DNA from: Sipunculus nudus
Lineage: Eukaryota; Annelida; Sipuncula; Golfingiida; Sipunculidae
Direction of reading: 5' to 3'
Assembly (NCBI GenBank): GCA_026874595.1
Contig: CM049314.1
Coordinates: forward strand, 68,754,300 to 68,818,299
DNA: 64,000 nucleotides
Shown: positions 1-64,000 of the stretch, piece by piece
Layout of the letters: each line of letters begins with the position of its first letter
Position numbering within the stretch: position 1 is the stretch's first letter
Position numbers and translations under genes: made by a program
The notes under the pieces: generated by a model
What the model was told of the DNA's origin: nothing
Databases searched by the model: none
What the model saw: the letters and a program-made list of their open reading frames with translations, nothing else

Positions 1-814
1 CAAATATTGGAAGGCAGATCCCATTAACAATGTGATCATTATATGAGCGATCTGATATATTTCGAGGAAAAAATGAATGGCTCAACGGATTTTCCTGAAA
101 ATATCCTAAATTAATTACAATGAAATAAATAAAGCATGTATTTCATTTAACTTGTTGCACTCAACATTCAAATGTTTTCAATACCAATGGTTACAAGTAG
201 GCATTAAGTACTTGGACCCTTTTTTGGCTTGTTTAAATGTCTGTCAGCCAGAAACAGCATGTTAACCAAAAACACAACGCCTTTATATGACTCCAGGGTG
301 CAGAAATAATGTTTATATGGCCCTAAAACTTAAGTCACGATCACCTATATTTCGCGTTATCTAACAAACTTCCCGAGACCTCTTGTGATATGAAGTTAGA
401 GGATTCAAGATTCAGCAATACCGATTTTGTAACGAAAATGAATATCCAGTGTGGATCAGATATAGGATCTGGCAGCCATATTGGATTTCTGCAAATTTAG
501 AACTTTTCCACTCATAATAGTTTGGTAGACCTTTAAGTATGTGTGTCAGGGGATATTTACCTGACAATAGTGAAAAAGTAAATCCTGTTGCAATTTTTGG
601 TGGGTCAGGCAATATTTTTTTGCATAAAATAAATGGAATTTAAATGGATTATAAATTAAAAAACACCAGATATACTTCGAATTAAAAAGCATAGAAATAT
701 GTTAATTGTAGCCAGCAAGTAGCCGAGATCTACTTTAAGAAAACAAAAATAAAAGAAATATCACGATAGTCCTATAACGAATATCAATTATGTTTTATAT
801 CTCACTCTATGTAG
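1..814. other. intron or upstream of gene copy 1; no exon seen
   Basis: AT-rich sequence with no convincing coding exon. By comparison with copy 3, where the preceding exon lies about 1.56 kb upstream of the equivalent of 815-965, the missing 5' exons of copy 1 should lie left of the window. The interval ends in a pyrimidine-rich acceptor (GTAG at 811-814). Confidence 0.5.
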
Positions 815-965
815 GAATATAAATACAAGGGGGAGAGATTAACTGCCAAGTTGGTTGCTGTGATGGAATGGAAATATAAAAAAGTCTTCGAAATATTAAT
901 ACAGTGCCTTCAAGAAAGTTCTATAGGAAAACATAAAACGATAGCGAAATATCTTAGGCGATTAG
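815..965 (+). pseudogene. copy 1 exon: second half of CARD
   Basis: The exon has 151 nt, enters in phase 0 and leaves in phase 1. Acceptor TATGTAG and donor TTAG|GTAAAT flank it. The frame ends with FEILIQCLQESS and IAKYLRRLG, the last two helices of a CARD. The equivalent exons are 19690-19843 in copy 2 and 46567-46710 in copy 3. Confidence 0.8.
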
Positions 966-1125
966 GTAAATAAATTTGGTTTGTTCTTATTTCGAATTAT
1001 GTTTTTTATTTTATATTACATCATATTTCTCATCTCGTCATTCAGTACGAAATTTCTAAATCGTCTTTTTACTTATCACTTGTAATATCAACCAAGTTCT
1101 TTTTCACGTTTCCTTTTTTTTTTAG

Positions 1126-1154
1126 AAACACCAGAGATGAATAATCTACACAGG
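1126..1154 (+). pseudogene. copy 1 mini-exon (29 nt)
   Basis: A short linker exon, phase 1 to 0, encodes ETPEMNNLHR with the preceding base. It follows a long T tract and TTTAG, and its donor is GTAATG. The copy 3 counterpart (46864-46892) encodes ETPDMKNLQT, so length and phase are conserved. Confidence 0.7.
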
Positions 1155-1435
1155 GTAATGTTATTGATTTTAGTTTTCCTAATTAAGTATCATTTTGGAA
1201 TGTTTCTATCCCTTAAGAAGAATAAATATATATATATATTATACAGTGCTAAAAATAAAAAGAAAATTAGATACAACTTGAAGTCAAGGACTTGCTATCT
1301 TTAAAAAAAAATAAAAATGGTATCTTTTTTAAACGCATACATTGTTTATACAGCACCATGAAAATACTACATCTATCAAGACAACTTATGTTTTCTGAAA
1401 ATGGCGCTAATTTATTTACATTTTTGAATCAACAG

Positions 1436-1519
1436 ACACTAAAAGTACTTGAATCACCGGCACTGAAGTATCTTGTCAAGGCTGGGGTTATTACGAGGCG
1501 AGAAAAGAAAAGGATACAG
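1436..1519 (+). pseudogene. copy 1 exon: CARD-like second domain, first part
   Basis: An 84-nt phase 0-0 exon contains KAGVITRREKKRIQ, which resembles helix 2-3 of the CARD at 17261 (EAGVITEKEKQQL). The flanks are TCAACAG and GTAGGG. Copy 3 has a nearly identical 84-nt exon at 53777-53860. Confidence 0.75.
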
Positions 1520-1777
1520 GTAGGGTCCATCTCGACAATTCAAAACTGTTTTTTCTTCATTCAAATTTAAACGGTCTGGGGACATACTATATGTCATATA
1601 TTAGTTACAAACATATTAATTAACTGTTTCATATGTCACCTGTCAATTCTGCGAAGCAATAGTTTACATGAAAAATAGAATTGAACATTTAAACTTGAAA
1701 CTTCATGTTCGTTGTCAGATTGGCTTTGCCACTGGCAGTCCTGTAAAAAACTAAATATTTTATCATTACTTTGACAG

Positions 1778-1933
1778 AAGCTTAAAAATAACATAACGAG
1801 AGGTCAAATCCCTCGGAATGAAGAAGAGGAAATGTTGAATAAAATCATCAGTAGCATCCAAACCAGTGAAGATGTGGTTTTGAGCAGATATGCGAGTCAG
1901 CTTCCCGAAACTGTTCAGATTTTTATGACGTGA
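1778..1933 (+). pseudogene. copy 1 exon: CARD-like second domain, last part, donor lost
   Basis: The frame starts KLKNNITRGQIP and contains EEEMLNKIISSIQ and SRYASQLPE, matching 54162-54297. In copy 3 the exon ends in CAG|GTAAGA. Here the equivalent point (1913) reads CTG|TTCAGA, so the donor is gone and the frame runs on to TGA at 1931-1933. An isoform retaining this intron would be a CARD-only protein. Confidence 0.7.
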
Positions 1934-2230
1934 AAGGAGAATAACCCACTTAACACTTTGCACTTGACCTGTTAAGATTCTCATGCAGGACTTCATCATT
2001 CCCACATCATAATATTTGTATCTTCATGAAAGGGTTCTCATCCACATAAGGTCGATTAATTATAAATTTTAGCAACAGTCCTCATACTTGTAAGCATAAC
2101 AAAACTTTGCTTATCAGCAGTTAACAAGGAATACAATTCTGTAAAAGTAATGAGAACGGCTTCTGTCAATGATGTAAATTTTTAAACCGGCTCATTGAAT
2201 ATTTTTATTTAGCAAATTTTCTGCTTGTAG

Positions 2231-2259
2231 ACGGGTCCCCACATGACATCCCAGTCGAG
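2231..2259 (+). pseudogene. copy 1 mini-exon (29 nt)
   Basis: A linker exon, phase 1 to 0, encodes DGSPHDIPVE when joined to a preceding G. Acceptor CTTGTAG and donor GTAAAT flank it. Copy 3 has DGSPHEIPVE at 57562-57590. Confidence 0.7.
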
Positions 2260-2439
2260 GTAAATCTTTCTTATTTAAACCAATTTATTAAAAAAAATCA
2301 TCTTTTCCAGAGTTGCTTTTGTCCTAGCGTTGCTATATATGTAGTAATTCTTTGATATCAATTTACACGTACTGATAAAAAATACCGAATAACTATTACT
2401 TACCCTTTAATTCTTGTTACATAAATGACGAACAGAAGT

Positions 2440-2670
2440 AACTATAGAGAGTAGAACGCCTGCTAACGGCCACGCCTCAATAACGGTCAATACGTCTATA
2501 ACGGTGAGATTTTCGGGTCCCGAATTTTCGACCGTTATATTTCATAATCATTTTGTTGTCAATTACGGTCACTCCTCTATTCCGTATTACGGCCATGTCT
2601 CTCGGTCCCGCAGGATGGAAAACGCCTCAATTTCGGTCACGGGCAGTGACTCAATGACATGGGCTCAACA
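2440..2670. repeat. degenerate ACGGTCA-rich short repeats
   Basis: The words AACGGCCA, AACGGTCA, AACGGTGA, TACGGTCA and TTCGGTCA recur, and the phrase CGCCTCAAT appears twice (before AACGGTCA and before TTCGGTCA). The segment is absent from the short equivalent intron of copy 3 (57591-57986), so it belongs to material inserted in copy 1 only. No family is recognised. Confidence 0.4.
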
Positions 2671-3279
2671 AATCGAGCGGCTACTTCTGACTTCAATATC
2701 ATTACACAGGTGTCCGCTCTCACATGTTCCTGTCTGTTAATGAGTGCCTGAATAAAGGTAACCATTCGACCGTGACTGAGTTGTTTGACACGTAGCCGGC
2801 GTCATACTACCCCACTCAGCCTATAATTAGTATATATATACAGCCATCTCAACGTACAATTAACTCGAACATCGACATGACCGGAGGCCCCTTTAAACAA
2901 AGGTATTACAACCATAACAAATCGTTCAAGCACAGGACTCATTCAAACAAAACCGAGCTTGTAAAACCCGTAGGAATCCTGAAAGACAAACAACCATATT
3001 TCACTATCACCTGATCAATGATCCATCAATCAAACACATCATTACCTCTTCACACAATTGTTTAGCAGGGAATCTAGCAATCATCAGCTCAACACAAAAG
3101 AACTTATTGAACAATAGTTTGAAAATATTTTCCCCCTGTCGCCATCGACCAAGGGCACACAACCATGCGAAAAAGAATTTCTTTGGTGGAGATAACCGCC
3201 ACCATTTTTAATGCTTGCTTAACTAAGTATTATGTACTTCTGCAGAATTTCATTCCGGTTTCGCGCTACGTCACAGGTG

Positions 3280-3566
3280 CTTACACGCGATAATTCTGTC
3301 ACCAACCAGGCTCGGTGTATCAATGCTACTTGCCCTGAATGTGTCTCATCCCCATTGCTGGGTCATAAAACTAAGGAACCCCCAAAAGGCGCACTCGTTT
3401 GTGAGTCAAACACGACTGTTGGGCACAGTCCCCCCATTACGCCTGCAGAGCGCACACTCTGGTCAGGGGCCGACCGTGAAAAATCTCACAGCCTAGGCTG
3501 AGATTCGAACTCATGCTCTCTGAGGCTTTGAGTCCTGTACTGTATCCCCGAGCCACAACAGCCGGT
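3280..3566 (-). mobile_element. tRNA-derived SINE, minus strand
   Basis: On the minus strand a tRNA-like head (about 3566-3495) carries a B box, GAGTTCGAATCTC (3512-3500). The body matches two other segments in this window (31720-31990 and 32450-32600) through the phrases TTGCTGGGTCATA and CACTCGTTTGTG, in the same orientation. No intact tRNA cloverleaf is seen. Confidence 0.5.
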
Positions 3567-3714
3567 ATGCAAAAAAGAAATGATAAAAACCAATATCGCT
3601 ATTAGTTGAACTTCAGTCACCTGATGAGCCGTTGAGGCCAAACCGGCGGTGGTGATTGAGATTCATCGAATACCTTAGCATATATATGTAAATATATATG
3701 TATATATATAAACA

Positions 3715-3716
<2 letters not shown>

Positions 3717-3755
<39 letters not shown>
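3717..3755. repeat. (AT)n microsatellite
   Basis: An uninterrupted AT dinucleotide run, with a shorter related tract just before and after (AACAGCATATAT repeated). Confidence 0.95.
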
Positions 3756-3758
<3 letters not shown>

Positions 3759-3857
3759 AGCATATATATATATAAGCAAATATTAACCACGTCAGGCCTG
3801 ATTTGTTATTCTATTCTATTCTATTATTTGTTACTTCATAATGAGTGGCTATTGTAG

Positions 3858-4280
3858 CTGATATTCAACATTGTGGACACTTGGAAACGTGAAGATGACA
3901 TATATTTGGACTGGGGTGTTACCAATATGAAAGACTATCTGTGCGATATAATGATCAGTATGAACGACTGGATATGTCAGGAGAGACTTCGACGGGTGTA
4001 AATGGATCCCTCGACTCCAGAGCACAGGAGGTCCTCTTTCGATTGCGAGGAGCATTTCAAAGTCTAATGCCAAAGCATATTCGGCTTTCTGACAGGGGTA
4101 TATCATTTGAATGGGTCTGCAACTGCATTGACGACTGTGAGCGTCTGCGAATCGCAGCAAAGACCAAAGCTCTTCTCAGTGCTTTGTCACAATGTGTGAC
4201 CTTGTGTTGGCCAGACATTGTTAAACTTCCCCATTTTTCCAGCTATGCAATAATGGGTACTCTACATTGTGCGCAATTCA
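3858..4280 (+). pseudogene. copy 1 exon: family-specific domain, frameshifted
   Basis: This is the large exon of an unrecognised domain, 423 nt against 424 in copy 3. After ATAATG near 3952 one G is missing relative to copy 3, so the upstream frame (KDYLCDIM) closes and the conserved frame opens at 3941. That frame contains LMPKHIRLSDRGISF, CNCIDDCERLRIAAKTKAL and CVTLCWPD, shared with copies 2 and 3. The donor is CA|GTGAGT. An alternative acceptor GATCAG (3953-3958) would restore phase; its use is speculative. Confidence 0.7.
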
Positions 4281-4457
4281 GTGAGTAATGGTTTAACTAT
4301 GCATGTTTAAATAAAATGATAAAGCTTCAAAACGTGAAAACAAGAAGTGACAGGCATTTTGCTCTCGAATTACCTGATAAATTAGGTGTTCACAATATTT
4401 TGTATTTCGTTTGAAAATTAATATTTAAATTATGATGTTTCTTTATGAATTTCTTAG

Positions 4458-4501
4458 GCGAACCAATTATCACCAGGTTTTATTTCTACGACCGATACAG
4501 G
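4458..4501 (+). pseudogene. copy 1 exon (44 nt), end of family-specific domain
   Basis: Phase 1 to 0, encoding SEPIITRFYFYDRYR when joined to the previous exon. Exons of exactly 44 nt occur at the same place in copy 2 (21286-21329, GQPVITRF) and copy 3 (58568-58611, GGPLVTSF). Confidence 0.75.
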
Positions 4502-4923
4502 GTACAACCTCTTTTACAAAATACATTTTAATATCGTTTATGGATGCTTAATTTCGTAGCATATGTAGATGATAACATTTAATATTGCTACCGAATGTGG
4601 TGTGGCATGAAAACATAAGGTAATTTAAGTAAGAACAGGAACATTACAAATATATGGAGAAAGGTAATAAATACGTTGGTACAACAATTAAAACTGTAAA
4701 AGTTTCCATTTTCTCTTATATATTATAAAGTTATAAATTATCAGTGGTCTAAAGTTAGTCGTAGTAGCTAAATCATAGAGAAAACCGTGCATTTGAGAAC
4801 ATGATTCCAAAAGTATCCTTTCAGTGCAGAATTGCTTGTACCACATATCAACCATTGACCTATTTGCTAAAACGATCATTGATTTCCTGATATATGTGTG
4901 TGTATATCTGTATAATGATATAG

Positions 4924-5043
4924 GATCCGAATGTTTGTGTATTGGATGGCACGGGTGGAATTTTGCGGTCAGCGGAATGAGGAGCCACGGAGGCCATGGT
5001 CAGCTTTATAAATGATGATGTATCCATAGATTTACATTGTATG
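4924..5043 (+). pseudogene. copy 1 ankyrin-like exon with in-frame TGA
   Basis: A 120-nt phase 0-0 exon reads DPNVCVLDGTGGILRSAE, then TGA, then GATEAMVSF. Copy 3 has TGT (Cys) at the stop position in its own 120-nt exon (59036-59155). The pattern resembles a divergent first ankyrin repeat. The stop is a clear inactivating lesion unless the exon is skipped, which would keep the frame. Confidence 0.75.
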
Positions 5044-5788
5044 GTATGATCTATTATGACGTTTTCAAAATATTCTACTGAGTGCTTAGTTGTTAACATG
5101 TTTCTTCTCTACCTACAAAATGTTAAACCCAGGTAAAGCATAGTGAACCATTCTAGACCAGAGGAGAAGACCGATTAGTATCATCTGAAGCCTAAGTTTA
5201 TATAAACTGATTTAAATAACCAAAAGTAACACCATCAAATTATATAACAGAATAGTTATTTTACATTATATCATTTATTACAAAAAGCAAAATGTCAGTT
5301 AAAGGTCTTCCAGAAAATTAGAGTAGATTAAATTTAATTTCAAACTGATGGATAATGCTGTGATTGGCTTTCTGTTGCTAAGATATCACATTCGCAATAT
5401 TTGAATTGGGAAAGATATGAATAAATAAATAAAATCCTTCTTAATTAGACGCTAAATCTGCACAGATGAGCAGTACTTTTTCTTTAACCTTAATGGCATC
5501 AGACGTATATTGACCGGGACATCAAATATAAGCATACATTTAATGTACCTCAAATTATTTCAAAGATTTGCATGCTTATTAGAGATTTTTTTATAAAATT
5601 GATATTAAAGATATAATAAGTTACTTTATGGTAAATCACATTGCGAAAGGTTTGCAAAACACTGAATTGAAAAATGCTTATATTTAACCTCACAAATATT
5701 AAGCCAAACGCGTTATGCCGTGTTTGTTTTGACAAATGGAAAACACAGCATGGCCTAGATCCTACATCAACTGTCCTTCATTTTGCAG
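5044..5788. other. intron of copy 1
   Basis: No exon or recognisable element was found. The last 60 bases are similar to the copy 3 intron before 59791 (both contain ATGRCCTAGATCCT). Confidence 0.6.
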
Positions 5789-5887
5789 ACTGGTGAAACC
5801 GCATTGATACTGGCGGCCGCAAATGGTCACAAGGAAACGGTGTCAAAGTTGCTAGACTTAGGAGCTGATGCTTGTCGTACAGATCAA
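5789..5887 (+). pseudogene. copy 1 ankyrin repeat exon
   Basis: A 99-nt phase 0-0 exon coding one canonical 33-residue ankyrin repeat, TGETALILAAANGHKETVSK followed by LLDLGAD. Acceptor TTTTGCAG, donor GTAGGT. Copy 3 counterpart is 59791-59889. Confidence 0.85.
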
Positions 5888-5967
5888 GTAGGTTTACATG
5901 TAGGGATAAATTAAGGTAGGGAGCTTTCTGTAAAAGTAAAGAAAAGCTCAAAAGTCATGCATTTTTT

Positions 5968-8900
5968 AGCTCAGCTATCTGTAAGTCATCTGAGCTATGG
6001 CGATCATTCTTTGTCCGTCGTCCGTTAACAAGGCACAAATCGTAACCACGGGACCTGAAATCTCCTTACTTTATATCCAAAGAGGTCCATGAAAAATCAC
6101 CTTCGAAACCCTGAATTAGGTCTCTGTTACCAATATTCTTCAAGCTATGGGCCAAAAAGAATAATGCAAAATTTGATACAAAAGCTCAAATATCTGAACA
6201 ACTAATGCATTGATCACCATGATTCTTTGCATGGATATTGATCATGGAGTGTTTCATCAGTAACTGCATCCTAGTGGCGCCGCCTGTATTTTTTCGATTT
6301 TTTACCATTTTTTTTCTCTTTTTTGACACTTCAAAAGATCCCGTCATATGTGAACAGGGCACAAATCGTAACCGCTGGACCTGGAATCTTCTCCGTTTAT
6401 ATCCAGAAAGGTCAATGAATAGTCTTTTTTGAAACCTGGAATTAGGTCTCTGTTTCCCATATTGTTCCAGCTATGGGGCTCCGAAGTAGCCACCAGAATA
6501 ATGAAAAATTTGATACAAAAGCTCAAGTATCTGAACAACTAATGCATTGATCACCATGATTCTTTGCATGGATATTGGTCATTGAGTGTTTCATCAGTTT
6601 CTGCAGACTGGTGGCGCCACCTGTATTTTTTTTTATTTTTTACCATGTTTTTCTCTTTTTTTTGACACCTCAAAAGATGCCGTCATATGTTAATAATGAA
6701 AATGTGATGCAAAAGTTCAAATATCTGAACAACTAATGCATTGATCACCATGATTCTTTGCATGGGTATTGACCATAGAGTGTTTCATCAGTTTTTGCAG
6801 ACTGGTGGCGCCACCTGTATATCTTCGATTTTTTAATGATTTTTTTTTCTGTATTTGAGACCTTAAAATGATGCCTTGATCTGTTAACAGGTCGCAAATC
6901 GTAACCTCTGGACCTGAAATCGCTCTTTTCATCAAGAAAGGTCCATAAAAAAGTCTCCTTCAAAAGCTAGAATTAGGGTCTCTGTTACCCATATTCTTCA
7001 AACTATGGGGCTCCTAGTTAGGCACTAGAAAAATGAAAAATTTGTTACAAAAGCTCAAGTATCTGAACAACTACTGCATTGATCACCATGATCTTTGCAT
7101 GGATATTGATCATGGGGTGGTACATCGGTTTTTTTGCAGACTTGTGGCACCACCTGTATTTTCGATTTTTAACGATTTCTCCATTTTTTAGACCTTAAAA
7201 GATGCGGTCATCTGTTATAAGGGCACAAATCGTAACGACTAGACCTAAAATCTTCTTTTTAGACATGTTGGGAGGCCCATGAAAAGTCTCCTTGGAAATC
7301 TGAAATTAGGTCTCTGTCACCCATATTGTCCGAGTTATGGGGCTCATGAGTACCCTCCGGAATAACTAAAAATTTGATACAAAAGCAACTCTGTTATCTG
7401 AACAACAAGTGCATTGATTGGCATTATTCTTTGCATGCATATGCATCAAGGAGTTTTTCATCAGTTTCTGCAGACTGGTGGTGCCACCTGGACTTCTTTG
7501 AATTTATACGCATTTTTATCTTTATTTTTGACACCGTCAAAGATGTGGTCGTCTGTTAATAGCGCAAAAATCATAGCTATTTGACCTGGAATACTTTTTT
7601 CTTGCCATCCTGGAAGGTCCATAAAAACTCTATTGAAACCTGGAATTAGGTCTCTGTTACCCATATTCTTCCAGCTATGGGGCTCCGAAGTAGCCACCAG
7701 AATAATGAAATATGATACAAAAGCTCAAGTGTCTGAACAACTAATTCATTGATCACCATGATTCTTTGCATGGATTTTGGTCATTGAGTGTTTCATCAGT
7801 TTCTGCAGACTGGTGGCGCCACTTGTACTTTTTTCGATTTTTTACCAATTTTTTTTCTATTTTTGAGACCTCAAAAGATGCAGTCATCTGTTAACAGAGC
7901 AAAAATCGTAACCGCTGGACCTGGAATCTTCTCCGTTTATATCCAGAAAGGTCAATGAATAGTCTTTTTTGAAACCTGGAATTAGGTCTCTGTTTCCCAT
8001 ATTGTTCCAGCTATGGGGCTCCGAAGTACCCCCGAGAATAATGAAAATTTGATGCAAAAGCTCAAATATCTGAACAACTAATGCATTGATCACCATGATT
8101 CTTTGCATGGATATTGGTCATTGAGTGTTTCATCAGTAACTGCATCCTAGTGGCGCTAACTATAATTTTCGGGTTTTTTTAACGATTTTTTTCCCTATTT
8201 TTGAGACAAAAAAATGCAGTCATCTGTTAATAGGGCAGAAATAGTAACCTCTGCACCTGGAATCTAATCTTTTCACTTTTCATAAAGAATGGTCCATGAA
8301 TAGTCTACTTGGAAACCTGGTATTACGTCTCTGTTACCCATATTCTTCCAGCTATGGGGCTCCAAAGTACCCCCGAGAATAATATAAAATTTGATACAAA
8401 AGCTCAAGTATCTGAACAACTAATGAATTGATCACAATGATTCTATGCACGGATATTAATCGTGGAGTGTTTTATCAGTTTCTGCAGACTGGTGGCGCCA
8501 CCTGTATTTTTTTTTCAATTTTTTATTGATTATTTTTTCTGTATTTTGAGACCTTAAAAAGATGCCTTGATCTGTTAACAGGGCACAAATTGTGAACGCT
8601 CGACCTGGAATTTTCTAACTTTACATCCAGATAGATCCATTAAAAAGTCTCCTTTAAAACCTAGAATTAGGGTCTCTGTTACCCATATTCTTCAAACTAT
8701 GGGGCTCCTAGTTAGGCACCAGAAAAATGAAAAATTTGTTACAAAGCTCAAGTATCTGAACAACTACTGCATTGATCACCATGATCTTTGCATGGATATT
8801 GATCATAGGGTGGTACATCAGTTTTTTGCAGACTGGTGGCACCACCTGTATTTTTGATTTTTAACGGTTTCTCTATTTTTGAGACCTTAAAAGATGCCAA

Positions 8901-9752
8901 TCTGTTAACAGGGCACGAATCTTCACGACTAGACCTAGAATCATTTTTTTTACATGTTGGGAGGCCCATGAAAAGTCTCCTTGGAAACCTGAAATTAGGT
9001 CTCTGTTACCCATATCTTCCGAGCTATGGGTCTTAGAAGTACCTCACAGAATAACTAAAAATTGATACAAAAGATCTAGTACCTGAACAACTATTGCATT
9101 TATCACCCTGATTCTTTGCATGCATATTCATCATGGAGTGTTTCATCAGTTCTTGAAGACTGGAGGCACCACCTAAATTTAAAAAAAAATGATAACACAT
9201 TTTTTTCTCTATTATGAAACATTCAAAGATGCGGTCATCCCTTAGCTGTGCTCAAATTGTAACCATTAGTCCTAGAATCTTCAAACTTGACTTCCAGGGA
9301 GATGTGTGAAAAGTCTCTTGATGGAAACATGTATTAAAGTCTCTGTTACCCATATTTTCTTAGCTATGGGGCTTATAATCACCCCTCAGAATAACTGAAA
9401 ATTTGATACCAAAGTAGGGCACAAATCATAACCATCGGCCCAGAATCTTCTAATTTGACATCCTCAAAAGTTCTCCCCAGAAACCTGAAATTGGGTCACA
9501 GTAACCTATATTCTCAGAGTTTTGGGGTATGTTTGAGCACCCAAGAAATAATGCAAAATACACACAAATTGCCAGATTCCTAATGAAAGGTTGGTTGGAT
9601 TGTCATCAAATTTGTTGTGATTTTTGGTCTTGATGTACTTAAGCCAATATGCATGAACAATGATGCCACCTATCTTAATTAGTTGTCTGTGCAATGACAT
9701 ATTATCAACATGTCAGTCGGCTGAGCGTCATGACCCATGGGTCACTTGTTAT
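5968..9752 (+). repeat. interspersed element with about ten 335-bp tandem units
   Basis: The head AGCTCAGCTATCTGTAAGTC can fold on itself and is followed by a GTCCGTCGTCC microsatellite. About ten diverged units of about 335 bp follow, marked by GGGCACAAATCGTAACC (near 6030, 6358, 6890, 7222, 7563, 7898, 8234, 8584, 8912, 9250), a shared TTTGATACAAAAGCTCAAGT and CAGACTGGTGGCGCCACCTG. The tail is a perfect 14-nt palindrome (9731-9744) followed by CACTTGTT. The layout (subterminal hairpin, proto-microsatellite, tandem core, 3' hairpin) recalls Helentron-associated non-autonomous elements of molluscs. The class is inferred. Confidence 0.7.
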
Positions 9753-9880
9753 AAATAAGATCTTACCTATATCAATACTATATGTGATGTCTTGCCTGTT
9801 CGTTTTATATACAGCTGAAGCAGACCAAGGTTAGTCTCTTATATTGTTTGCTATATTGAACAGTATTTTCGTTTTTGCAG

Positions 9881-9976
9881 AAAAGAAAAACAGCATTAAT
9901 GCATGCAGCGGCAAACGGCCACAAAGGCACAGTTTCAACGCTCCTGAGAGGAACAGATGTCAAGTGTACCAAAGAC
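9881..9976 (+). pseudogene. copy 1 ankyrin repeat exon
   Basis: A 96-nt phase 0-0 exon, KRKTALMHAAANGHKGTVST then LLRGTDVKC. It is one codon shorter than the copy 3 exon (61651-61749, LLRGGVDIRC), so the repeat is slightly shortened but open. The flanks are TTTTTGCAG and GTGAGA. Confidence 0.85.
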
Positions 9977-10857
9977 GTGAGATTTATAATGATAACAGTT
10001 AAATGGTATTTTTCCAGGTGCGCGTATATGCGTATGTACGTTAAAATCGCTCATATAATTTTGTAACTGGTGAGTTTTCATGTATCCGATTATGCCTGAA
10101 AGCAGCCACATGAGCAATTTTTAGGCATAGGGTCTGCCTGAACTCAAAGACCAAGGGTAAAATTATGTCATTTAACCCTCTTTGTGGAAGTCCTGCTCGA
10201 GTCACTGAACAAATATATCAATTCACGCATATACACATATAAGCGCACATGGAACATACTTATTTTTCAAGCATATACGCACATACGCATAAACACGCAC
10301 ATGGAAACACACCTTTATTTGGTTTTTATTGTCGTTACATAACTGTGTAATTACCAAGAACCATAATGATCCTTCTTATGACGTCTTCATCATTAATTAC
10401 GTTTAAAAACACTATTGCATCTTAGTGCTATCTTGTGTTAATTGTTATGGCATTAAAACTCAATAATTCCTTTGTATATTGATAAACATCTGAGGGGATT
10501 GGGTACGAAAGTGCATAATGTTTCACTGCTATAGTTGAAATATGATTAAAGCTAACATTGTATCGAAAGGATATATATCTTGAACTTCTAAATCGTTTAC
10601 CGTGATAATCCAGATGGCGCTGAGAAGCAAAGCCCGGTAGTTATAGTAAGAAACAATTATGTTGTTCAAAGGTGCCCTACTGACGAATCATACACACTCA
10701 GCAGTTTATACAAACAATGTGAGAACAACCTTGAGTCGCATGCAGACTTAACGGTGCACAATTGGCACAACCTTTCATTTATTTGCAGAACGCTACTGTT
10801 TATTCTGACGTGTTTGAGCTTAAACTTCAATGTAAAAATTAGTATATTATATGGCAG
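9977..10857. other. intron of copy 1
   Basis: No exon seen. Around 10205-10320 there is low-complexity ACGCATA/ACACGCAC sequence. The 3' part is collinear with the copy 3 intron before 62276 (shared GAGTCGCATG). Confidence 0.5.
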
Positions 10858-10959
10858 GGCGATCTGGAGAAAGCAATGGTTTTTGCGGTCAGAGGCAAGC
10901 ATCTTGCGGTATTACAAGAAATCGTAGAACACACTAAAGAAACACGCAGGGACATCGTG
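10858..10959 (+). pseudogene. copy 1 ankyrin repeat exon
   Basis: A 102-nt phase 0-0 exon, GDLEKAMVFAVRGKHLAVLQ then EIVEHTKE. Counterparts are 62276-62377 (copy 3) and 22880-22975 (copy 2). Acceptor ATGGCAG, donor GTACGT. Confidence 0.85.
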
Positions 10960-11029
10960 GTACGTACCATTCACACGCGGGTCAGGTTTCATTTCACCAT
11001 AGACAAACACCTCTCTATTCGTTCCAGTT

Positions 11030-11147
11030 TACAACCTGACGAAGAAGCCTATGCGCTTCGAAAGCTCATGTGTTAATAAACGAGTTTGTCGATTGAAAAC
11101 GCGTCACTCTTTCTCTCTACCTACACTACTACTACAGACTAATATGT
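11030..11147 (+). mobile_element. Penelope-like terminal fragment
   Basis: A short fragment matches the terminal arm of the element at 13645-17190: CTGACGA, a GAAGC/GCTTC hairpin, GAAAGCTC, GTGTTAATAAAC, GCGTCACT and CTACAGACTAA. It lies in the intron just upstream of the copy 1 exon whose acceptor is lost and has no equivalent in copy 3. Confidence 0.6.
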
Positions 11148-11201
11148 AAGTGTGAGCGTAGTATTTGTAACATCTTTGTTCTATTTGATATTATCTTTCT
11201 G

Positions 11202-11306
11202 GAAACATTCGACAAGCCATTAAACATAGCACGTGAGACGGGTCAAGAAAAAATGCTACAGGTGTTCCTAAGCGTTGAAGAATTTTTACGTGCTGTTAGG
11301 CCCGAG
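11202..11306 (+). pseudogene. copy 1 ankyrin repeat exon without its acceptor
   Basis: The frame reads ETFDKPLNIARETGQEKMLQ then VFLSVEEFLRAV, matching 62599-62703 in copy 3. There the exon follows CTCTACAG; here it follows TTTCTG, so the AG is missing. An in-exon AG (GACAAG at 11211-11216) would give a shorter 90-nt exon, still in phase. Skipping would also keep the frame. Confidence 0.7.
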
Positions 11307-11476
11307 GTATAAAATATTCTTTTTCCTAAAGGAATGTTCAATATTGATATACTGTCCTTTGGACGTTGTGCATCAATCCAAGTACTAACTCCATATTATT
11401 AAACATCCCTGGTAAATCAATGTTTAGCATTATATAGAATATATAATTTATTTTCATATGTGTCTGCTTATTTCAG

Positions 11477-11575
11477 CTTGGCCGTTTCCTCTTTGATGCT
11501 GTTGGGCTTCAACACGATGGTGCTGCTGCACAGTTCCTTGAACATGGCGCGGATCCAAATGTTGTATCCAGTTTG
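11477..11575 (+). pseudogene. copy 1 ankyrin repeat exon
   Basis: A 99-nt phase 0-0 exon, LGRFLFDAVGLQHDGAAAQF then LEHGADPNVV. Acceptor TTTCAG, donor GTAAGT. The copy 3 exon 62982-63080 is almost identical. Confidence 0.85.
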
Positions 11576-11701
11576 GTAAGTGCACTTTTACGTATCCATC
11601 ATATACAGACACTCAAAGCTACAAGGGTAATATATTTTAATGTGTTTCCTCATTGTTGTAATATAATCTATTTTAACTTATGCTTATGCATTTATTACCA
11701 G

Positions 11702-11806
11702 GGTGGTTTCACGCCGCTCATGGTCGCAGTAGCCTTGGATAATATGGAGAGTGTACAAATATTACTTGACCACGGAGCAAACCCCGAAATTACAGCAAAA
11801 AATCAG
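11702..11806 (+). pseudogene. copy 1 ankyrin repeat exon
   Basis: A 105-nt phase 0-0 exon, GGFTPLMVAVALDNMESVQI then LLDHGANPEITAKNQ, a canonical ankyrin repeat. Acceptor TTACCAG, donor GTATAT. Copy 3 counterpart is 63210-63314 and copy 2 counterpart 23741-23845. Confidence 0.88.
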
Positions 11807-13078
11807 GTATATCATTTATCTTTATTCAAGATTATTCGTTGACAAATTTAATACCTGATTATATTTTATTCATGATTATTCCTTAAAAAGCGGGGTTTAA
11901 ACTTTTAATTGCACATTACACATATTAAATAAAACCATTGAACATCTGCTTAATAATTAGGAATAATTGAAATAAGATTAAGGCATTAACCTCAAGAATA
12001 TATATTAACATATTTGACTGATCAGACAGAAATACATGAGACGTAGTGTAAAAATATACAGTGTATCAGAGATGAAAGATAACTGAGACAAGTAGTAAAC
12101 ATTTAAGGTTTTCTTCCTCTAACTGTTTAATTGTGCGTCCTGTGGACTCAATATTTACAATATGCTAATAAAAAGGATATAGCTAAATAATGACTGCATT
12201 TAGAATTAGCTGCAGACATCTAAGTCTTCAAATCCAGAAATATTAGTTTTAACACACATTGCGACGCACGGAGTAGATAATATCCATTTCCATGAAGACG
12301 TTGTGCAATAGAAACGCCCAGGAAACCTAAATATGTCACATGCTGAGTAAACGCCAGCCTAACTTGCCAGTTGAATCTTACTCACTAAACAAACCTTTAA
12401 ATCATGACTTCAAACAAATAGGCACAACTGTGTATATTATGTATAAATAGAGACTATTGCTGCTAATAGTAATACTCAGTCGAACCACGTTCCAAAATTT
12501 GATGATATTTGCTCTCTACCCATGACAAATTTTGGAATTACATACTCCTTTTATACCGACGTTTATTAGGTACATCCAAAGCAAGATTTTATTCATACAT
12601 AAAACCGCCCAAACAGGTTTTCTGAAAGTTTGGTCTACATATGAGGTTGCAGTCAGAACTACAAACTAATCTAACAAAGTCCGTCATAAGCACCATTTGG
12701 TTCGGAAACGGCCAGTGTACAAGTGTTCACGGCGGCGGTCATAGGCATTGGTTGGTATGAAAAAACTGCAATGTTTCGGTCTATATTTTACAAATGACAG
12801 AAAAAAACACTAGCAAGCTGTGAATACATCTTCTGCAAACTCCAGACTATCACAAACATAAGCATAACGTTTAGAATTAATACTAATAATTATGGCGCGG
12901 AGGAATAAGACAGGGTCTATGTCATTTGGAAAAAAGGGCAGAGATATCGGTGCAGAGATCCCGTAGGATAAAGTATTTAATCTAACATTCTTGATTGCTT
13001 TAAGAACCAGGAATGGAGCCAGTTACCTCGCCATCGTATTTTTATATCTATTTTATAACTTTTCCGTTGTATTTGTAG
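11807..13078. other. intron of copy 1
   Basis: No exon or known element. Several blocks align with the copy 3 intron at the right edge of the window (63315-64000): TTGACTGATCAGA, CATGAAGACGTTGTGCA and CTTCAAACAAA. This shows that the copy 1/copy 3 duplication included introns. Confidence 0.6.
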
Positions 13079-13165
13079 CACACGGCACTGCTCCAAGCCG
13101 CAAAGTTAGGAAGGCAGGATATCATGAACCTCATGCTGCGGTACAGCAGACAGCCGGGCGGTAAG
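13079..13165 (+). pseudogene. copy 1 ankyrin repeat exon
   Basis: The frame HTALLQAAKLGRQDIMNLML then RYSRQPGGK matches the copy 2 exon at 24525-24620 (ETALLGASRLGFSDIVDLLL). Two overlapping donors are possible (GTAAGG at 13161, GTAGGA at 13166); only the second keeps phase 0. The exon has 87 nt. Confidence 0.75.
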
Positions 13166-13276
13166 GTAGGATCCTGTAACTTGTAATCCTGTCTTCTTGG
13201 TGTGCATGGTAGTGATCCTTGTTGAAATTATGAAAAATATTTATATATCAATAAAGGGTTTCCATTTAAATTACTT

Positions 13277-13281
<5 letters not shown>

Positions 13282-13318
<37 letters not shown>
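13282..13318. repeat. (AT)n microsatellite
   Basis: An AT dinucleotide run in the intron after the last convincing ankyrin exon of copy 1. Confidence 0.95.
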
Positions 13319-13319
<1 letters not shown>

Positions 13320-13393
13320 CATGAAAAACATTTGTCATTCGTTTGACCCGCGACTTCTAATAAGGTGAAATTCTTTTTGACCTCCTATCACAG

Positions 13394-13548
13394 GTGTTAG
13401 CGGGGATAAACTCTGAAAGTGAAACTGGTGAATCGCACACCGGTAAGTTTTCTAAAACAATGTTATTTGGTAACTGAACTAAATTTGATTCGTTTGGATA
13501 TACAAACTGTTTTACCATCACAGGTAGAGTATGGTCTACCTGGAGACG
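13394..13548 (+). pseudogene. two candidate short exons at the 3' end of copy 1
   Basis: Two intervals have good splice contexts: 13394-13442 (after TATCACAG, before GTAAGT; VLAGINSESETGESHT) and 13524-13548 (after CATCACAG, before GTAAGC). The peptides resemble nothing recognised and have no partner in copy 2, so they may be chance. Copy 1 shows no SOCS exon before the insertion at 13645. Confidence 0.35.
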
Positions 13549-13644
13549 GTAAGCTAATCACACCAAAGGCGTGCGGATATATCGGAGAGAATTATGCATT
13601 CTTTGTGTATATGAATTCGATTCTGTACGTTTATATATTTTACT

Positions 13645-13955
13645 AAGTTAAGATAAACAGTGACGCCTTTTAGATAGACTAACTAGTTTATTAACACAAG
13701 AGCTTTCGAAGTACAAATACGTCTTCGTCAGGTGGTAATTAGGTGGGAACGTGCACAGAGATTATATATGATGGAACGACAATGTACAGTGTCCATAATG
13801 CCAGAAAAAGTGTATTTACATGCTGATTGGATATTTAGTAATATTATAACCATGTTGCCCTGGGTGGGCGGGGTACAGTGAGTACACATCGCTTCACTCG
13901 GGAATTCGGCGAAACCGAATGAAGGTGGACGTCATCCATATTATGACGTCACGTC
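13645..13955. repeat. left terminal inverted arm of the Penelope-like element
   Basis: Reverse complement of 16839-17149, both 311 bp. On the minus strand it contains CTGACGA ... CTTCGAAAGCTC at 13731-13704, a hammerhead-like core. Confidence 0.85.
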
Positions 13956-14240
13956 GAAGGGTCGCCGGGTCCAAAGTGCGACCCTCCGTGGTACAGCCCG
14001 CCATTTCCAATGATAGTCCCTATCCGAGTCCCCTGTCGAATGCCAGAATCGGTCCGATTAATCGGTCGAGGGTGTGCCGCGAGCCGGATACCCAACCCTA
14101 CCCCCTCTATGAGGGAGGAGGAGGTACGATTTCCCAGTTCTCTGTCCGGCCCAGGAGTTGTGTCTCCCGCCCTGACCATCGGGCCCGTTAGATGTTCCAT
14201 GCTAGGCCGCCGGTATGCAAAGGAAAGAATAAACATAAAC
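13956..14240. other. GC-rich segment inside the Penelope-like element
   Basis: About 285 bp of much higher GC than its surroundings, just inside the left arm, with GGTCGCCGGG, TCGGTCCGATTAATCGGTCG and GAGGGAGGAGG. It has no copy elsewhere in the window and shows no coding signal. It may come from another element or host gene. Confidence 0.4.
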
Positions 14241-14340
14241 GTAAGTAACATAATAAAGCTAAATTAAGAAAAATAAAACAACTGATGGTTATGCAAAAAA
14301 TATTGTAACGGATATAAACAAAATAACAAACGTAGTACTG

Positions 14341-14378
<38 letters not shown>

Positions 14379-14412
14379 TATAAAATTGATAATGATAATA
14401 ATAATAATAATA
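14341..14412. repeat. (AAT)n microsatellite
   Basis: An AAT trinucleotide run with one interruption, inside the Penelope-like element. Confidence 0.95.
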
Positions 14413-15128
14413 CAAATAATAATTATAAAAAAATAATACTTATGAATAAAAATAATAATGATAATGGTATAACAAAAAGTGCACTATAAAGTTTCAACGA
14501 ATAAAGTAATTAAAGTAAAGTAATTGAGAGTGTAAAAAAATTTAAAAAAAAGGGTGATTATTTTGAATAAGATATGTTATACATATTAAACAGTCAAAAG
14601 ATTAGGAGATAATATGTTACCAAAAGTAATACCAATGGTAACGTAATCAGAAACACGGTCAGAAATAATAATAATAGTAATAATAATGATAGTAGGTAGA
14701 CTAATAAATAGAAATAATACTGGGGAAGTATTTGCAGGTTAGGGAGCTTAACATTGTAAAGATGAAAACAAATTGATAAAGCGGAAAAGAAAGAAGTGAC
14801 AGAAATAAAGTAAAAATAAAAAATGGGAAGAAAGAGATATAAAGATCACAAGTGGCTAGCAAGGATTATTTTTATATAGATAATAATGCTTATAGTGTGC
14901 CAGGAAACCTTGGTCTTGATTGAGGCCATTTTGTATACAGTTGAATTTATTAATGAATTTAGATTCCCAATTTTGTCTTAATCTTGTGTCCATGAGATCT
15001 CCCTATAGTATGTGTATCCTCATATGCGCCGCATTGTGTCCAGTTTGTGAGAAGTGTGTTCCCACTGGAGTGAGTCTTTGATTAGAGTTAATAGAGTGCC
15101 TATGGCCATTTATTCTCATGTTTAATCT

Positions 15129-15389
15129 TTAACTAGTTTCGCCGACGTATATGGCTTTCGGACATAAAATACATGTAATCAGGTAAACGGTTCCTTTGCT
15201 AGTGCATGTAAATTTGCCATGTATAGTGCATGTTTTCCCGTTAATTTGAACATTATCGCCTTGGACAATAAGTGGGCACGCAAGGCAGCGTAGTCTTTTA
15301 CATGGAAACGTACCATTTTTAATGTTTTTCGGGGTGATTTTGTATTTTACTAACTGGTTGCGAAGATTTCTTGGTTGTTTATAAGCCAA
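15129..15389 (-). pseudogene. GIY-YIG endonuclease fragment of the Penelope-like element
   Basis: An 86-residue minus-strand frame with paired cysteines (KRLRCLACPL), CTIHGKFTCTSKGTVYLITC, then CPKAIYVGETS. The TVYLITC...AIYVGET pattern is the GIY-YIG nuclease start as found in Penelope-like elements, preceded by the usual Cys-rich linker. The frame breaks after GETS. Confidence 0.8.
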
Positions 15390-16023
15390 TATGGGAGATT
15401 CTGGAAAGATTGTAGAAAGAACAGGGTCCGCGGTTAGAAGGGTTGTAACTCATGTGCAACTCTCTTTAAATGTTTAAGGTGCGGGTGGTAAGTTACAACC
15501 AGTGGTATTCGGTTCAGTTCTTTTTTTCGGGGTTTACTTCAATAAATTTTTACATGGAATTTTGGTGGCTTTGGTTATTTGATTATCTATGTTATGTCGT
15601 TTGTATCCCATGTTGATGAATGCCTTCATTAGTTTTAGTAGCTGTTGATCCCTTTCGGTTTTTTTCTGAGCATATCCTGTTGTTTCTTAGGGCTTGACTA
15701 TAGATGATAGATATGCCGACATGGGGTGGATGAGAGCTTGCAGGATGCATATAGTTGTGGCGATCAGTAGGTTTACGGTAAAGTGAAGTATGGATATTTC
15801 CGTCGGTTAGCTTAATAGTAGTGTCAAGAAAATTAATAGTATTGGTAGAATATTCAAGTTTTAGATTTATGTTAGGTGACTGGTAAACTCATTGTGAAAT
15901 TCTAAAAGTTTATTTTCGCCGTGCTGGGAAATTAGAACAATGTCGTCAATGTATGTTAGATAAATAAGTGGTTAAAGAGATTGATTTGCCAAGAAATCTT
16001 CCTTTAAGGTAATCATAAAGCAA

Positions 16024-16371
16024 TTAGCATATTGTGGTGCCATACGTGTACCCATAGCTGTGCCCATTATTTGGAGATAAATATTTTCCTTGAATTAAAA
16101 AAAAATTGTGTGTGCGGATAAATTCAGCCAAATCAGTGGTTATATCCGGTGTTATGCTATTATGTTTATTATTATTATTATTGAGGAGTTTCATGCATGC
16201 CCTAAGGCCATCCGTGTGAGGTATATTAGTGTTTAAACTTTCGAAGTCCATAGATACCAATAAACTATCTTCTGGAATATTATCGATCATGTTTAGTTTG
16301 TTTAGAAAGTTTTTAGTATCGCCGACATAGCTATTTGAATTTTGAACGATAGGTTTTAGATTGGTTTCCAC
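16024..16371 (-). pseudogene. reverse transcriptase fragment of the Penelope-like element
   Basis: A minus-strand frame contains VGDTKNFLNKL, PEDSLLVSMDFESLNTNIPH (first catalytic Asp region; MDVSSLYTNIPH is usual) and FFLIQGKYLSPNNGHSYG, where G-x-A-M-G is expected. The motifs are degraded. The Y-ADD box is not found in frame. Confidence 0.75.
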
Positions 16372-16653
16372 AAATCCAGAAATTAGTTCAGTAAGAGTTC
16401 CTATACCGGAAACAAATTTGTCTCCCTGGATTGTCTTTTTATGGATTTTAGGGAGCGTGTAAAATATGCCTGGTTTTAGGGTTTCGGGTATATACTTAAA
16501 TAGTTTCAGTTGAATGTGTTTTGGAAAGGTTACAATGAGTTGTTTTAGTTCTTTTGATAATTTTTCAGTTGGATCCCCGTCTAATTTTCTGAAATATTTT
16601 TCATTATCGAGTTGTCGGTAGGTCCTGAATAACAGTGGCGCCTCCTTTATCCT

Positions 16654-16875
16654 TTATAATCTGATGATTATTTCTTTATTATTTTTTAGTGTGGTAATGG
16701 CTTCTTGTTCAAAATTAGTAAGATTATTTGTTGATTGGGTTGTTTTATTTAAAATTTCTGAATTGATCTTATTTCTAAATGTGTTTATATAAATATCTAA
16801 TTTGGGGTTACGTCCTGTCGGGGTGTCCAGATTTTGTTGACGTGACGTCAAAATATGGATGACGTCCACCTTCAT
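16654..16875 (-). pseudogene. N-terminal fragment of the Penelope-like polyprotein
   Basis: A 73-residue minus-strand frame begins MKVDVIHILTSRQQ within the right arm and ends NNKEIIIRL. A frameshifted continuation reads DKGGATVIQD, the motif that precedes the reverse transcriptase domain in Penelope-like elements. Confidence 0.65.
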
Positions 16876-17149
16876 TCAGTTTCGCGGAATTCCCGAGTGA
16901 AGCGATGGGTACTCACTGTACCCCGCTCACCCAGGGCATCATGGTTATAATATTACTAAATATCCAATCAGCATGTAAATACACTTTTTCTGGCATTATG
17001 GACACTATACATTGTCGTTCCTTCATATATAATCTCTGTACACGTTCCCAATTAATTACCATCTGACGAAGAAATCTTTGTACTTCGAAAGCTCGTGTGT
17101 TAATAAACTAGTTAGTCTATCTAAAAGGCGTCACTGTTTATCTTAACTT
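16839..17149. repeat. right terminal inverted arm of the Penelope-like element
   Basis: Mirror copy of 13645-13955. On the plus strand 17063-17090 reads CTGACGA, a hairpin, then CTTCGAAAGC. Confidence 0.85.
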
Positions 17150-17260
17150 TCTCTTCAACTACAGACTAACACGGCTATACCACTTATTACTATATTTTAC
17201 TTATACAAACTGCCTGTCTATAATGTCCCCGAACCCATTCTGTAAAGTTATAAATATTGC

Positions 17261-17552
17261 ATGTATACAGAATACAAGATAATTTTGGAAACAAATGGCG
17301 GAACCTGCCCTGCTACTGTCATCAAAGCATGCAAAAGGCATGTCCAGTTTATCAGCCTTACATATGGGGACCTTGGTAAATCCGTCGTTGAAGCTGGAGT
17401 TATAACAGAAAAAGAAAAACAGCAGCTGTACCGTAAGGATGGAATTGCGTTGTGTAATCATCTCTGTAAAAAGGGCAAACACATCTTTGACAAGTTTGTA
17501 AGATGTCTGGAGAAGGAACAGATGCAGGAAGCTGCGATATTGCAAAAAGCAG
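17261..17552 (+). CDS. copy 2 exon 1: complete CARD
   Basis: It starts at ATG 17261 and ends in phase 1. The frame holds VVEAGVITEKEKQQLYRKDG and LCNHLCKKGKHIFDKFVRCL, helices 2-5 of a CARD, all in one exon, whereas the second CARD is split. The donor GTTGAT is weak. Reading through gives TGA two codons later, so a stand-alone CARD-only product is an alternative. The ATG lies only 60 bp beyond the Penelope-like insertion. Confidence 0.7.
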
Positions 17553-20500
17553 GTTGATATTTGTTTAACACAAAAATCAGGAGGCATATTAACCATTTTT
17601 GTATAAATCCTATTTTCGCATATAGAATAACAGTTGTTTAGATTTTGGTCTAATGTGAAGAAACGAGTTTGATTATGTAAAATTTCATATTATGTACCTA
17701 CCTAACTCTAACCATTGCGTGAAGGATGGGTCGTAGGACCGTATGATATCTTTGGTGTACAGCACACAACAATTCATGTCTGTTTGTGCTGTTATGCCTT
17801 CTGACTGAAAGTCAACTGAGCAAAAGCAATAGTACTTTGTTTGTCGTCCGTCCGTCCATCTGACCTTTTAGCCGTCAGACCTTTCGTTATCAAAGCACAA
17901 ATCGTAAACCCTGGACCTAGAAATACTGATTGACCATCAAGGAGGCCGACACAAATCTCCTCGAAAACCTGAAATTAGGTCACTTCGACCTCATCCTCAG
18001 AGTTATGTGGCTAGTTTATGCACCACAGAATAATTGAATGAATTGCCATGATTTTTGCTTAGCGTATTTAAAAGGGAAAATTTTATCAACTGCTTAAGAC
18101 TGGGGTCACCCTCTATATTTATTCTATTTTTAACACATTTTACCTCTGTTTTTGACACTGCCAAATTACCCCGATGGTTTTAGTTTATAAACAGTAATTT
18201 CATCAAGTGTCCTAATACCTGATGTGTTAGTAATGTATCCATCGCCATACCACTACCCAAATGGGTACACCTTGTTTTCAGTCTGATTGCTTCCCCTAGT
18301 CCCCGTCTTAAGGATATTACTTTTGAAGCACTGTATATTTCCCCTGAAATTTGAAACGCAAGTTTTTTTCCGCCAAATTTTTGAGGAATTTGAAAAACTG
18401 GTGACCTTCATTTTGATATTCAAGGTCAAATCAATTTATGTAAATCCCAATGCTTTTGGATATATTTTTCCATAAATTTCGTATATTTTTTTAGCCGGGT
18501 GCTTGTTGAAGTTCGAAATATGGTAACTTTAACCATGAAATTAAAGGTCAAATCAGTAAAAATTTTGTAAACCCTTAATGTTCTTAAAAGGCTGTCCAAA
18601 CTCAAATGCCACACCTTTCATCTTTCAGCCTCCCTACCAGCTAATCGGGATGAAACCATAATGATTCACGAGGTCAAGGGTCAAAAACCCAGCGTTCACT
18701 TCTATAGAAAGATCGTTTAATGTGTATATGCCATGCTTTTGATCTCAAACCTTCAATCCCTCACGCATGGTTACGTTTTAATAAGAGAAAAATAAATATT
18801 AACTTTGACGTCAAAAGATCAAGGTCATTAAACTCTCCTTTTCTGCAAGCTCCTGGCTACATTTGAAGCCAATCTTTAATCGAAAACCTTACATCCTGCC
18901 CATTTGCCTAAAATAATTACAAAGAACTTCTTTTTATACTCCAAGGGCTTTTTCTAGGCAATGGTTTATATAATAACCAGGAGACTAGTCTTGTAACATG
19001 TTCATACTGAATATATTACAGTTCCTTTTTTTAATAATGAGGCAGATGGTCTCATTTATCATGTACGCAGCATACCGTCCATTGCCTCTCGACAAAATGA
19101 ATATCCGATATCTAAAAACCTTGCTAATTAAATTTCTATCCAATGTTTTTTTTCAGTAGGGAGAGGCGTGAGGCGCTTGAGACTGCATACTGACAAAATA
19201 TTGGGCTTCGAAGAATTATTAAACAGTTCACTTGAATTCACTCAAACTTTAGTTACAAATCTTGAGAAAGCTCAAGTTGATGTTGATAATAAAATAAAAG
19301 CTCGCCTGGTAAGAACAAAAAATTGAATTATCTTTTCTCAGTATCAATCTTGTGACATGAATTCGTAATAAATACATAATTCTCTTAGGTTAACATTTAT
19401 ATTAAGCAGCCTACGGGTTATTAATGATAATTTAACACATTTAACATTTATCTAAATAAAATTCAATTTAAAACTTGAAAATATTTTGCAACTGTTAACT
19501 TCAGACGAACAGATCGGCACTCATTGACATAATGCCATTGGCCTAGCCATAGCTGTTACCGTTTCACTGCCTGAAACTTAGGTGAAAATGGCACACATAT
19601 GAAACGATATCCATGTAATTTAGAATTCACTGCCTCGTATATATGATAAACAAAGAAAAACATTAGTTCTCAATTTTCTTTTTTTGTAGCCATATCAGAA
19701 AAGGGTGAAATATTCGATGTTTGTTAACAGTTTATTGGAAACAGACGAGGAATCATTCGAGGAGTTTATTCAGTGTCTTCATGATAGCCCAGAACTCGGC
19801 CACAGAGTTATCGCCAAACACCTGAGGCAGTTAGGGAATGGAAGTATAACATATCTTACATATATATATTTGTTTTCATGGGCCATTTTGGCCGCAATCT
19901 TGGAATTTAACCAATATAAAGTAACAATATACTTAGTGTGGCCTGTAGTGATTGCGAACATTTTTGTCGAATTCTTCTAAAGCTGCTGCCTAGCGGCAGG
20001 ACCAGATATATTTTACCTCACACTTTGACATGTTTTCTTGTCATTTAAAGGCGATACGACCAAACCAATAACAGCAGAGGTAAGACATTTCTTACATTCT
20101 CAATATATTTCATTTCTCGGAGAGCATAAATTATTGAAGTGGAAGGAATCAAACATATTTCATTTTTAAATTCAGTATACGTTTATTCAATAACAGTTCA
20201 TTTGCCGTCATCAATATACGCATTTAACTATCAAAACATACTTTTTTTAAGTATCAAATGATACACTTGGGTAATTTGACAGCCTTCGTTTTATATCCGA
20301 TATGCTGCAACGTGAACATCAATGCATTACAAGTCTAAAAAGGTATATGAAACAGGCATATACGAGGGGCAAGGGAAAGACTATCAGTATACGCAGCACA
20401 ACGTACATATTTTGTAAATAAAAGGGGCTGAAAAAACTGCATTTTCGTGCTCAAGTTTTAGAGAAATTTGCTCTCACCCGTAAGGAATAAAATAAAAACA

Positions 20501-23500
20501 GTATCAAGCATGACCACGCTTGTGCCGAACAAACTCTTCATTTTTTTTTTTCATGAAAGTGTCCTACTCATATCGTCGCTGGTGGAATGATTACCGTGCA
20601 TATTCTCTGCTAGGGTCCGTTTAATATTTTACTCTTTATTTTAGATAACATTGAATATTCTTCAAGGCTGTGAAAGAGCATGCAGCGGTGAACAGGAAAA
20701 GCTTCTTGACTTAGAAGAACAGGGTGTATAATTATATTTGCAATATACTGGAAAATCAACCATGCGAACCTGCTGACCGTTCCAACACTAATCAGAGTCC
20801 GGAAAGTCAAACTGAAAACGTCGACCCTCGGGCATACCAGATAATCTGTCTTCTGGAAAATGAGTTCCGCCATTTAATGCCAAAAATGGCACGGGGTTCA
20901 AAGAAGGGGGTATCTTTGCAATGCATGTGCAACAGTTTGAATGACTGCGAGATCTTGCGAATTGGAGCGAAGACAAAATCCCTTTATAATGTTTTGTGTC
21001 AGTGTGTTCTCGTGTGCTGGCCTGATCTGCTAAACCTGTCCTATGTTGAAATAGAAGGAATTTTTGACATCAAAAGCCCCATATTCGGTAACTATTATGT
21101 TTGAGTAAAAGCATTCCGCATTTTTTGTAGATAATTATATTATGTTACCTGCAGAATAAAAAATAGAACAACTTAGTCACACAATCCATTCAAGTTAAAA
21201 CATTGATATATTTACATTATGATAACATTTATTAATATCTTAAATGTCGCATATTTAATAAAAAAAATGTCCGTTTTAATTACAGGGCAACCGGTAATAA
21301 CAAGATTTCAAGTCAATGTGTCACAAAGGGTACATAACTTAGTTTTTCACATAGCTGCAATACTATACGATTTATACATTTAATTCATAAGATATGATCA
21401 TTTTGTTTAATTATTTTCTTACACACAAATATAGGAATTTTATATGTACTCACACGGGGACGTATACATGATGTTTCAAGGAGAATAAAGGGTATTTAAT
21501 GGTTACTGTAATGCTCATTTATTGTAATGGTTATTTTATGAAAATGTAAAAGGAAAAAATCTCGAATGTATTCGGGTACTGTATTTAATTTGCTCCGCTT
21601 ATAAGTGTTCTTGTTCTACATATATATTATACTATAACAGTCAGAGTCGATCATGCATATTTTGTAGCTTCTTTCTATCTTTAAACATGTATCTGGATAT
21701 CAATATCTGCGGTCTTAAAATTTTCTCAAGTTATTTCATGGTACACATTTTGAATTGCTTAGAACAGGAGACCGCTCAGAATAAGTGAAAAGTATATACC
21801 CGTGCCTCTCTCAAAATTTTCATAAAAAATTTAAAGTCATGATTTATGAAAATATCTTTATGGTAGCGTCATAACATGCCCGGAAAAATTCAATTGGCAT
21901 ATATGGCAATGGCAGAAAAAGTGTGAACTGAGTACAGGTCCATAAAATAAAATTAATAAATTGTTTAACATAACTGAAGAGAAACAAACTACAGGCTTCG
22001 GGGGGGGGGGGGGGGGTTAACGATGTACACAGTGTTACTTTTCCGTTCCGAACCGTTAATCCATATTAACATTTTATTAACTGCATATTTAATGCAAGAG
22101 TAGCTTGACGTATATCTTCGATGTTCATTTTATCGTCTAGTTTGCCGGGTTTTTTTTCATGATTTCTTTGCATCAGAATCATTTATATTTTCAGTACATT
22201 AAGACAGCGCTCATGTTTGCAGCTGGAAATGGCCATGACTGGATACTCTCCAGGCTACTGGAACAGGGAGCAAATCTCACAAGTACAGATAACGTGAGCT
22301 TATCTACTGAGTAGTATATAATGGTAAAATTAATACCCCAGGCAAACACATTTGTAAAGGGAGTCCTAAAATAAATTGTCTTCTCACAACACAAGTTTGG
22401 ACCTGGTTCGGTAAACGGAAATGTGTAACATTTGTTAAAACCCTTTTTCATTAATTAATAAGTTGGACTTTTTAAATTATAGTTTTTGAGAATTTCTTTA
22501 TATGCGAAATGTACATCTTTTAGGCAAGGGTATGCCCAATATTCATTCTTTTACTCTATTCCGATATTCGATTTATTCTCACATAGTTTGATTTCTAAAG
22601 GTATTATTCTTGATGCTATATGTTCTCATACCTACAGGACGGAAAGACAGCACTGATGTGTGCAGCTGAAAACGGTAACAAAGCCATAAGTGACTCCCAG
22701 ATTGAATTACCACGCCTTTTCTCTGTGTGTGCTAGAGAGAGAAAGGCACTAACCGCTTCGTGGTGTCAATGGCACTCATAATACAAGGAGAATCCAAGGC
22801 AAAGAGTTATAATATGTATTATATAAAAAGTATTTTGATTTCTAGAAGCAAAGGAAAAATAAAGTTGTTGAAATTTTAGAACAAAACAGCACTTGACTAT
22901 GCAGCCCAGGGAAACCATGTCGATACATTGCGGGAACTCGTGAATCATGTCATAGGGCACCAAATGGACCTTAAAGTAAGTATGACGATTCTGGCAACAA
23001 TTCAGGCGCGGATGTATCATATGAACATACATGATTAAATAAAGCACGCTTCAAAGCTATCGATAGACGTTTATACTAGCCGTATGTAGACATGTCGTTT
23101 TGCCACAAGTGTGAGTGTACTTTGTTTCCATTCGCAGATATTTGACAGTGCTCTTACTGAAGCAAGAACAGCTGGATTCCTAGAAATTGTGAGGCTGTTT
23201 CTGAACATTCAAGAATATTTTCCCTTAATCCGGCATAAGGTACATATGATTTTTAAAATAAAAAAGATCATCGACGATAAGTTTCCATTCCTCTGAATAT
23301 AATGTGGGCCTAGAACATCTAAGATATACATATATTATCGAGAAAACAACATATTCAATGAAAGTCAATAAGAAAAAATTACATTAAAAGAAGAAATTCT
23401 GTTATACCATTCTTCTAAATAAAGAGTTCATCTGAAAATATATTTAATTTTATAGCACATATTCTTTTCATATTGCTTTAGCTGTGCAGTTTCCTGGATG

Positions 23501-26500
23501 ATGCGGTAGCTGCTGGTCATAATGAACTGGTTGCGTTGTACCTTGAGCTTGGAGTTCTTCCTAATTTTAGCAGCTATTCGGTATATACTTTGTTTATTTT
23601 AATTTGCTTGCTATTTGTTCAATATTTACCTATACAGGGCGATTTAGGGCTATTATTTACATGTAATATTAAGCCATTATTTAGTTAATGTTTTGATGTC
23701 CGGTGCAACTTTTGTTTGCCTATTTTTTTTTTATTTGCAGGGAAGGTGTATACCACTTGTATATGCATCAAGTATGGGCGATATGAAATCCGTGAAATTA
23801 CTACTTGAGCATGGAGCCAATCCAAATTTTACGTCTGCATATGGGGTAAAACGTTATCCGATATTCTTAATCGGAAGCTTTTTAAAATCTGATCTTTTCA
23901 GGTTTATTATACTAGAAATTACATGTATATATATATACACATACTTAGATATGTGATTTAGTGCTTATAATTCCAGGTTGATTTCAACCAGGTTTATTTT
24001 TATTAACATTTGTATTCATAATATTAGTAAGATTTTTATCCAAATATGACGAATATTGAAGAATCAAGAACTATTTGTATTCTCTATTCAAATCAAGAAC
24101 TATTTGTTTTATCTTTCAATTTACCATTGTGCAACCTAGAATTTCATTGAAGTCTCAGATTACCCTGAATTAAATGTTAATATGTGAAAAAAATCAACGT
24201 CTAATGCTTTTCATGGATGACAACCTGCATTCATCAAACCTAGGAACCATCAGAATACACCAACAGCTCCTCTGCCTATGATAAAAATAATTTGAAATTA
24301 AAGATCATACCAGAAAGTTTGTAAATAAGAGTTAATGCAAAGTTTACTGAATGTTTCTTTTGTAAACAGATTTCACAGTCCTGAAGTATCTAGAAATTAC
24401 TACTAAATGAATATTACTCCCCTAAAATTACATTTTTACCATATTTATGTATCATTTGGGTACGAGGTAATGAAAAATATTAATCAATGAATATGCTTTT
24501 CATTACAATTTATACATGTTCCAGGAAACAGCACTACTTGGAGCATCAAGATTAGGCTTCTCTGATATCGTAGACCTGCTTTTGCAGTATAAAGCCTGTA
24601 CCGACACAAGATTCAGCCAGGTAAGATATTTTATTTTAGCGAACGTCAGTTGTAGGATTTAAGCATTTGAAAAGTTAAATCTAGAAAATTAAAATATGAA
24701 ATGGACAAAAGTTCCCTTGAATTATCCTTGGAAACCAAATTTAGGTTACGTAACGTAAATTTTGTTAACTAGCACGATTCCTAGCCCCCGCTACGTTAGA
24801 TATATGTGTTCTAACCTGCGAAACAAGGAAGGATCCTTTGGGGATATGTACGAAATAATGTCATTGTTCAAGCATATATCCCTGTTATCAGTTTAATATC
24901 CCTAGTAGTTTTAAGAGAAATGCTATTACCAGCTCTCATAGAAGTCAGACACAGTTTTGAAATTTAACATCCGTCGGTCAAGACAAATTCATGAACGAGG
25001 TTTGCTTTCTACCTAAAGATTATATAAATGTATATTATAATATACTGAGGCACTGAGCTCGGACGTCCCCTTATTCTTGATTGTTAGCCCCGTGTGTAGG
25101 GACCTGTGGATTACTGAAAAGCGGCCAGGACCTTGATATAATAAGGGAAGAACAAAACCAATCAAGATCCAATAAGGACACGACGGTGAGCGGGGACATG
25201 GCCGATTCTCTATGCTGACAGAGTTTGAAGCCTCAACGGTCCCTGACCTTTAATTGTGATAGGCCCACCAGGGAAACACTTTCAAGGGACCCACCTAAAA
25301 CGGTGAACTAGTGTAGGATATATGATCTTTTTAATGCAGGCTAATTAGTTCTTAACATTTCCAACTCTATCACATTAGAAAATTTAATTAAAATAATTGC
25401 CCACCAGGAGAAAAACCTTGTGCAATAGCTTGTATGCATACTGATCTGAAATTAATATATTAGATGCATAACATCACCCACCACCTACAAACCCCTTACT
25501 CAAAAACTCAAAAATTCCGGCTATACACTTTTGTTCACACTCATAGAGTTATAAAACGGTTTTGCTTTAATTATAATGATAATAATTTGCTCAACCCACA
25601 AACGTGTTTCAATATACAAGTCAACTAATGGCCAACTTATAACATGTACTCAGCTTGGATAGACACTTCTAAACTTTTTTGAATTAATTGATGGATTTTA
25701 AATTTCCTACTAAAAATTTAACTTGTATTTGTTCACAATGTGTCTCAACAATAATGCAACACACTGAACATCATGAACCATATTGGTCATACGCGTCTGT
25801 TATTCAGGATAACAATGTGCAAGTTATAAATAGTTGATCTTCAAGAAAGGCAAGGTATAACACATTATAAAGACATACTATTCTTTTATTTTTTTGAAGA
25901 TGAATGAGCCAGTCTTCGGACCAATCTCTGGAGCCACTTACGAAGGTCACTTAGATACGGTGAAGCTGTTACTAACACATGGACCAAGTCTCGAAGATTT
26001 AGAATGGGTATGACCACATTTAAATTGTATTGTTTGCCAGAGCAAGTTTGAATAATAACCGATATATATATTGTTCTTTTACATGCAGGTAACTGCATAT
26101 AGTTTAAAATATTGTGTGCTTAGTCTCCACGATCTATGGTGCCCACATATAAGAAACCTCTTCTCGTTATGAGAATACAGTATGAATCTCAACTTATAAC
26201 CTTTTGTTTGTTTCATTCTGGCCAGACTGAGTCCCGTATTTTATCATCGTAACAATGGAGTAGCGAGCACCAATGCCTTCCCCAGAAAACCGTATGTTAA
26301 AGGAAAGGTGGTCCTTGACGTAAGCGATTGTTCCAAACTCTCATAATTAGATCTTGATCGTTGAACTGACAAACAGAGTAGTTTATTAAAATGCCCCAGT
26401 TATCCCAGTAGTATCTAGACTATGGTAACTTATCCTCTAGCTGGCGTACGCCATTGTTTCATTCATCCGTTGGCCAGCTACGCCAGTGTGGGAGTAATAG

Positions 26501-27075
26501 TCTTCCGAAAGGCAACTTGTTTCCTAATTTCCAAAGTTTTTTAGCCTGTCCCAAATTTACACCTTCCACTGCATTGTTGTTTTATGTGGATTGGAACTGG
26601 TTTATCGTATATATCATTATCCTCTGATCATGGGACTCGTCGTCTTGTTTGGCCTCGTTTCGGGCAAGTACGTTCCGATCATCCCTGCCTTAATTGACCA
26701 GATTGCATTGGCGTGCTTTTGGGGTTAAAAGACTATGGGCCGTTCTAATTGTATCTTTTGTATAATAATATCAACCAAAAAAGGACATAACTTTGGATAA
26801 CAACTTGGGCTCTGATGAAACAGGAGTGTGTCACTGAGCGTCTGTTATCTTGTGTGTTTTTTTGCCCTTTAAATTTGCCTTTATTTCTAGCAGATTCCTG
26901 AACTATGCATAATTAAATTTACGCCAGGCACTTCAACAACTTCATTTTCTCTTCATTTTTTACTCAATTTAAGTATCTAGAAATTTCAGGACACAACAAT
27001 GCATTTTCACACATTTGCTTTATTTCCTTTACCGGTCACACTGTCATACTGCATTAATGTATACAATTTGCTTCT

Positions 27076-27141
<66 letters not shown>

Positions 27142-30100
27142 TACTTTGAAGAGAATGCTGCCCCTGCTAACAGGATCTGTCAAAAGGCTGCTCACTCCTG
27201 AAATAATAATGCATCCACTAGAAAGATATTTAATCCCTGTAGTATTTCGACGAAAATAACGAAAATGCTGTGGAAAGACGTCAGTAGTTCAGACTTTATA
27301 CCTGATTGATTATTGTAGTTGTATCACGGTTAAATGTGTTCCGTTAAATGACAAAAACATTTAAACTATCATTTGCCTTATTTTTGATCAGGCACTGTAC
27401 GAGTCGTCGGGAACAGGAAATGCAGCCTTTGTGGATACCCTGCTAGCGCATGGGGTTAGCCCTGATGGAGATGGTCAAGTAAGTCATTCAATGGGTTACC
27501 TTCGAACGAGATTGTTATTTACGGTAACTGCCGAAGATTGTTATTTACGGTAACTGCCGCTTTTGATTCTCAGCGGTATGCTGTTTCAAACATTGAACAG
27601 TGTGAGCTTAAAATATCTTAATGTTATTTTTATTTTAGCTGAATTCATATCAAAGCTCAATGCAATAAAACCTCACGTATTCCTTTTGGCAATCCAATTA
27701 AATGAATAAATAAATACACAAAATATATACACAATGCCCATGTTAATGCTTTACTCAAGTATAGTGTGTTTCACGATGGCGCTAAGATGTTACATTTTTG
27801 TTACTCCATTAACAGAAGTTAATAAATCTTATGGTATTTTCTCCGGATAGAATGACAAGATGAAAGATCAAAATAAGTAAAGAGAGTGACACTGGTATCC
27901 GCTTTCGATTATTGCAGGTTTAAGGTTTTATATTTGCCTTAAAAGTACACCATAGGCACAGAAACAGATATGTCAACCTTTTCTATTTACCTTTCCAGAG
28001 AGGTCCTAGATCAATCTGATTTTTTTTTCTGATTCTGCTTTGACCTTATTTATAGAGACGCTGCCCGCTGTTTGCAGCATATGCTAGACATCAAACGAAG
28101 ATTGTGATCAAACTGCTTGAAAGAGGGGCAAACCCGAATACGATCGACGAGGTAATCGTAGATAAAGTTCCCTCAAAAACGTCAGAGGGACATGGTCAAC
28201 ATAGTTATTAGCATGAAGTAGACCACAATAAATTGTAATCACAGTTATAATAATTTTTCATAAAAAAGAAAGCAACATACTTGCTTAAACTGAGTCAGAA
28301 AGTAGGACAGCGATGAATATGTTTGTGCCATCAACCCTTTGTTCGGGTGTAAAGGGTGACTAATTATCTATATTTTTTATTTAACTCCCACTTTTTACAA
28401 AATAAGTTTATTTTTTCAGACATACAAAAGACAATCCAAATAAAATTCTATGTCAACAATGTTTCATTATATGCACACCATAGATCATTTTTTTCCACAG
28501 CAAAGTTATTCTTAAATATCATTTTCTAATTGATTAAACGTCCCAAACATTCCTTATATATTATCAATCGGCTTGTTCCGCACTTCCATCGTATTTGGCT
28601 TGTGGATTGCGTTTACGGTTGGCCGAAGGCCAGTACGAAGACAATACTTAACGAACCGGTCCCTTATATTTTATATAAGCGGCCACGCATAATATGAACA
28701 CAACCCACAATGAATCGACATTTTATTTTCAAAATGAACCAAATGAAACACTCCAACATCGTTCTTAAGCCGGCACCTACACACATTCAGGATGCTAATT
28801 TGTTTGCAGTTTCAATCCTGGGCATTTCGTCACAGATCATAGTGAAATCACACTCCACCTCGTTTTTCTTTCGCATTTGTGGTTAGTTCAGGCATGCTTT
28901 GACTGTAATGGTTAATTACATTTATAGCTCCCGATGTTAAGCAAATTTTTTTTTTATATATGTTATTATTGTGTAATTTTCAGTAAGTAATTCTCCCATG
29001 TACATGAAGGTTTATAATATGTTACCGAGTTGTTTTATTGTTCAATTAGACTAAAGATAGACTCGGTCAGATTTCACAAGTCAGAGTACAAATCAAGGAC
29101 CCTCGAATAAAAGTCCGCGTCCCTAATAAATTTGATTTGAATCCGACTTAGACTAGAGCAGGATTCGAGTCTTTCATTATCGGTCTATAATGTCTTACTC
29201 AGATATAATTGTCTATAATTTCAGAAAGGGGAAACACTGTTATTCCGAGCATTACGCAATAACAACGTAGGACTAATAATTTTACTGATGAAGTATGGGG
29301 CTAGCTGTGAAGTAGCCAACAAGGTAAATGTTTACACATCAGATGTTTATCTTTGTGAGTAATGGTCGTTTTCTGAAGTTATTTAGTGATTTCCCTGTTT
29401 TCTAACATATTTATAAAATCACAAAGCGATGTCGCCATACACACCATCTGATCATAAGATTAATATTATATCCTTCCTACTTACAAATTCAATAAATAGT
29501 ATATATTGCAAAGTGTATATTGAAGAAAGTATATATTGAATCATATCACATTTCTTATAATATGTGTATATTCTGATACAGTTCGTGTATTTTTTTATTC
29601 ACTCTGCACATCGACTTACTATCTCCAAATCAACTGTCTAATAAGTCGTTTTGTGTAAGTCCCATCGCCCACCTGTGACTTTTTACTATTACTTGTTGCG
29701 AGTACGAGAAAATTACCAAAGGAGAAGAAAAAATTGAAAGAAAACAAAAACAAGTTTTAAATAACACGATTTGTGAGGTTGCGCCCTACAGCTGCCAGGT
29801 GACCTGTGCGGTATTTTTATGTTTTGGAACATGAATATCTTCGAGTGCGAGTTTAATTTCAGTAGTATACAGGAGTAATTGGTGTTTAACGACATTTTGC
29901 AAATACTAACATATATTTAAACATAATACACTGTAATTCATGTATATTTAACATACCTGGTAGGGAAATGGGTCCATTTCAATTTTAGGACGGAGACTTT
30001 CCGCTACATGTTGCTGTCAGATCCAACCATATATATCACGAAACGTTCTGTTCTTTGTTGACCGGGAGGAAAATTATTCAGGTTGGTCTGAAGATTTATC

Positions 30101-30845
30101 TCAAGCTAAAGCTATATGTATCGATACTCCGTAAATCAGTTTAAAAAAAACCCACATTATTTTTTCATAGGAATGGGAGGTCATTTCGTAGGTTTCAGGG
30201 CAAACATGTTTAGTTCATAAAAGATTTATTTTGTTGTAGAAAGGTATGAATTTTCTCTCTATGACGCCTCATGGATCAATCGGTTCTGGTGCACTACTGG
30301 ACGTAACCACAAAGGAAGGCCGGACTCCCCTTGAATTGGCGATGACGTTTAATTGTGAATATAAATTGTATACCTTGATACAACACGGGGCATTAAAAAG
30401 GCACATAATTGAACTTCCCAAAGGACCACCAATAAGTGTTTTGCCCACAGTTGAGTGGCTTCACACGTCTTTGCTAGACCTCTGTAATTTAAACTTACAA
30501 AAATTTGTTAAAATCTTACACGAAGCCGGATGTTGCACACACGGGGGCCGGACTGATGCGGCATCAAGGGATGAGGATTCTTCTCGAAGATATTATAATC
30601 CCTACTTTTATGGGGAGGGTGCATACTCATGGCTGGATTTTCAACGATTTAAAGTACGAAGTCTACAGCTACTCTGTCGTCAGACCATTCGTGAAACACT
30701 TCAGAAAGTTTCAGGCGGACGAAGTATTTTCTACAGAGTGAGAAAACTACAGATCCACAGATGCCTACAAGATCAGATTCTCTTCAGGCATGTAATTCCT
30801 AAAAAAGTGTGGTCTGACGTCACTATCGACTATCAGCCAAAATAA
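17261..30845 (+). CDS. CARD-CARD-ankyrin-SOCS box protein, copy 2 (whole gene, spliced)
   Basis: Proposed coding exons: 17261-17552, 19157-19308, 19690-19843, 20051-20079, 20715-21087, 21286-21329, 22195-22293, 22880-22975, 23138-23239, 23482-23580, 23741-23845, 24525-24620, 25900-26007, 27392-27478, 28056-28151, 29225-29323, 29989-30081 and 30240-30845. They sum to 909 codons with every phase matching. The protein would have two CARDs (homotypic death-fold adaptors), a family-specific domain, 11-12 ankyrin repeats for target binding, and a C-terminal SOCS box that in known proteins recruits Elongin B/C and Cullin 5. This suggests a cytoplasmic ubiquitin-ligase receptor tied to CARD signalling (inference). 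Two splice sites differ from the paralogues but keep phase. No vertebrate ASB protein known to me carries a CARD. Start codon and first-exon donor are the least certain parts. Confidence 0.72.
17553..19156. other. intron 1 of copy 2, with repeat fragment
   Basis: A single degraded copy of the 335-bp-unit element lies at about 17806-18250 (TCGTCCGTCCGTCC, GCACAAATCGTAAACCCTGG). Further on, AAGGTCAA words recur (18424, 18544, 18670, 18822), probably an old decayed repeat. No exon was seen. Confidence 0.55.
19157..19308 (+). CDS. copy 2 exon 2: first half of second CARD
   Basis: 152 nt, phase 1 to 0, the same length and phases as the copy 3 exon 44851-45002. The frame contains GFEELLNSSLEFTQTLVTNL and KAQVDVDNKIKARL. 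Acceptor TTTTTTTCAG, donor GTAAGA. Confidence 0.75.
19690..19843 (+). CDS. copy 2 exon 3: second half of second CARD
   Basis: The frame YSMFVNSLLETDEESFEEFI then QCLHDSPELGHRVIAKHL is a textbook CARD helix 5-6 segment. Copies 1 and 3 end at TTAG|GTAA. Here that site reads TTAGGGAA, so the GT is gone; the next GT (GAA|GTATAA) is 9 nt downstream and keeps phase 1, adding three residues. Confidence 0.75.
20051..20079 (+). CDS. copy 2 exon 4: 29-nt mini-exon
   Basis: A linker exon, phase 1 to 0, DTTKPITAE after the junction codon. Mini-exons of exactly 29 nt occur after each CARD unit in copies 1 and 3, which supports this small call. Confidence 0.65.
20080..20714. other. intron 4 of copy 2
   Basis: No element recognised. 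Near its end the ancestral-type acceptor TTTTAG (20639-20644) is still present, but using it leads to TAA at 20729. The acceptor CTTCTTGACTTAG at 20714 restores the frame. Confidence 0.5.
20715..21087 (+). CDS. copy 2 exon 5: family-specific domain
   Basis: The frame contains FRHLMPKMARGSKKGVSL, MCNSLNDCEILRIGAKTKSL and CQCVLVCWPDLLNL. The spacing of LMPK, CN-x-[IL]-[DN]-DCE-x-LRI-x-AKTK and QCV-x-x-CWPD is the same in copies 1 and 3. I do not recognise the domain. The conserved Cys/Trp suggest a compact fold. Start at 20715 is chosen because it alone gives phase 0 in and phase 1 out; the homologous start is 20645. Confidence 0.7.
21286..21329 (+). CDS. copy 2 exon 6 (44 nt)
   Basis: Phase 1 to 0, GQPVITRFQVNVSQR. 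Its length is conserved in all three copies. Acceptor TTACAG, donor GTACAT. Confidence 0.75.
21330..22194. other. intron 6 of copy 2
   Basis: Holds a 17-base G run (22000-22016). Copies 1 and 3 have an extra 120-nt ankyrin-like exon at this place; no equivalent was found here. Confidence 0.55.
22195..22293 (+). CDS. copy 2 ankyrin repeat exon
   Basis: A 99-nt phase 0-0 exon, YIKTALMFAAGNGHDWILSR then LLEQGANLTSTDN. Acceptor ATTTTCAG, donor GTGAGC. Confidence 0.85.
22638..22690 (+). pseudogene. remnant of an ankyrin exon in copy 2
   Basis: After CCTACAG the frame DGKTALMCAAENGNKAI is the first half of an ankyrin repeat equivalent to 9881-9976. The second half (LL-x-x-GA) has been replaced by unrelated sequence with no proper donor. 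If included it shifts or ends the frame; skipping it leaves the gene open. Confidence 0.7.
22880..22975 (+). CDS. copy 2 ankyrin repeat exon
   Basis: 96 nt, phase 0-0: NKTALDYAAQGNHVDTLREL then VNHVIGHQMDLK. Equivalent to 10858-10959 in copy 1. Acceptor AATTTTAG, donor GTAAGT. Confidence 0.85.
23138..23239 (+). CDS. copy 2 ankyrin repeat exon
   Basis: 102 nt, phase 0-0: IFDSALTEARTAGFLEIVRL then FLNIQEYFPLI. It corresponds to the repeat ending VEEFLRAV in copy 1. Acceptor TTCGCAG, donor GTACAT. Confidence 0.83.
23482..23580 (+). CDS. copy 2 ankyrin repeat exon
   Basis: 99 nt, phase 0-0: LCSFLDDAVAAGHNELVALY then LELGVLPNFSSYS. Equivalent to 11477-11575. Acceptor GCTTTAG, donor GTATAT. Confidence 0.83.
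23741..23845 (+). CDS. copy 2 ankyrin repeat exon
   Basis: 105 nt, phase 0-0: GRCIPLVYASSMGDMKSVKL then LLEHGANPNFTSAYG, a strong ankyrin repeat. Acceptor TATTTGCAG, donor GTAAAA. Confidence 0.87.
24525..24620 (+). CDS. copy 2 ankyrin repeat exon
   Basis: 96 nt, phase 0-0: ETALLGASRLGFSDIVDLLL then QYKACTDTRFSQ. Equivalent to 13079-13165 in copy 1. Acceptor GTTCCAG, donor GTAAGA. Confidence 0.87.
24621..25899. other. intron of copy 2
   Basis: No exon found. A segment of higher GC at about 25050-25330 looks like an inserted repeat of unknown family (GAGCTCGGACGTCCCC, CCACCAGGGAAACAC). Confidence 0.45.
25900..26007 (+). CDS. copy 2 ankyrin repeat exon
   Basis: 108 nt, phase 0-0: MNEPVFGPISGATYEGHLDT then VKLLLTHGPSLEDLEW. 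The acceptor is TTTTTTGAAG, with AAG less usual than CAG. Donor GTATGA. Confidence 0.8.
26008..27391. other. intron of copy 2
   Basis: AT-rich, no exon recognised. Contains a long (AT)n tract at 27079-27138. Confidence 0.5.
27079..27138. repeat. (AT)n microsatellite
   Basis: About 30 uninterrupted AT units. Confidence 0.95.
27392..27478 (+). CDS. copy 2 ankyrin repeat exon (short)
   Basis: 87 nt, phase 0-0: ALYESSGTGNAAFVDTLLAH then GVSPDGDGQ. A shortened repeat that keeps the LLAHG signature. Acceptor TTTGATCAG, donor GTAAGT. Confidence 0.8.
28056..28151 (+). CDS. copy 2 ankyrin repeat exon
   Basis: 96 nt, phase 0-0: RRCPLFAAYARHQTKIVIKL then LERGANPNTIDE. Acceptor TTTATAG, donor GTAATC. 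Confidence 0.87.
28152..29224. other. intron of copy 2
   Basis: No exon seen. 29040-29180 carries GACT/AGTCC-rich phrases (CGAGTCTTTC, AGACTCGGTC) like those at 35080-35130 and 35520-35590, probably fragments of one old repeat. Confidence 0.45.
29225..29323 (+). CDS. copy 2 ankyrin repeat exon
   Basis: 99 nt, phase 0-0: KGETLLFRALRNNNVGLIIL then LMKYGASCEVANK. Acceptor AATTTCAG, donor GTAAAT. Confidence 0.87.
29989..30081 (+). CDS. copy 2 ankyrin repeat exon
   Basis: 93 nt, phase 0-0: DGDFPLHVAVRSNHIYHETF then CSLLTGRKIIQ. Acceptor AATTTTAG, donor GTTGGT (weak). Confidence 0.78.
30240..30845 (+). CDS. copy 2 last exon: ankyrin repeats and SOCS box
   Basis: The exon enters in phase 0 after TTGTTGTAG and codes 201 residues to TAA at 30843-30845. 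It contains a last ankyrin repeat (TTKEGRTPLELAMTF ... LIQHGA), a helical segment (WLHTSLLDLCNLNLQKFVKI), then a SOCS box: BC box SLQLLCRQTI (30660-30689), fitting [ST]-L-x-x-x-C-x-x-x-[IVL], and a Cul5-box-like KLQIHRCLQDQIL (30744-30782). The usual LP-x-P is LQIH here, so Cullin 5 binding is less sure than Elongin binding. The layout matches the C-terminus of ankyrin-SOCS (ASB) proteins. Confidence 0.85.
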   Translation, partial: KGMNFLSMTPHGSIGSGALLDVTTKEGRTPLELAMTFNCEYKLYTLIQHGALKRHIIELPKGPPISVLPTVEWLHTSLLDLCNLNLQKFVKILHEAGCCTHGGRTDAASRDEDSSRRYYNPYFYGEGAYSWLDFQRFKVRSLQLLCRQTIRETLQKVSGGRSIFYRVRKLQIHRCLQDQILFRHVIPKKVWSDVTIDYQPK

Positions 30846-31132
30846 GTGAAATCGCCGAAAGAGTCGGCACATACATATGCCACGACCATATTTTGTCATC
30901 TTCAGTAAAATATAAATAGCTGTTATCTAAAAAAATTGCTTCTTTTGTATAATCTTTGAATATATGTAAATATTGCATATTTATAATAATATAAATATAA
31001 TGTGATGTAATATAATAAGGATCACTGGGGGCTTTTTTGCCATGCACACAAGCTGTTCTTAGCTGTCAGTATCGGATTTCAACTAAAATATTTTACTGAG
31101 ACATTATTATAATATTGTGCGTACGGGAAGAA

Positions 31133-31138
31133 AATAAA
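31133..31138 (+). terminator. candidate poly(A) signal of copy 2
   Basis: AATAAA about 290 nt after the stop codon; the first clear hexamer on this strand after the coding end. Confidence 0.45.
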
Positions 31139-31719
31139 TAATAAGGTATAGGTGCTGTGTAGGTCAGGTTTTTAGCCTATTTAGAAAAAAAAAACCAAGA
31201 CATGCTATTGACTTGTTGTGAGTGGTCAACTGATTAGTATTTATAAAAATTGGATTTATATTCATTAGTAAGGTATATGGTGTATGCATGATAATTACTT
31301 TTGTTTATTTGCAATGATGTCATTTTTTGTAAAAACCAAAATGTGCCTCTGTTTCATTTAACTACTTTTCATAAAAGTTTTCTAATTAAAAACGTCCTAC
31401 TAGGCCTTTCGCTAAAAGGTTCATTTGTTGAATAAGCGGCCAAATATGACCCCAGAAAATGTTTTGTATGACACCTCGCAAACATCCATCACGTATCCTC
31501 GGGGAACATTGCTCATTTCACAAAAGGTACCCTGAAAATATGACGCTTTTATTCAATCTAGCCGAATGGGCCTTGAAAGGAATTGTTTTTAAGTTATATT
31601 TTGGGTTTAATGTGTTTTTTTTTATTTGATATTCTATCTAATTTTCTAACCTGAATAAGTGTATCTGCAGAATTATGTGCTGGTTTAGGCTTGTGTGACA
31701 GGGCGGAAGCGCATTAGTC

Positions 31720-31990
31720 ATCTCGTTTAATTACGTTGTCACCTAGGCCAAATAAATCCCGCACCCAAGGTCCTGGAGGTTAAATCATTCATTTCCATTG
31801 CTGGGTTATAACTCCGATAACCCCTCCCCTCATTTGTTTGTGAAACATTGCTCTAGTACACACCCTTCCAATTAAGCTTATAGAGCACTCGGGCGGGGGT
31901 GGGCTGAAAAAATCTGTCGTTCATCGGCTGAAATTTGAACTCAAGATCTAGTTCACCTCTCTACTCCAAGGCTGCAGGAATTTGTTTTTA
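31720..31990 (-). mobile_element. SINE copy, minus strand
   Basis: It is collinear with the SINE at 3280-3566: CATTGCTGGGTTATAA, TTTGTTTGTGAA, GGGCTGAAAAAATCT and a decayed B box (GAAATTTGAACTC). Confidence 0.5.
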
Positions 31991-32449
31991 GATATAGCTT
32001 TTGGTTCTAATTTCTTTATGTAAGAAAATAAAAACTTCCAAAATTATAATACTATCCAGAAAGGACTCCAGAAAATGGTTAAGTATATTATTTACAATAT
32101 TCTAAGCAGCTATATCTTATCGCTGTAGCAAATAGGAGTGAAAATAGCTCTTGTATGAACTTTGATATATCCTGTTTCTGCACAGAAAAGAATATCATAT
32201 CGCATTTACAAAGTAAAGTAGTAAACATCATATTAAACATCTATTTTCTACATACGATCAGAAAGTATTAATTTCCAAAATCTTACTAATATAAATACGC
32301 AGTTTTAACTTGACATTATGAAGGCTTGAGGCTATATTCTCGGCCAATGTATAGGCATGTAGAAGTTAAATAGTATATGTATCCATAAGAAATTACTGAC
32401 GTATTTTTTTAAAAAGCAGTAGAAAACGCTTCCGCTCACATTATATCCT

Positions 32450-32600
32450 GGTCTTCACCAGGCCTGGCAACTGATGCAACTGCAGGCTCTGGGTATGTGA
32501 CCAACCCATTTGTTGGGTCATACCACGTAGGATCCCCCGAAATGGTACACTCGCTTGTGCTCTACCCCTTGACCACAGAAGTCGGTGATGCAGTTTGACA
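32450..32600 (-). mobile_element. SINE fragment, minus strand
   Basis: It shares TTGTTGGGTCATA, GGATCCCCCGAAATGG and CACTCGCTTGTG with the SINE at 3280-3566. The tRNA-like head is incomplete. Confidence 0.45.
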
Positions 32601-34269
32601 AGAGTATATCTGCCATTATTGTTAATAAAAATAAGTATAAGGTTTCGAAACTTCTAAACCTTTAACGTATAAACGTTGTTTGAAATATACTGCCAAGAGC
32701 TGATCGGGCTTTCTAAGTACATCCCGCATAAATGTAAGTGGAAATGTAGGTGTAATTACAGTGCTTAGATTCAAATATTAAAATCTGGAAATATAAATCA
32801 GCTCTTTCAATGCAAATACACGTATATATTCTGATATTAATTAATACATATTTTTAACATCGGTTTAGTGTACTGAAGGAATTGTAATTCTTGGGGTTTT
32901 ATTGGCATAATTTTGAAACACATGCATTGTGTATTGCATGTTTATGTACATAGGTATTGTCCTTCTGCTTAAATAAAATAATGCTTACATAAAAGTTTGA
33001 TCATTTGGCTAGCAAACAGATATTTGGTTGCGCGAATGCGTGAAGACTCTTGTATTCAAGAAAGGATGTGTGGGAAAACGGAAGATGTCTAGCGTATTAG
33101 ACATGTGACAATTCTATTACATCTCTCTCTTATGCTTACATGATTGTGTGGACTAATACATGAAATATGATTAAGGACGGACTGGCTCCTAGTGGGCACA
33201 TGTTTGCCCCCACCAGGATGGTAAGGGTTCATCTTCGAAGGTGCGTGTGTTTGTTTTTGAGTGTGTTTGTTCACAATATAACTCACGCAATTAAAAGGGA
33301 ATCCCATGAAATTTCCAGACCATTTCTTTAATGAAGAATCGAATTGAATATCGTGTGGACCTGGAACAACATCCGAATTCCGGAACCGCACAAGGGAATG
33401 TTAAAAAGCGTAGTGTCAAGTATGCACAAGTGAACGTGGGAATATGCGTCGTATGAGTGTATGTATCCCGAACTCTATAGTTACACTTTGGATCTAGCTT
33501 ACCCAAACATCAGTTATCAAAATAATAACCCTATTTAAGTAGTGCCTATAGTATGTTGATTTTAATCATGTCATACTGCTGTTATATCAAATATAAAATA
33601 TCGCATTATTCGAAAACAACAACTTACACGTAGAACTAACATTTTAGCTATTTGATGATTGCAAACATTTCTGCTTTTTTTATTCATTTATTGCTATATA
33701 TTTCAACAGGCTGGCTCGTTTAGCAAGTGATGTTTTTAATGAGAACCTGCAAATAGGTAGAAAAAAAATCTCCATATAAAATGATTCTAAAATGTATATC
33801 AGGTAAAACCATAGAAGAGGAAAAATAGGTTTAAAACGTACTAATTTACTTTACGCTAGTATGCGTGTCAACATTCTCTTGAAAGACAGAATTGAATTCG
33901 CCTAAAGAAGAGATATAGCAAAGTGAAGAAATTTTCATAGGGTTTCCCTTCGTCTTCGAGTATCCAAATAGAACCCTTACCAATTGAAGGAAGGCATTGT
34001 ACACCTTCTTTAAACTTTTCAACAAAGTTCAATTTTACAACAATTTTACGAAATTCAGATATTTTCCCCAAGATTCATCATAACCTTTTTTGTCTTGTTT
34101 GGTCAGTTGATCAATTGTTCGGTCGGCTTGTATGGTATTTGGTTGGTTGGTGTGTTTGTCTGTCTTTTACCGACTATACTCAAAGTAATCTGCAGATTTA
34201 AATGGAGAGCACGAATAAATTCATAAATTCAAGATAATCGGTATTATCGTAAACTATTTTGGTTTGAAG

Positions 34270-34760
34270 CACCAGGACTCAAAATAGTATGAATACAGAT
34301 TTACCTTTCCGCAGAAAAAGTTGCATTTCCTCTTAAGATGCATTCTTACGTCATATCAAACTTTCAGTCACACTTCGCTCAATTTAAACCCTCATTTTGC
34401 CATCGTACATGCCATCCTAAATGCACACTTGTATGCAAAAAGACTTAATGTTTTCAATAGTAACACTGTTATATCAAAAACAAGATTGTGCAGGAAAGTA
34501 TAGGAGATGAGGGCCAAAATGACGGAGAGCTAAAAATATAGACCTTATTTATTGGAAAATATATAAAATACAGGGAATTGGTGGAAGACCAGCTCTAAAA
34601 TATTTTTTGCCATGTTTTTAATACTAATATGAAAAAAAAAATGTTCAACATCCCAACGGATTGGTACAACATGAAAAATGACTTCCCGTGCACGTGTTTG
34701 CACGTCTGAGACAGGTGGAAACGCGTTATTTCGAGCCCTGCAAACCATTGTCATTGATAG
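34270..34760. repeat. dispersed repeat, copy A
   Basis: It matches 41320-41795 in the same orientation: TACATGCCATCCTA, GCAGGAAAGTA, GGTGGAAGACCA, TCTGAGACAGG and GCGTTATTTCG. No coding capacity. Probably a non-autonomous element. Confidence 0.65.
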
Positions 34761-36119
34761 TTAATGTAACTTTGTCCTTATGTGGTAATGCAAATTGCTT
34801 ATCCTAGTCCAGGCCGGCCCATAGAGTTTAACTCATATATTGAGCCGCCTTTTATCTATCGAACAGTGTTCACTTTGATGCAGTCATAGGATCACACAAA
34901 CTATAGGCTGATAAAGATGCTGATGTAGACATGCGGTCTCTGACTGCTTTTTATAATTTAAAATGAACTGAAATTCTCCAGTATGATTACCATTAGCTCG
35001 CATATCTTACAGACATCGGGAACTTGTGTTACATGTTTTAAGAATTGAAAGTGTTGTTGAAATTTTAAAGTCCATGTCCAGTCTGGTCTAGACAATTCGA
35101 GTCCGAGTCCGAATATGAGTCCTTCAGCTTTGGTTCTAAGCCACCCCCTACCCCCCCCCCCCCCAGTACTTTAAAATCCGTGCCCCAAAAATGAAAACAA
35201 AAAACCCCAACAGACGCGAATAAGAGAAATGCGAATGTTAGATTAGCTTTTGTATTTCTACGTTAGTTGAATATTTAAACTTCAATGTTAACCCCCATTT
35301 CATCGACTGTCCCAATGTTTCGACATTCAGGGTGAAATCCCCAATGGGCCAATGTCTAAAGAAATTACAGTGGTCCGATTGCTAATAATATTATTTTGCT
35401 ATCCAGTAAAGCTTCTCGGTTTGTTTAAAAAAAAATCAAAGTTAAACCTAAATGACAGAGGGTGGTCTTCAGATGGACTGGGCCTGAATGAATGGGACTG
35501 GGGGTGCCTTCCCGAGGCCTGACTTATGATTCCGAGAACAAGTCCGACTCCTGGACCATCTAGTCCAAGTCCGAGTGCCTGTCAATAAAAAAGTTCACGC
35601 GAACCTGACATGGAACTGAGTTCAATATCACAGGATAACACGGATTGTATCTTTAAATCATTATACGAAATTAAAAGCTGTGTCACTTTACAAAACTAAG
35701 AAGGCTTAAGCTTTCAAAAGGCATATCTTTCACAAACATTGATTTAGGTGTATGTTCGTCGGATGACCCAGTATTTTGGGTTTTCCCAAAAAAAATCAAA
35801 CCCAAGCGAGAGGTCCGGACACATTTTAACCTAGAAAAAGAAAATAGGTAATCAAATACAAGCAAGAAATCCCGATAAAAAAAAACCGGGCATTAGAAGA
35901 AAACATAAAAATATGAGATCCCGACAAAAACCTTTCCGTTAAAAAAAGAAGTTCCATCAGGTACAGCTTATTTGAGAGCCAATTTGGGTAGCTGGCAGGT
36001 TGGTCTTTAACTTAGTTAGTTTCCGTTTTACACAAACATACTTTTCCTGGAACATGCGAGTCATCTTCGCTGGTTGAGTATGGGTTCGATGCGTCAACAT
36101 CGTCATCTTAAGTTCAGCA

Positions 36120-36120
<1 letters not shown>

Positions 36121-36158
<38 letters not shown>
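36121..36158. repeat. (AT)n microsatellite
   Basis: A dinucleotide run followed by ACATATATAC units. Confidence 0.95.
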
Positions 36159-36166
<8 letters not shown>

Positions 36167-37431
36167 TACATATATATACATATAAGGAGAGACATCCAAA
36201 AAATTATAGATTCTGCATAATAAAAAGGAACTCAAATATTATTGTATCAGTTTTAGCTCAGCTGTGCTATAATAATGATCACGCTTCCGTCCGTCTGTCT
36301 GTCCATGATAGGAAGAAATCGTAGCCGTTGGACCTTAAAAGATCTGACGTAAATCGAGGGAGCTCATAGAAAAATCCAGGTCAATCGGACCCTATGGGGC
36401 CTATTTGTTCATCCCAGAAGAATTAATAAAACATGATGCAAAAGCTCGACTATCTAATTTCATGAGACATCGAACGTTCATTGATCATGATTAGCTTTAT
36501 CAATTGCTGAACACTGAAGGTAAGTTAAGCTATAGTGGTCAATCTTTATCCGCCCGGCTTTCTGATCGTTTGTCAATAAATAAAACTGTAAAGCGCTTTA
36601 AGTTCAAATTTGCTGGTAAGTCCTCATAGGCTCTCTGTTGAAGCCAACACGTAGACCACTGTGACCTATATTCTCGACTTTATGAAACAAAACAGACCTA
36701 AGAACTTTACATGCTAACTGTTCTAGACAACCGGTCTGGATAGTTGTGAAGAAAACCCATCGTACTTCAGCAACAGAGCACAAACTAAAACTGCAAGACA
36801 GGGAAAATTCAAATGTCCCATGCCTTTAGGTTCTGAAAGGTCCTCTGTGGAAATAAAATATGTCTATTCCACGGGAGATGGAAAAAATATTTAAACAGTG
36901 TCACGGTTACCTTTATTTTAAGAGTGATTGAATGAAAACCATTGTCCATTCATTAACAAGATCTAAATCATAACTATTAGACCAAGTAAGTTGAAACTGG
37001 GGAGGGGGATGGGGGGTAAATATGCGGGCATCTGAATCTTTAAAGCTATTTCAGAGAACCTGTCGTGAATATTAGATCTTCGGAAATGTGGCGCCTTGTC
37101 ATTAAAAGAAAACAGCTTACAGGTCTTTTCCTTGAGCAAGCGCGCTGTGGTCGTCTGTTGTGTTTGAGTCCAATGGGGCAGCATTATGGGTTTTTAAAGT
37201 GAAATGTAGAACGAAAAACAAATTCCGGCAGGAATATTACCATTAAGTATATAAGATACTATTGTTTTTATTAATCATCCTAGATATAACAAAATATAAA
37301 TTTTCTTGTCGATATATGGGACCCAAACACTAAGCGTCAAATGTGGTCAACAGGTTTCGTAACTGTGCTGGGGAAGGTCAAATTTTCTGTACACTACATG
37401 TTAATCAAAGATTGGTATTACTAAAATTTTG

Positions 37432-37438
<7 letters not shown>

Positions 37439-37473
<35 letters not shown>
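37439..37473. repeat. (AT)n microsatellite
   Basis: An uninterrupted dinucleotide run. Confidence 0.95.
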
Positions 37474-37476
<3 letters not shown>

Positions 37477-38478
37477 ATAATTTTCAATTTTATTTCATGT
37501 TGCAGTGAACTTATCCATCATTGCACTTTTGGACGTGAACACCACATTGTTATATATTAATTGTTTAATTACATATGCCAGCATACAGAGTAATATAGCC
37601 GGAATGTATCTAATGATAAACGACAAGTGATCGATCAATACAGATACAAGACGGGATAATGTGCATAGAGTATGTGACAGGTTATATGTAGGCCCTACAT
37701 GTATGTATTATTTATATTTTAGAGTTTATCTCGTGCACCTTAGGGTTCGTAACAAGTCACAAAATAAGGTCGACAGGGTCAAGGTGAAGGTTAAAAGCCA
37801 GTGCTGCGGAGCAGATCAGTATATTATCCTTTATTTCTACTTATGTAAATATAGTTTTCAGTCTTTTTGCTCATCAATATGTAATAATTCTAAACCGCAG
37901 TATGGAGTTGTAGGTATCATGATATTAACACATCAGTCTGTGTGTCCCCTAATTTCGAACCTTGTTAATGTGAGGTGATTGCCCGGGATATATTGATGTT
38001 TTCCGTTATCAGACACCTGACATCTATCCATTTCAAAGAAACTGTATGGTAGTGGCCTCCAGTTTGGCTTGCATTGTCTATATCCCTTATCTAATATGCC
38101 ATCTTAACAACTGCCTTCCTCATTAAAAAATCACTTTAAAATCATTCATGTAGCCCCCATTTCATGTATATAAACCGGTTGCGCTGGCTACTGACCCTTA
38201 CATGTTAATTTAATTTAATATTAATTCAAATATAATGATACGATAATGACGTTAACTTAAAAAGATTTCTAATTTTACACAACACTAATTTTGACACATA
38301 TCAACTCTTTTTCGGATGCCACAAAAATCCCTTGTGAACATATTTGACTGTTCCATTGTCCTTCCTTTTGAAAATATTTCATTCTGGATTTTTGTGTCAG
38401 TTATGGATTGCCAGCCTCCTTTTCAGAGTTACATTTTTATAATATTTATGACTAAAAAAACAAATAAGCTCTAAGACG

Positions 38479-38483
<5 letters not shown>

Positions 38484-38558
<75 letters not shown>
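38484..38558. repeat. (AT)n microsatellite
   Basis: About 37 units, the longest AT tract in the window, abutting the 5' side of a broken non-LTR element. Confidence 0.95.
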
Positions 38559-38563
<5 letters not shown>

Positions 38564-38569
38564 GCGCAA

Positions 38570-41010
38570 GGAAGAGAGAGTGCGGATATTGCTGGACAAG
38601 CTCTCCTAACTTTCACCTGTAGACCTGTGGCCATGAGGGAGCGACATCGTAGCAAGTGAGGATACACTGTCGCCATGAACCCGCACACAGGTGGCTCAGG
38701 TTAGTTTTACATTGACCTAAGCAGCGGTGGAGCCTGGCAGCCCCCTGAGCGACTAAAGAGCCCTCTTCAGGAATGCACTACTCACCTCTATGACATGAGG
38801 TGGGTGCTAGAAAAAGTGCTCTAAACACTGCCTGTTTCACTTCACCCTTGCCAGTATACCACTGGTTAAGGGGATCCCATAGAACGGTCGAAACCAAGTG
38901 TAACCTCGCATCGTGTAAAGTGCGTATCCGCCTGGACAACCCTTACCCGGACAGACCTGGCACAATAATGGCGTCGCTACAATAGCGACATCGCAGTCCT
39001 ACAAGAAACCCGCCTGGCTGAGGAAGGACAGCTCATCGAGGACAAAGGTGGCTACTCATTCTTCTGCGGCAGACGGAGTGTTGATGAGCGACGAGAATCA
39101 GAAATCAGTTTATCCATCAAGACCAACTAGTCCGCAGTCTGACTGGCCTACCAAAATTATCGCATAATTACGCTACAAATGCCATTAGGGGAGAATAAGA
39201 AGGCTACAAGGATTAGCTCATATTCCCCTACTATGACAAATCTAGACATCCAGGACAAATTCTACCGAAAACTAAATTATCTCATTGCATCCGTAACCAA
39301 GGGTAAAAGACCGGTCACCGGTAAAAAAACTAGACAACTAGGCCTGGGAGGGAGTTATTTGCAGAAATGGCATCGGCAAGTCAACAGCAATGGACTTCTG
39401 CTCTTTAGGACTACTCATAACCTTCTCTGAGAACAAACACTGTATTTCCTCAACCAAATCGGAACAAGGATACGTGAATGCATCTTAGGTCGAAATACTA
39501 GCATTTGATGGACTACAATATTACGAGAAAAGCAGACAGACAGGATATCACAATCACAAAGGCTATGTGCGGTGCTGATTGCTGGACAGATCACAGACCT
39601 GCCATCTCCAAGCTCACCTTCAACATTTAAGCTAACCTTCGCCCTCAGGATAAGAAGACACTGAAGCGCATCGATGTCACAGCGTTGAAAATGGACATGA
39701 ATGTTTCCCTCTACGTTACTTACCTCAGTAGGAAACCACCGGAGCTAAACTTTGACACGTTAGCTGTCCAGGATGACTGGGCAACGTTCAGATGTAACCC
39801 ATCACTCCATCTCCATGGATGTCTGTGGACCTAAATCTAAGAGGCACCAGGACTTGTTTGATATGAACGATGACCAGATACAAGAGCTCCTCTAAGAAAA
39901 AAACAGGATTTATCTTGTATACCAATAGAACCCCACCTAAACATCAGATAAAGCGCCTTTAACGATCATCCGCAGTTAGGTCCAGATTTAACTGCGCACA
40001 TTGGAAGATACCTGGCCCAGAGTTCATGCGGACATGCATGAAAGAGATATTATTACGCTCTCAAATCTGTGTATTGACAGCAGTCTTCCGGCACATCTCC
40101 TTTCCTGAGTACCGATGGATGGGCCTTGATCACTGAGCGTGCAAAGATCCTGGTCCAGTGGGCGGAGCATTAAGCATTAAGAAGACTTAAATGAAACTCC
40201 AACCAGCATCAAGAAAGCAATATAAAAAAACTTTTGATCATGGAATCAAATTTGGAGGTCGGGAACAAACTAACATATTTTGGGAGCACATCTTCAAATG
40301 TAGCAAATATAGATGACGAGGTGAACAGCAGAGTAGCAATAGGCAACATTGCTTTTGGTAAACTCCGCTCCAACGTCTGGGAGCGCAGATGCATCCTTCT
40401 TGAAAAAAAGACTCAGGTCTACAAGTAGTCATCACTTCCCTGTATGGCTGCTGCGAGACATTGACTGTCTATGCCAGACTTGCCAATTAACTGAACCACT
40501 TCCACCTGACATGCATCCGTCGACGATGGCAAGACAAAGTTACAGACACTGAGGTCCTAACACGTGCCAATCCCCGATCAATCTGCAGTATTTTGCATCG
40601 ATCCTGGGGTTCCATTGGCATATCACGTTTGCTACATGCCAGATACAAAACTCCCAAAACAACTTTTGTATTGAGAACTGGTGTATGGTAAAAGATCCAT
40701 CGGAGTTCAATGGAGGCGCTACAAGGACAGTCTCAAAGTATCGCTGAAAAAGACTATCCATCAACACAGATGGGAAAGTTTAGCGCAAGATCGAATAGCT
40801 TGGCGTGCAGCTGCACAAAGGTACAGAAGACACTGATCTTGCATGAGCCCGGGAGGAAACTTGAGATCATCAAGGCAAGGATGGCAACTACCTCAACAGC
40901 AACCACCGATCACATGTGTCCAACATGTTTGAGGTTCTTTTGTGCCCGGATTGGCCAGATAGGTCATCTCTGGACACACAAAGCTAGATCAACTACAAAA
41001 CCTTGATCAT
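38570..41010 (+). mobile_element. decayed non-LTR retrotransposon, centre deleted
   Basis: Plus-strand frames, often shifted, read DIAVLQETRLAEEGQL then GGYSFFCGRRS (APE-type endonuclease) near 38990-39090. Much later come VNSRVAIGNIAFGKLRSNVW and the C-terminal region after the reverse transcriptase. It ends CPTCLRFFCARIGQIGHLWT plus H (40918-40983), a C-x2-C-x12-H-x3-H finger usual at the end of this type. The RT core with Y-ADD was not found, so an internal deletion is likely. Confidence 0.7.
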
Positions 41011-41189
41011 TATTGTCATCTTCGCAAAGCGATCGACGAAAACAAATTCATTCTACACGTGGTTAGAAAAGCCCTATACTGGTGAACAATCACGATACTT
41101 CAAATAAAATAGTTATAAATAACTTTAAATTAATTGGTTCGATTTCTACAATATACAAACAGGCCACACACTCATATAAGTGTTAAACT

Positions 41190-41795
41190 AGAGATATACC
41201 TTTAATTTCTACATGCGATCTATGAAACCAGGGTTTAAGTGTGTACGCAAAATCATGTTCAGTTGCGATATTGAAATAATGACTATGCATTTCAGGGGAC
41301 GTAATACTTTTCACCTTCCAACCGAAAGGCTTTCATACGGGTTTAATATTCCGCAGAAACAAATCCCTTCCGCTAAATATGCATCCATATCAATTTTGTC
41401 ACACTTTGCTCGGTGTAAACCCAACAGTGCCATTGTACATGCCATCCTACATGGAAATTGCATGCAAAAGAACTGAATGTTTTCAAAAAGTAACACATAT
41501 CAGAAGCGAGGTTATGCAGGAAAGTACAGGAGATGAAATGAGGGCCTAAATGCCAGAGTGCAGAAGAAATTATAGACCATATTTATAAGAAAATATAGGA
41601 AATATAGGGAGTCGGTGGAAGACCAACATTAAAATATTTCATTTTTGTTCGTTCCTTCTGCTTATCAGACACTGATATGGAAATCGTCTAGGATAAAAGA
41701 TTAGTACAAGATGAAAAATGAATTTCCGTGCATGTGTTAGCCTTCTGAGACAGGCGGAAAGGCGTTATTTCGGGCCCTGCATTCAAACTTATCAA
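41190..41795. repeat. dispersed repeat, copy B
   Basis: Second copy of the repeat at 34270-34760, same orientation, about 7 kb away. The best-matching part is 41340-41790. Confidence 0.6.
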
Positions 41796-42046
41796 AAATA
41801 TAAGCATAGATTTTAAAAATATCTTATTCCAGGAGAAGATTCATTCAGATTGCTGTAGTTTTACTACCGAAACATGTTCCTGCGTTGGAATGAAGTATCA
41901 AAGTACCTTTTTGTGACGTCATCTTAAAGTTTAAAAAGGATCCATATGGCAGGTTCTGCTCTGATAGAGACTTTAAGATTAGCATTATGAAACTTTCCAT
42001 TACAGCTACTGCTATTTAAATATAAGTGAATCTAACCCTTTTCAGG

Positions 42047-42085
42047 CGCTCGGTGGGAAAGTCATGGGTTCGATTCCAATTCACA
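42047..42085 (+). mobile_element. tRNA-like SINE remnant
   Basis: GCGCTCGGTGGGAAAGTCAT followed by a perfect B box GGGTTCGATTCC (42066-42077) at the edge of a CT/AT microsatellite. Too short for a tRNA gene. Confidence 0.4.
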
Positions 42086-42115
42086 GGTACCCGACCTTTC
42101 AGTAAATACCTGCTA

Positions 42116-42118
<3 letters not shown>

Positions 42119-42170
<52 letters not shown>
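42119..42170. repeat. (CT)n(AT)n compound microsatellite
   Basis: About 15 CT units run directly into 11 AT units. Confidence 0.95.
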
Positions 42171-42171
<1 letters not shown>

Positions 42172-43095
42172 ATATCAATTGACTCCAAACTTAACAGTAT
42201 TAATTTTGAATATTTCTATAAAGGTTATTTGCGAAAACTGTAAACTGATTGTTGTCCATATTTTACCACGAACCCAAGGTATTTGACATTATATGGGCAT
42301 TTTGCGAAGGGTCAATTGCAGCGCCACCTATAAAAAAATAGGAAGTATCCAGCGGGCGAACTGGATCCATGAAAAATCCGTTCAGTAGACGCAAGAACGA
42401 GCTATACTTTAGTTTTGGGCTCGTGTATGTTCTCAATCTGGTCCGAATAAAGTGAAGGTAACATGAGAGTCACAAACAAGTAATATACATTTGCCCCTCA
42501 TATTTTACTTGGCCACATTGTAAAATACATTGGAGGAATATTGACAATTGTATATCTGGAGCATTGCCTAATATAAATTGGAATAAAACAATTTCGTTTT
42601 TTTTTAATCAAGACTGAGATTATTGACCACGACACCGAGGCAAGGCCTGGTAACTCCTCTGTGTACCTAGCGACGACCTGTTATGAATGTTGAATCGACC
42701 CTGTAATCTTATAAGAAACCTCTTGATTTCCGATCAGCGATCGAAAATCGTTTTAATGCCAGCATAACTAGTACTTCAGCAGCCGTTATCTAAGAGCAGG
42801 GGAGGATCCGAAATTTAGCAAATGGAGGGGTCCAACCCAAGTCGACTAATAATAAAACCTGATCAAGGTCCGGAAAAAGCGGGGTGGGGGGTAAAGGCCG
42901 CAAAATCGGTCTGAAACTCTTAAAGAAAGGTTGCAGCGAGTGAAAAATTGAGGGGGGCCGGACCTGCCTGGACCCTTCTCTTGATCCGCCTCCGAAGTGT
43001 CTCTGTTTACACTCTCAGCTGATAAATACTTGTACACTTGTACCTTGTACACTTTGTATTTGCAGGTGCCGGAGAAGAGCGTATGATGGGTGGCC
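42171..43095. other. intergenic DNA upstream of copy 3
   Basis: No gene recognised. The last part is less AT-rich and should hold the promoter and 5' UTR of copy 3. An in-frame TGA lies 12 nt before the proposed ATG. Confidence 0.4.
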
Positions 43096-43189
43096 ATGTT
43101 TGACTTGTCACGGGTCCTGCTGTCATCAGTCTTATGTTACTTGAACGACCGTACACCAGAGATTCTAGAATATTGCAGTTCACTGACAG
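43096..43189 (+). pseudogene. copy 3 first coding exon (candidate)
   Basis: ATG in a good context (TGGCCATGT) opens MFDLSRVLLSSVLCYLNDRT then PEILEYCSSLT. It ends in phase 1 at ACAG|GTAAGC and joins in frame to 44851. An upstream in-frame stop supports the start. The peptide is not recognised. Copy 2 has a complete CARD in this position. Confidence 0.5.
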
Positions 43190-44850
43190 GTAAGCTGAAG
43201 CTGAGCAAGTAAGGTTGATGTTGTCTATTTGTAAGCGGAGTCAGGCATGGGCATAAATTTTTTTTTATCCAAAGAAAGCCTGCTTTTGGGTTATGTATAC
43301 TGTTCAACTAGAGATTATTCGTTTGTAATGCAATTGTCCTGGATTTAAAACAAATAGTGAAACTTGGGCAAGACCATGTATTCATTGTAATATTAGGTCA
43401 AAACACCAATGCTGTCTGGATGATTCCACATACAGCTAGAACTTAGTTCCCAAATTATAGATCTTATTTCCAACCAACGATGTTCCTGCGTCGTCGATCA
43501 ATTATGAACAGTCGCCATTTTGTCTGTACTGAAACAAGGTCGATGGGAATAATTTACATATTTGCCCCAGACACATTATAACAGAATATTGAAACCTAAG
43601 CCAGATGTTAGCAACCCATACGGGATAATTCCGGTTAACATTTATTATGACAGAAACATTGATCTTATATTTTTACCATTTTGTAGCTACATGTATGAGA
43701 TATAATATGAAGGTTTAATCGATTGTTCTGCAATTTGATATGCCTTTAGGCATGTAACTCTGTTTGTTGTACTTAAAGTTTAGCCCGATCTAAATTATCA
43801 CCAACGTTTAATGGGGCTTTTCAATAATGTACTGGAAAATATTTATTCTGGGAGAGTTTGTGCAGCTGACAAAAAGGCATGTAGCAGCATCTTTAGTTTA
43901 TGGAATTTCAGTTTATCAGATTTTTATTCAAGACTTGCTTCATAAAATGTTCAGAAAAATGGTTAGTCAATTTTTAATGTTTTATCAACTGAACAAAGTA
44001 CCTGTCGCTAATATGAAGCAATCTCTCTATAGAACTATAATTGTTCAGGTTCAGGAAATTTATTGTGTCAACCTTCAAAGCTTTCTGCACTTTTGGCGCC
44101 ATCCGTTTTTATATAATCATATATATATATGGGTTGACCGTGACATGTCCAGCTTTAAAATTATGCTTTAAGCCTTAAACCTCCATATATGTTACACGTT
44201 CAAATTGACATTGGGAATACATGCCGGATAAAAAAAAACACTCGATGAATTAGCTGAAGAGTGCGCAAACCGGTTAAAGATGCACATGATTAACAATTAG
44301 ATCAGTTCTGTGATGTATTGTTTAATATCGTCCAGATTTTTTTCTGGTAAAACTCGTATTAATAAAAATAGCGTTGTTCTGTCACAGCCGGAGTTAGATA
44401 AAGCTTAACCGGAAACACATATGTTTGTGTCATACACTCATTCACCTTCACCTACACGCTCATGTGGTCTATGTTGTTTTCCTCCTCTTGTTTCACAACA
44501 TGTGGTTTTCAATATGGCGGTAATTAAGTCATGGAGAAAACTACGCCTACAGAAAGTCGGCACTGTGTATGTAATACTGGAAACAACGATATGTTTTTTC
44601 TCATACATTTAATAAGCGGAGCCAACAATATATGACTATGTTAATATCTGCACGTGTCAGTCTTTTTGGTTATGAATACTGTCAATGAATATATTATGTC
44701 TAACATTAATATGTAAAATGTTCTCCCCCAGGATACCATTTATAAAAAATATTCCGTACTTTTTACAGTTTCGACACTATTTTTACTGCAAATATTCGAT
44801 AGACAAAAAAAACTGATAATAATATGACACCGAACACTATATAGTTCCAG
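43190..44850. other. first intron of copy 3
   Basis: AT-rich with no convincing exon. A TATA-like TATAAAAA at 44741-44748 lies 115 nt before an internal ATG (44856) and could mark an alternative promoter. Confidence 0.4.
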
Positions 44851-45002
44851 GGACCATGAATAATCTCGACCAGAACAAAATAATTCGTTGGTTTGAGCGC
44901 AGTGAGGCGGCGTTATGTTGGACAATTGGTTTCACGCCATCTCTGCTGAATACATTTGTGGAACATAGAATTTTGGAAGAGGACAAAATACCACTTTTAG
45001 AG
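44851..45002 (+). pseudogene. copy 3 exon: first half of CARD
   Basis: 152 nt, phase 1 to 0, the same length as copy 2 exon 19157-19308. The frame MNNLDQNKIIRWFERSEAAL then LLNTFVEHRILEEDKIPLLE shows helices 1-3 of a CARD. The ATG at 44856 (GGACCATGA) could itself be a start. Donor GTAATT. Confidence 0.78.
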
Positions 45003-46566
45003 GTAATTTTAAAGGTCGTTTTGAGTATACAAATGTAGACGTTTAACTTTGACTATTCTACTCTGTTTAAAAAATAAATCCCTTTTACCCAAAAGCGACC
45101 AATGGGGTCATTACCCAAGCCATGTGTTCAATATGTGCTGCCAGTATTAAACAAACTGTTTCCTACCATGAATTTGTCCTCCTTTAGCTTTCATCTTTTT
45201 GTAGAGTTTGATATATGGTGTGGAAAATATTCTGGGGTCAATTGTGACCCAAGAAAGATATGTTCCTATAACATAAAAGACTGATCATGTTGTAATTTTT
45301 CATGTATTATCTCATTTATTTTAATGCTTATTACTGAACCATGACTAAGAGACTTGGACTAAGCAAATTTCAAAGCTTCAGCAGTCCTAAGACTAAGAGG
45401 GTGGGTCATTATCAGGAATCCACTAAGCAAACCCAAAACACTATGTAGCAACATCCAGTCAGTTTTATCAATGTTTGCTAAAGTACACTCGATTTAGTAG
45501 AAACTAACAGATAAGTCAAGCAAACTTTGAAGAGTTGAATGACAATCAACATGAGAAATAAATACAAGCATTAAAGTCACCTGATGTTTCTTAGATCGCA
45601 GCAATTATTTATAAGATTTGTATTGTTGTATGGTTCTGCACAATCTCCCATGAACCACATGATTCTTTTTGGCCGGAAACATATGAATTCACATTAACAA
45701 GGACCAGCATATCCAGCAGGTTATGATATACTAGTAGGCTGGGGAACATGCGGATTAACAGACAGGTAAACCTTAGGCAGACTTGCTGCTTTCAGTAATA
45801 TGTGAACAATGTTAATGGGTACGGGTGCCCATTTACCTAAACCCTATAACCCTATTTCCCCGCGTTTTGATATCTATGAATATGATAGTTGGTTGTGTTT
45901 AGAGACAGATACAGATTAATCTCAACTAAACCAGCAAGTAACGGCAAAAAGGTATAAGCTGTGATGCAGGAACATATTACTCCTGCTAAGGCGACTTTGG
46001 GGTAACTTGTTTATAAGTATTTATGTGGTTAAATGATACTAGCAAACTGTAATAATTCAATCGAGTAGGCCCCAAATATCAATTATCCCAAAGTCTTATT
46101 TCGACAAAGACAATTTGGGATTGATATTCTAAATGAATGACATTGTGTTCGAACATAATGCGTATAAATGTGTTATTGTCTTTTTAACTTCTTTTTGCTT
46201 AAATATGGGATGTCGATTATAAATAATGGAAGAATAGATGAAACAAAGGCGAGATCATCCAAAATAGAACAGTTTAAACATTTTAGTTATGTTTAAAATG
46301 TGATATGGTCATTTGACCATACTCTTTTATTTAAGTCGCTAAACAGCCTGGTCGCCTGAGGGTTTAAAAGCTCTTTAACACTGCACAGACGTTAAGTTCC
46401 TATTGAGCGATATAATTAGGATATGGTGTAAAAATCTTATATCTGCGAACTAAAAGGCGCATTAATTTGTATATTTATGTATGAACTATCAGAGTAATAC
46501 TTTGTCCACCAACCAATTAAAAACATATCCAGATGTCATAAGAATGAATATATTTTTTATATGTAG
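45003..46566. other. intron of copy 3
   Basis: AT-rich with no exon or recognised element. Confidence 0.5.
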
Positions 46567-46710
46567 GAATGCGAAAACAGGGAGGAAAAAGCTTCCATTT
46601 TCGTTCGCTTGATGTCACAGAATCTAACAACCTTCGAAATATTCATACAGTGTCTTCAGGAAAGTCTGTCGGAAAGCATAAAGCAATAGCGAAATATCTC
46701 AGGCAATTAG
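46567..46710 (+). pseudogene. copy 3 exon: second half of CARD, frameshifted
   Basis: The frame ECENREEKASIFVRLMSQNL then FEIFIQCLQES is a good CARD. A 1-nt deletion near 46665 (against copy 1) shifts it to TAG, although the rest (IAKYLRQLG) is preserved in the next frame. Length 144 instead of 3n+1. Splice sites ATGTAG and GTAAAC are intact. Confidence 0.8.
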
Positions 46711-46863
46711 GTAAACAAAATTTGATTTTGTTCTAATTGCAGATTATGTTTACTTTTGTATAAGATTATATCGTGTATATCATCACTACGTAAAATATAT
46801 TTACTGGATTTCCAATATGTTTTTTTTTACGTGTCCAATGAGAGTTGTACCATCATTTTTTAG

Positions 46864-46892
46864 AAACACCAGACATGAAAAATCTGCAAACG
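46864..46892 (+). pseudogene. copy 3 mini-exon (29 nt)
   Basis: Encodes ETPDMKNLQT with the junction base. It matches copy 1 1126-1154 in length, phase and sequence. Confidence 0.7.
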
Positions 46893-48314
46893 GTAATATT
46901 GTTTTTTATTTTATTTATTTTTAATTATTCTACTGGGATATTTCTATCCCTAAAGTAATATATAGCTATATGACAGCGATCACTCTTTGTTGGTCGTGTG
47001 GCCATCCGGCCGTTAACAGGGCACAAATTATAACCATTAGGGCTAGAAACTTCTAAATGTAAATCCTGAGGGTCCACCAAAAATCTCCTTACAAACCTGA
47101 AATAAGGTCTCTGTTACAAATATCCTTTAAGATATGAGGCTCGTAAAGACCTCTGTGAATGATTAAGAATATGATACTAAAACGCCAGTATCTGAATAAC
47201 TAATAAACTGATGACAATCATTTTTCCCTTGCATATTATGCAAGGAGAGTTTCATGAGTTCCTGCAGACTAGTGGTGCCACCTGTATTTTTTTTCGAATG
47301 TTTACGCATTATATGGCACAAGTCCTCACTGTTTAATCTAGTATCTTCTTACCTGACATCCTGAGATGTCCATGAAAAGTCTTCATGGAAACTTGAAATT
47401 AAGCCTTTGTTACCAATATCCTCAAAACTATTGGGCTTGGAAGTAATCCTAGAATATTTAAATATTTGATTCAAGAGCTTTTTATCAGATTCTTTGCATG
47501 CATATTAATCATGGGGTTTTATTAGTTCCTGAAGATTGGTGACGCCACTGTTTTTTTTCATTTTTTTACGCATTTTTATGTCTATTTGTTGGAACCTTCA
47601 GATGCAACGGTTGTCAATTAACAGGGCACAAATCGTTAGTATTGAATCAAGAATCTATTAACTTGACACCACCCTGATATTTCCATAAAAATCTAGTTTG
47701 AAACCTGATAGATGGGTCATGGTGACCTATGTATTGCAAATTAGAAGAAAATCATACGTTTTAAGCACCGAATGAGTCAGATGTGGCACAAATTGTATCC
47801 ATTTGGCGTAAAATCCTCATACATGACTTTCGGGGAGGTCCCTTAAAGTTTCCTTGGAAACCTGAAATGTCAGTCAGATCTATTATTTGCATACTATGTT
47901 GATTTTAACACTCTGTTATTAAGATGGGCACAAATGATAGATGCTGCATGAAGAATAAGGTCACTGAAACCTTTTTTTTTTTTTTTTTTTTTTTTTTCAC
48001 GAAAACTTCATGATTTATTCATATAATAAATTTGTGTTGATTATCTGACATTATATTTTACCAGATCTTATGAGACTTATAAGTAAATCCATGTATTTTA
48101 TGTCTTCCAGATAATCTTGATGCAAGTTTTTTTTTTTTTTTATATAATATTTATTTCAACAAAAGCATACATAAAACAACATAGAAATTGACAATCAGTG
48201 CCATTAACATACAAACACTCCAACAGATACTTTGTTCACAATGTGCACATATATACCCCTGTAATTTTTAATTTTCTAGATATTTACTAAAAATAAAAAA
48301 AAAGAAGAAAAAAA

Positions 48315-51300
48315 TTATTTGTTTCTCAAAAAGAGTAACCTTTGCCATTTATCATTGTGCAAGTAGTTCTTTTTGTTCTTTAGAGCAATATAATATTCCA
48401 TGTCCATAATATATTTAACATATTCAATAGCACCTTTACATGATGGTTTATTTTTCTTACTTCGACAAGTATATATATAATATTTAACATATAAAACAAT
48501 ACTTCCAGTTATATCTGAATAATCACCGAATATTATTCTAACACAGTCAAATTGTACAGGCTGTTCAATAACTTTGTGTAATTTTAACCAATTGTGCAAT
48601 TCTAACCACAGTAACTTTACAAAATTACAGGACCAGAAGAAATGTGTATAGGATTCCACTTCTTCTTTACAAAAAGTACATTTTTCACAATCAGTGAGTT
48701 TGAATTTATAAAGATGACTGTTTAAATATATAATTCATGAGAGAAGTTTATACTGGAACATTCTTAATTGAACTGAATAAGTGACTTTTTTAATTTTAGC
48801 ATATGATTGGAGAGTCTGATCTTGAAAAGGTACTTTAAGATCTACACACCATTTGTGCAGGGGGTTAGTCAGTTCTTCATATTTATATTCAATCATTTGA
48901 TCATATACTTGTTTTGTTGCACTTCTCAAATTTAATAAAGCATCAACCTTGTATTGAAAGACTTGTGTTGTTTTTCCATTTTTCATCATCTTTTTCCAGC
49001 TATGTGGAATTGTATCTAATAAACCTCTATAAAATAGGTAGTTTATTTCCACATTTGTTTTCTGTTGGAGTTCTTTTAAAGTATTAAATCTGTAGGCCTC
49101 CCCTTCTTCAACAATTATATCTTTTATATATTTTATATCTGAAGAATATAATTTTTTATTGAAAAGAACTTTGTTATCTATTTTAATATGGGAGTTATGT
49201 CTGTCCAAGTACTTCTTCAATATTTTTTGCTTCATTAAAATTATATTTGCACCAAATCTGAATAACTTCTTTCCAAAAGGGATCCTTCAAACATAAGATC
49301 TCATGCAAGTCTTCTACTCTTAAATTACATTTAAACATAAATTCTCCCGCAGGTAACCTATCAAGTATATGATTTTTCCAAGAGTTATTATTACTCTTCT
49401 TCAATAATCTATTTATCCAGCTTAATTTTAAAGCATCAATTTTGGAGGGAAGATGTATCATCTTAAGGCCTCCTTTTTCGTATGGTGCAATTAGAGAGGT
49501 ACGTTTTATTTTATCTGGTTTATTAGACCATATAAATTTATACAAATTTTTTTCTAAGTCCTTTATATAGTGTGGTGTGGGGGATGGTAAGACTGATAAT
49601 AGGTATGTAATCTGGGAGAGCGCATGACATTTAAGAATAGTTATTTTACCAACCAGTGTCATATATCGGGATGACCAGGTACGTATGACTTTTTTTTAAC
49701 ATTTCCAATTTCGGAATGTAATTGTCAGGTATTAATTTATATAGTGAAGGTCTAAATAAGATGCCTAAGATATTTATTGGACCTTCAGACCATTGAAGGC
49801 CTTGTTCAGTTATATATGTTTTTACCAATACTGTATTGGTTTGTGTTTTAATTAAAGGCATGACTGCAGTTTTATTAAGGTTCATTTTAAGACCAGATAT
49901 ACTCTCAAACTGTTTCATGATTTTTACACATTCTAAGATACTCTCCTTATCTGAAAACAAAAGTACAGTATCATCTGCATACTGCAATATTTTATAATGG
50001 TATTTATCTATCGTAATCCCTTTTAATATATTTTCTTCTCTTATTCTCCTTGCCAATATTTCTGCACAGATAACAAAAAGATAAGGGGACAGGGGACAAC
50101 CCTGTCTCACACCCCTTGAGACCTTGAAAAACTGTGAACACCATCCGTTATTAATAATACATGTTTTCCCTCTTTGATACATGATTTGTATCCAGTTTAT
50201 AATATTTTCTCCGAAACCATAATACTCTAAACATTTCCATATAAACGGCCATTCTAAGCAGTCAAACGCTTTTTCATAATCTACTGTAGTTAAATATCCT
50301 TCTATGTTATGTTCAGCTGCACTGTTAATTACTGATATGATTTTATTTATATTCTCTCCTATATATCTGCCTTTTACAAAACCTGTTTGATCATCATGTA
50401 TTAACTTGGGCAAAATGGTTTTTATTCGTTGTGCTAAACATTTTGAAATCAATTTGTAATCTGTGTTCAATAAAGTTATGGGTCTCCAATTTTTTATTTC
50501 AAGGGGTGATTTATTTTTTTTGGTAATAAACTGATAACACCTTGTCCTTGCGAAGTACTTAGATTCCCTGAATTAAGACTATATGTTATACAGGATGTGA
50601 GTGGTTGTTTTATTTCATGCCAAAAATGTATATAAAATTCCGCTGGAATACCATCTAAGCCTGGTGTCTTGTTATTAGAAAATGATTTTAAGTTTTCAAA
50701 AATTTCATTTTCATTTATATTTGTATCACAAAAAGTTCTCTCCTGATCTGTAAGTTTTTCAATTCTTTTTAGTTCTGGAAAAAAAAGAGCTTTTAGGAAG
50801 TTCCTGATGTACTAATTTTGAGGTATACAGTTTTTCATAATAATTCTTTTCTGCAGCTAAAATCTGCTCTGCATCACTGATAATTTTTCCATCATTTAAA
50901 ATTAATTTGTTTATCACTTTTCTATTATAGTTTCGTTTTTCAAGGTTGAGAAAATATTTAGATGGTTTTTCTCCTTCTTCATACCATCTACATTTACTTC
51001 TGAAAATGGCTCCTTTTGTTTCTGATTCTATAAGATATTCTAGTTTTGTTTTGATTTCAGCTAAATTAGTTTGGTTATTTGCATTTTGTAGAGATTCAAG
51101 TTTTTTTTCTAATGTTGCAATTTTACATTTTTTATTTCTTTTAAGTTTTTTACTAAATCTAATAGTTTCTCGCCTAATGTACGTTTTAATTACATCCCAC
51201 ATTAAAGTAGGGTTACTCTCTTTATTTTCTTCTTGTGCAGATTTAATGGTTGTTTTAATTAGATCATTATATTCTTGATTATTTAATAAAGAGCAATTTA

Positions 51301-52036
51301 GTTTCCAGTATCCTGGACCTCTATTATGAATAAACATATCAAGTCCAAGAGATATACTTAGATGGTCAGTTTTATGAGAAGGGGCAATGTGTGTGTTTGT
51401 AACATTCCCCAATAATCCAAATGACACCAAAAAATAATCTAACCGGCTACCTGCTGGTACAGTGTTATTACGGACCCATGTAAACTTAACTAAGTCAGGA
51501 TTATGTTGTCTCCAGATATCAACCATTTCTGTTTCTTCCATATATTCAAGAACTGTTTTCCTAGCTTTACTGTTATTTTTCTGATTTTTGTTTAACTGAT
51601 CTAAATTTAAATCTAATATGACATTCCAGTCACCTCCAATAATCCTGTGATCGTTAGGAATATTTTCAATCTCTGAAAATAACCTTTCATAAAATTCTGG
51701 TGAATCATTATTAGGTCCATACACATTTACTAGTGTGATCTTATAATCGTTAAGTAAGCAGTCTAAAATCACAAATCTTCCATCTTTATCTATAACTTGC
51801 TTTTCAATTTCACAAGAAATATTGTTCTTAATTAATATGGCTGAACCCCTTGCTTTTGTTGTACCATGGCTATATATGATTCTATGTCCCCATTCTGCTC
51901 TCCATATATCTTCTGTTTCTTTACTACTGTGAGTTTCTTGCATGAAAACTATTCCTATATTTCTCTTTCTTTGTAGCTAATAAAAAATCTCTCTTCTCTT
52001 TGTAAAGATGCCTAAACCCCTTACATTAATGGACAT
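48315..52036 (-). pseudogene. LINE ORF2: endonuclease and reverse transcriptase, multiply broken
   Basis: Starts near 52036 (MSINVRGLG), frameshifted before the endonuclease stretch 51943-50759 (MQETHSSKETEDIW, VNVYGPNN, GGDWN, SRLDYFLVS, SHKTDHLSI). The reverse transcriptase stretch 50470-49646 has DDQTGFVKGRYIGEN, TVDYEKAFDC, GVRQGCPLSPYLF and YADDTVLLF. Two more frames (49662-49195, 49235-48735) and a C-terminal frame with CTFCKEEVESYTHFFWSC (across its start at 48659) follow. Breaks between all segments show it cannot make a full protein. Confidence 0.85.
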
Positions 52037-52630
52037 TATGTTCAATGAGTCTTTATGTATAAAAGACGTTCCATGTGGACCACCTGGATGGGCGATATTA
52101 TGAGAAATCAGATTTCCTTTAAAGTTAAGCATTATTTACTCAAAAATTATAAAGTCTGAAATTACAGTTCTTACACTCCCACAAACAAAAACTGTTAAAT
52201 ACACAGTATAAAAAAAATAATAAAGAAAAAGTAAGCAAATATAGAAAATAAGTCGCTGCCTGTCACGCTGGCTTGGTCTTCTCAGCTTCCCCCGGCAGCA
52301 TTCCAACAGCTTAATATTTTGCCGTTACATTTTACTCGATCCTCTGATCCAATCTCCGCCAGAGGTCGCCATCGCCACGCCAACATGCGTAGCGGTAGCG
52401 CCCCCAGGCGGTGCTGCCGCTGTCGTGCATAAACTTAAATAAAACAGTCACAAGAATGAGTTCTCAATTCACGCATGCGCACTTCTCAAGCCACGTGCTT
52501 GGTTCCAAATCCCTTCACAGTGCTTAAAAGTTGTTGACGAAGTTTGGCATTTCACGTAGCCCACTTGTGTGAATAGTTCCGGGGTTAGTTAGGCCTGCGC
52601 ATTACGTAATTAGTTTGCGGTTAGCGCGTA

Positions 52631-53533
52631 TTAGTCCCGTATGGGAACCAGTTCACCGTTTATGTAAAGTTGGCCCCTCCAGAACCTGACCTTGTCACCA
52701 TCATTGTACGCTGCCGTCATCTGCAGTTTCGCTTTTTGTTTAGTTTGAAAGTCCCTCATTGTCAGGTCTTCAGCAACTCTAATGGTGGAATTCTTAAGCT
52801 GCTTCTTTCCGCTTGCAAGAACTTCATTTCTAAACGGTCTATTGTGGAACCGTACCAGAATATGCCGTGGTTTCGTTCCTTTCTTGCCTGTTCTGTGCGC
52901 CATTTCTATTATGTTCTTTACTTGTTCTTCGCTTATATCCCGAATAAGTCTGTTCTGTACAATAATTTTTGCAACAGTATTCTTACAATTTTCAACTTGT
53001 CCAATTTCACCGACTCCAATAATGCGCACATTCCACTCCCTTAGATATCGTTCTTGTTGGTTACAGGCTTCCAACATACCCTGCTGCATCTTTTGTATAT
53101 CTATGTCTTTTTGCTTATTTTTCTCTTTCTCTTCATGCAATTCTGCTGTAAGCGCTTCGACCTTTTTTTCGAGTCCCTGTTTACTAGCTTTTAGTTCTTC
53201 AACTGTTGTGTCTAGTACATTTAATCCGTTTTCTATCGACAGAACATTTTCTTTCAGAGTATTCTGCTCTGTGGTTAGTCCATCAAGTTGCTTTTTCAGA
53301 CTATCATGCATGCCTTTAATTTCTTCTTTAATTTCTTTGTTAGAGGCACTGACCTTATTCATTTCTGACATTACTTGTTTCAGCTGAGCATAAATGTCCA
53401 TGGCCGCCATACTGCATGCCCCCTCCTCTGATTCACTATCCGTTCCTCCTGTATTTCTCCTCTCTTTGTTTATAAATTTATCCATGTTACCGGCCTGCGG
53501 TGTACTTTTCTTGCCTCCCTTATTTTTTGGCAT
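52631..53533 (-). CDS. LINE ORF1 protein (300 aa)
   Basis: Open from ATG at 53533 (MPKNKGGKKSTPQAG) to the stop. An in-frame ATG further upstream lies at the element edge and is less likely. A basic N-terminus is followed by a long heptad-rich coiled coil (about residues 65-185; LKKQLDGLTTEQNTLKENV) and an RRM-like part with REWNVRIIGVGE and IIEMAHRTGKKG. The C-terminal domain has RHILVRFHNR and RVAEDLTMRDFQTKQKAK. This is the L1 ORF1p layout, an RNA-binding chaperone of the retrotransposition particle. It is intact although ORF2 is broken. Confidence 0.85.
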   Translation of the reverse strand: MPKNKGGKKSTPQAGNMDKFINKERRNTGGTDSESEEGACSMAAMDIYAQLKQVMSEMNKVSASNKEIKEEIKGMHDSLKKQLDGLTTEQNTLKENVLSIENGLNVLDTTVEELKASKQGLEKKVEALTAELHEEKEKNKQKDIDIQKMQQGMLEACNQQERYLREWNVRIIGVGEIGQVENCKNTVAKIIVQNRLIRDISEEQVKNIIEMAHRTGKKGTKPRHILVRFHNRPFRNEVLASGKKQLKNSTIRVAEDLTMRDFQTKQKAKLQMTAAYNDGDKVRFWRGQLYINGELVPIRD

Positions 53534-53776
53534 TTTACCACTTTTTTTCCAGTGTAGCACGGCCTTTCTTTGTATTAATTGTGCTGCCGAGGAGAAACAC
53601 GTCCTCACCGGTGAACCATGTGACCGGAAGTCCACTGAAACCTATATCTAAGGGCTATTGGAAAAATGCATGATTTTTAGCACTCCGGGAGTATTTTTTG
53701 CCCATTGTTCAAGGTTTCTTGAATTTACCTGAGCGTCATGGCCCGTAGGCCACTTGTTTATGTTTTATATCAACAG

Positions 53777-53860
53777 ACACTGAAAGTACTTGAATCACCG
53801 GCACTGAAGTCTCTTGTCAAGGCTGAGGTTATTACGAAGCGTGAAAAGAGAAGGATACAG
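53777..53860 (+). pseudogene. copy 3 exon: CARD-like second domain, first part
   Basis: 84 nt, phase 0-0, TLKVLESPALKSLVKAEVIT then KREKRRIQ. Nearly identical to copy 1 1436-1519. The tandem-unit element ends only 18 nt before this exon, leaving a very short native acceptor region (TATATCAACAG). Donor GTACGG. Confidence 0.78.
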
Positions 53861-54161
53861 GTACGGATCATCCCTGTAATTTAAAAACATGTTTTCTTTA
53901 TTGATATAAACCGGTATGCAATATATCCCAAAGTTAAAGACATTTAAATAAGTGGTTGATAGATCACTCTGCAGAGTCAGAGTGCAGTTGAAAAATTAAT
54001 TTATACATTTTACTTTTTAAAAATGATTTCCCTTGTCAGATTATTTTGATCACTGGCAAAGCTGTAAAAGATGTAATGTTCATTTGCATGTATTAGGGGT
54101 TGTTGTTGAAATAAAAGAAAGTAAATCTGCTTTAATCTGCTTTTTTTATCGACTTCCACAG

Positions 54162-54297
54162 AAGCTTAAGAAGAACATAACAAGAGGTCAAATACCCCTG
54201 AAGGAAGACGAAGGAATTTTCAACAAAATCATCGGTGGCATTCAAAACAGCAAAGATGAGGACTTATAAAGATATGCGAGTCAGCTTCCCAACACAG
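54162..54297 (+). pseudogene. copy 3 exon: CARD-like second domain, last part, TAA inside
   Basis: 136 nt, phase 0 to 1: KLKKNITRGQIPLKEDEGIF then NKIIGGIQNSKDEDL and TAA (54267-54269), then RYASQLPNT in frame. Copy 1 has AGC (Ser) at the stop. The donor CAG|GTAAGA is intact here but lost in copy 1. Confidence 0.8.
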
Positions 54298-54945
54298 GTA
54301 AGATTATTTATGACTTAAGTGATTTAGCAAAAAAATTTTGATTATGCAAATGATCCCGAAATCCCTCCTACACTAGGTTTTCATGGTTGCGAAAGCAATT
54401 TATATAATGATAGTGACCTTGTATAAAGGCACATTGAAGGTCGGTCGCATATGAGTGGTCCATATTACGCAAATTGTGCGCTTGTCAAGTGCTTTCCAAT
54501 GGTGACCTGATTGGTGGCTCAAAGTTGCTCTGCTCATGATTTTACATCTAATGATTAGCCTCTTTAGGTTTTGTAAAATTTATGGCAAGGTGAATAGACC
54601 TTTTCGACGAACATAAGCACTGCGTGTGTTTTAGCCGTCGGGAGTACGGTTTTGGTCATCTGACTCCCGCATGTGAACAGACATGTAACAGACTGTCAGT
54701 TACAGTCAACTGACAGGCTAAAACAGGATATCTTTTTTCATTTGATTTTCAGTCTTGAGTGTTCAGGTGACCCATATATAGTAACCAAAATGCAAGTATA
54801 TCTGAGTGACACAAGCGTTGTATAATTTGTCAATCATAATGTGAAGAGCATCAATAATAACACTCTGTAAAATTTACGGATAAAGTTGTAGGCCTAGATG
54901 CACATAGAAATTTATTAATAAAGCCAATTATATTAATCAATTTTT

Positions 54946-56682
54946 AACTCAGCTGACTTAAAGTCATCTGAGCTATAGCGATCACCCTTCGTCCGTCGTC
55001 CGTCCGGCCGTCTGTTAACAGGGCACAAATCTTAACCACTGGACCTGGAATCTTCAAACTTAACATTCAAGGAGGTCTATGAAAAAAATCTCCTTGAAAA
55101 ACTGAAATTAGGTCTCTGTTACCCATATCCTTGGAGCTATGGGGCTCCGAAGTACCCCCCTAGAATAATGCAAAATTTGATACAAAAGCTCAAGTATCTG
55201 AATAACTACTGCATTGATCACCATGTTTCTTTGCATAAATATTAATCATGGGATTTTTTTTCACTTTCTGTAGATTGGTGGTGCCACCTATAATTTGTCC
55301 ATTTTTACGATTTTTTTTTCCTTTTTTTTAGACCTGCAATGAACCTGTCATCTGTTAACAGGCCACAAATCGTAAACACTAAACCTGGAATCTTCAAACT
55401 TCATATCCAGGGAGGTCCATGAAAAATCTCCTTGAAAACCTGAAATTAGATCTCTGTAACCCAAATCCTTTGAGCTATGGCGCTCCAAAGTACCCGCCAG
55501 AATAATGCAAAATTTGATACAAAAGCTCAAGTATCTGAATAACTACTGCATTGATCACAATGATTCTTTGCATGAATATTGATCATGGGATGTTTTTTCT
55601 CTTTTTTTTTAGACCTGCAATGAAACTGTCATCTGTCCATGAAAAATCTCCTTGAAAACCTGAAATTAGGTCTCTGTTACCCATATCCTTTGAGCTATGG
55701 GGCCCAAAGTACCCGTCAGAATAATGCAAAATTTGATATAAAAGCTTAAGTATCTGAATAACTACTGCATTGATCACCATGATTTTTTGCATGAATTTTG
55801 ATCATTGGATGTTCCATCAGTTCCTGCAGACTGGTGGTGCCACCTGTATTTTTTACAATTTTTACGAATTTTTTTCTTTTTTTTTTTTGAGACCTTCAAA
55901 GAAGCTGTCATCTGTTAAGAGGGCACAAATCGTAATCGCTTGACCTTGATTCTTCTAACTTGACATCAAGTGAGGTCCATGAAAGGTCTCTGTAAAAGCA
56001 TGTAATTAGGCCTCTGTTACCCATATCCTTCGTAGTAAGTGTCCCTCAGATTAATTAAAAATTTGATACAAAAGCTCCAGTATCTAAATAACCAATGCAT
56101 TGATCTCCATGATTGTTTGCAGGCTTATTGATCATGGAATGTTCCATCAGTTCCAGCATACTGGTGGCGCCACCTGTATTTTTTTCAATTTTTAGGCCTT
56201 TTTTCTATTTATGAGACCTTCCAATGAAGTGGTCATCTGTTAACATGCCACAAACTGTAACTGCTGAACCTAGAATCTTCTTACTTCACATCCAGGGAGA
56301 CGAATGAAAAATCTCCTTGGAAACCTGAAATTAGGTTTCTGTTACCCATATTCTCTGAGCTATAGGGCTCATAAATACCCCAAAGAATAATTAAATATTT
56401 GATACAAACAAAAGTTCCAGTATCTGAATAACTAATGCCTAGAAAGCCATGATTCCTTGGATATATACTGATCATGGAATGTTTCATTAATTTTTGCAGA
56501 CTGGTGGCACTCCCTTCATTTGTTCAAATTTTTTACGTATTTTTTTCTATTTATGAGACCTTCAAATGAAGTTGTCCTCTGTCCAAACGCCCACTGAAAC
56601 CCATTTCTAAGGACTCTTCACAAAATTCATGATTCTTTTGCACTCTGGCAGTCATTTTGCTCATTGTTCACGGGCCACTTGT
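54946..56682 (+). repeat. tandem-unit element, about five 335-bp units
   Basis: The head AACTCAGCTGACTTAAAGTC plus ATCTGAGCT forms a 12-bp hairpin and is followed by GTCCGTCGTCCGTCCGGCCG. Units are marked by GGGCACAAATC, CTGAAATTAGGTCTCTGTTA and GATACAAAAGCTCAAGTATC. One unit is truncated near 55600. The tail is CGGGCCACTTGT with half the hairpin lost. Absent from the copy 1 intron. Confidence 0.75.
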
Positions 56683-57561
56683 CATTAATTTCATAACAAT
56701 TTAAACAAGGAGTAAGCCTTAAAATATTTTAATGAAAAAAAGCATAAATGTACTTCCTCTCAAACCTTTTAAGAATCTTTTGTTTGAACATTAATCTGGG
56801 AGTACCTTAACTTGATTAGGTCATGGTCAATTTAAAGTCAAGCAGTTCGCCTCTGTCACATGCCATGGAAATTCTTTGGTATATTTGAGGATCTCCGGGT
56901 ACAGGCCAATGCGTATTCTCCAAATTTTAGAAAGTCCTACATTAAGTTATTTTAAAATTAAATAACGTTTAGATTGACCACTAAATGCTGGGACAATATA
57001 GCAAATGTTCTGGTAGGTTCGTCAGTGTGGTTTCAAGGTGCGGACCTACAGCAATAGCCTACAGAAATCTTATATTGCAACATACTTTTAACGTTACATT
57101 CTGGGACGATTTGTGGTTGATATCTGTGTTAAGTCATTTTAATGCAACAGGGCCAAAACACAACCGCTTCCACCGTGTACAACCCCGAACACGTGTATAC
57201 TAACCAGAACCTTAGATGTTAGATATCGCTGATAGGTGTCTCATGTGAAATGTCAAAGGTCTATAACCACTAAAATGTATACAATTCTCCTGTTAGCAAC
57301 CTCATGGAGGACTTCTTCATTCTCATTACAAAATATTCACATATTCATGAATGCATTTACCTCCATGTTATGTAGACTCATAATCCTTAGTAACCATTTT
57401 GGAGCTGTCAGCATATCAATACTTAGCTTATTAGCAGACCTTTAACGAGGAACAAACTTTTGGATTAAATGTAATAAATACTGGTATTTAACTATCCAAA
57501 TCCTTGAAAAAAAAGTTATTTCGGCCACTTTCCGTAAGAGGATAACTTATTTTGCTTGCAG
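56683..57561. other. intron of copy 3 beyond the array
   Basis: No exon or known element; AT-rich. The last 60 bases resemble the copy 1 intron end before 2231. Confidence 0.5.
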
Positions 57562-57590
57562 ATGGATCCCCTCATGAGATCCCAGTGGAG
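57562..57590 (+). pseudogene. copy 3 mini-exon (29 nt)
   Basis: Phase 1 to 0, DGSPHEIPVE. Acceptor TTGCTTGCAG, donor GTAGAG. Confidence 0.72.
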
Positions 57591-57986
57591 GTAGAGTTTT
57601 CTTATTTAAAGCGGTTTATATAAATCGCATCTTTTGAGTTTTCTAGAATTGATTATTTTTCTTGAGTATTTATAGCATTTATTTGAGAGCGATAAACTGT
57701 GTCTGATTAAATACGATACAACCTGGAAAATACGACCACCAACGGAACCCCACCAAGCGAGGTGTGATTAAAAACCAAAAACGAATTGTAACCGTAAAAT
57801 GTGGTCCCAAATTTGAGGTGCTTGCTAAACCGAGCTGGTTGTTAGTCGAGGTTTTAGAATAAACATAAGTAACTTTATATTTCGGTTATAAATATATATA
57901 TATACATATATACACGACTTAAATAAGTCATGACTATTTCATTATTCTATTCATACTTCATTGAATCCCAACAATGGTTATTTTAG

Positions 57987-58410
57987 CTGAAAGTCAACAT
58001 TATTACAAATTTTAAACATGAAAACGACGTAAACTTGGACTGGGGAAGTACCAATATGAAGGATTATCTCTGCTACATAATGGATCAATCAGGACGACTG
58101 GATATGTCAGGAGAGACTTCGACGGGTGTAAATGGATCCCTCGACTCCAGAGCACAGGAAGTCCTCTTTCGATTGCGACGAGCATTTCAAGGTTTAATGC
58201 CAAAGCATATTCGGCTCTCTGACAGGGGTATATCATTTGAATGGGTCTGTCTCTGCATTGACGACTGTGAGCGTCTGCGAATCGCAGCAAAGACAAAAGC
58301 TCTTCTCAGTGCTTTGTCTTAATGTGTGACCTTGTGTTGGCCAGATATTGTTACACTTCCCAACTTTTACTGCTGTGCGATAAAGGGCACTCTACATTGC
58401 GCACATTTCG
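57987..58410 (+). pseudogene. copy 3 exon: family-specific domain, TAA inside
   Basis: 424 nt, phase 0 to 1. Unlike copies 1 and 2, the upstream half is in frame with the conserved half (LKVNIITNFKHENDV, DWGSTNMKDYLCYIMDQSG, LMPKHIRLSDRGISF). It then ends at TAA 58320-58322 where copy 1 has CAA (SQC). The remaining CVTLCWPD-like part is still present downstream. Confidence 0.8.
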
Positions 58411-58567
58411 GTAAGTAATCGTACAACTACGCATGTTGCGATAAAATGATATCACTACAAATGATGGAAGCAGACATAATGTTCTCGAATTATTAGGTGG
58501 TCACTTCATTATGATGCATTTACTTTGAATATTCACATTTTAAAAATGTTTTTTATGATTTCTTCAG

Positions 58568-58611
58568 GGGGACCGCTTGTCACTAGCTTTTATTTCATCG
58601 AACCATACAAG
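58568..58611 (+). pseudogene. copy 3 exon (44 nt)
   Basis: Phase 1 to 0, GGPLVTSFYFIEPYK. Acceptor TTCTTCAG, donor GTAGGA. Length conserved in all copies. Confidence 0.75.
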
Positions 58612-59035
58612 GTAGGAACTGCTTCATTTTAAAATTGTTTATGGATACTTAGTGTAACATAAACAGATGATAAGTTTGTATATTGAAATAGAGTGTGGTG
58701 TGACAAAGTATTTCTGATGGTAAAGTTTGAATATTTTGTTAAAAAAAAAACCCCAAAAAACATGATTTTAATTCAGTAAGACCATGATCATGAATAATAT
58801 TTAGACAGTGGTGACAAAGGGGTTGGTTAAAAAAAAGTTTGCCTTCTTAAGTTTAAATATATTATTTCAAAATAAAATCGTAGTAATTAAATCCTATAGA
58901 CAATCCTACATTTGAGTGTAAGATCCGAAAGATATCGTTTTGTTTCATAAATGGCATATTAGATATCAATCATTGACTTATTTGCCGACACGATTGTTTT
59001 ACTATACACTTATATCTGTGTAAATATGGATAAAG

Positions 59036-59155
59036 GATCCGACATTTTGTCCATGGTCTGGTACGGGTGGAATATTAAGTGCAGCCGAATGTGGAGCCAC
59101 GGAGGCCATGGTCAGCTTTATGAAAGGCGAAGTGTCATTAGATTCTAATTGTATG
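59036..59155 (+). pseudogene. copy 3 ankyrin-like exon
   Basis: 120 nt, phase 0-0: DPTFCPWSGTGGILSAAECG then ATEAMVSFMKGEVSLDSNCM. Open here, TGA in copy 1. The acceptor ATAAAG is less usual; donor GTATGA. Confidence 0.72.
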
Positions 59156-59790
59156 GTATGAATTATTATGATGTTCCAAAAATATTGTTTTGAATGTTAC
59201 TCAGATTATTACCGTCTTATGTATTTATGATATAAAGTGAGTTGTGTTAAATATTATATACAAACGATCACCAGAAGTGGCACCACAAAATTTCACGGAA
59301 TATTTCACATTATATCATTTATCTGAAAAAGCAAAATGCCAATTAAAGGACTATCAGACAATTACGTTAGATAACGTTTAGTTTATAAATGTTCGATAAT
59401 ACTTTGGTTGGTTTTCTGTTAGCGAAGGTTTCAAATTGCAATATTCGAGTAGAGGAAATTCTCGCAACATATAAAACCGTCGTGAATAGGACGTCATATA
59501 TCCACAGATGAGCAGGTTTTTTTTCATTAACCTCAACGGCATCGCACGTATATTGTACTGGTATCATACATTTAATATTACCCGTATCGTATTTCAAAGA
59601 CTTGCATGCATATCAGGTGATTGAGATAGTATAAGTTACTGTAAAGTATATCACGAAAATGACACTTTTGTGAAACACTGAAGCGAACAATTTTAACCTC
59701 GCGAACATCAACCCAAACGCTATATGTTTGTTTTAAAAAATCCAAAACAATATGACCTAGATCCTGCATCAAATGTCCATTGCTGTGCAG
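59156..59790. other. intron of copy 3
   Basis: No exon or element. It is collinear with the copy 1 intron 5044-5788 over much of its length. Confidence 0.55.
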
Positions 59791-59889
59791 ACTGGTGAAA
59801 CCGCATTGATGCTCGCAGCCGCAAATGGTCACGAGAAAACTGTGTCAAAGTTGTTGGAGCTAGGCGCTGATGTCAGTCGTACTGATCAA
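59791..59889 (+). pseudogene. copy 3 ankyrin repeat exon
   Basis: 99 nt, phase 0-0: TGETALMLAAANGHEKTVSK then LLELGADVSRTDQ. Open, with intact splice sites (CTGTGCAG, GTAAGT). Confidence 0.87.
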
Positions 59890-59973
59890 GTAAGTTTAAC
59901 ATGTGTGAATAGATAATGATAGGGAGATTACTTTCTGAAAGAGTTGAAAAAAGCTTATTACTTATATGCTTTT

Positions 59974-61320
59974 AGCTCAGATGACTTCCAGTCTGTTAAC
60001 AGGTCACTCGCACTGGAGGCCTGTGATAGTTCGACTGTCCGGTAGAGGGAAAGCATTATAAGTTGCTTCTTGTGCACTTTTCCTGTTAGAAATTAAGTAG
60101 CAGTGCAGGGAGCTGTATGTCACCCTTGCTAATGCGGCCAGCAAGGGACCAATCAGACAGGAGCGATTACTGTGGAAGTGAATACATATTCATAAGAGGG
60201 ATGAATTAATGAGTTAGGCTAGATTCACTAGTGGGCCTGTTATTACTCTGGAAGTTGAAACATATTCATTAGAGGAATGAATTATAGAAGAGGGCGTTTA
60301 GCTGAAGAACACTTAATACTAGCTCAGGGCGTGACAAAGAAACAAGTGTCTTAAGAACCAAGAGATCTGCTTCAGATCGACTTTGAAAACCGGCTGATCC
60401 TTGTGACCTTGACCCTAAGCAACGTGCCATTTTTGGTTAGAAACTTGCTTCCATCGCTTCCTAATTTGCAGATGGATAATATGTTTCAGCTTCTTATTTG
60501 ACCATTAAAACAAATAAGGAGTCATAGTAATAGGTTTGTTAGCTAGATTATGTTTGGTTATTTGTCAAAAGAGGGACATTAGTAATGTCAGACAGGGCAC
60601 CTCTAGAATGGCTCTTCACTGGTAGCACTTTTAAGGAAAGCCCAAATTAATGTTAGACGCATGTTTAGCGAGCAACCGAGAGACTGGGATCGTTATATCA
60701 ACGCGGTACTGTTCGCGTACCGAGAAGTACCACAAGGATTTTCTTCCTTTCAGTAACTCCATTGGGTTGCGGACTTAGATTACCGGGTGAAAGTGCCTGG
60801 CAAAACCAAGGCCTACCATGTGAATCTCCTTTAGCTAAATATGGTACTCATATTTGATCCTGAACCCATGCTGTCAGACGGGGCACAAATGGTATCCATT
60901 AGGCCTAGAATCTTCTAACGCAGCATCCTGTGAGGTTGTAGTCAGATCTCCTTGGAAAAACTGAAATTTGGCCATAGTGACCTGATAGACTATATTCTGT
61001 CTATGAGCCAAAAATATGAATTTGAGCACCAAGAGAGTCAGACGGGGCACAACTTGTATCCACCACGTCTAGAATCTTCTGATGTAATATTCTTAGATGT
61101 CCTCGGCATATGTCCCTGAAAACATGGCATTAGATCATTGTGACCTATATTCTGTTACCAATAAGCAAAGAATGGTATGTGAGCACCCTGAATGTCAGAT
61201 GGGCAGAACTCATATGTTAGGCCTAAAATCTTGTAAAGCAGCTTTTTGTGAGCATCTAGGCAAATCTCCTTGAAAAACTGTGATTAGGTTATAGTGACCT
61301 TTATATTGTGATATACAGAC
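59974..61320 (+). repeat. tandem-unit element interrupted by an LTR-element piece
   Basis: The head AGCTCAGATGACTTCCAGTC begins 84 nt after the exon, the same place as in copy 1 (80 nt), so this insertion predates the duplication. The head breaks off near 60003 and units resume near 60870 (CAGACGGGGCACAAATGG), with two more at about 61035 and 61200, all strongly diverged. Confidence 0.6.
60640..60838 (+). mobile_element. Gypsy-type integrase fragment
   Basis: One frame reads NVRRMFSEQPRDWDRYINAV then LFAYREVPQGFSSFQ and TAA; a second reads DYRVKVPGKTKAYHVNLL and TAG. These are the end of a Ty3/Gypsy integrase core and the following linker, joined by an internal deletion. The surrounding 60004-60870 may be the rest of that LTR element, but no LTR pair is visible. 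Confidence 0.7.
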
Positions 61321-61650
61321 TAAACACATTTGAAAAATATTAAGTAAGATGCACTATGGTCGTAAAAGTTGGACATAGAACTTATTATCTGTGGAGTTTT
61401 TTGTAAAGTGACCCTAAATGAAAGGTCGCTGTGTCCTATTTTCTGAAGCATATGGACAAAACAAATGATTTTGCTCACTGCAGAAGTCATTCAATCAATT
61501 TTTCAATTTTCCTTAGCAAATATTTAAAAATATTAACCAATATTAATACTATATATGATGTTTATCCTCCTAAAATGTATACAGTTTTAGCAGATCACGG
61601 TTAATCTTTATATTTTGTGGTTATATTGAACACTAATTTTATATTTACAG

Positions 61651-61749
61651 AAAGGAAAAACAGCATTAATATATGCAGCGGGAAATGGCCATAAAGGCAC
61701 CGTTTCGGCGCTCTTGAGAGGAGGTGTAGATATCAGGTGTACAAGGGAC
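61651..61749 (+). pseudogene. copy 3 ankyrin repeat exon
   Basis: 99 nt, phase 0-0: KGKTALIYAAGNGHKGTVSA then LLRGGVDIRCTRD. Open. Acceptor ATTTACAG, donor GTGAGT. Confidence 0.87.
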
Positions 61750-62275
61750 GTGAGTTTTATCATGTTTCTGTTTATGCCGCTCCTTACAGTCTAGGTTCTG
61801 TCGTCATATCCTTGTACGGCTAAAAACTTTATTGCATCTTAACTACCTTGTGTTAATAAAATGAAACATATGAAGTTTTGGCACAACTAGGTAATTCCTG
61901 TGTATATTCTAATGCATTTGAGTGGATAACCTACGAGAATAAATACAGGTTCAGGGCTTAGAGCTGAGATAAATTGAAAGCTCACATTTAATCGAAAAGA
62001 TAGATTCCTAAATCGTGCAACCTTCTTATATTATATGGTGATGAGAAAGAAAAGCAAAAGTCCCCGTAAAATAACAATAATTTCGTAAAAGGTAGACCGT
62101 TGACGATTCATAGACACTCAACAGTTCACACCATCAATGATAGTACCTTCGTGAGTCGCATGTTGGCTTCCTGGTGCACTAAACCTTGCATCTAATTTGT
62201 AGCAGTACGTTACTGATAGTCTGCACATGTGATTGGGCTTAAATCACATATTTGAATCAGTATATTAAATAACAG

Positions 62276-62377
62276 GTATATCTGAAGAAAGCGCTGATTC
62301 ATGCGGTCAGAGGAAATCATCTTGCAGTAATCCAGGAAATCGTAGAACACGCCAAAACGACACACAGTAACATAGTT
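62276..62377 (+). pseudogene. copy 3 ankyrin repeat exon
   Basis: 102 nt, phase 0-0: VYLKKALIHAVRGNHLAVIQ then EIVEHAKTTHSNIV. Acceptor AATAACAG, donor GTACGT. Confidence 0.86.
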
Positions 62378-62598
62378 GTACGTATTATTTCTATACCCGT
62401 CCGGTTTTGAAAGGTGTACCAGGATTTTCATCTAAGAATGTTGTGCATTAAAGTAAAGAAACACAGGGTATATAAACATATATAAAGAATCTTAATCAAA
62501 TGTAAAAAAAGATTTACACAACATTGACATATATATTTGTGTGTGTGAATGGGTGTGATCTTTGTAACATCTTTGTTTTATTTGTTTTTACTCTACAG

Positions 62599-62703
62599 GA
62601 AATATTCGACAAGCCCTTCAACATAGCACGTAAAACCGGACTAGACAAAGTGTTACAGGTGTTCCTAGATGTGGAAGAATATCTTCGGGCTGTTGGACCC
62701 GAG
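62599..62703 (+). pseudogene. copy 3 ankyrin repeat exon
   Basis: 105 nt, phase 0-0: EIFDKPFNIARKTGLDKVLQ then VFLDVEEYLRAVGPE. The acceptor CTCTACAG is intact (lost in copy 1). Donor GTATTA. Confidence 0.86.
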
Positions 62704-62981
62704 GTATTAAATGTTCTTTTTTTCTAAAATAAATGTCAAGTTTTGATAAACTGATTTTTTATTTATGTGAATAAAATATACGCCTTTTTTGAGTCAGTTA
62801 TCATGTACAGAATGTCAAAAGGTGTTAATTAAATATAATTTATACTTTATTTTCATATAATGGTTTTTATTTGTATAAAATATACACCTTTTGCAGTCAG
62901 TTGTCATCACTAATTGTAAAACTACGTTTAGCATTATGTATAATATATAATATATTTCCATAAAATGGCTGTTTATCTCAG

Positions 62982-63080
62982 TTTGGCCGTTTCCTATTTG
63001 ATGCTGTTGGGCTTCAACATGATGGTGTTGCAGCACTTTTCCTTAAACATGGGGCGGATCCAAATGTTGTATCAAGATTG
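62982..63080 (+). pseudogene. copy 3 ankyrin repeat exon
   Basis: 99 nt, phase 0-0: FGRFLFDAVGLQHDGVAALF then LKHGADPNVV. The donor is GTTTGT, weaker than GTAAGT in copy 1. Confidence 0.84.
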
Positions 63081-63209
63081 GTTTGTGGACTTTGTTTTAT
63101 TCGTCACGTATTGACAATCAAAATAAAGCAACAAAGATAGTATATTTCAAATTTCTTTCCACAGTGTATTTAATCTGTTTTGAAATTACGCTCAGGCATT
63201 TATTACCAG

Positions 63210-63314
63210 GATGGTTTCACGCCACTTATGGTCGCAGTGGCCTTGAAGAATAAAGTGGGTGTAAAAATATTTCTTGACCATGGATCAAACCCTGAAATTA
63301 CTGCAAAAAATCAG
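63210..63314 (+). pseudogene. copy 3 ankyrin repeat exon
   Basis: 105 nt, phase 0-0: DGFTPLMVAVALKNKVGVKI then FLDHGSNPEITAKNQ. Acceptor TTACCAG, donor GTACTT. The next exon (like 13079 in copy 1) should lie beyond the window. Confidence 0.86.
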
Positions 63315-64000
63315 GTACTTGGTTAATCTTTTTTTCATGATTATCTTTTACTATTTAATGAATAAAATTTTTATTCTAATAGATCACACATATTAAACGA
63401 CACTGTTGAAAATCTGCTCTATAATAAGGAATCCATTGCAATAACATAAAACATTACATTATTTGACTGATCAGAGAGATTCGCTTGAGAAGAAGTTTTA
63501 CAAATGGCCACAGTATCTGAGAACATGAATAATCGATGCAAGTTTCAAGTGGTAACAGTGTTTTTCTTTAACTTCAAAGTTATGTGCCCTGCGGACTCAA
63601 TATTCACAACATACTACTTGAAAAGACAGATGAATAACATAGAATAATTCCAATAGGTGCATACATCTTAGTCTTCAAAGCCAGACATCTTAGTTTTCAC
63701 TCACAATACGACACACTTAACAGATACTGTGGACCTATCCGTTTCTCAACCACTTCATGAAGACGTTGTGCAGCATAAACGCTGCAAAATCCTTAGAATC
63801 TCACATGCCAAATGAAAAGACAGCCCAACTTACCAGCTGAATTATGTTCAATAAACAAATGCTTAGCCGATGTCTTCAAACAAACAGAAGCACCTATTTA
63901 CAATTTGTATAAATTAAGAATAACCCGTTAAACCACGCTTCAAAACTAGACAGAACAGGATTATGATATTTGCTCTCTAACTTTAATATATTTAAAAAAT
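63315..64000. other. intron of copy 3 to the window edge
   Basis: No exon. Block by block similar to the copy 1 intron starting at 11807. Confidence 0.6.

Follow-up and report, generated by a model that had tools for sequence, protein, structure and literature searches.

This analysis revealed that the genome of Sipunculus nudus contains five CARD-CARD-ankyrin-SOCS paralogues (A to E) on one chromosome, an architecture that unites two modules known separately, namely CARDs and the ankyrin-SOCS receptor of Cullin-5 ligases. With a probability of roughly 0.6, the intact copies encode a probably cytosolic protein composed of two CARDs, a linker, an ankyrin stack of 11-12 exons and a SOCS box, which would be the substrate receptor in a Cullin-5 RING ligase and be clustered by its CARDs at a signalling platform. 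No published CARD-ankyrin-SOCS protein was found in our literature searches. The window, which is the whole stretch of 64,000 nucleotides that was analysed, contains paralogue C; D is the next paralogue.

Gene family and gene structure

Four of the paralogues are arranged in tandem, and the fifth lies about 0.24 Mb away on the opposite strand. All five present a CARD exon, then ankyrin exons and one SOCS exon on the same strand, and the CARD1, linker and SOCS exons likewise keep one order on a single strand in all five. Copy B reads through 20 exons (a count that includes an uncertain small exon, e0) and 979 codons including the stop, with consistent phases and without an internal stop. The phase consistency of B requires both conserved mini exons. 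In copy D, the CARD, the linker and the first part of the ankyrin region are disrupted. Copy A reads through in phase over 19 exons and 953 codons including the stop, with one GC donor. AG and GT are found at the junctions of B, and in both A and B this is partly by construction, because the boundaries were placed at conserved AG/GT; independent support comes from the phases and the absence of stops. Two neighbours of the window copy, A and B, look intact, and C itself is slightly damaged.

The claim of the earlier note that the CARD and ankyrin-SOCS exons form one gene is supported by these gene models, and a two-gene alternative is disfavoured. Separate adjoining CARD and SOCS genes were rejected because A and B read through and the pairing is found in five of five copies. 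At the sequence level, neither of the two outcomes that the earlier note named as refuting was encountered, given this pairing and the SOCS_box match described below. When genome match lists were compared by eye, no other pair with a CARD upstream of a SOCS box on one strand within 100 kb was found; the CARD list used there came from 150 scored candidates of 650 and did not include the array itself.

Exons of the window copy

Copy C can be read as an 18-exon frame without a stop codon, giving 909 residues from the ATG at 17261. Its features are as follows.

17261..17263, + strand: candidate start codon ATG, from the five-copy DNA alignment; shared by A, B and C and missing at this place from D and E
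17271..17552 (the CARD at 17270-17554), + strand: CARD1 exon, whose open frame would begin at 17261 with that ATG as start (alignment, profile match); A, B, C and E have a donor GT at the aligned place, D does not
19157..19308, + strand: CARD2a, first-half exon of CARD2 (copy comparison, exon model)
19690..19843 (conserved end 19834), + strand: CARD2b, second-half exon of CARD2 (copy comparison, exon model)
20051..20079, + strand: mini exon of 29 nt, alignable in A-D together with its splice sites
20715..21087, + strand: linker exon, a domain without a Pfam name (copy comparison, exon model)
21286..21329, + strand: 44-nt mini exon, splice sites in A-D
22195..22293, + strand: ankyrin exon 1 (ankyrin profile, copy comparison)
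22638..22740, end approximate, + strand: ankyrin exon 2, disrupted in C (copy comparison)
22880..22975, + strand: ankyrin exon 3 (ankyrin profile, copy comparison)
23138..23239, + strand: ankyrin exon 4 (ankyrin profile, copy comparison)
23482..23580, + strand: ankyrin exon 5 (ankyrin profile, copy comparison)
23741..23845, + strand: ankyrin exon 6 (ankyrin profile, copy comparison)
24525..24620, + strand: ankyrin exon 7 (ankyrin profile, copy comparison)
25900..26007, + strand: ankyrin exon 8 (ankyrin profile, copy comparison); splice sites not seen in A
27392..27478, + strand: ankyrin exon 9 (ankyrin profile, copy comparison)
28056..28151, + strand: ankyrin exon 10 (ankyrin profile, copy comparison)
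29225..29323, + strand: ankyrin exon 11 (ankyrin profile, copy comparison)
29989..30081, + strand: ankyrin exon 12, found by similarity between copies and missed by the ankyrin profile
30240..30845, + strand: last exon, with an ankyrin-like start, a variable stretch, the SOCS box and the stop codon
30654..30773, + strand: SOCS box, inside the last exon
30660-30689, + strand: BC box SLQLLCRQTI, within the SOCS box
30747-30767, + strand: Cul5-box-like segment LQIHRCL, within the SOCS box; His in place of the Pro of A, B, D and E

CARD domains

The two CARDs proposed earlier were confirmed, CARD1 residing in one exon and CARD2 being split over two. In hhalign comparisons with a profile of 15 other CARDs from the same genome, CARD1 (a profile of the five copies) scored 44.4 with a probability of 95% over 61 columns, and CARD2 (a profile of four copies, D being omitted) scored 35.7 with 90% over 62 columns; in both profiles the pieces of E were joined by eye. 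The maxima of the column-shuffled controls (40 each) were 15.6 and 16.9, respectively. As the scores far exceed these maxima, a chance match is implausible.

With the Pfam CARD profile (PF00619, cut-off 23.9 bits), the tandem segment of B scored 26.0 bits and that of C 19.1 bits; the whole B protein remained under the cut-off at 21.8 bits. Among single pieces, CARD2 of B reached 13.5 bits; neither CARD1 nor CARD2 of A matched the CARD profile. The CARD exons of the array were absent among the 139 matches of a genome-wide Pfam CARD scan, in which 150 of 650 candidates were scored. Sequence-profile searches of the PDB with the tandem CARD, the SOCS box and the linker returned no CARD or SOCS relative and nothing usable. 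The linker was rejected both as a third CARD, with hhalign probabilities under 1% in three comparisons, and as a named Pfam domain, its best match being 12.3 bits.

Ankyrin stack, SOCS box and constraint

The 11-12 ankyrin exons of the earlier note were recovered from 22195 to 30081. They are in tandem and N-terminal to the SOCS box, as in the ASB family, and the Ank_2 match reaches 216.6 bits in B and 142.9 bits in C. Pfam thus recognises the ankyrins in the translation of C, but both its CARD and its SOCS scores fall under the cut-offs. With the SOCS box profile (PF07525, cut-off 23.5 bits), A (30.5), B (27.5), D (36.7) and E (25.0) are above the cut-off, and C is below it, at 22.9 bits for a 74-residue piece and 19.7 bits for the whole protein. 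A genome-wide SOCS scan, in which 150 of 152 candidates were scored, gave 61 matches at E <= 0.001; A, B and D were among those listed, C and E were not. The Cul5 box is marked by a conserved proline, which is kept in the Cul5-like box of four of the five copies (A, B, D and E); C alone has a histidine. The BC box and Cul5-box-like segment reported earlier in the last exon lie in a region with a SOCS_box match, albeit one just under the Pfam cut-off and with His for Pro.

Values of dN/dS were obtained for A, B and C, leaving D and E unused; codons facing gaps were dropped, only introns under 3 kb were compared, and two ankyrin exons, exon 2 in C and exon 8 in A, are absent from the input. Between A and B, dN/dS is 0.20 in the SOCS box (64 codons), 0.78 in the stretch just before it and 0.49 in the whole, the SOCS box being the most constrained part measured in this pair. 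Between B and C, it is 0.25 in the SOCS part and 0.55 overall. Between A and C, the SOCS value of 0.53, based on few changes, is close to the whole-gene value of 0.55. The SOCS box is thus constrained in two of the three compared pairs (A-B and B-C), and the stretch preceding it changes faster (0.61-0.78). A constrained SOCS box next to a faster pre-SOCS stretch in this tandem family suggests that the enzymatic end is fixed while the recognition side changes.

Integrity of the window copy

To keep its frame, C has to use one substitute donor and a substitute acceptor that is weak, and to skip one ankyrin exon. At the CARD2b donor, A, B, D and E have GT at the aligned site, whereas C has GG after 19834, so that splicing has to shift by 9 nt to an in-frame GT downstream (after 19843). 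The linker exon of C has lost 2 nt relative to A and B, in which this exon starts about 74 nt further upstream; because of this deletion, a substitute acceptor before 20715 is needed to keep the frame, and it scores -4.4 against a median of 8.2. Ankyrin exon 2 was left out of the model because an insertion of about 32 bp disrupts it and the conserved donor is lost. The single frame of 909 codons proposed earlier agrees in length with our model from the ATG at 17261, which relies on the two substitute splice sites and leaves out one exon.

These three lesions, together with the change from Pro to His in the Cul5-like box, give nearly even odds to the view that C is a decaying pseudogene, which would leave A, B and perhaps E as the only working genes. 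This view must be set against the absence of stop codons from all 18 used exons, the existence of an in-frame bypass for every lesion and the dN/dS values of the B-C pair. The window copy may yield a reduced product or none.

The 5' end

A half module without a SOCS box sits upstream on the same strand in all five copies, as judged from the linker (five of five), CARD2-like pieces in A', B', C', D' and E', and ankyrins. The window contains two of these half modules and the candidate exon e0.

875..13144, + strand: half module C', in which no SOCS exon was found
875-967, + strand: CARD2-like end of C'
1466-1522, + strand: CARD1-like piece of C'
4007-4237, + strand: linker of C'
at 5795, 9887, 11489, 11708 and 13082, + strand: ankyrin exons of C'
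13361..13442, + strand: e0, candidate small upstream exon (alignment to B)
46588..63308, + strand: half module D', upstream of the next paralogue
46588-46712, + strand: CARD2-like piece of D'
53792, + strand: CARD1-like piece of D'
58134-58397, + strand: linker of D', with an in-frame TAA stop
at 59797, 61657, 62291, 62994 and 63216, + strand: ankyrin exons of D'

It is conceivable, although unlikely, that each half module and main module constitute one longer gene of the order CARD-CARD-linker-ankyrin-CARD-CARD-linker-ankyrin-SOCS. Besides the constant upstream position of the half module, this would fit A and B, where a truncated last half-module ankyrin exon, e0 and CARD1 follow one another within about 0.6 kb in compatible phases (0 to 0, 0 to 1, 1); in B, the phase of e0 fits CARD1. 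The splice sites argue against it, since the acceptors of e0 (1.65 in A, -0.81 in B) and of CARD1 (-4.69 to 3.52 across the five copies) are weak compared with a median of 8.2 for the others. Moreover, e0 has lost its acceptor and both ATGs in C, lacks a donor in D and was not found in E. A, B and C also offer an in-frame ATG at the CARD1 exon, as does E a few codons upstream of the aligned place.

Proposed function

In the preferred reading of a two-CARD substrate receptor, the SOCS box would dock Elongin B/C and Cullin 5, and the target would be held by the ankyrin stack and possibly also by the CARDs. The tandem CARDs may cluster the protein or recruit it to other CARD proteins, and ubiquitination would then occur at a platform assembled for death or immune signalling, with a brake on signalling as the favoured sign of the effect. 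Cell location, partner binding, CARD-driven assembly, target and sign are all predicted from sequence. The earlier idea that a death-fold input is coupled to a ubiquitin-ligase adaptor agrees with this anatomy and is strengthened by the intact A and B and by the A-B constraint on the SOCS box, its functional side being a prediction. With CARDs and ankyrin-SOCS in a single polypeptide, the idea of a ubiquitin ligase directed to CARD assemblies can be tested directly.

Alternatively, the SOCS box could be Cullin 5-independent and the protein an Elongin-bound scaffold, a Caiap-like adaptor by which an active caspase or CARD filament is stabilised rather than degraded. Caiap, the closest CARD-ankyrin protein found, is described as promoting caspase activity (PMC5662874), and the window copy lacks the Cul5-box proline. 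Retention of this proline in the other four copies and the strong A-B constraint on the SOCS box make such a scaffold rather improbable. It is very improbable that the array consists of CARD-guided ubiquitin ligases with double CARD-CARD-ankyrin modules, diversifying to capture the CARD and BIR proteins of a giant high-copy mobile or viral element.

The element meant here belongs to the same genome and carries, besides several CARD genes, one CARD-RING and one BIR gene. A search for B-family DNA polymerases did not classify it, as none of the 9 matches was within 0.5 Mb of a BIR place on the same contig. Two scans of open reading frames covered part of those listed (7 of 10 in one and 6 of 9 in the other).

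Comparison with known systems

The proteins resemble the ASB family in that their ankyrin stack precedes a SOCS box at the C-terminus, in which BC box and Cul5-like box are ordered alike, and differ in their two N-terminal CARDs and conserved linker domain. To our knowledge, no vertebrate ASB has a CARD. Several ASB proteins are described as interacting with Cul5-Rbx2 as ubiquitin ligases (PMC4812663).

The death-fold/TRADD-N/ankyrin proteins of sessile marine animals likewise combine death-like domains with ankyrins and show lineage-specific expansions, and some cnidarian ankyrins are described as related to the substrate-binding region of the Fem1 Cullin-E3 (PMC8195603). They differ in being built on DED and TRADD-N, and SOCS is absent from the text of that report (PMC8195603).

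The nearest CARD-ankyrin precedent found is vertebrate Caiap, likened here by its description in PMC5662874 and absent from the earlier note. According to that source, it is encoded by two exons, has one CARD, which self-oligomerises, and 16 ankyrin repeats, which bind active caspase, and occurs from cartilaginous fish to marsupials (PMC5662874). The main text of that paper mentions SOCS zero times. Unlike this pattern of a single CARD, 16 ankyrins and nothing else, copy B has two CARDs, 12 ankyrin exons and a SOCS box. The protein is most likely a combination of an ASB-like tail with a Caiap-like head.

Results

A search of the whole genome (1.43 Gb, 153 contigs) with the protein sequence of the last exon returned 14 matches, of which nine were weaker and covered the SOCS part only. 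The five strong matches, all located on one contig (C9), mark the main copies of a family with CARD-CARD-linker-ankyrin-SOCS architecture:

C9 68656815, plus strand: copy A
C9 68730852, plus strand: copy B
C9, within the window (68754300-68818299): copy C
C9 68838382, plus strand: copy D
C9 68368107, minus strand: copy E

The exon of the first CARD (CARD1) gave five matches, each upstream of one last-exon copy and on the same strand. The linker, a conserved exon between the second CARD (CARD2) and the ankyrins, gave 11: the five main copies, five extra ones, one upstream of each, and a single marginal match (E 0.26) far away on the same contig, apart from which this domain is confined to the array. 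Because the CARD1, linker and last-exon queries return the same five copies, CARD exons and SOCS exons are, judging from sequence, passed on together in this family; the single unit proposed in the earlier note is supported by five copies out of five. A stronger SOCS box (49.1 bits) at C9:68343592-68343708, on the minus strand about 24 kb from copy E, was absent from the matches of the last-exon query and probably belongs to a different gene.

With regard to the domains, the Pfam scan leaves the ankyrin repeats beyond doubt, as the earlier note had read them. The SOCS box assigned there to the last exon scored above the cut-off in copies A, B, D and E, although slightly below it in the window copy itself. 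The two claimed CARDs were less readily recognized: the tandem segment of B alone exceeded the Pfam CARD cut-off (26.0 bits versus 23.9), whereas full-length B (21.8 bits), the tandem segment of C (19.1 bits) and the single CARD pieces scanned, those of A and B, did not. For this reason, we built our own profile from 15 other CARDs of the same genome, with 40 column shuffles per segment as control. In this comparison both domains exceeded all shuffles, CARD1 with 95.4% probability (score 44.4, shuffle maximum 15.6) and CARD2 with 90.5% (35.7, shuffle maximum 16.9). The linker (window 20715-21087 and its copies) forms a conserved domain roughly 100 residues long (DDCExLRIAAKTK...CWPD); it contains no named Pfam domain, and its identity as a further CARD was ruled out, as it gave no match in the profile comparison.

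Exon boundaries were derived from DNA alignments among the copies and placed at conserved AG/GT, so that the independent test lies in the phases and the open frame. Two conserved mini exons (29 and 44 nt) were required before the phases agreed. Copy B then has a continuous frame of 979 codons in 20 exons, counting the stop and an uncertain first exon (e0, a candidate small exon upstream of CARD1), with no internal stop and with AG and GT at its junctions. In copy A the frame stays open over 19 exons and 953 codons, with ankyrin exon 8 left out and one GC donor. Copy D is broken in its CARD, linker and early ankyrin part, its later half being intact, and the CARD1 match of copy E is split into two pieces about 200 nt apart. 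Copy E also carries an extra ankyrin-like exon (GMLRAAECGAS...; 28159-28242 on the reverse strand of C9:68362001-68412000) between the linker and ankyrin 1, which recurs in the half modules B' and E' described below.

For copy C, translation of 18 exons yields 906 residues when counted from the split codon at 17270; starting instead at the ATG at 17261 gives 909, the same figure as in the earlier note. A conserved donor is now GG, and one 9 nt beyond must serve; the linker exon lacks 2 nt relative to A and B, and a weak substitute acceptor is therefore needed. Ankyrin exon 2, which has an insertion of about 32 bp, was excluded from the model, and the Cul5-like box has His for Pro in this copy alone among the five. 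Copy C may be expressed with small changes, or may be decaying.

Between copies A and B, dN/dS over all 940 codons was 0.49; the final 64 codons, which make up the SOCS part, gave 0.20 and the remainder of the last exon 0.78. The values overall, in SOCS and in the stretch before it were 0.55, 0.25 and 0.61 for B-C, and 0.55, 0.53 and 0.70 for A-C. Intron identity (introns under 3 kb) was 0.61-0.72. These ratios indicate that the copies evolve as proteins, the SOCS end being firmly kept in two of the three pairs.

Upstream of every main copy (5/5) lies a half module (A'-E') with CARD2-like, linker and ankyrin exons, in which neither the genome SOCS scan nor the last-exon query found a SOCS exon. 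Two are in the window:

875-13144, plus strand: half module C'
46588-63308, plus strand: half module D', with an in-frame TAA stop in its linker exon (58134-58397)

Half module and main module could possibly form a single four-CARD gene, since in A and B the truncated last ankyrin exon of the half module, e0 and CARD1 are closely spaced and match in phase. However, e0 and CARD1 both have weak acceptors, e0 lacks one splice site in C and D, and no e0 turned up in copy E. Copies A, B and C also have an in-frame ATG at CARD1. We lean towards half modules and main modules being separate units.

Two other elements were observed:

Window 48735-53641, minus strand: retrotransposon of LINE-like type, with matches to reverse transcriptase (143.8 bits) and endonuclease (37.0 bits) and an L1 RBD-like match at 21.7 bits, just below the cut-off of 22.4
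C5:178001-188000, outside the window: near-identical high-copy element, about 52 genome places

Five of the seven ORFs scanned in the latter match CARD, three above the cut-off (27.5, 33.6 and 30.8 bits); one CARD-matching ORF also has a RING (3087-3740, 42.0 bits), and one ORF matches BIR (7435-7944, 77.3 bits). With 150 of 399 candidates scored, the BIR query gave at least 52 near-full-length places, distributed over at least 16 contigs and 97-100% identical. A second set of BIR places, of about 40% identity, lies about 118-124 kb away in the five pairs compared (for example C5:67699 and 185435, C2:6874914 and 6997605, C17:7526967 and 7649257), and the element is therefore probably longer than 120 kb. 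It resembles a giant mobile element or an endogenous viral one; a B-family DNA polymerase scan gave no match at any copy.

Discussion

Elongin B/C and Cullin 5 are the docking partners of SOCS boxes, and the predicted SOCS box of this family would bind them likewise. Several ASB proteins are described as functioning as Cul5 ligases (PMC4812663), and Caiap is described as having a CARD that self-oligomerises and ankyrins that bind active caspase (PMC5662874). Combining these roles, the most economical mechanism by analogy would be a Cul5 substrate receptor clustered via its CARDs, with targets held by the ankyrins or by CARD partners and ubiquitinated there; its binding, its targets and whether it would promote or dampen signalling are all inferred.

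No CARD-ankyrin-SOCS protein appeared in the titles and abstract openings of the matches listed for the CARD, ankyrin, SOCS box and Caiap literature. Proteins joining a death fold to ankyrins in lineage-specific expansions are already known (PMC8195603).
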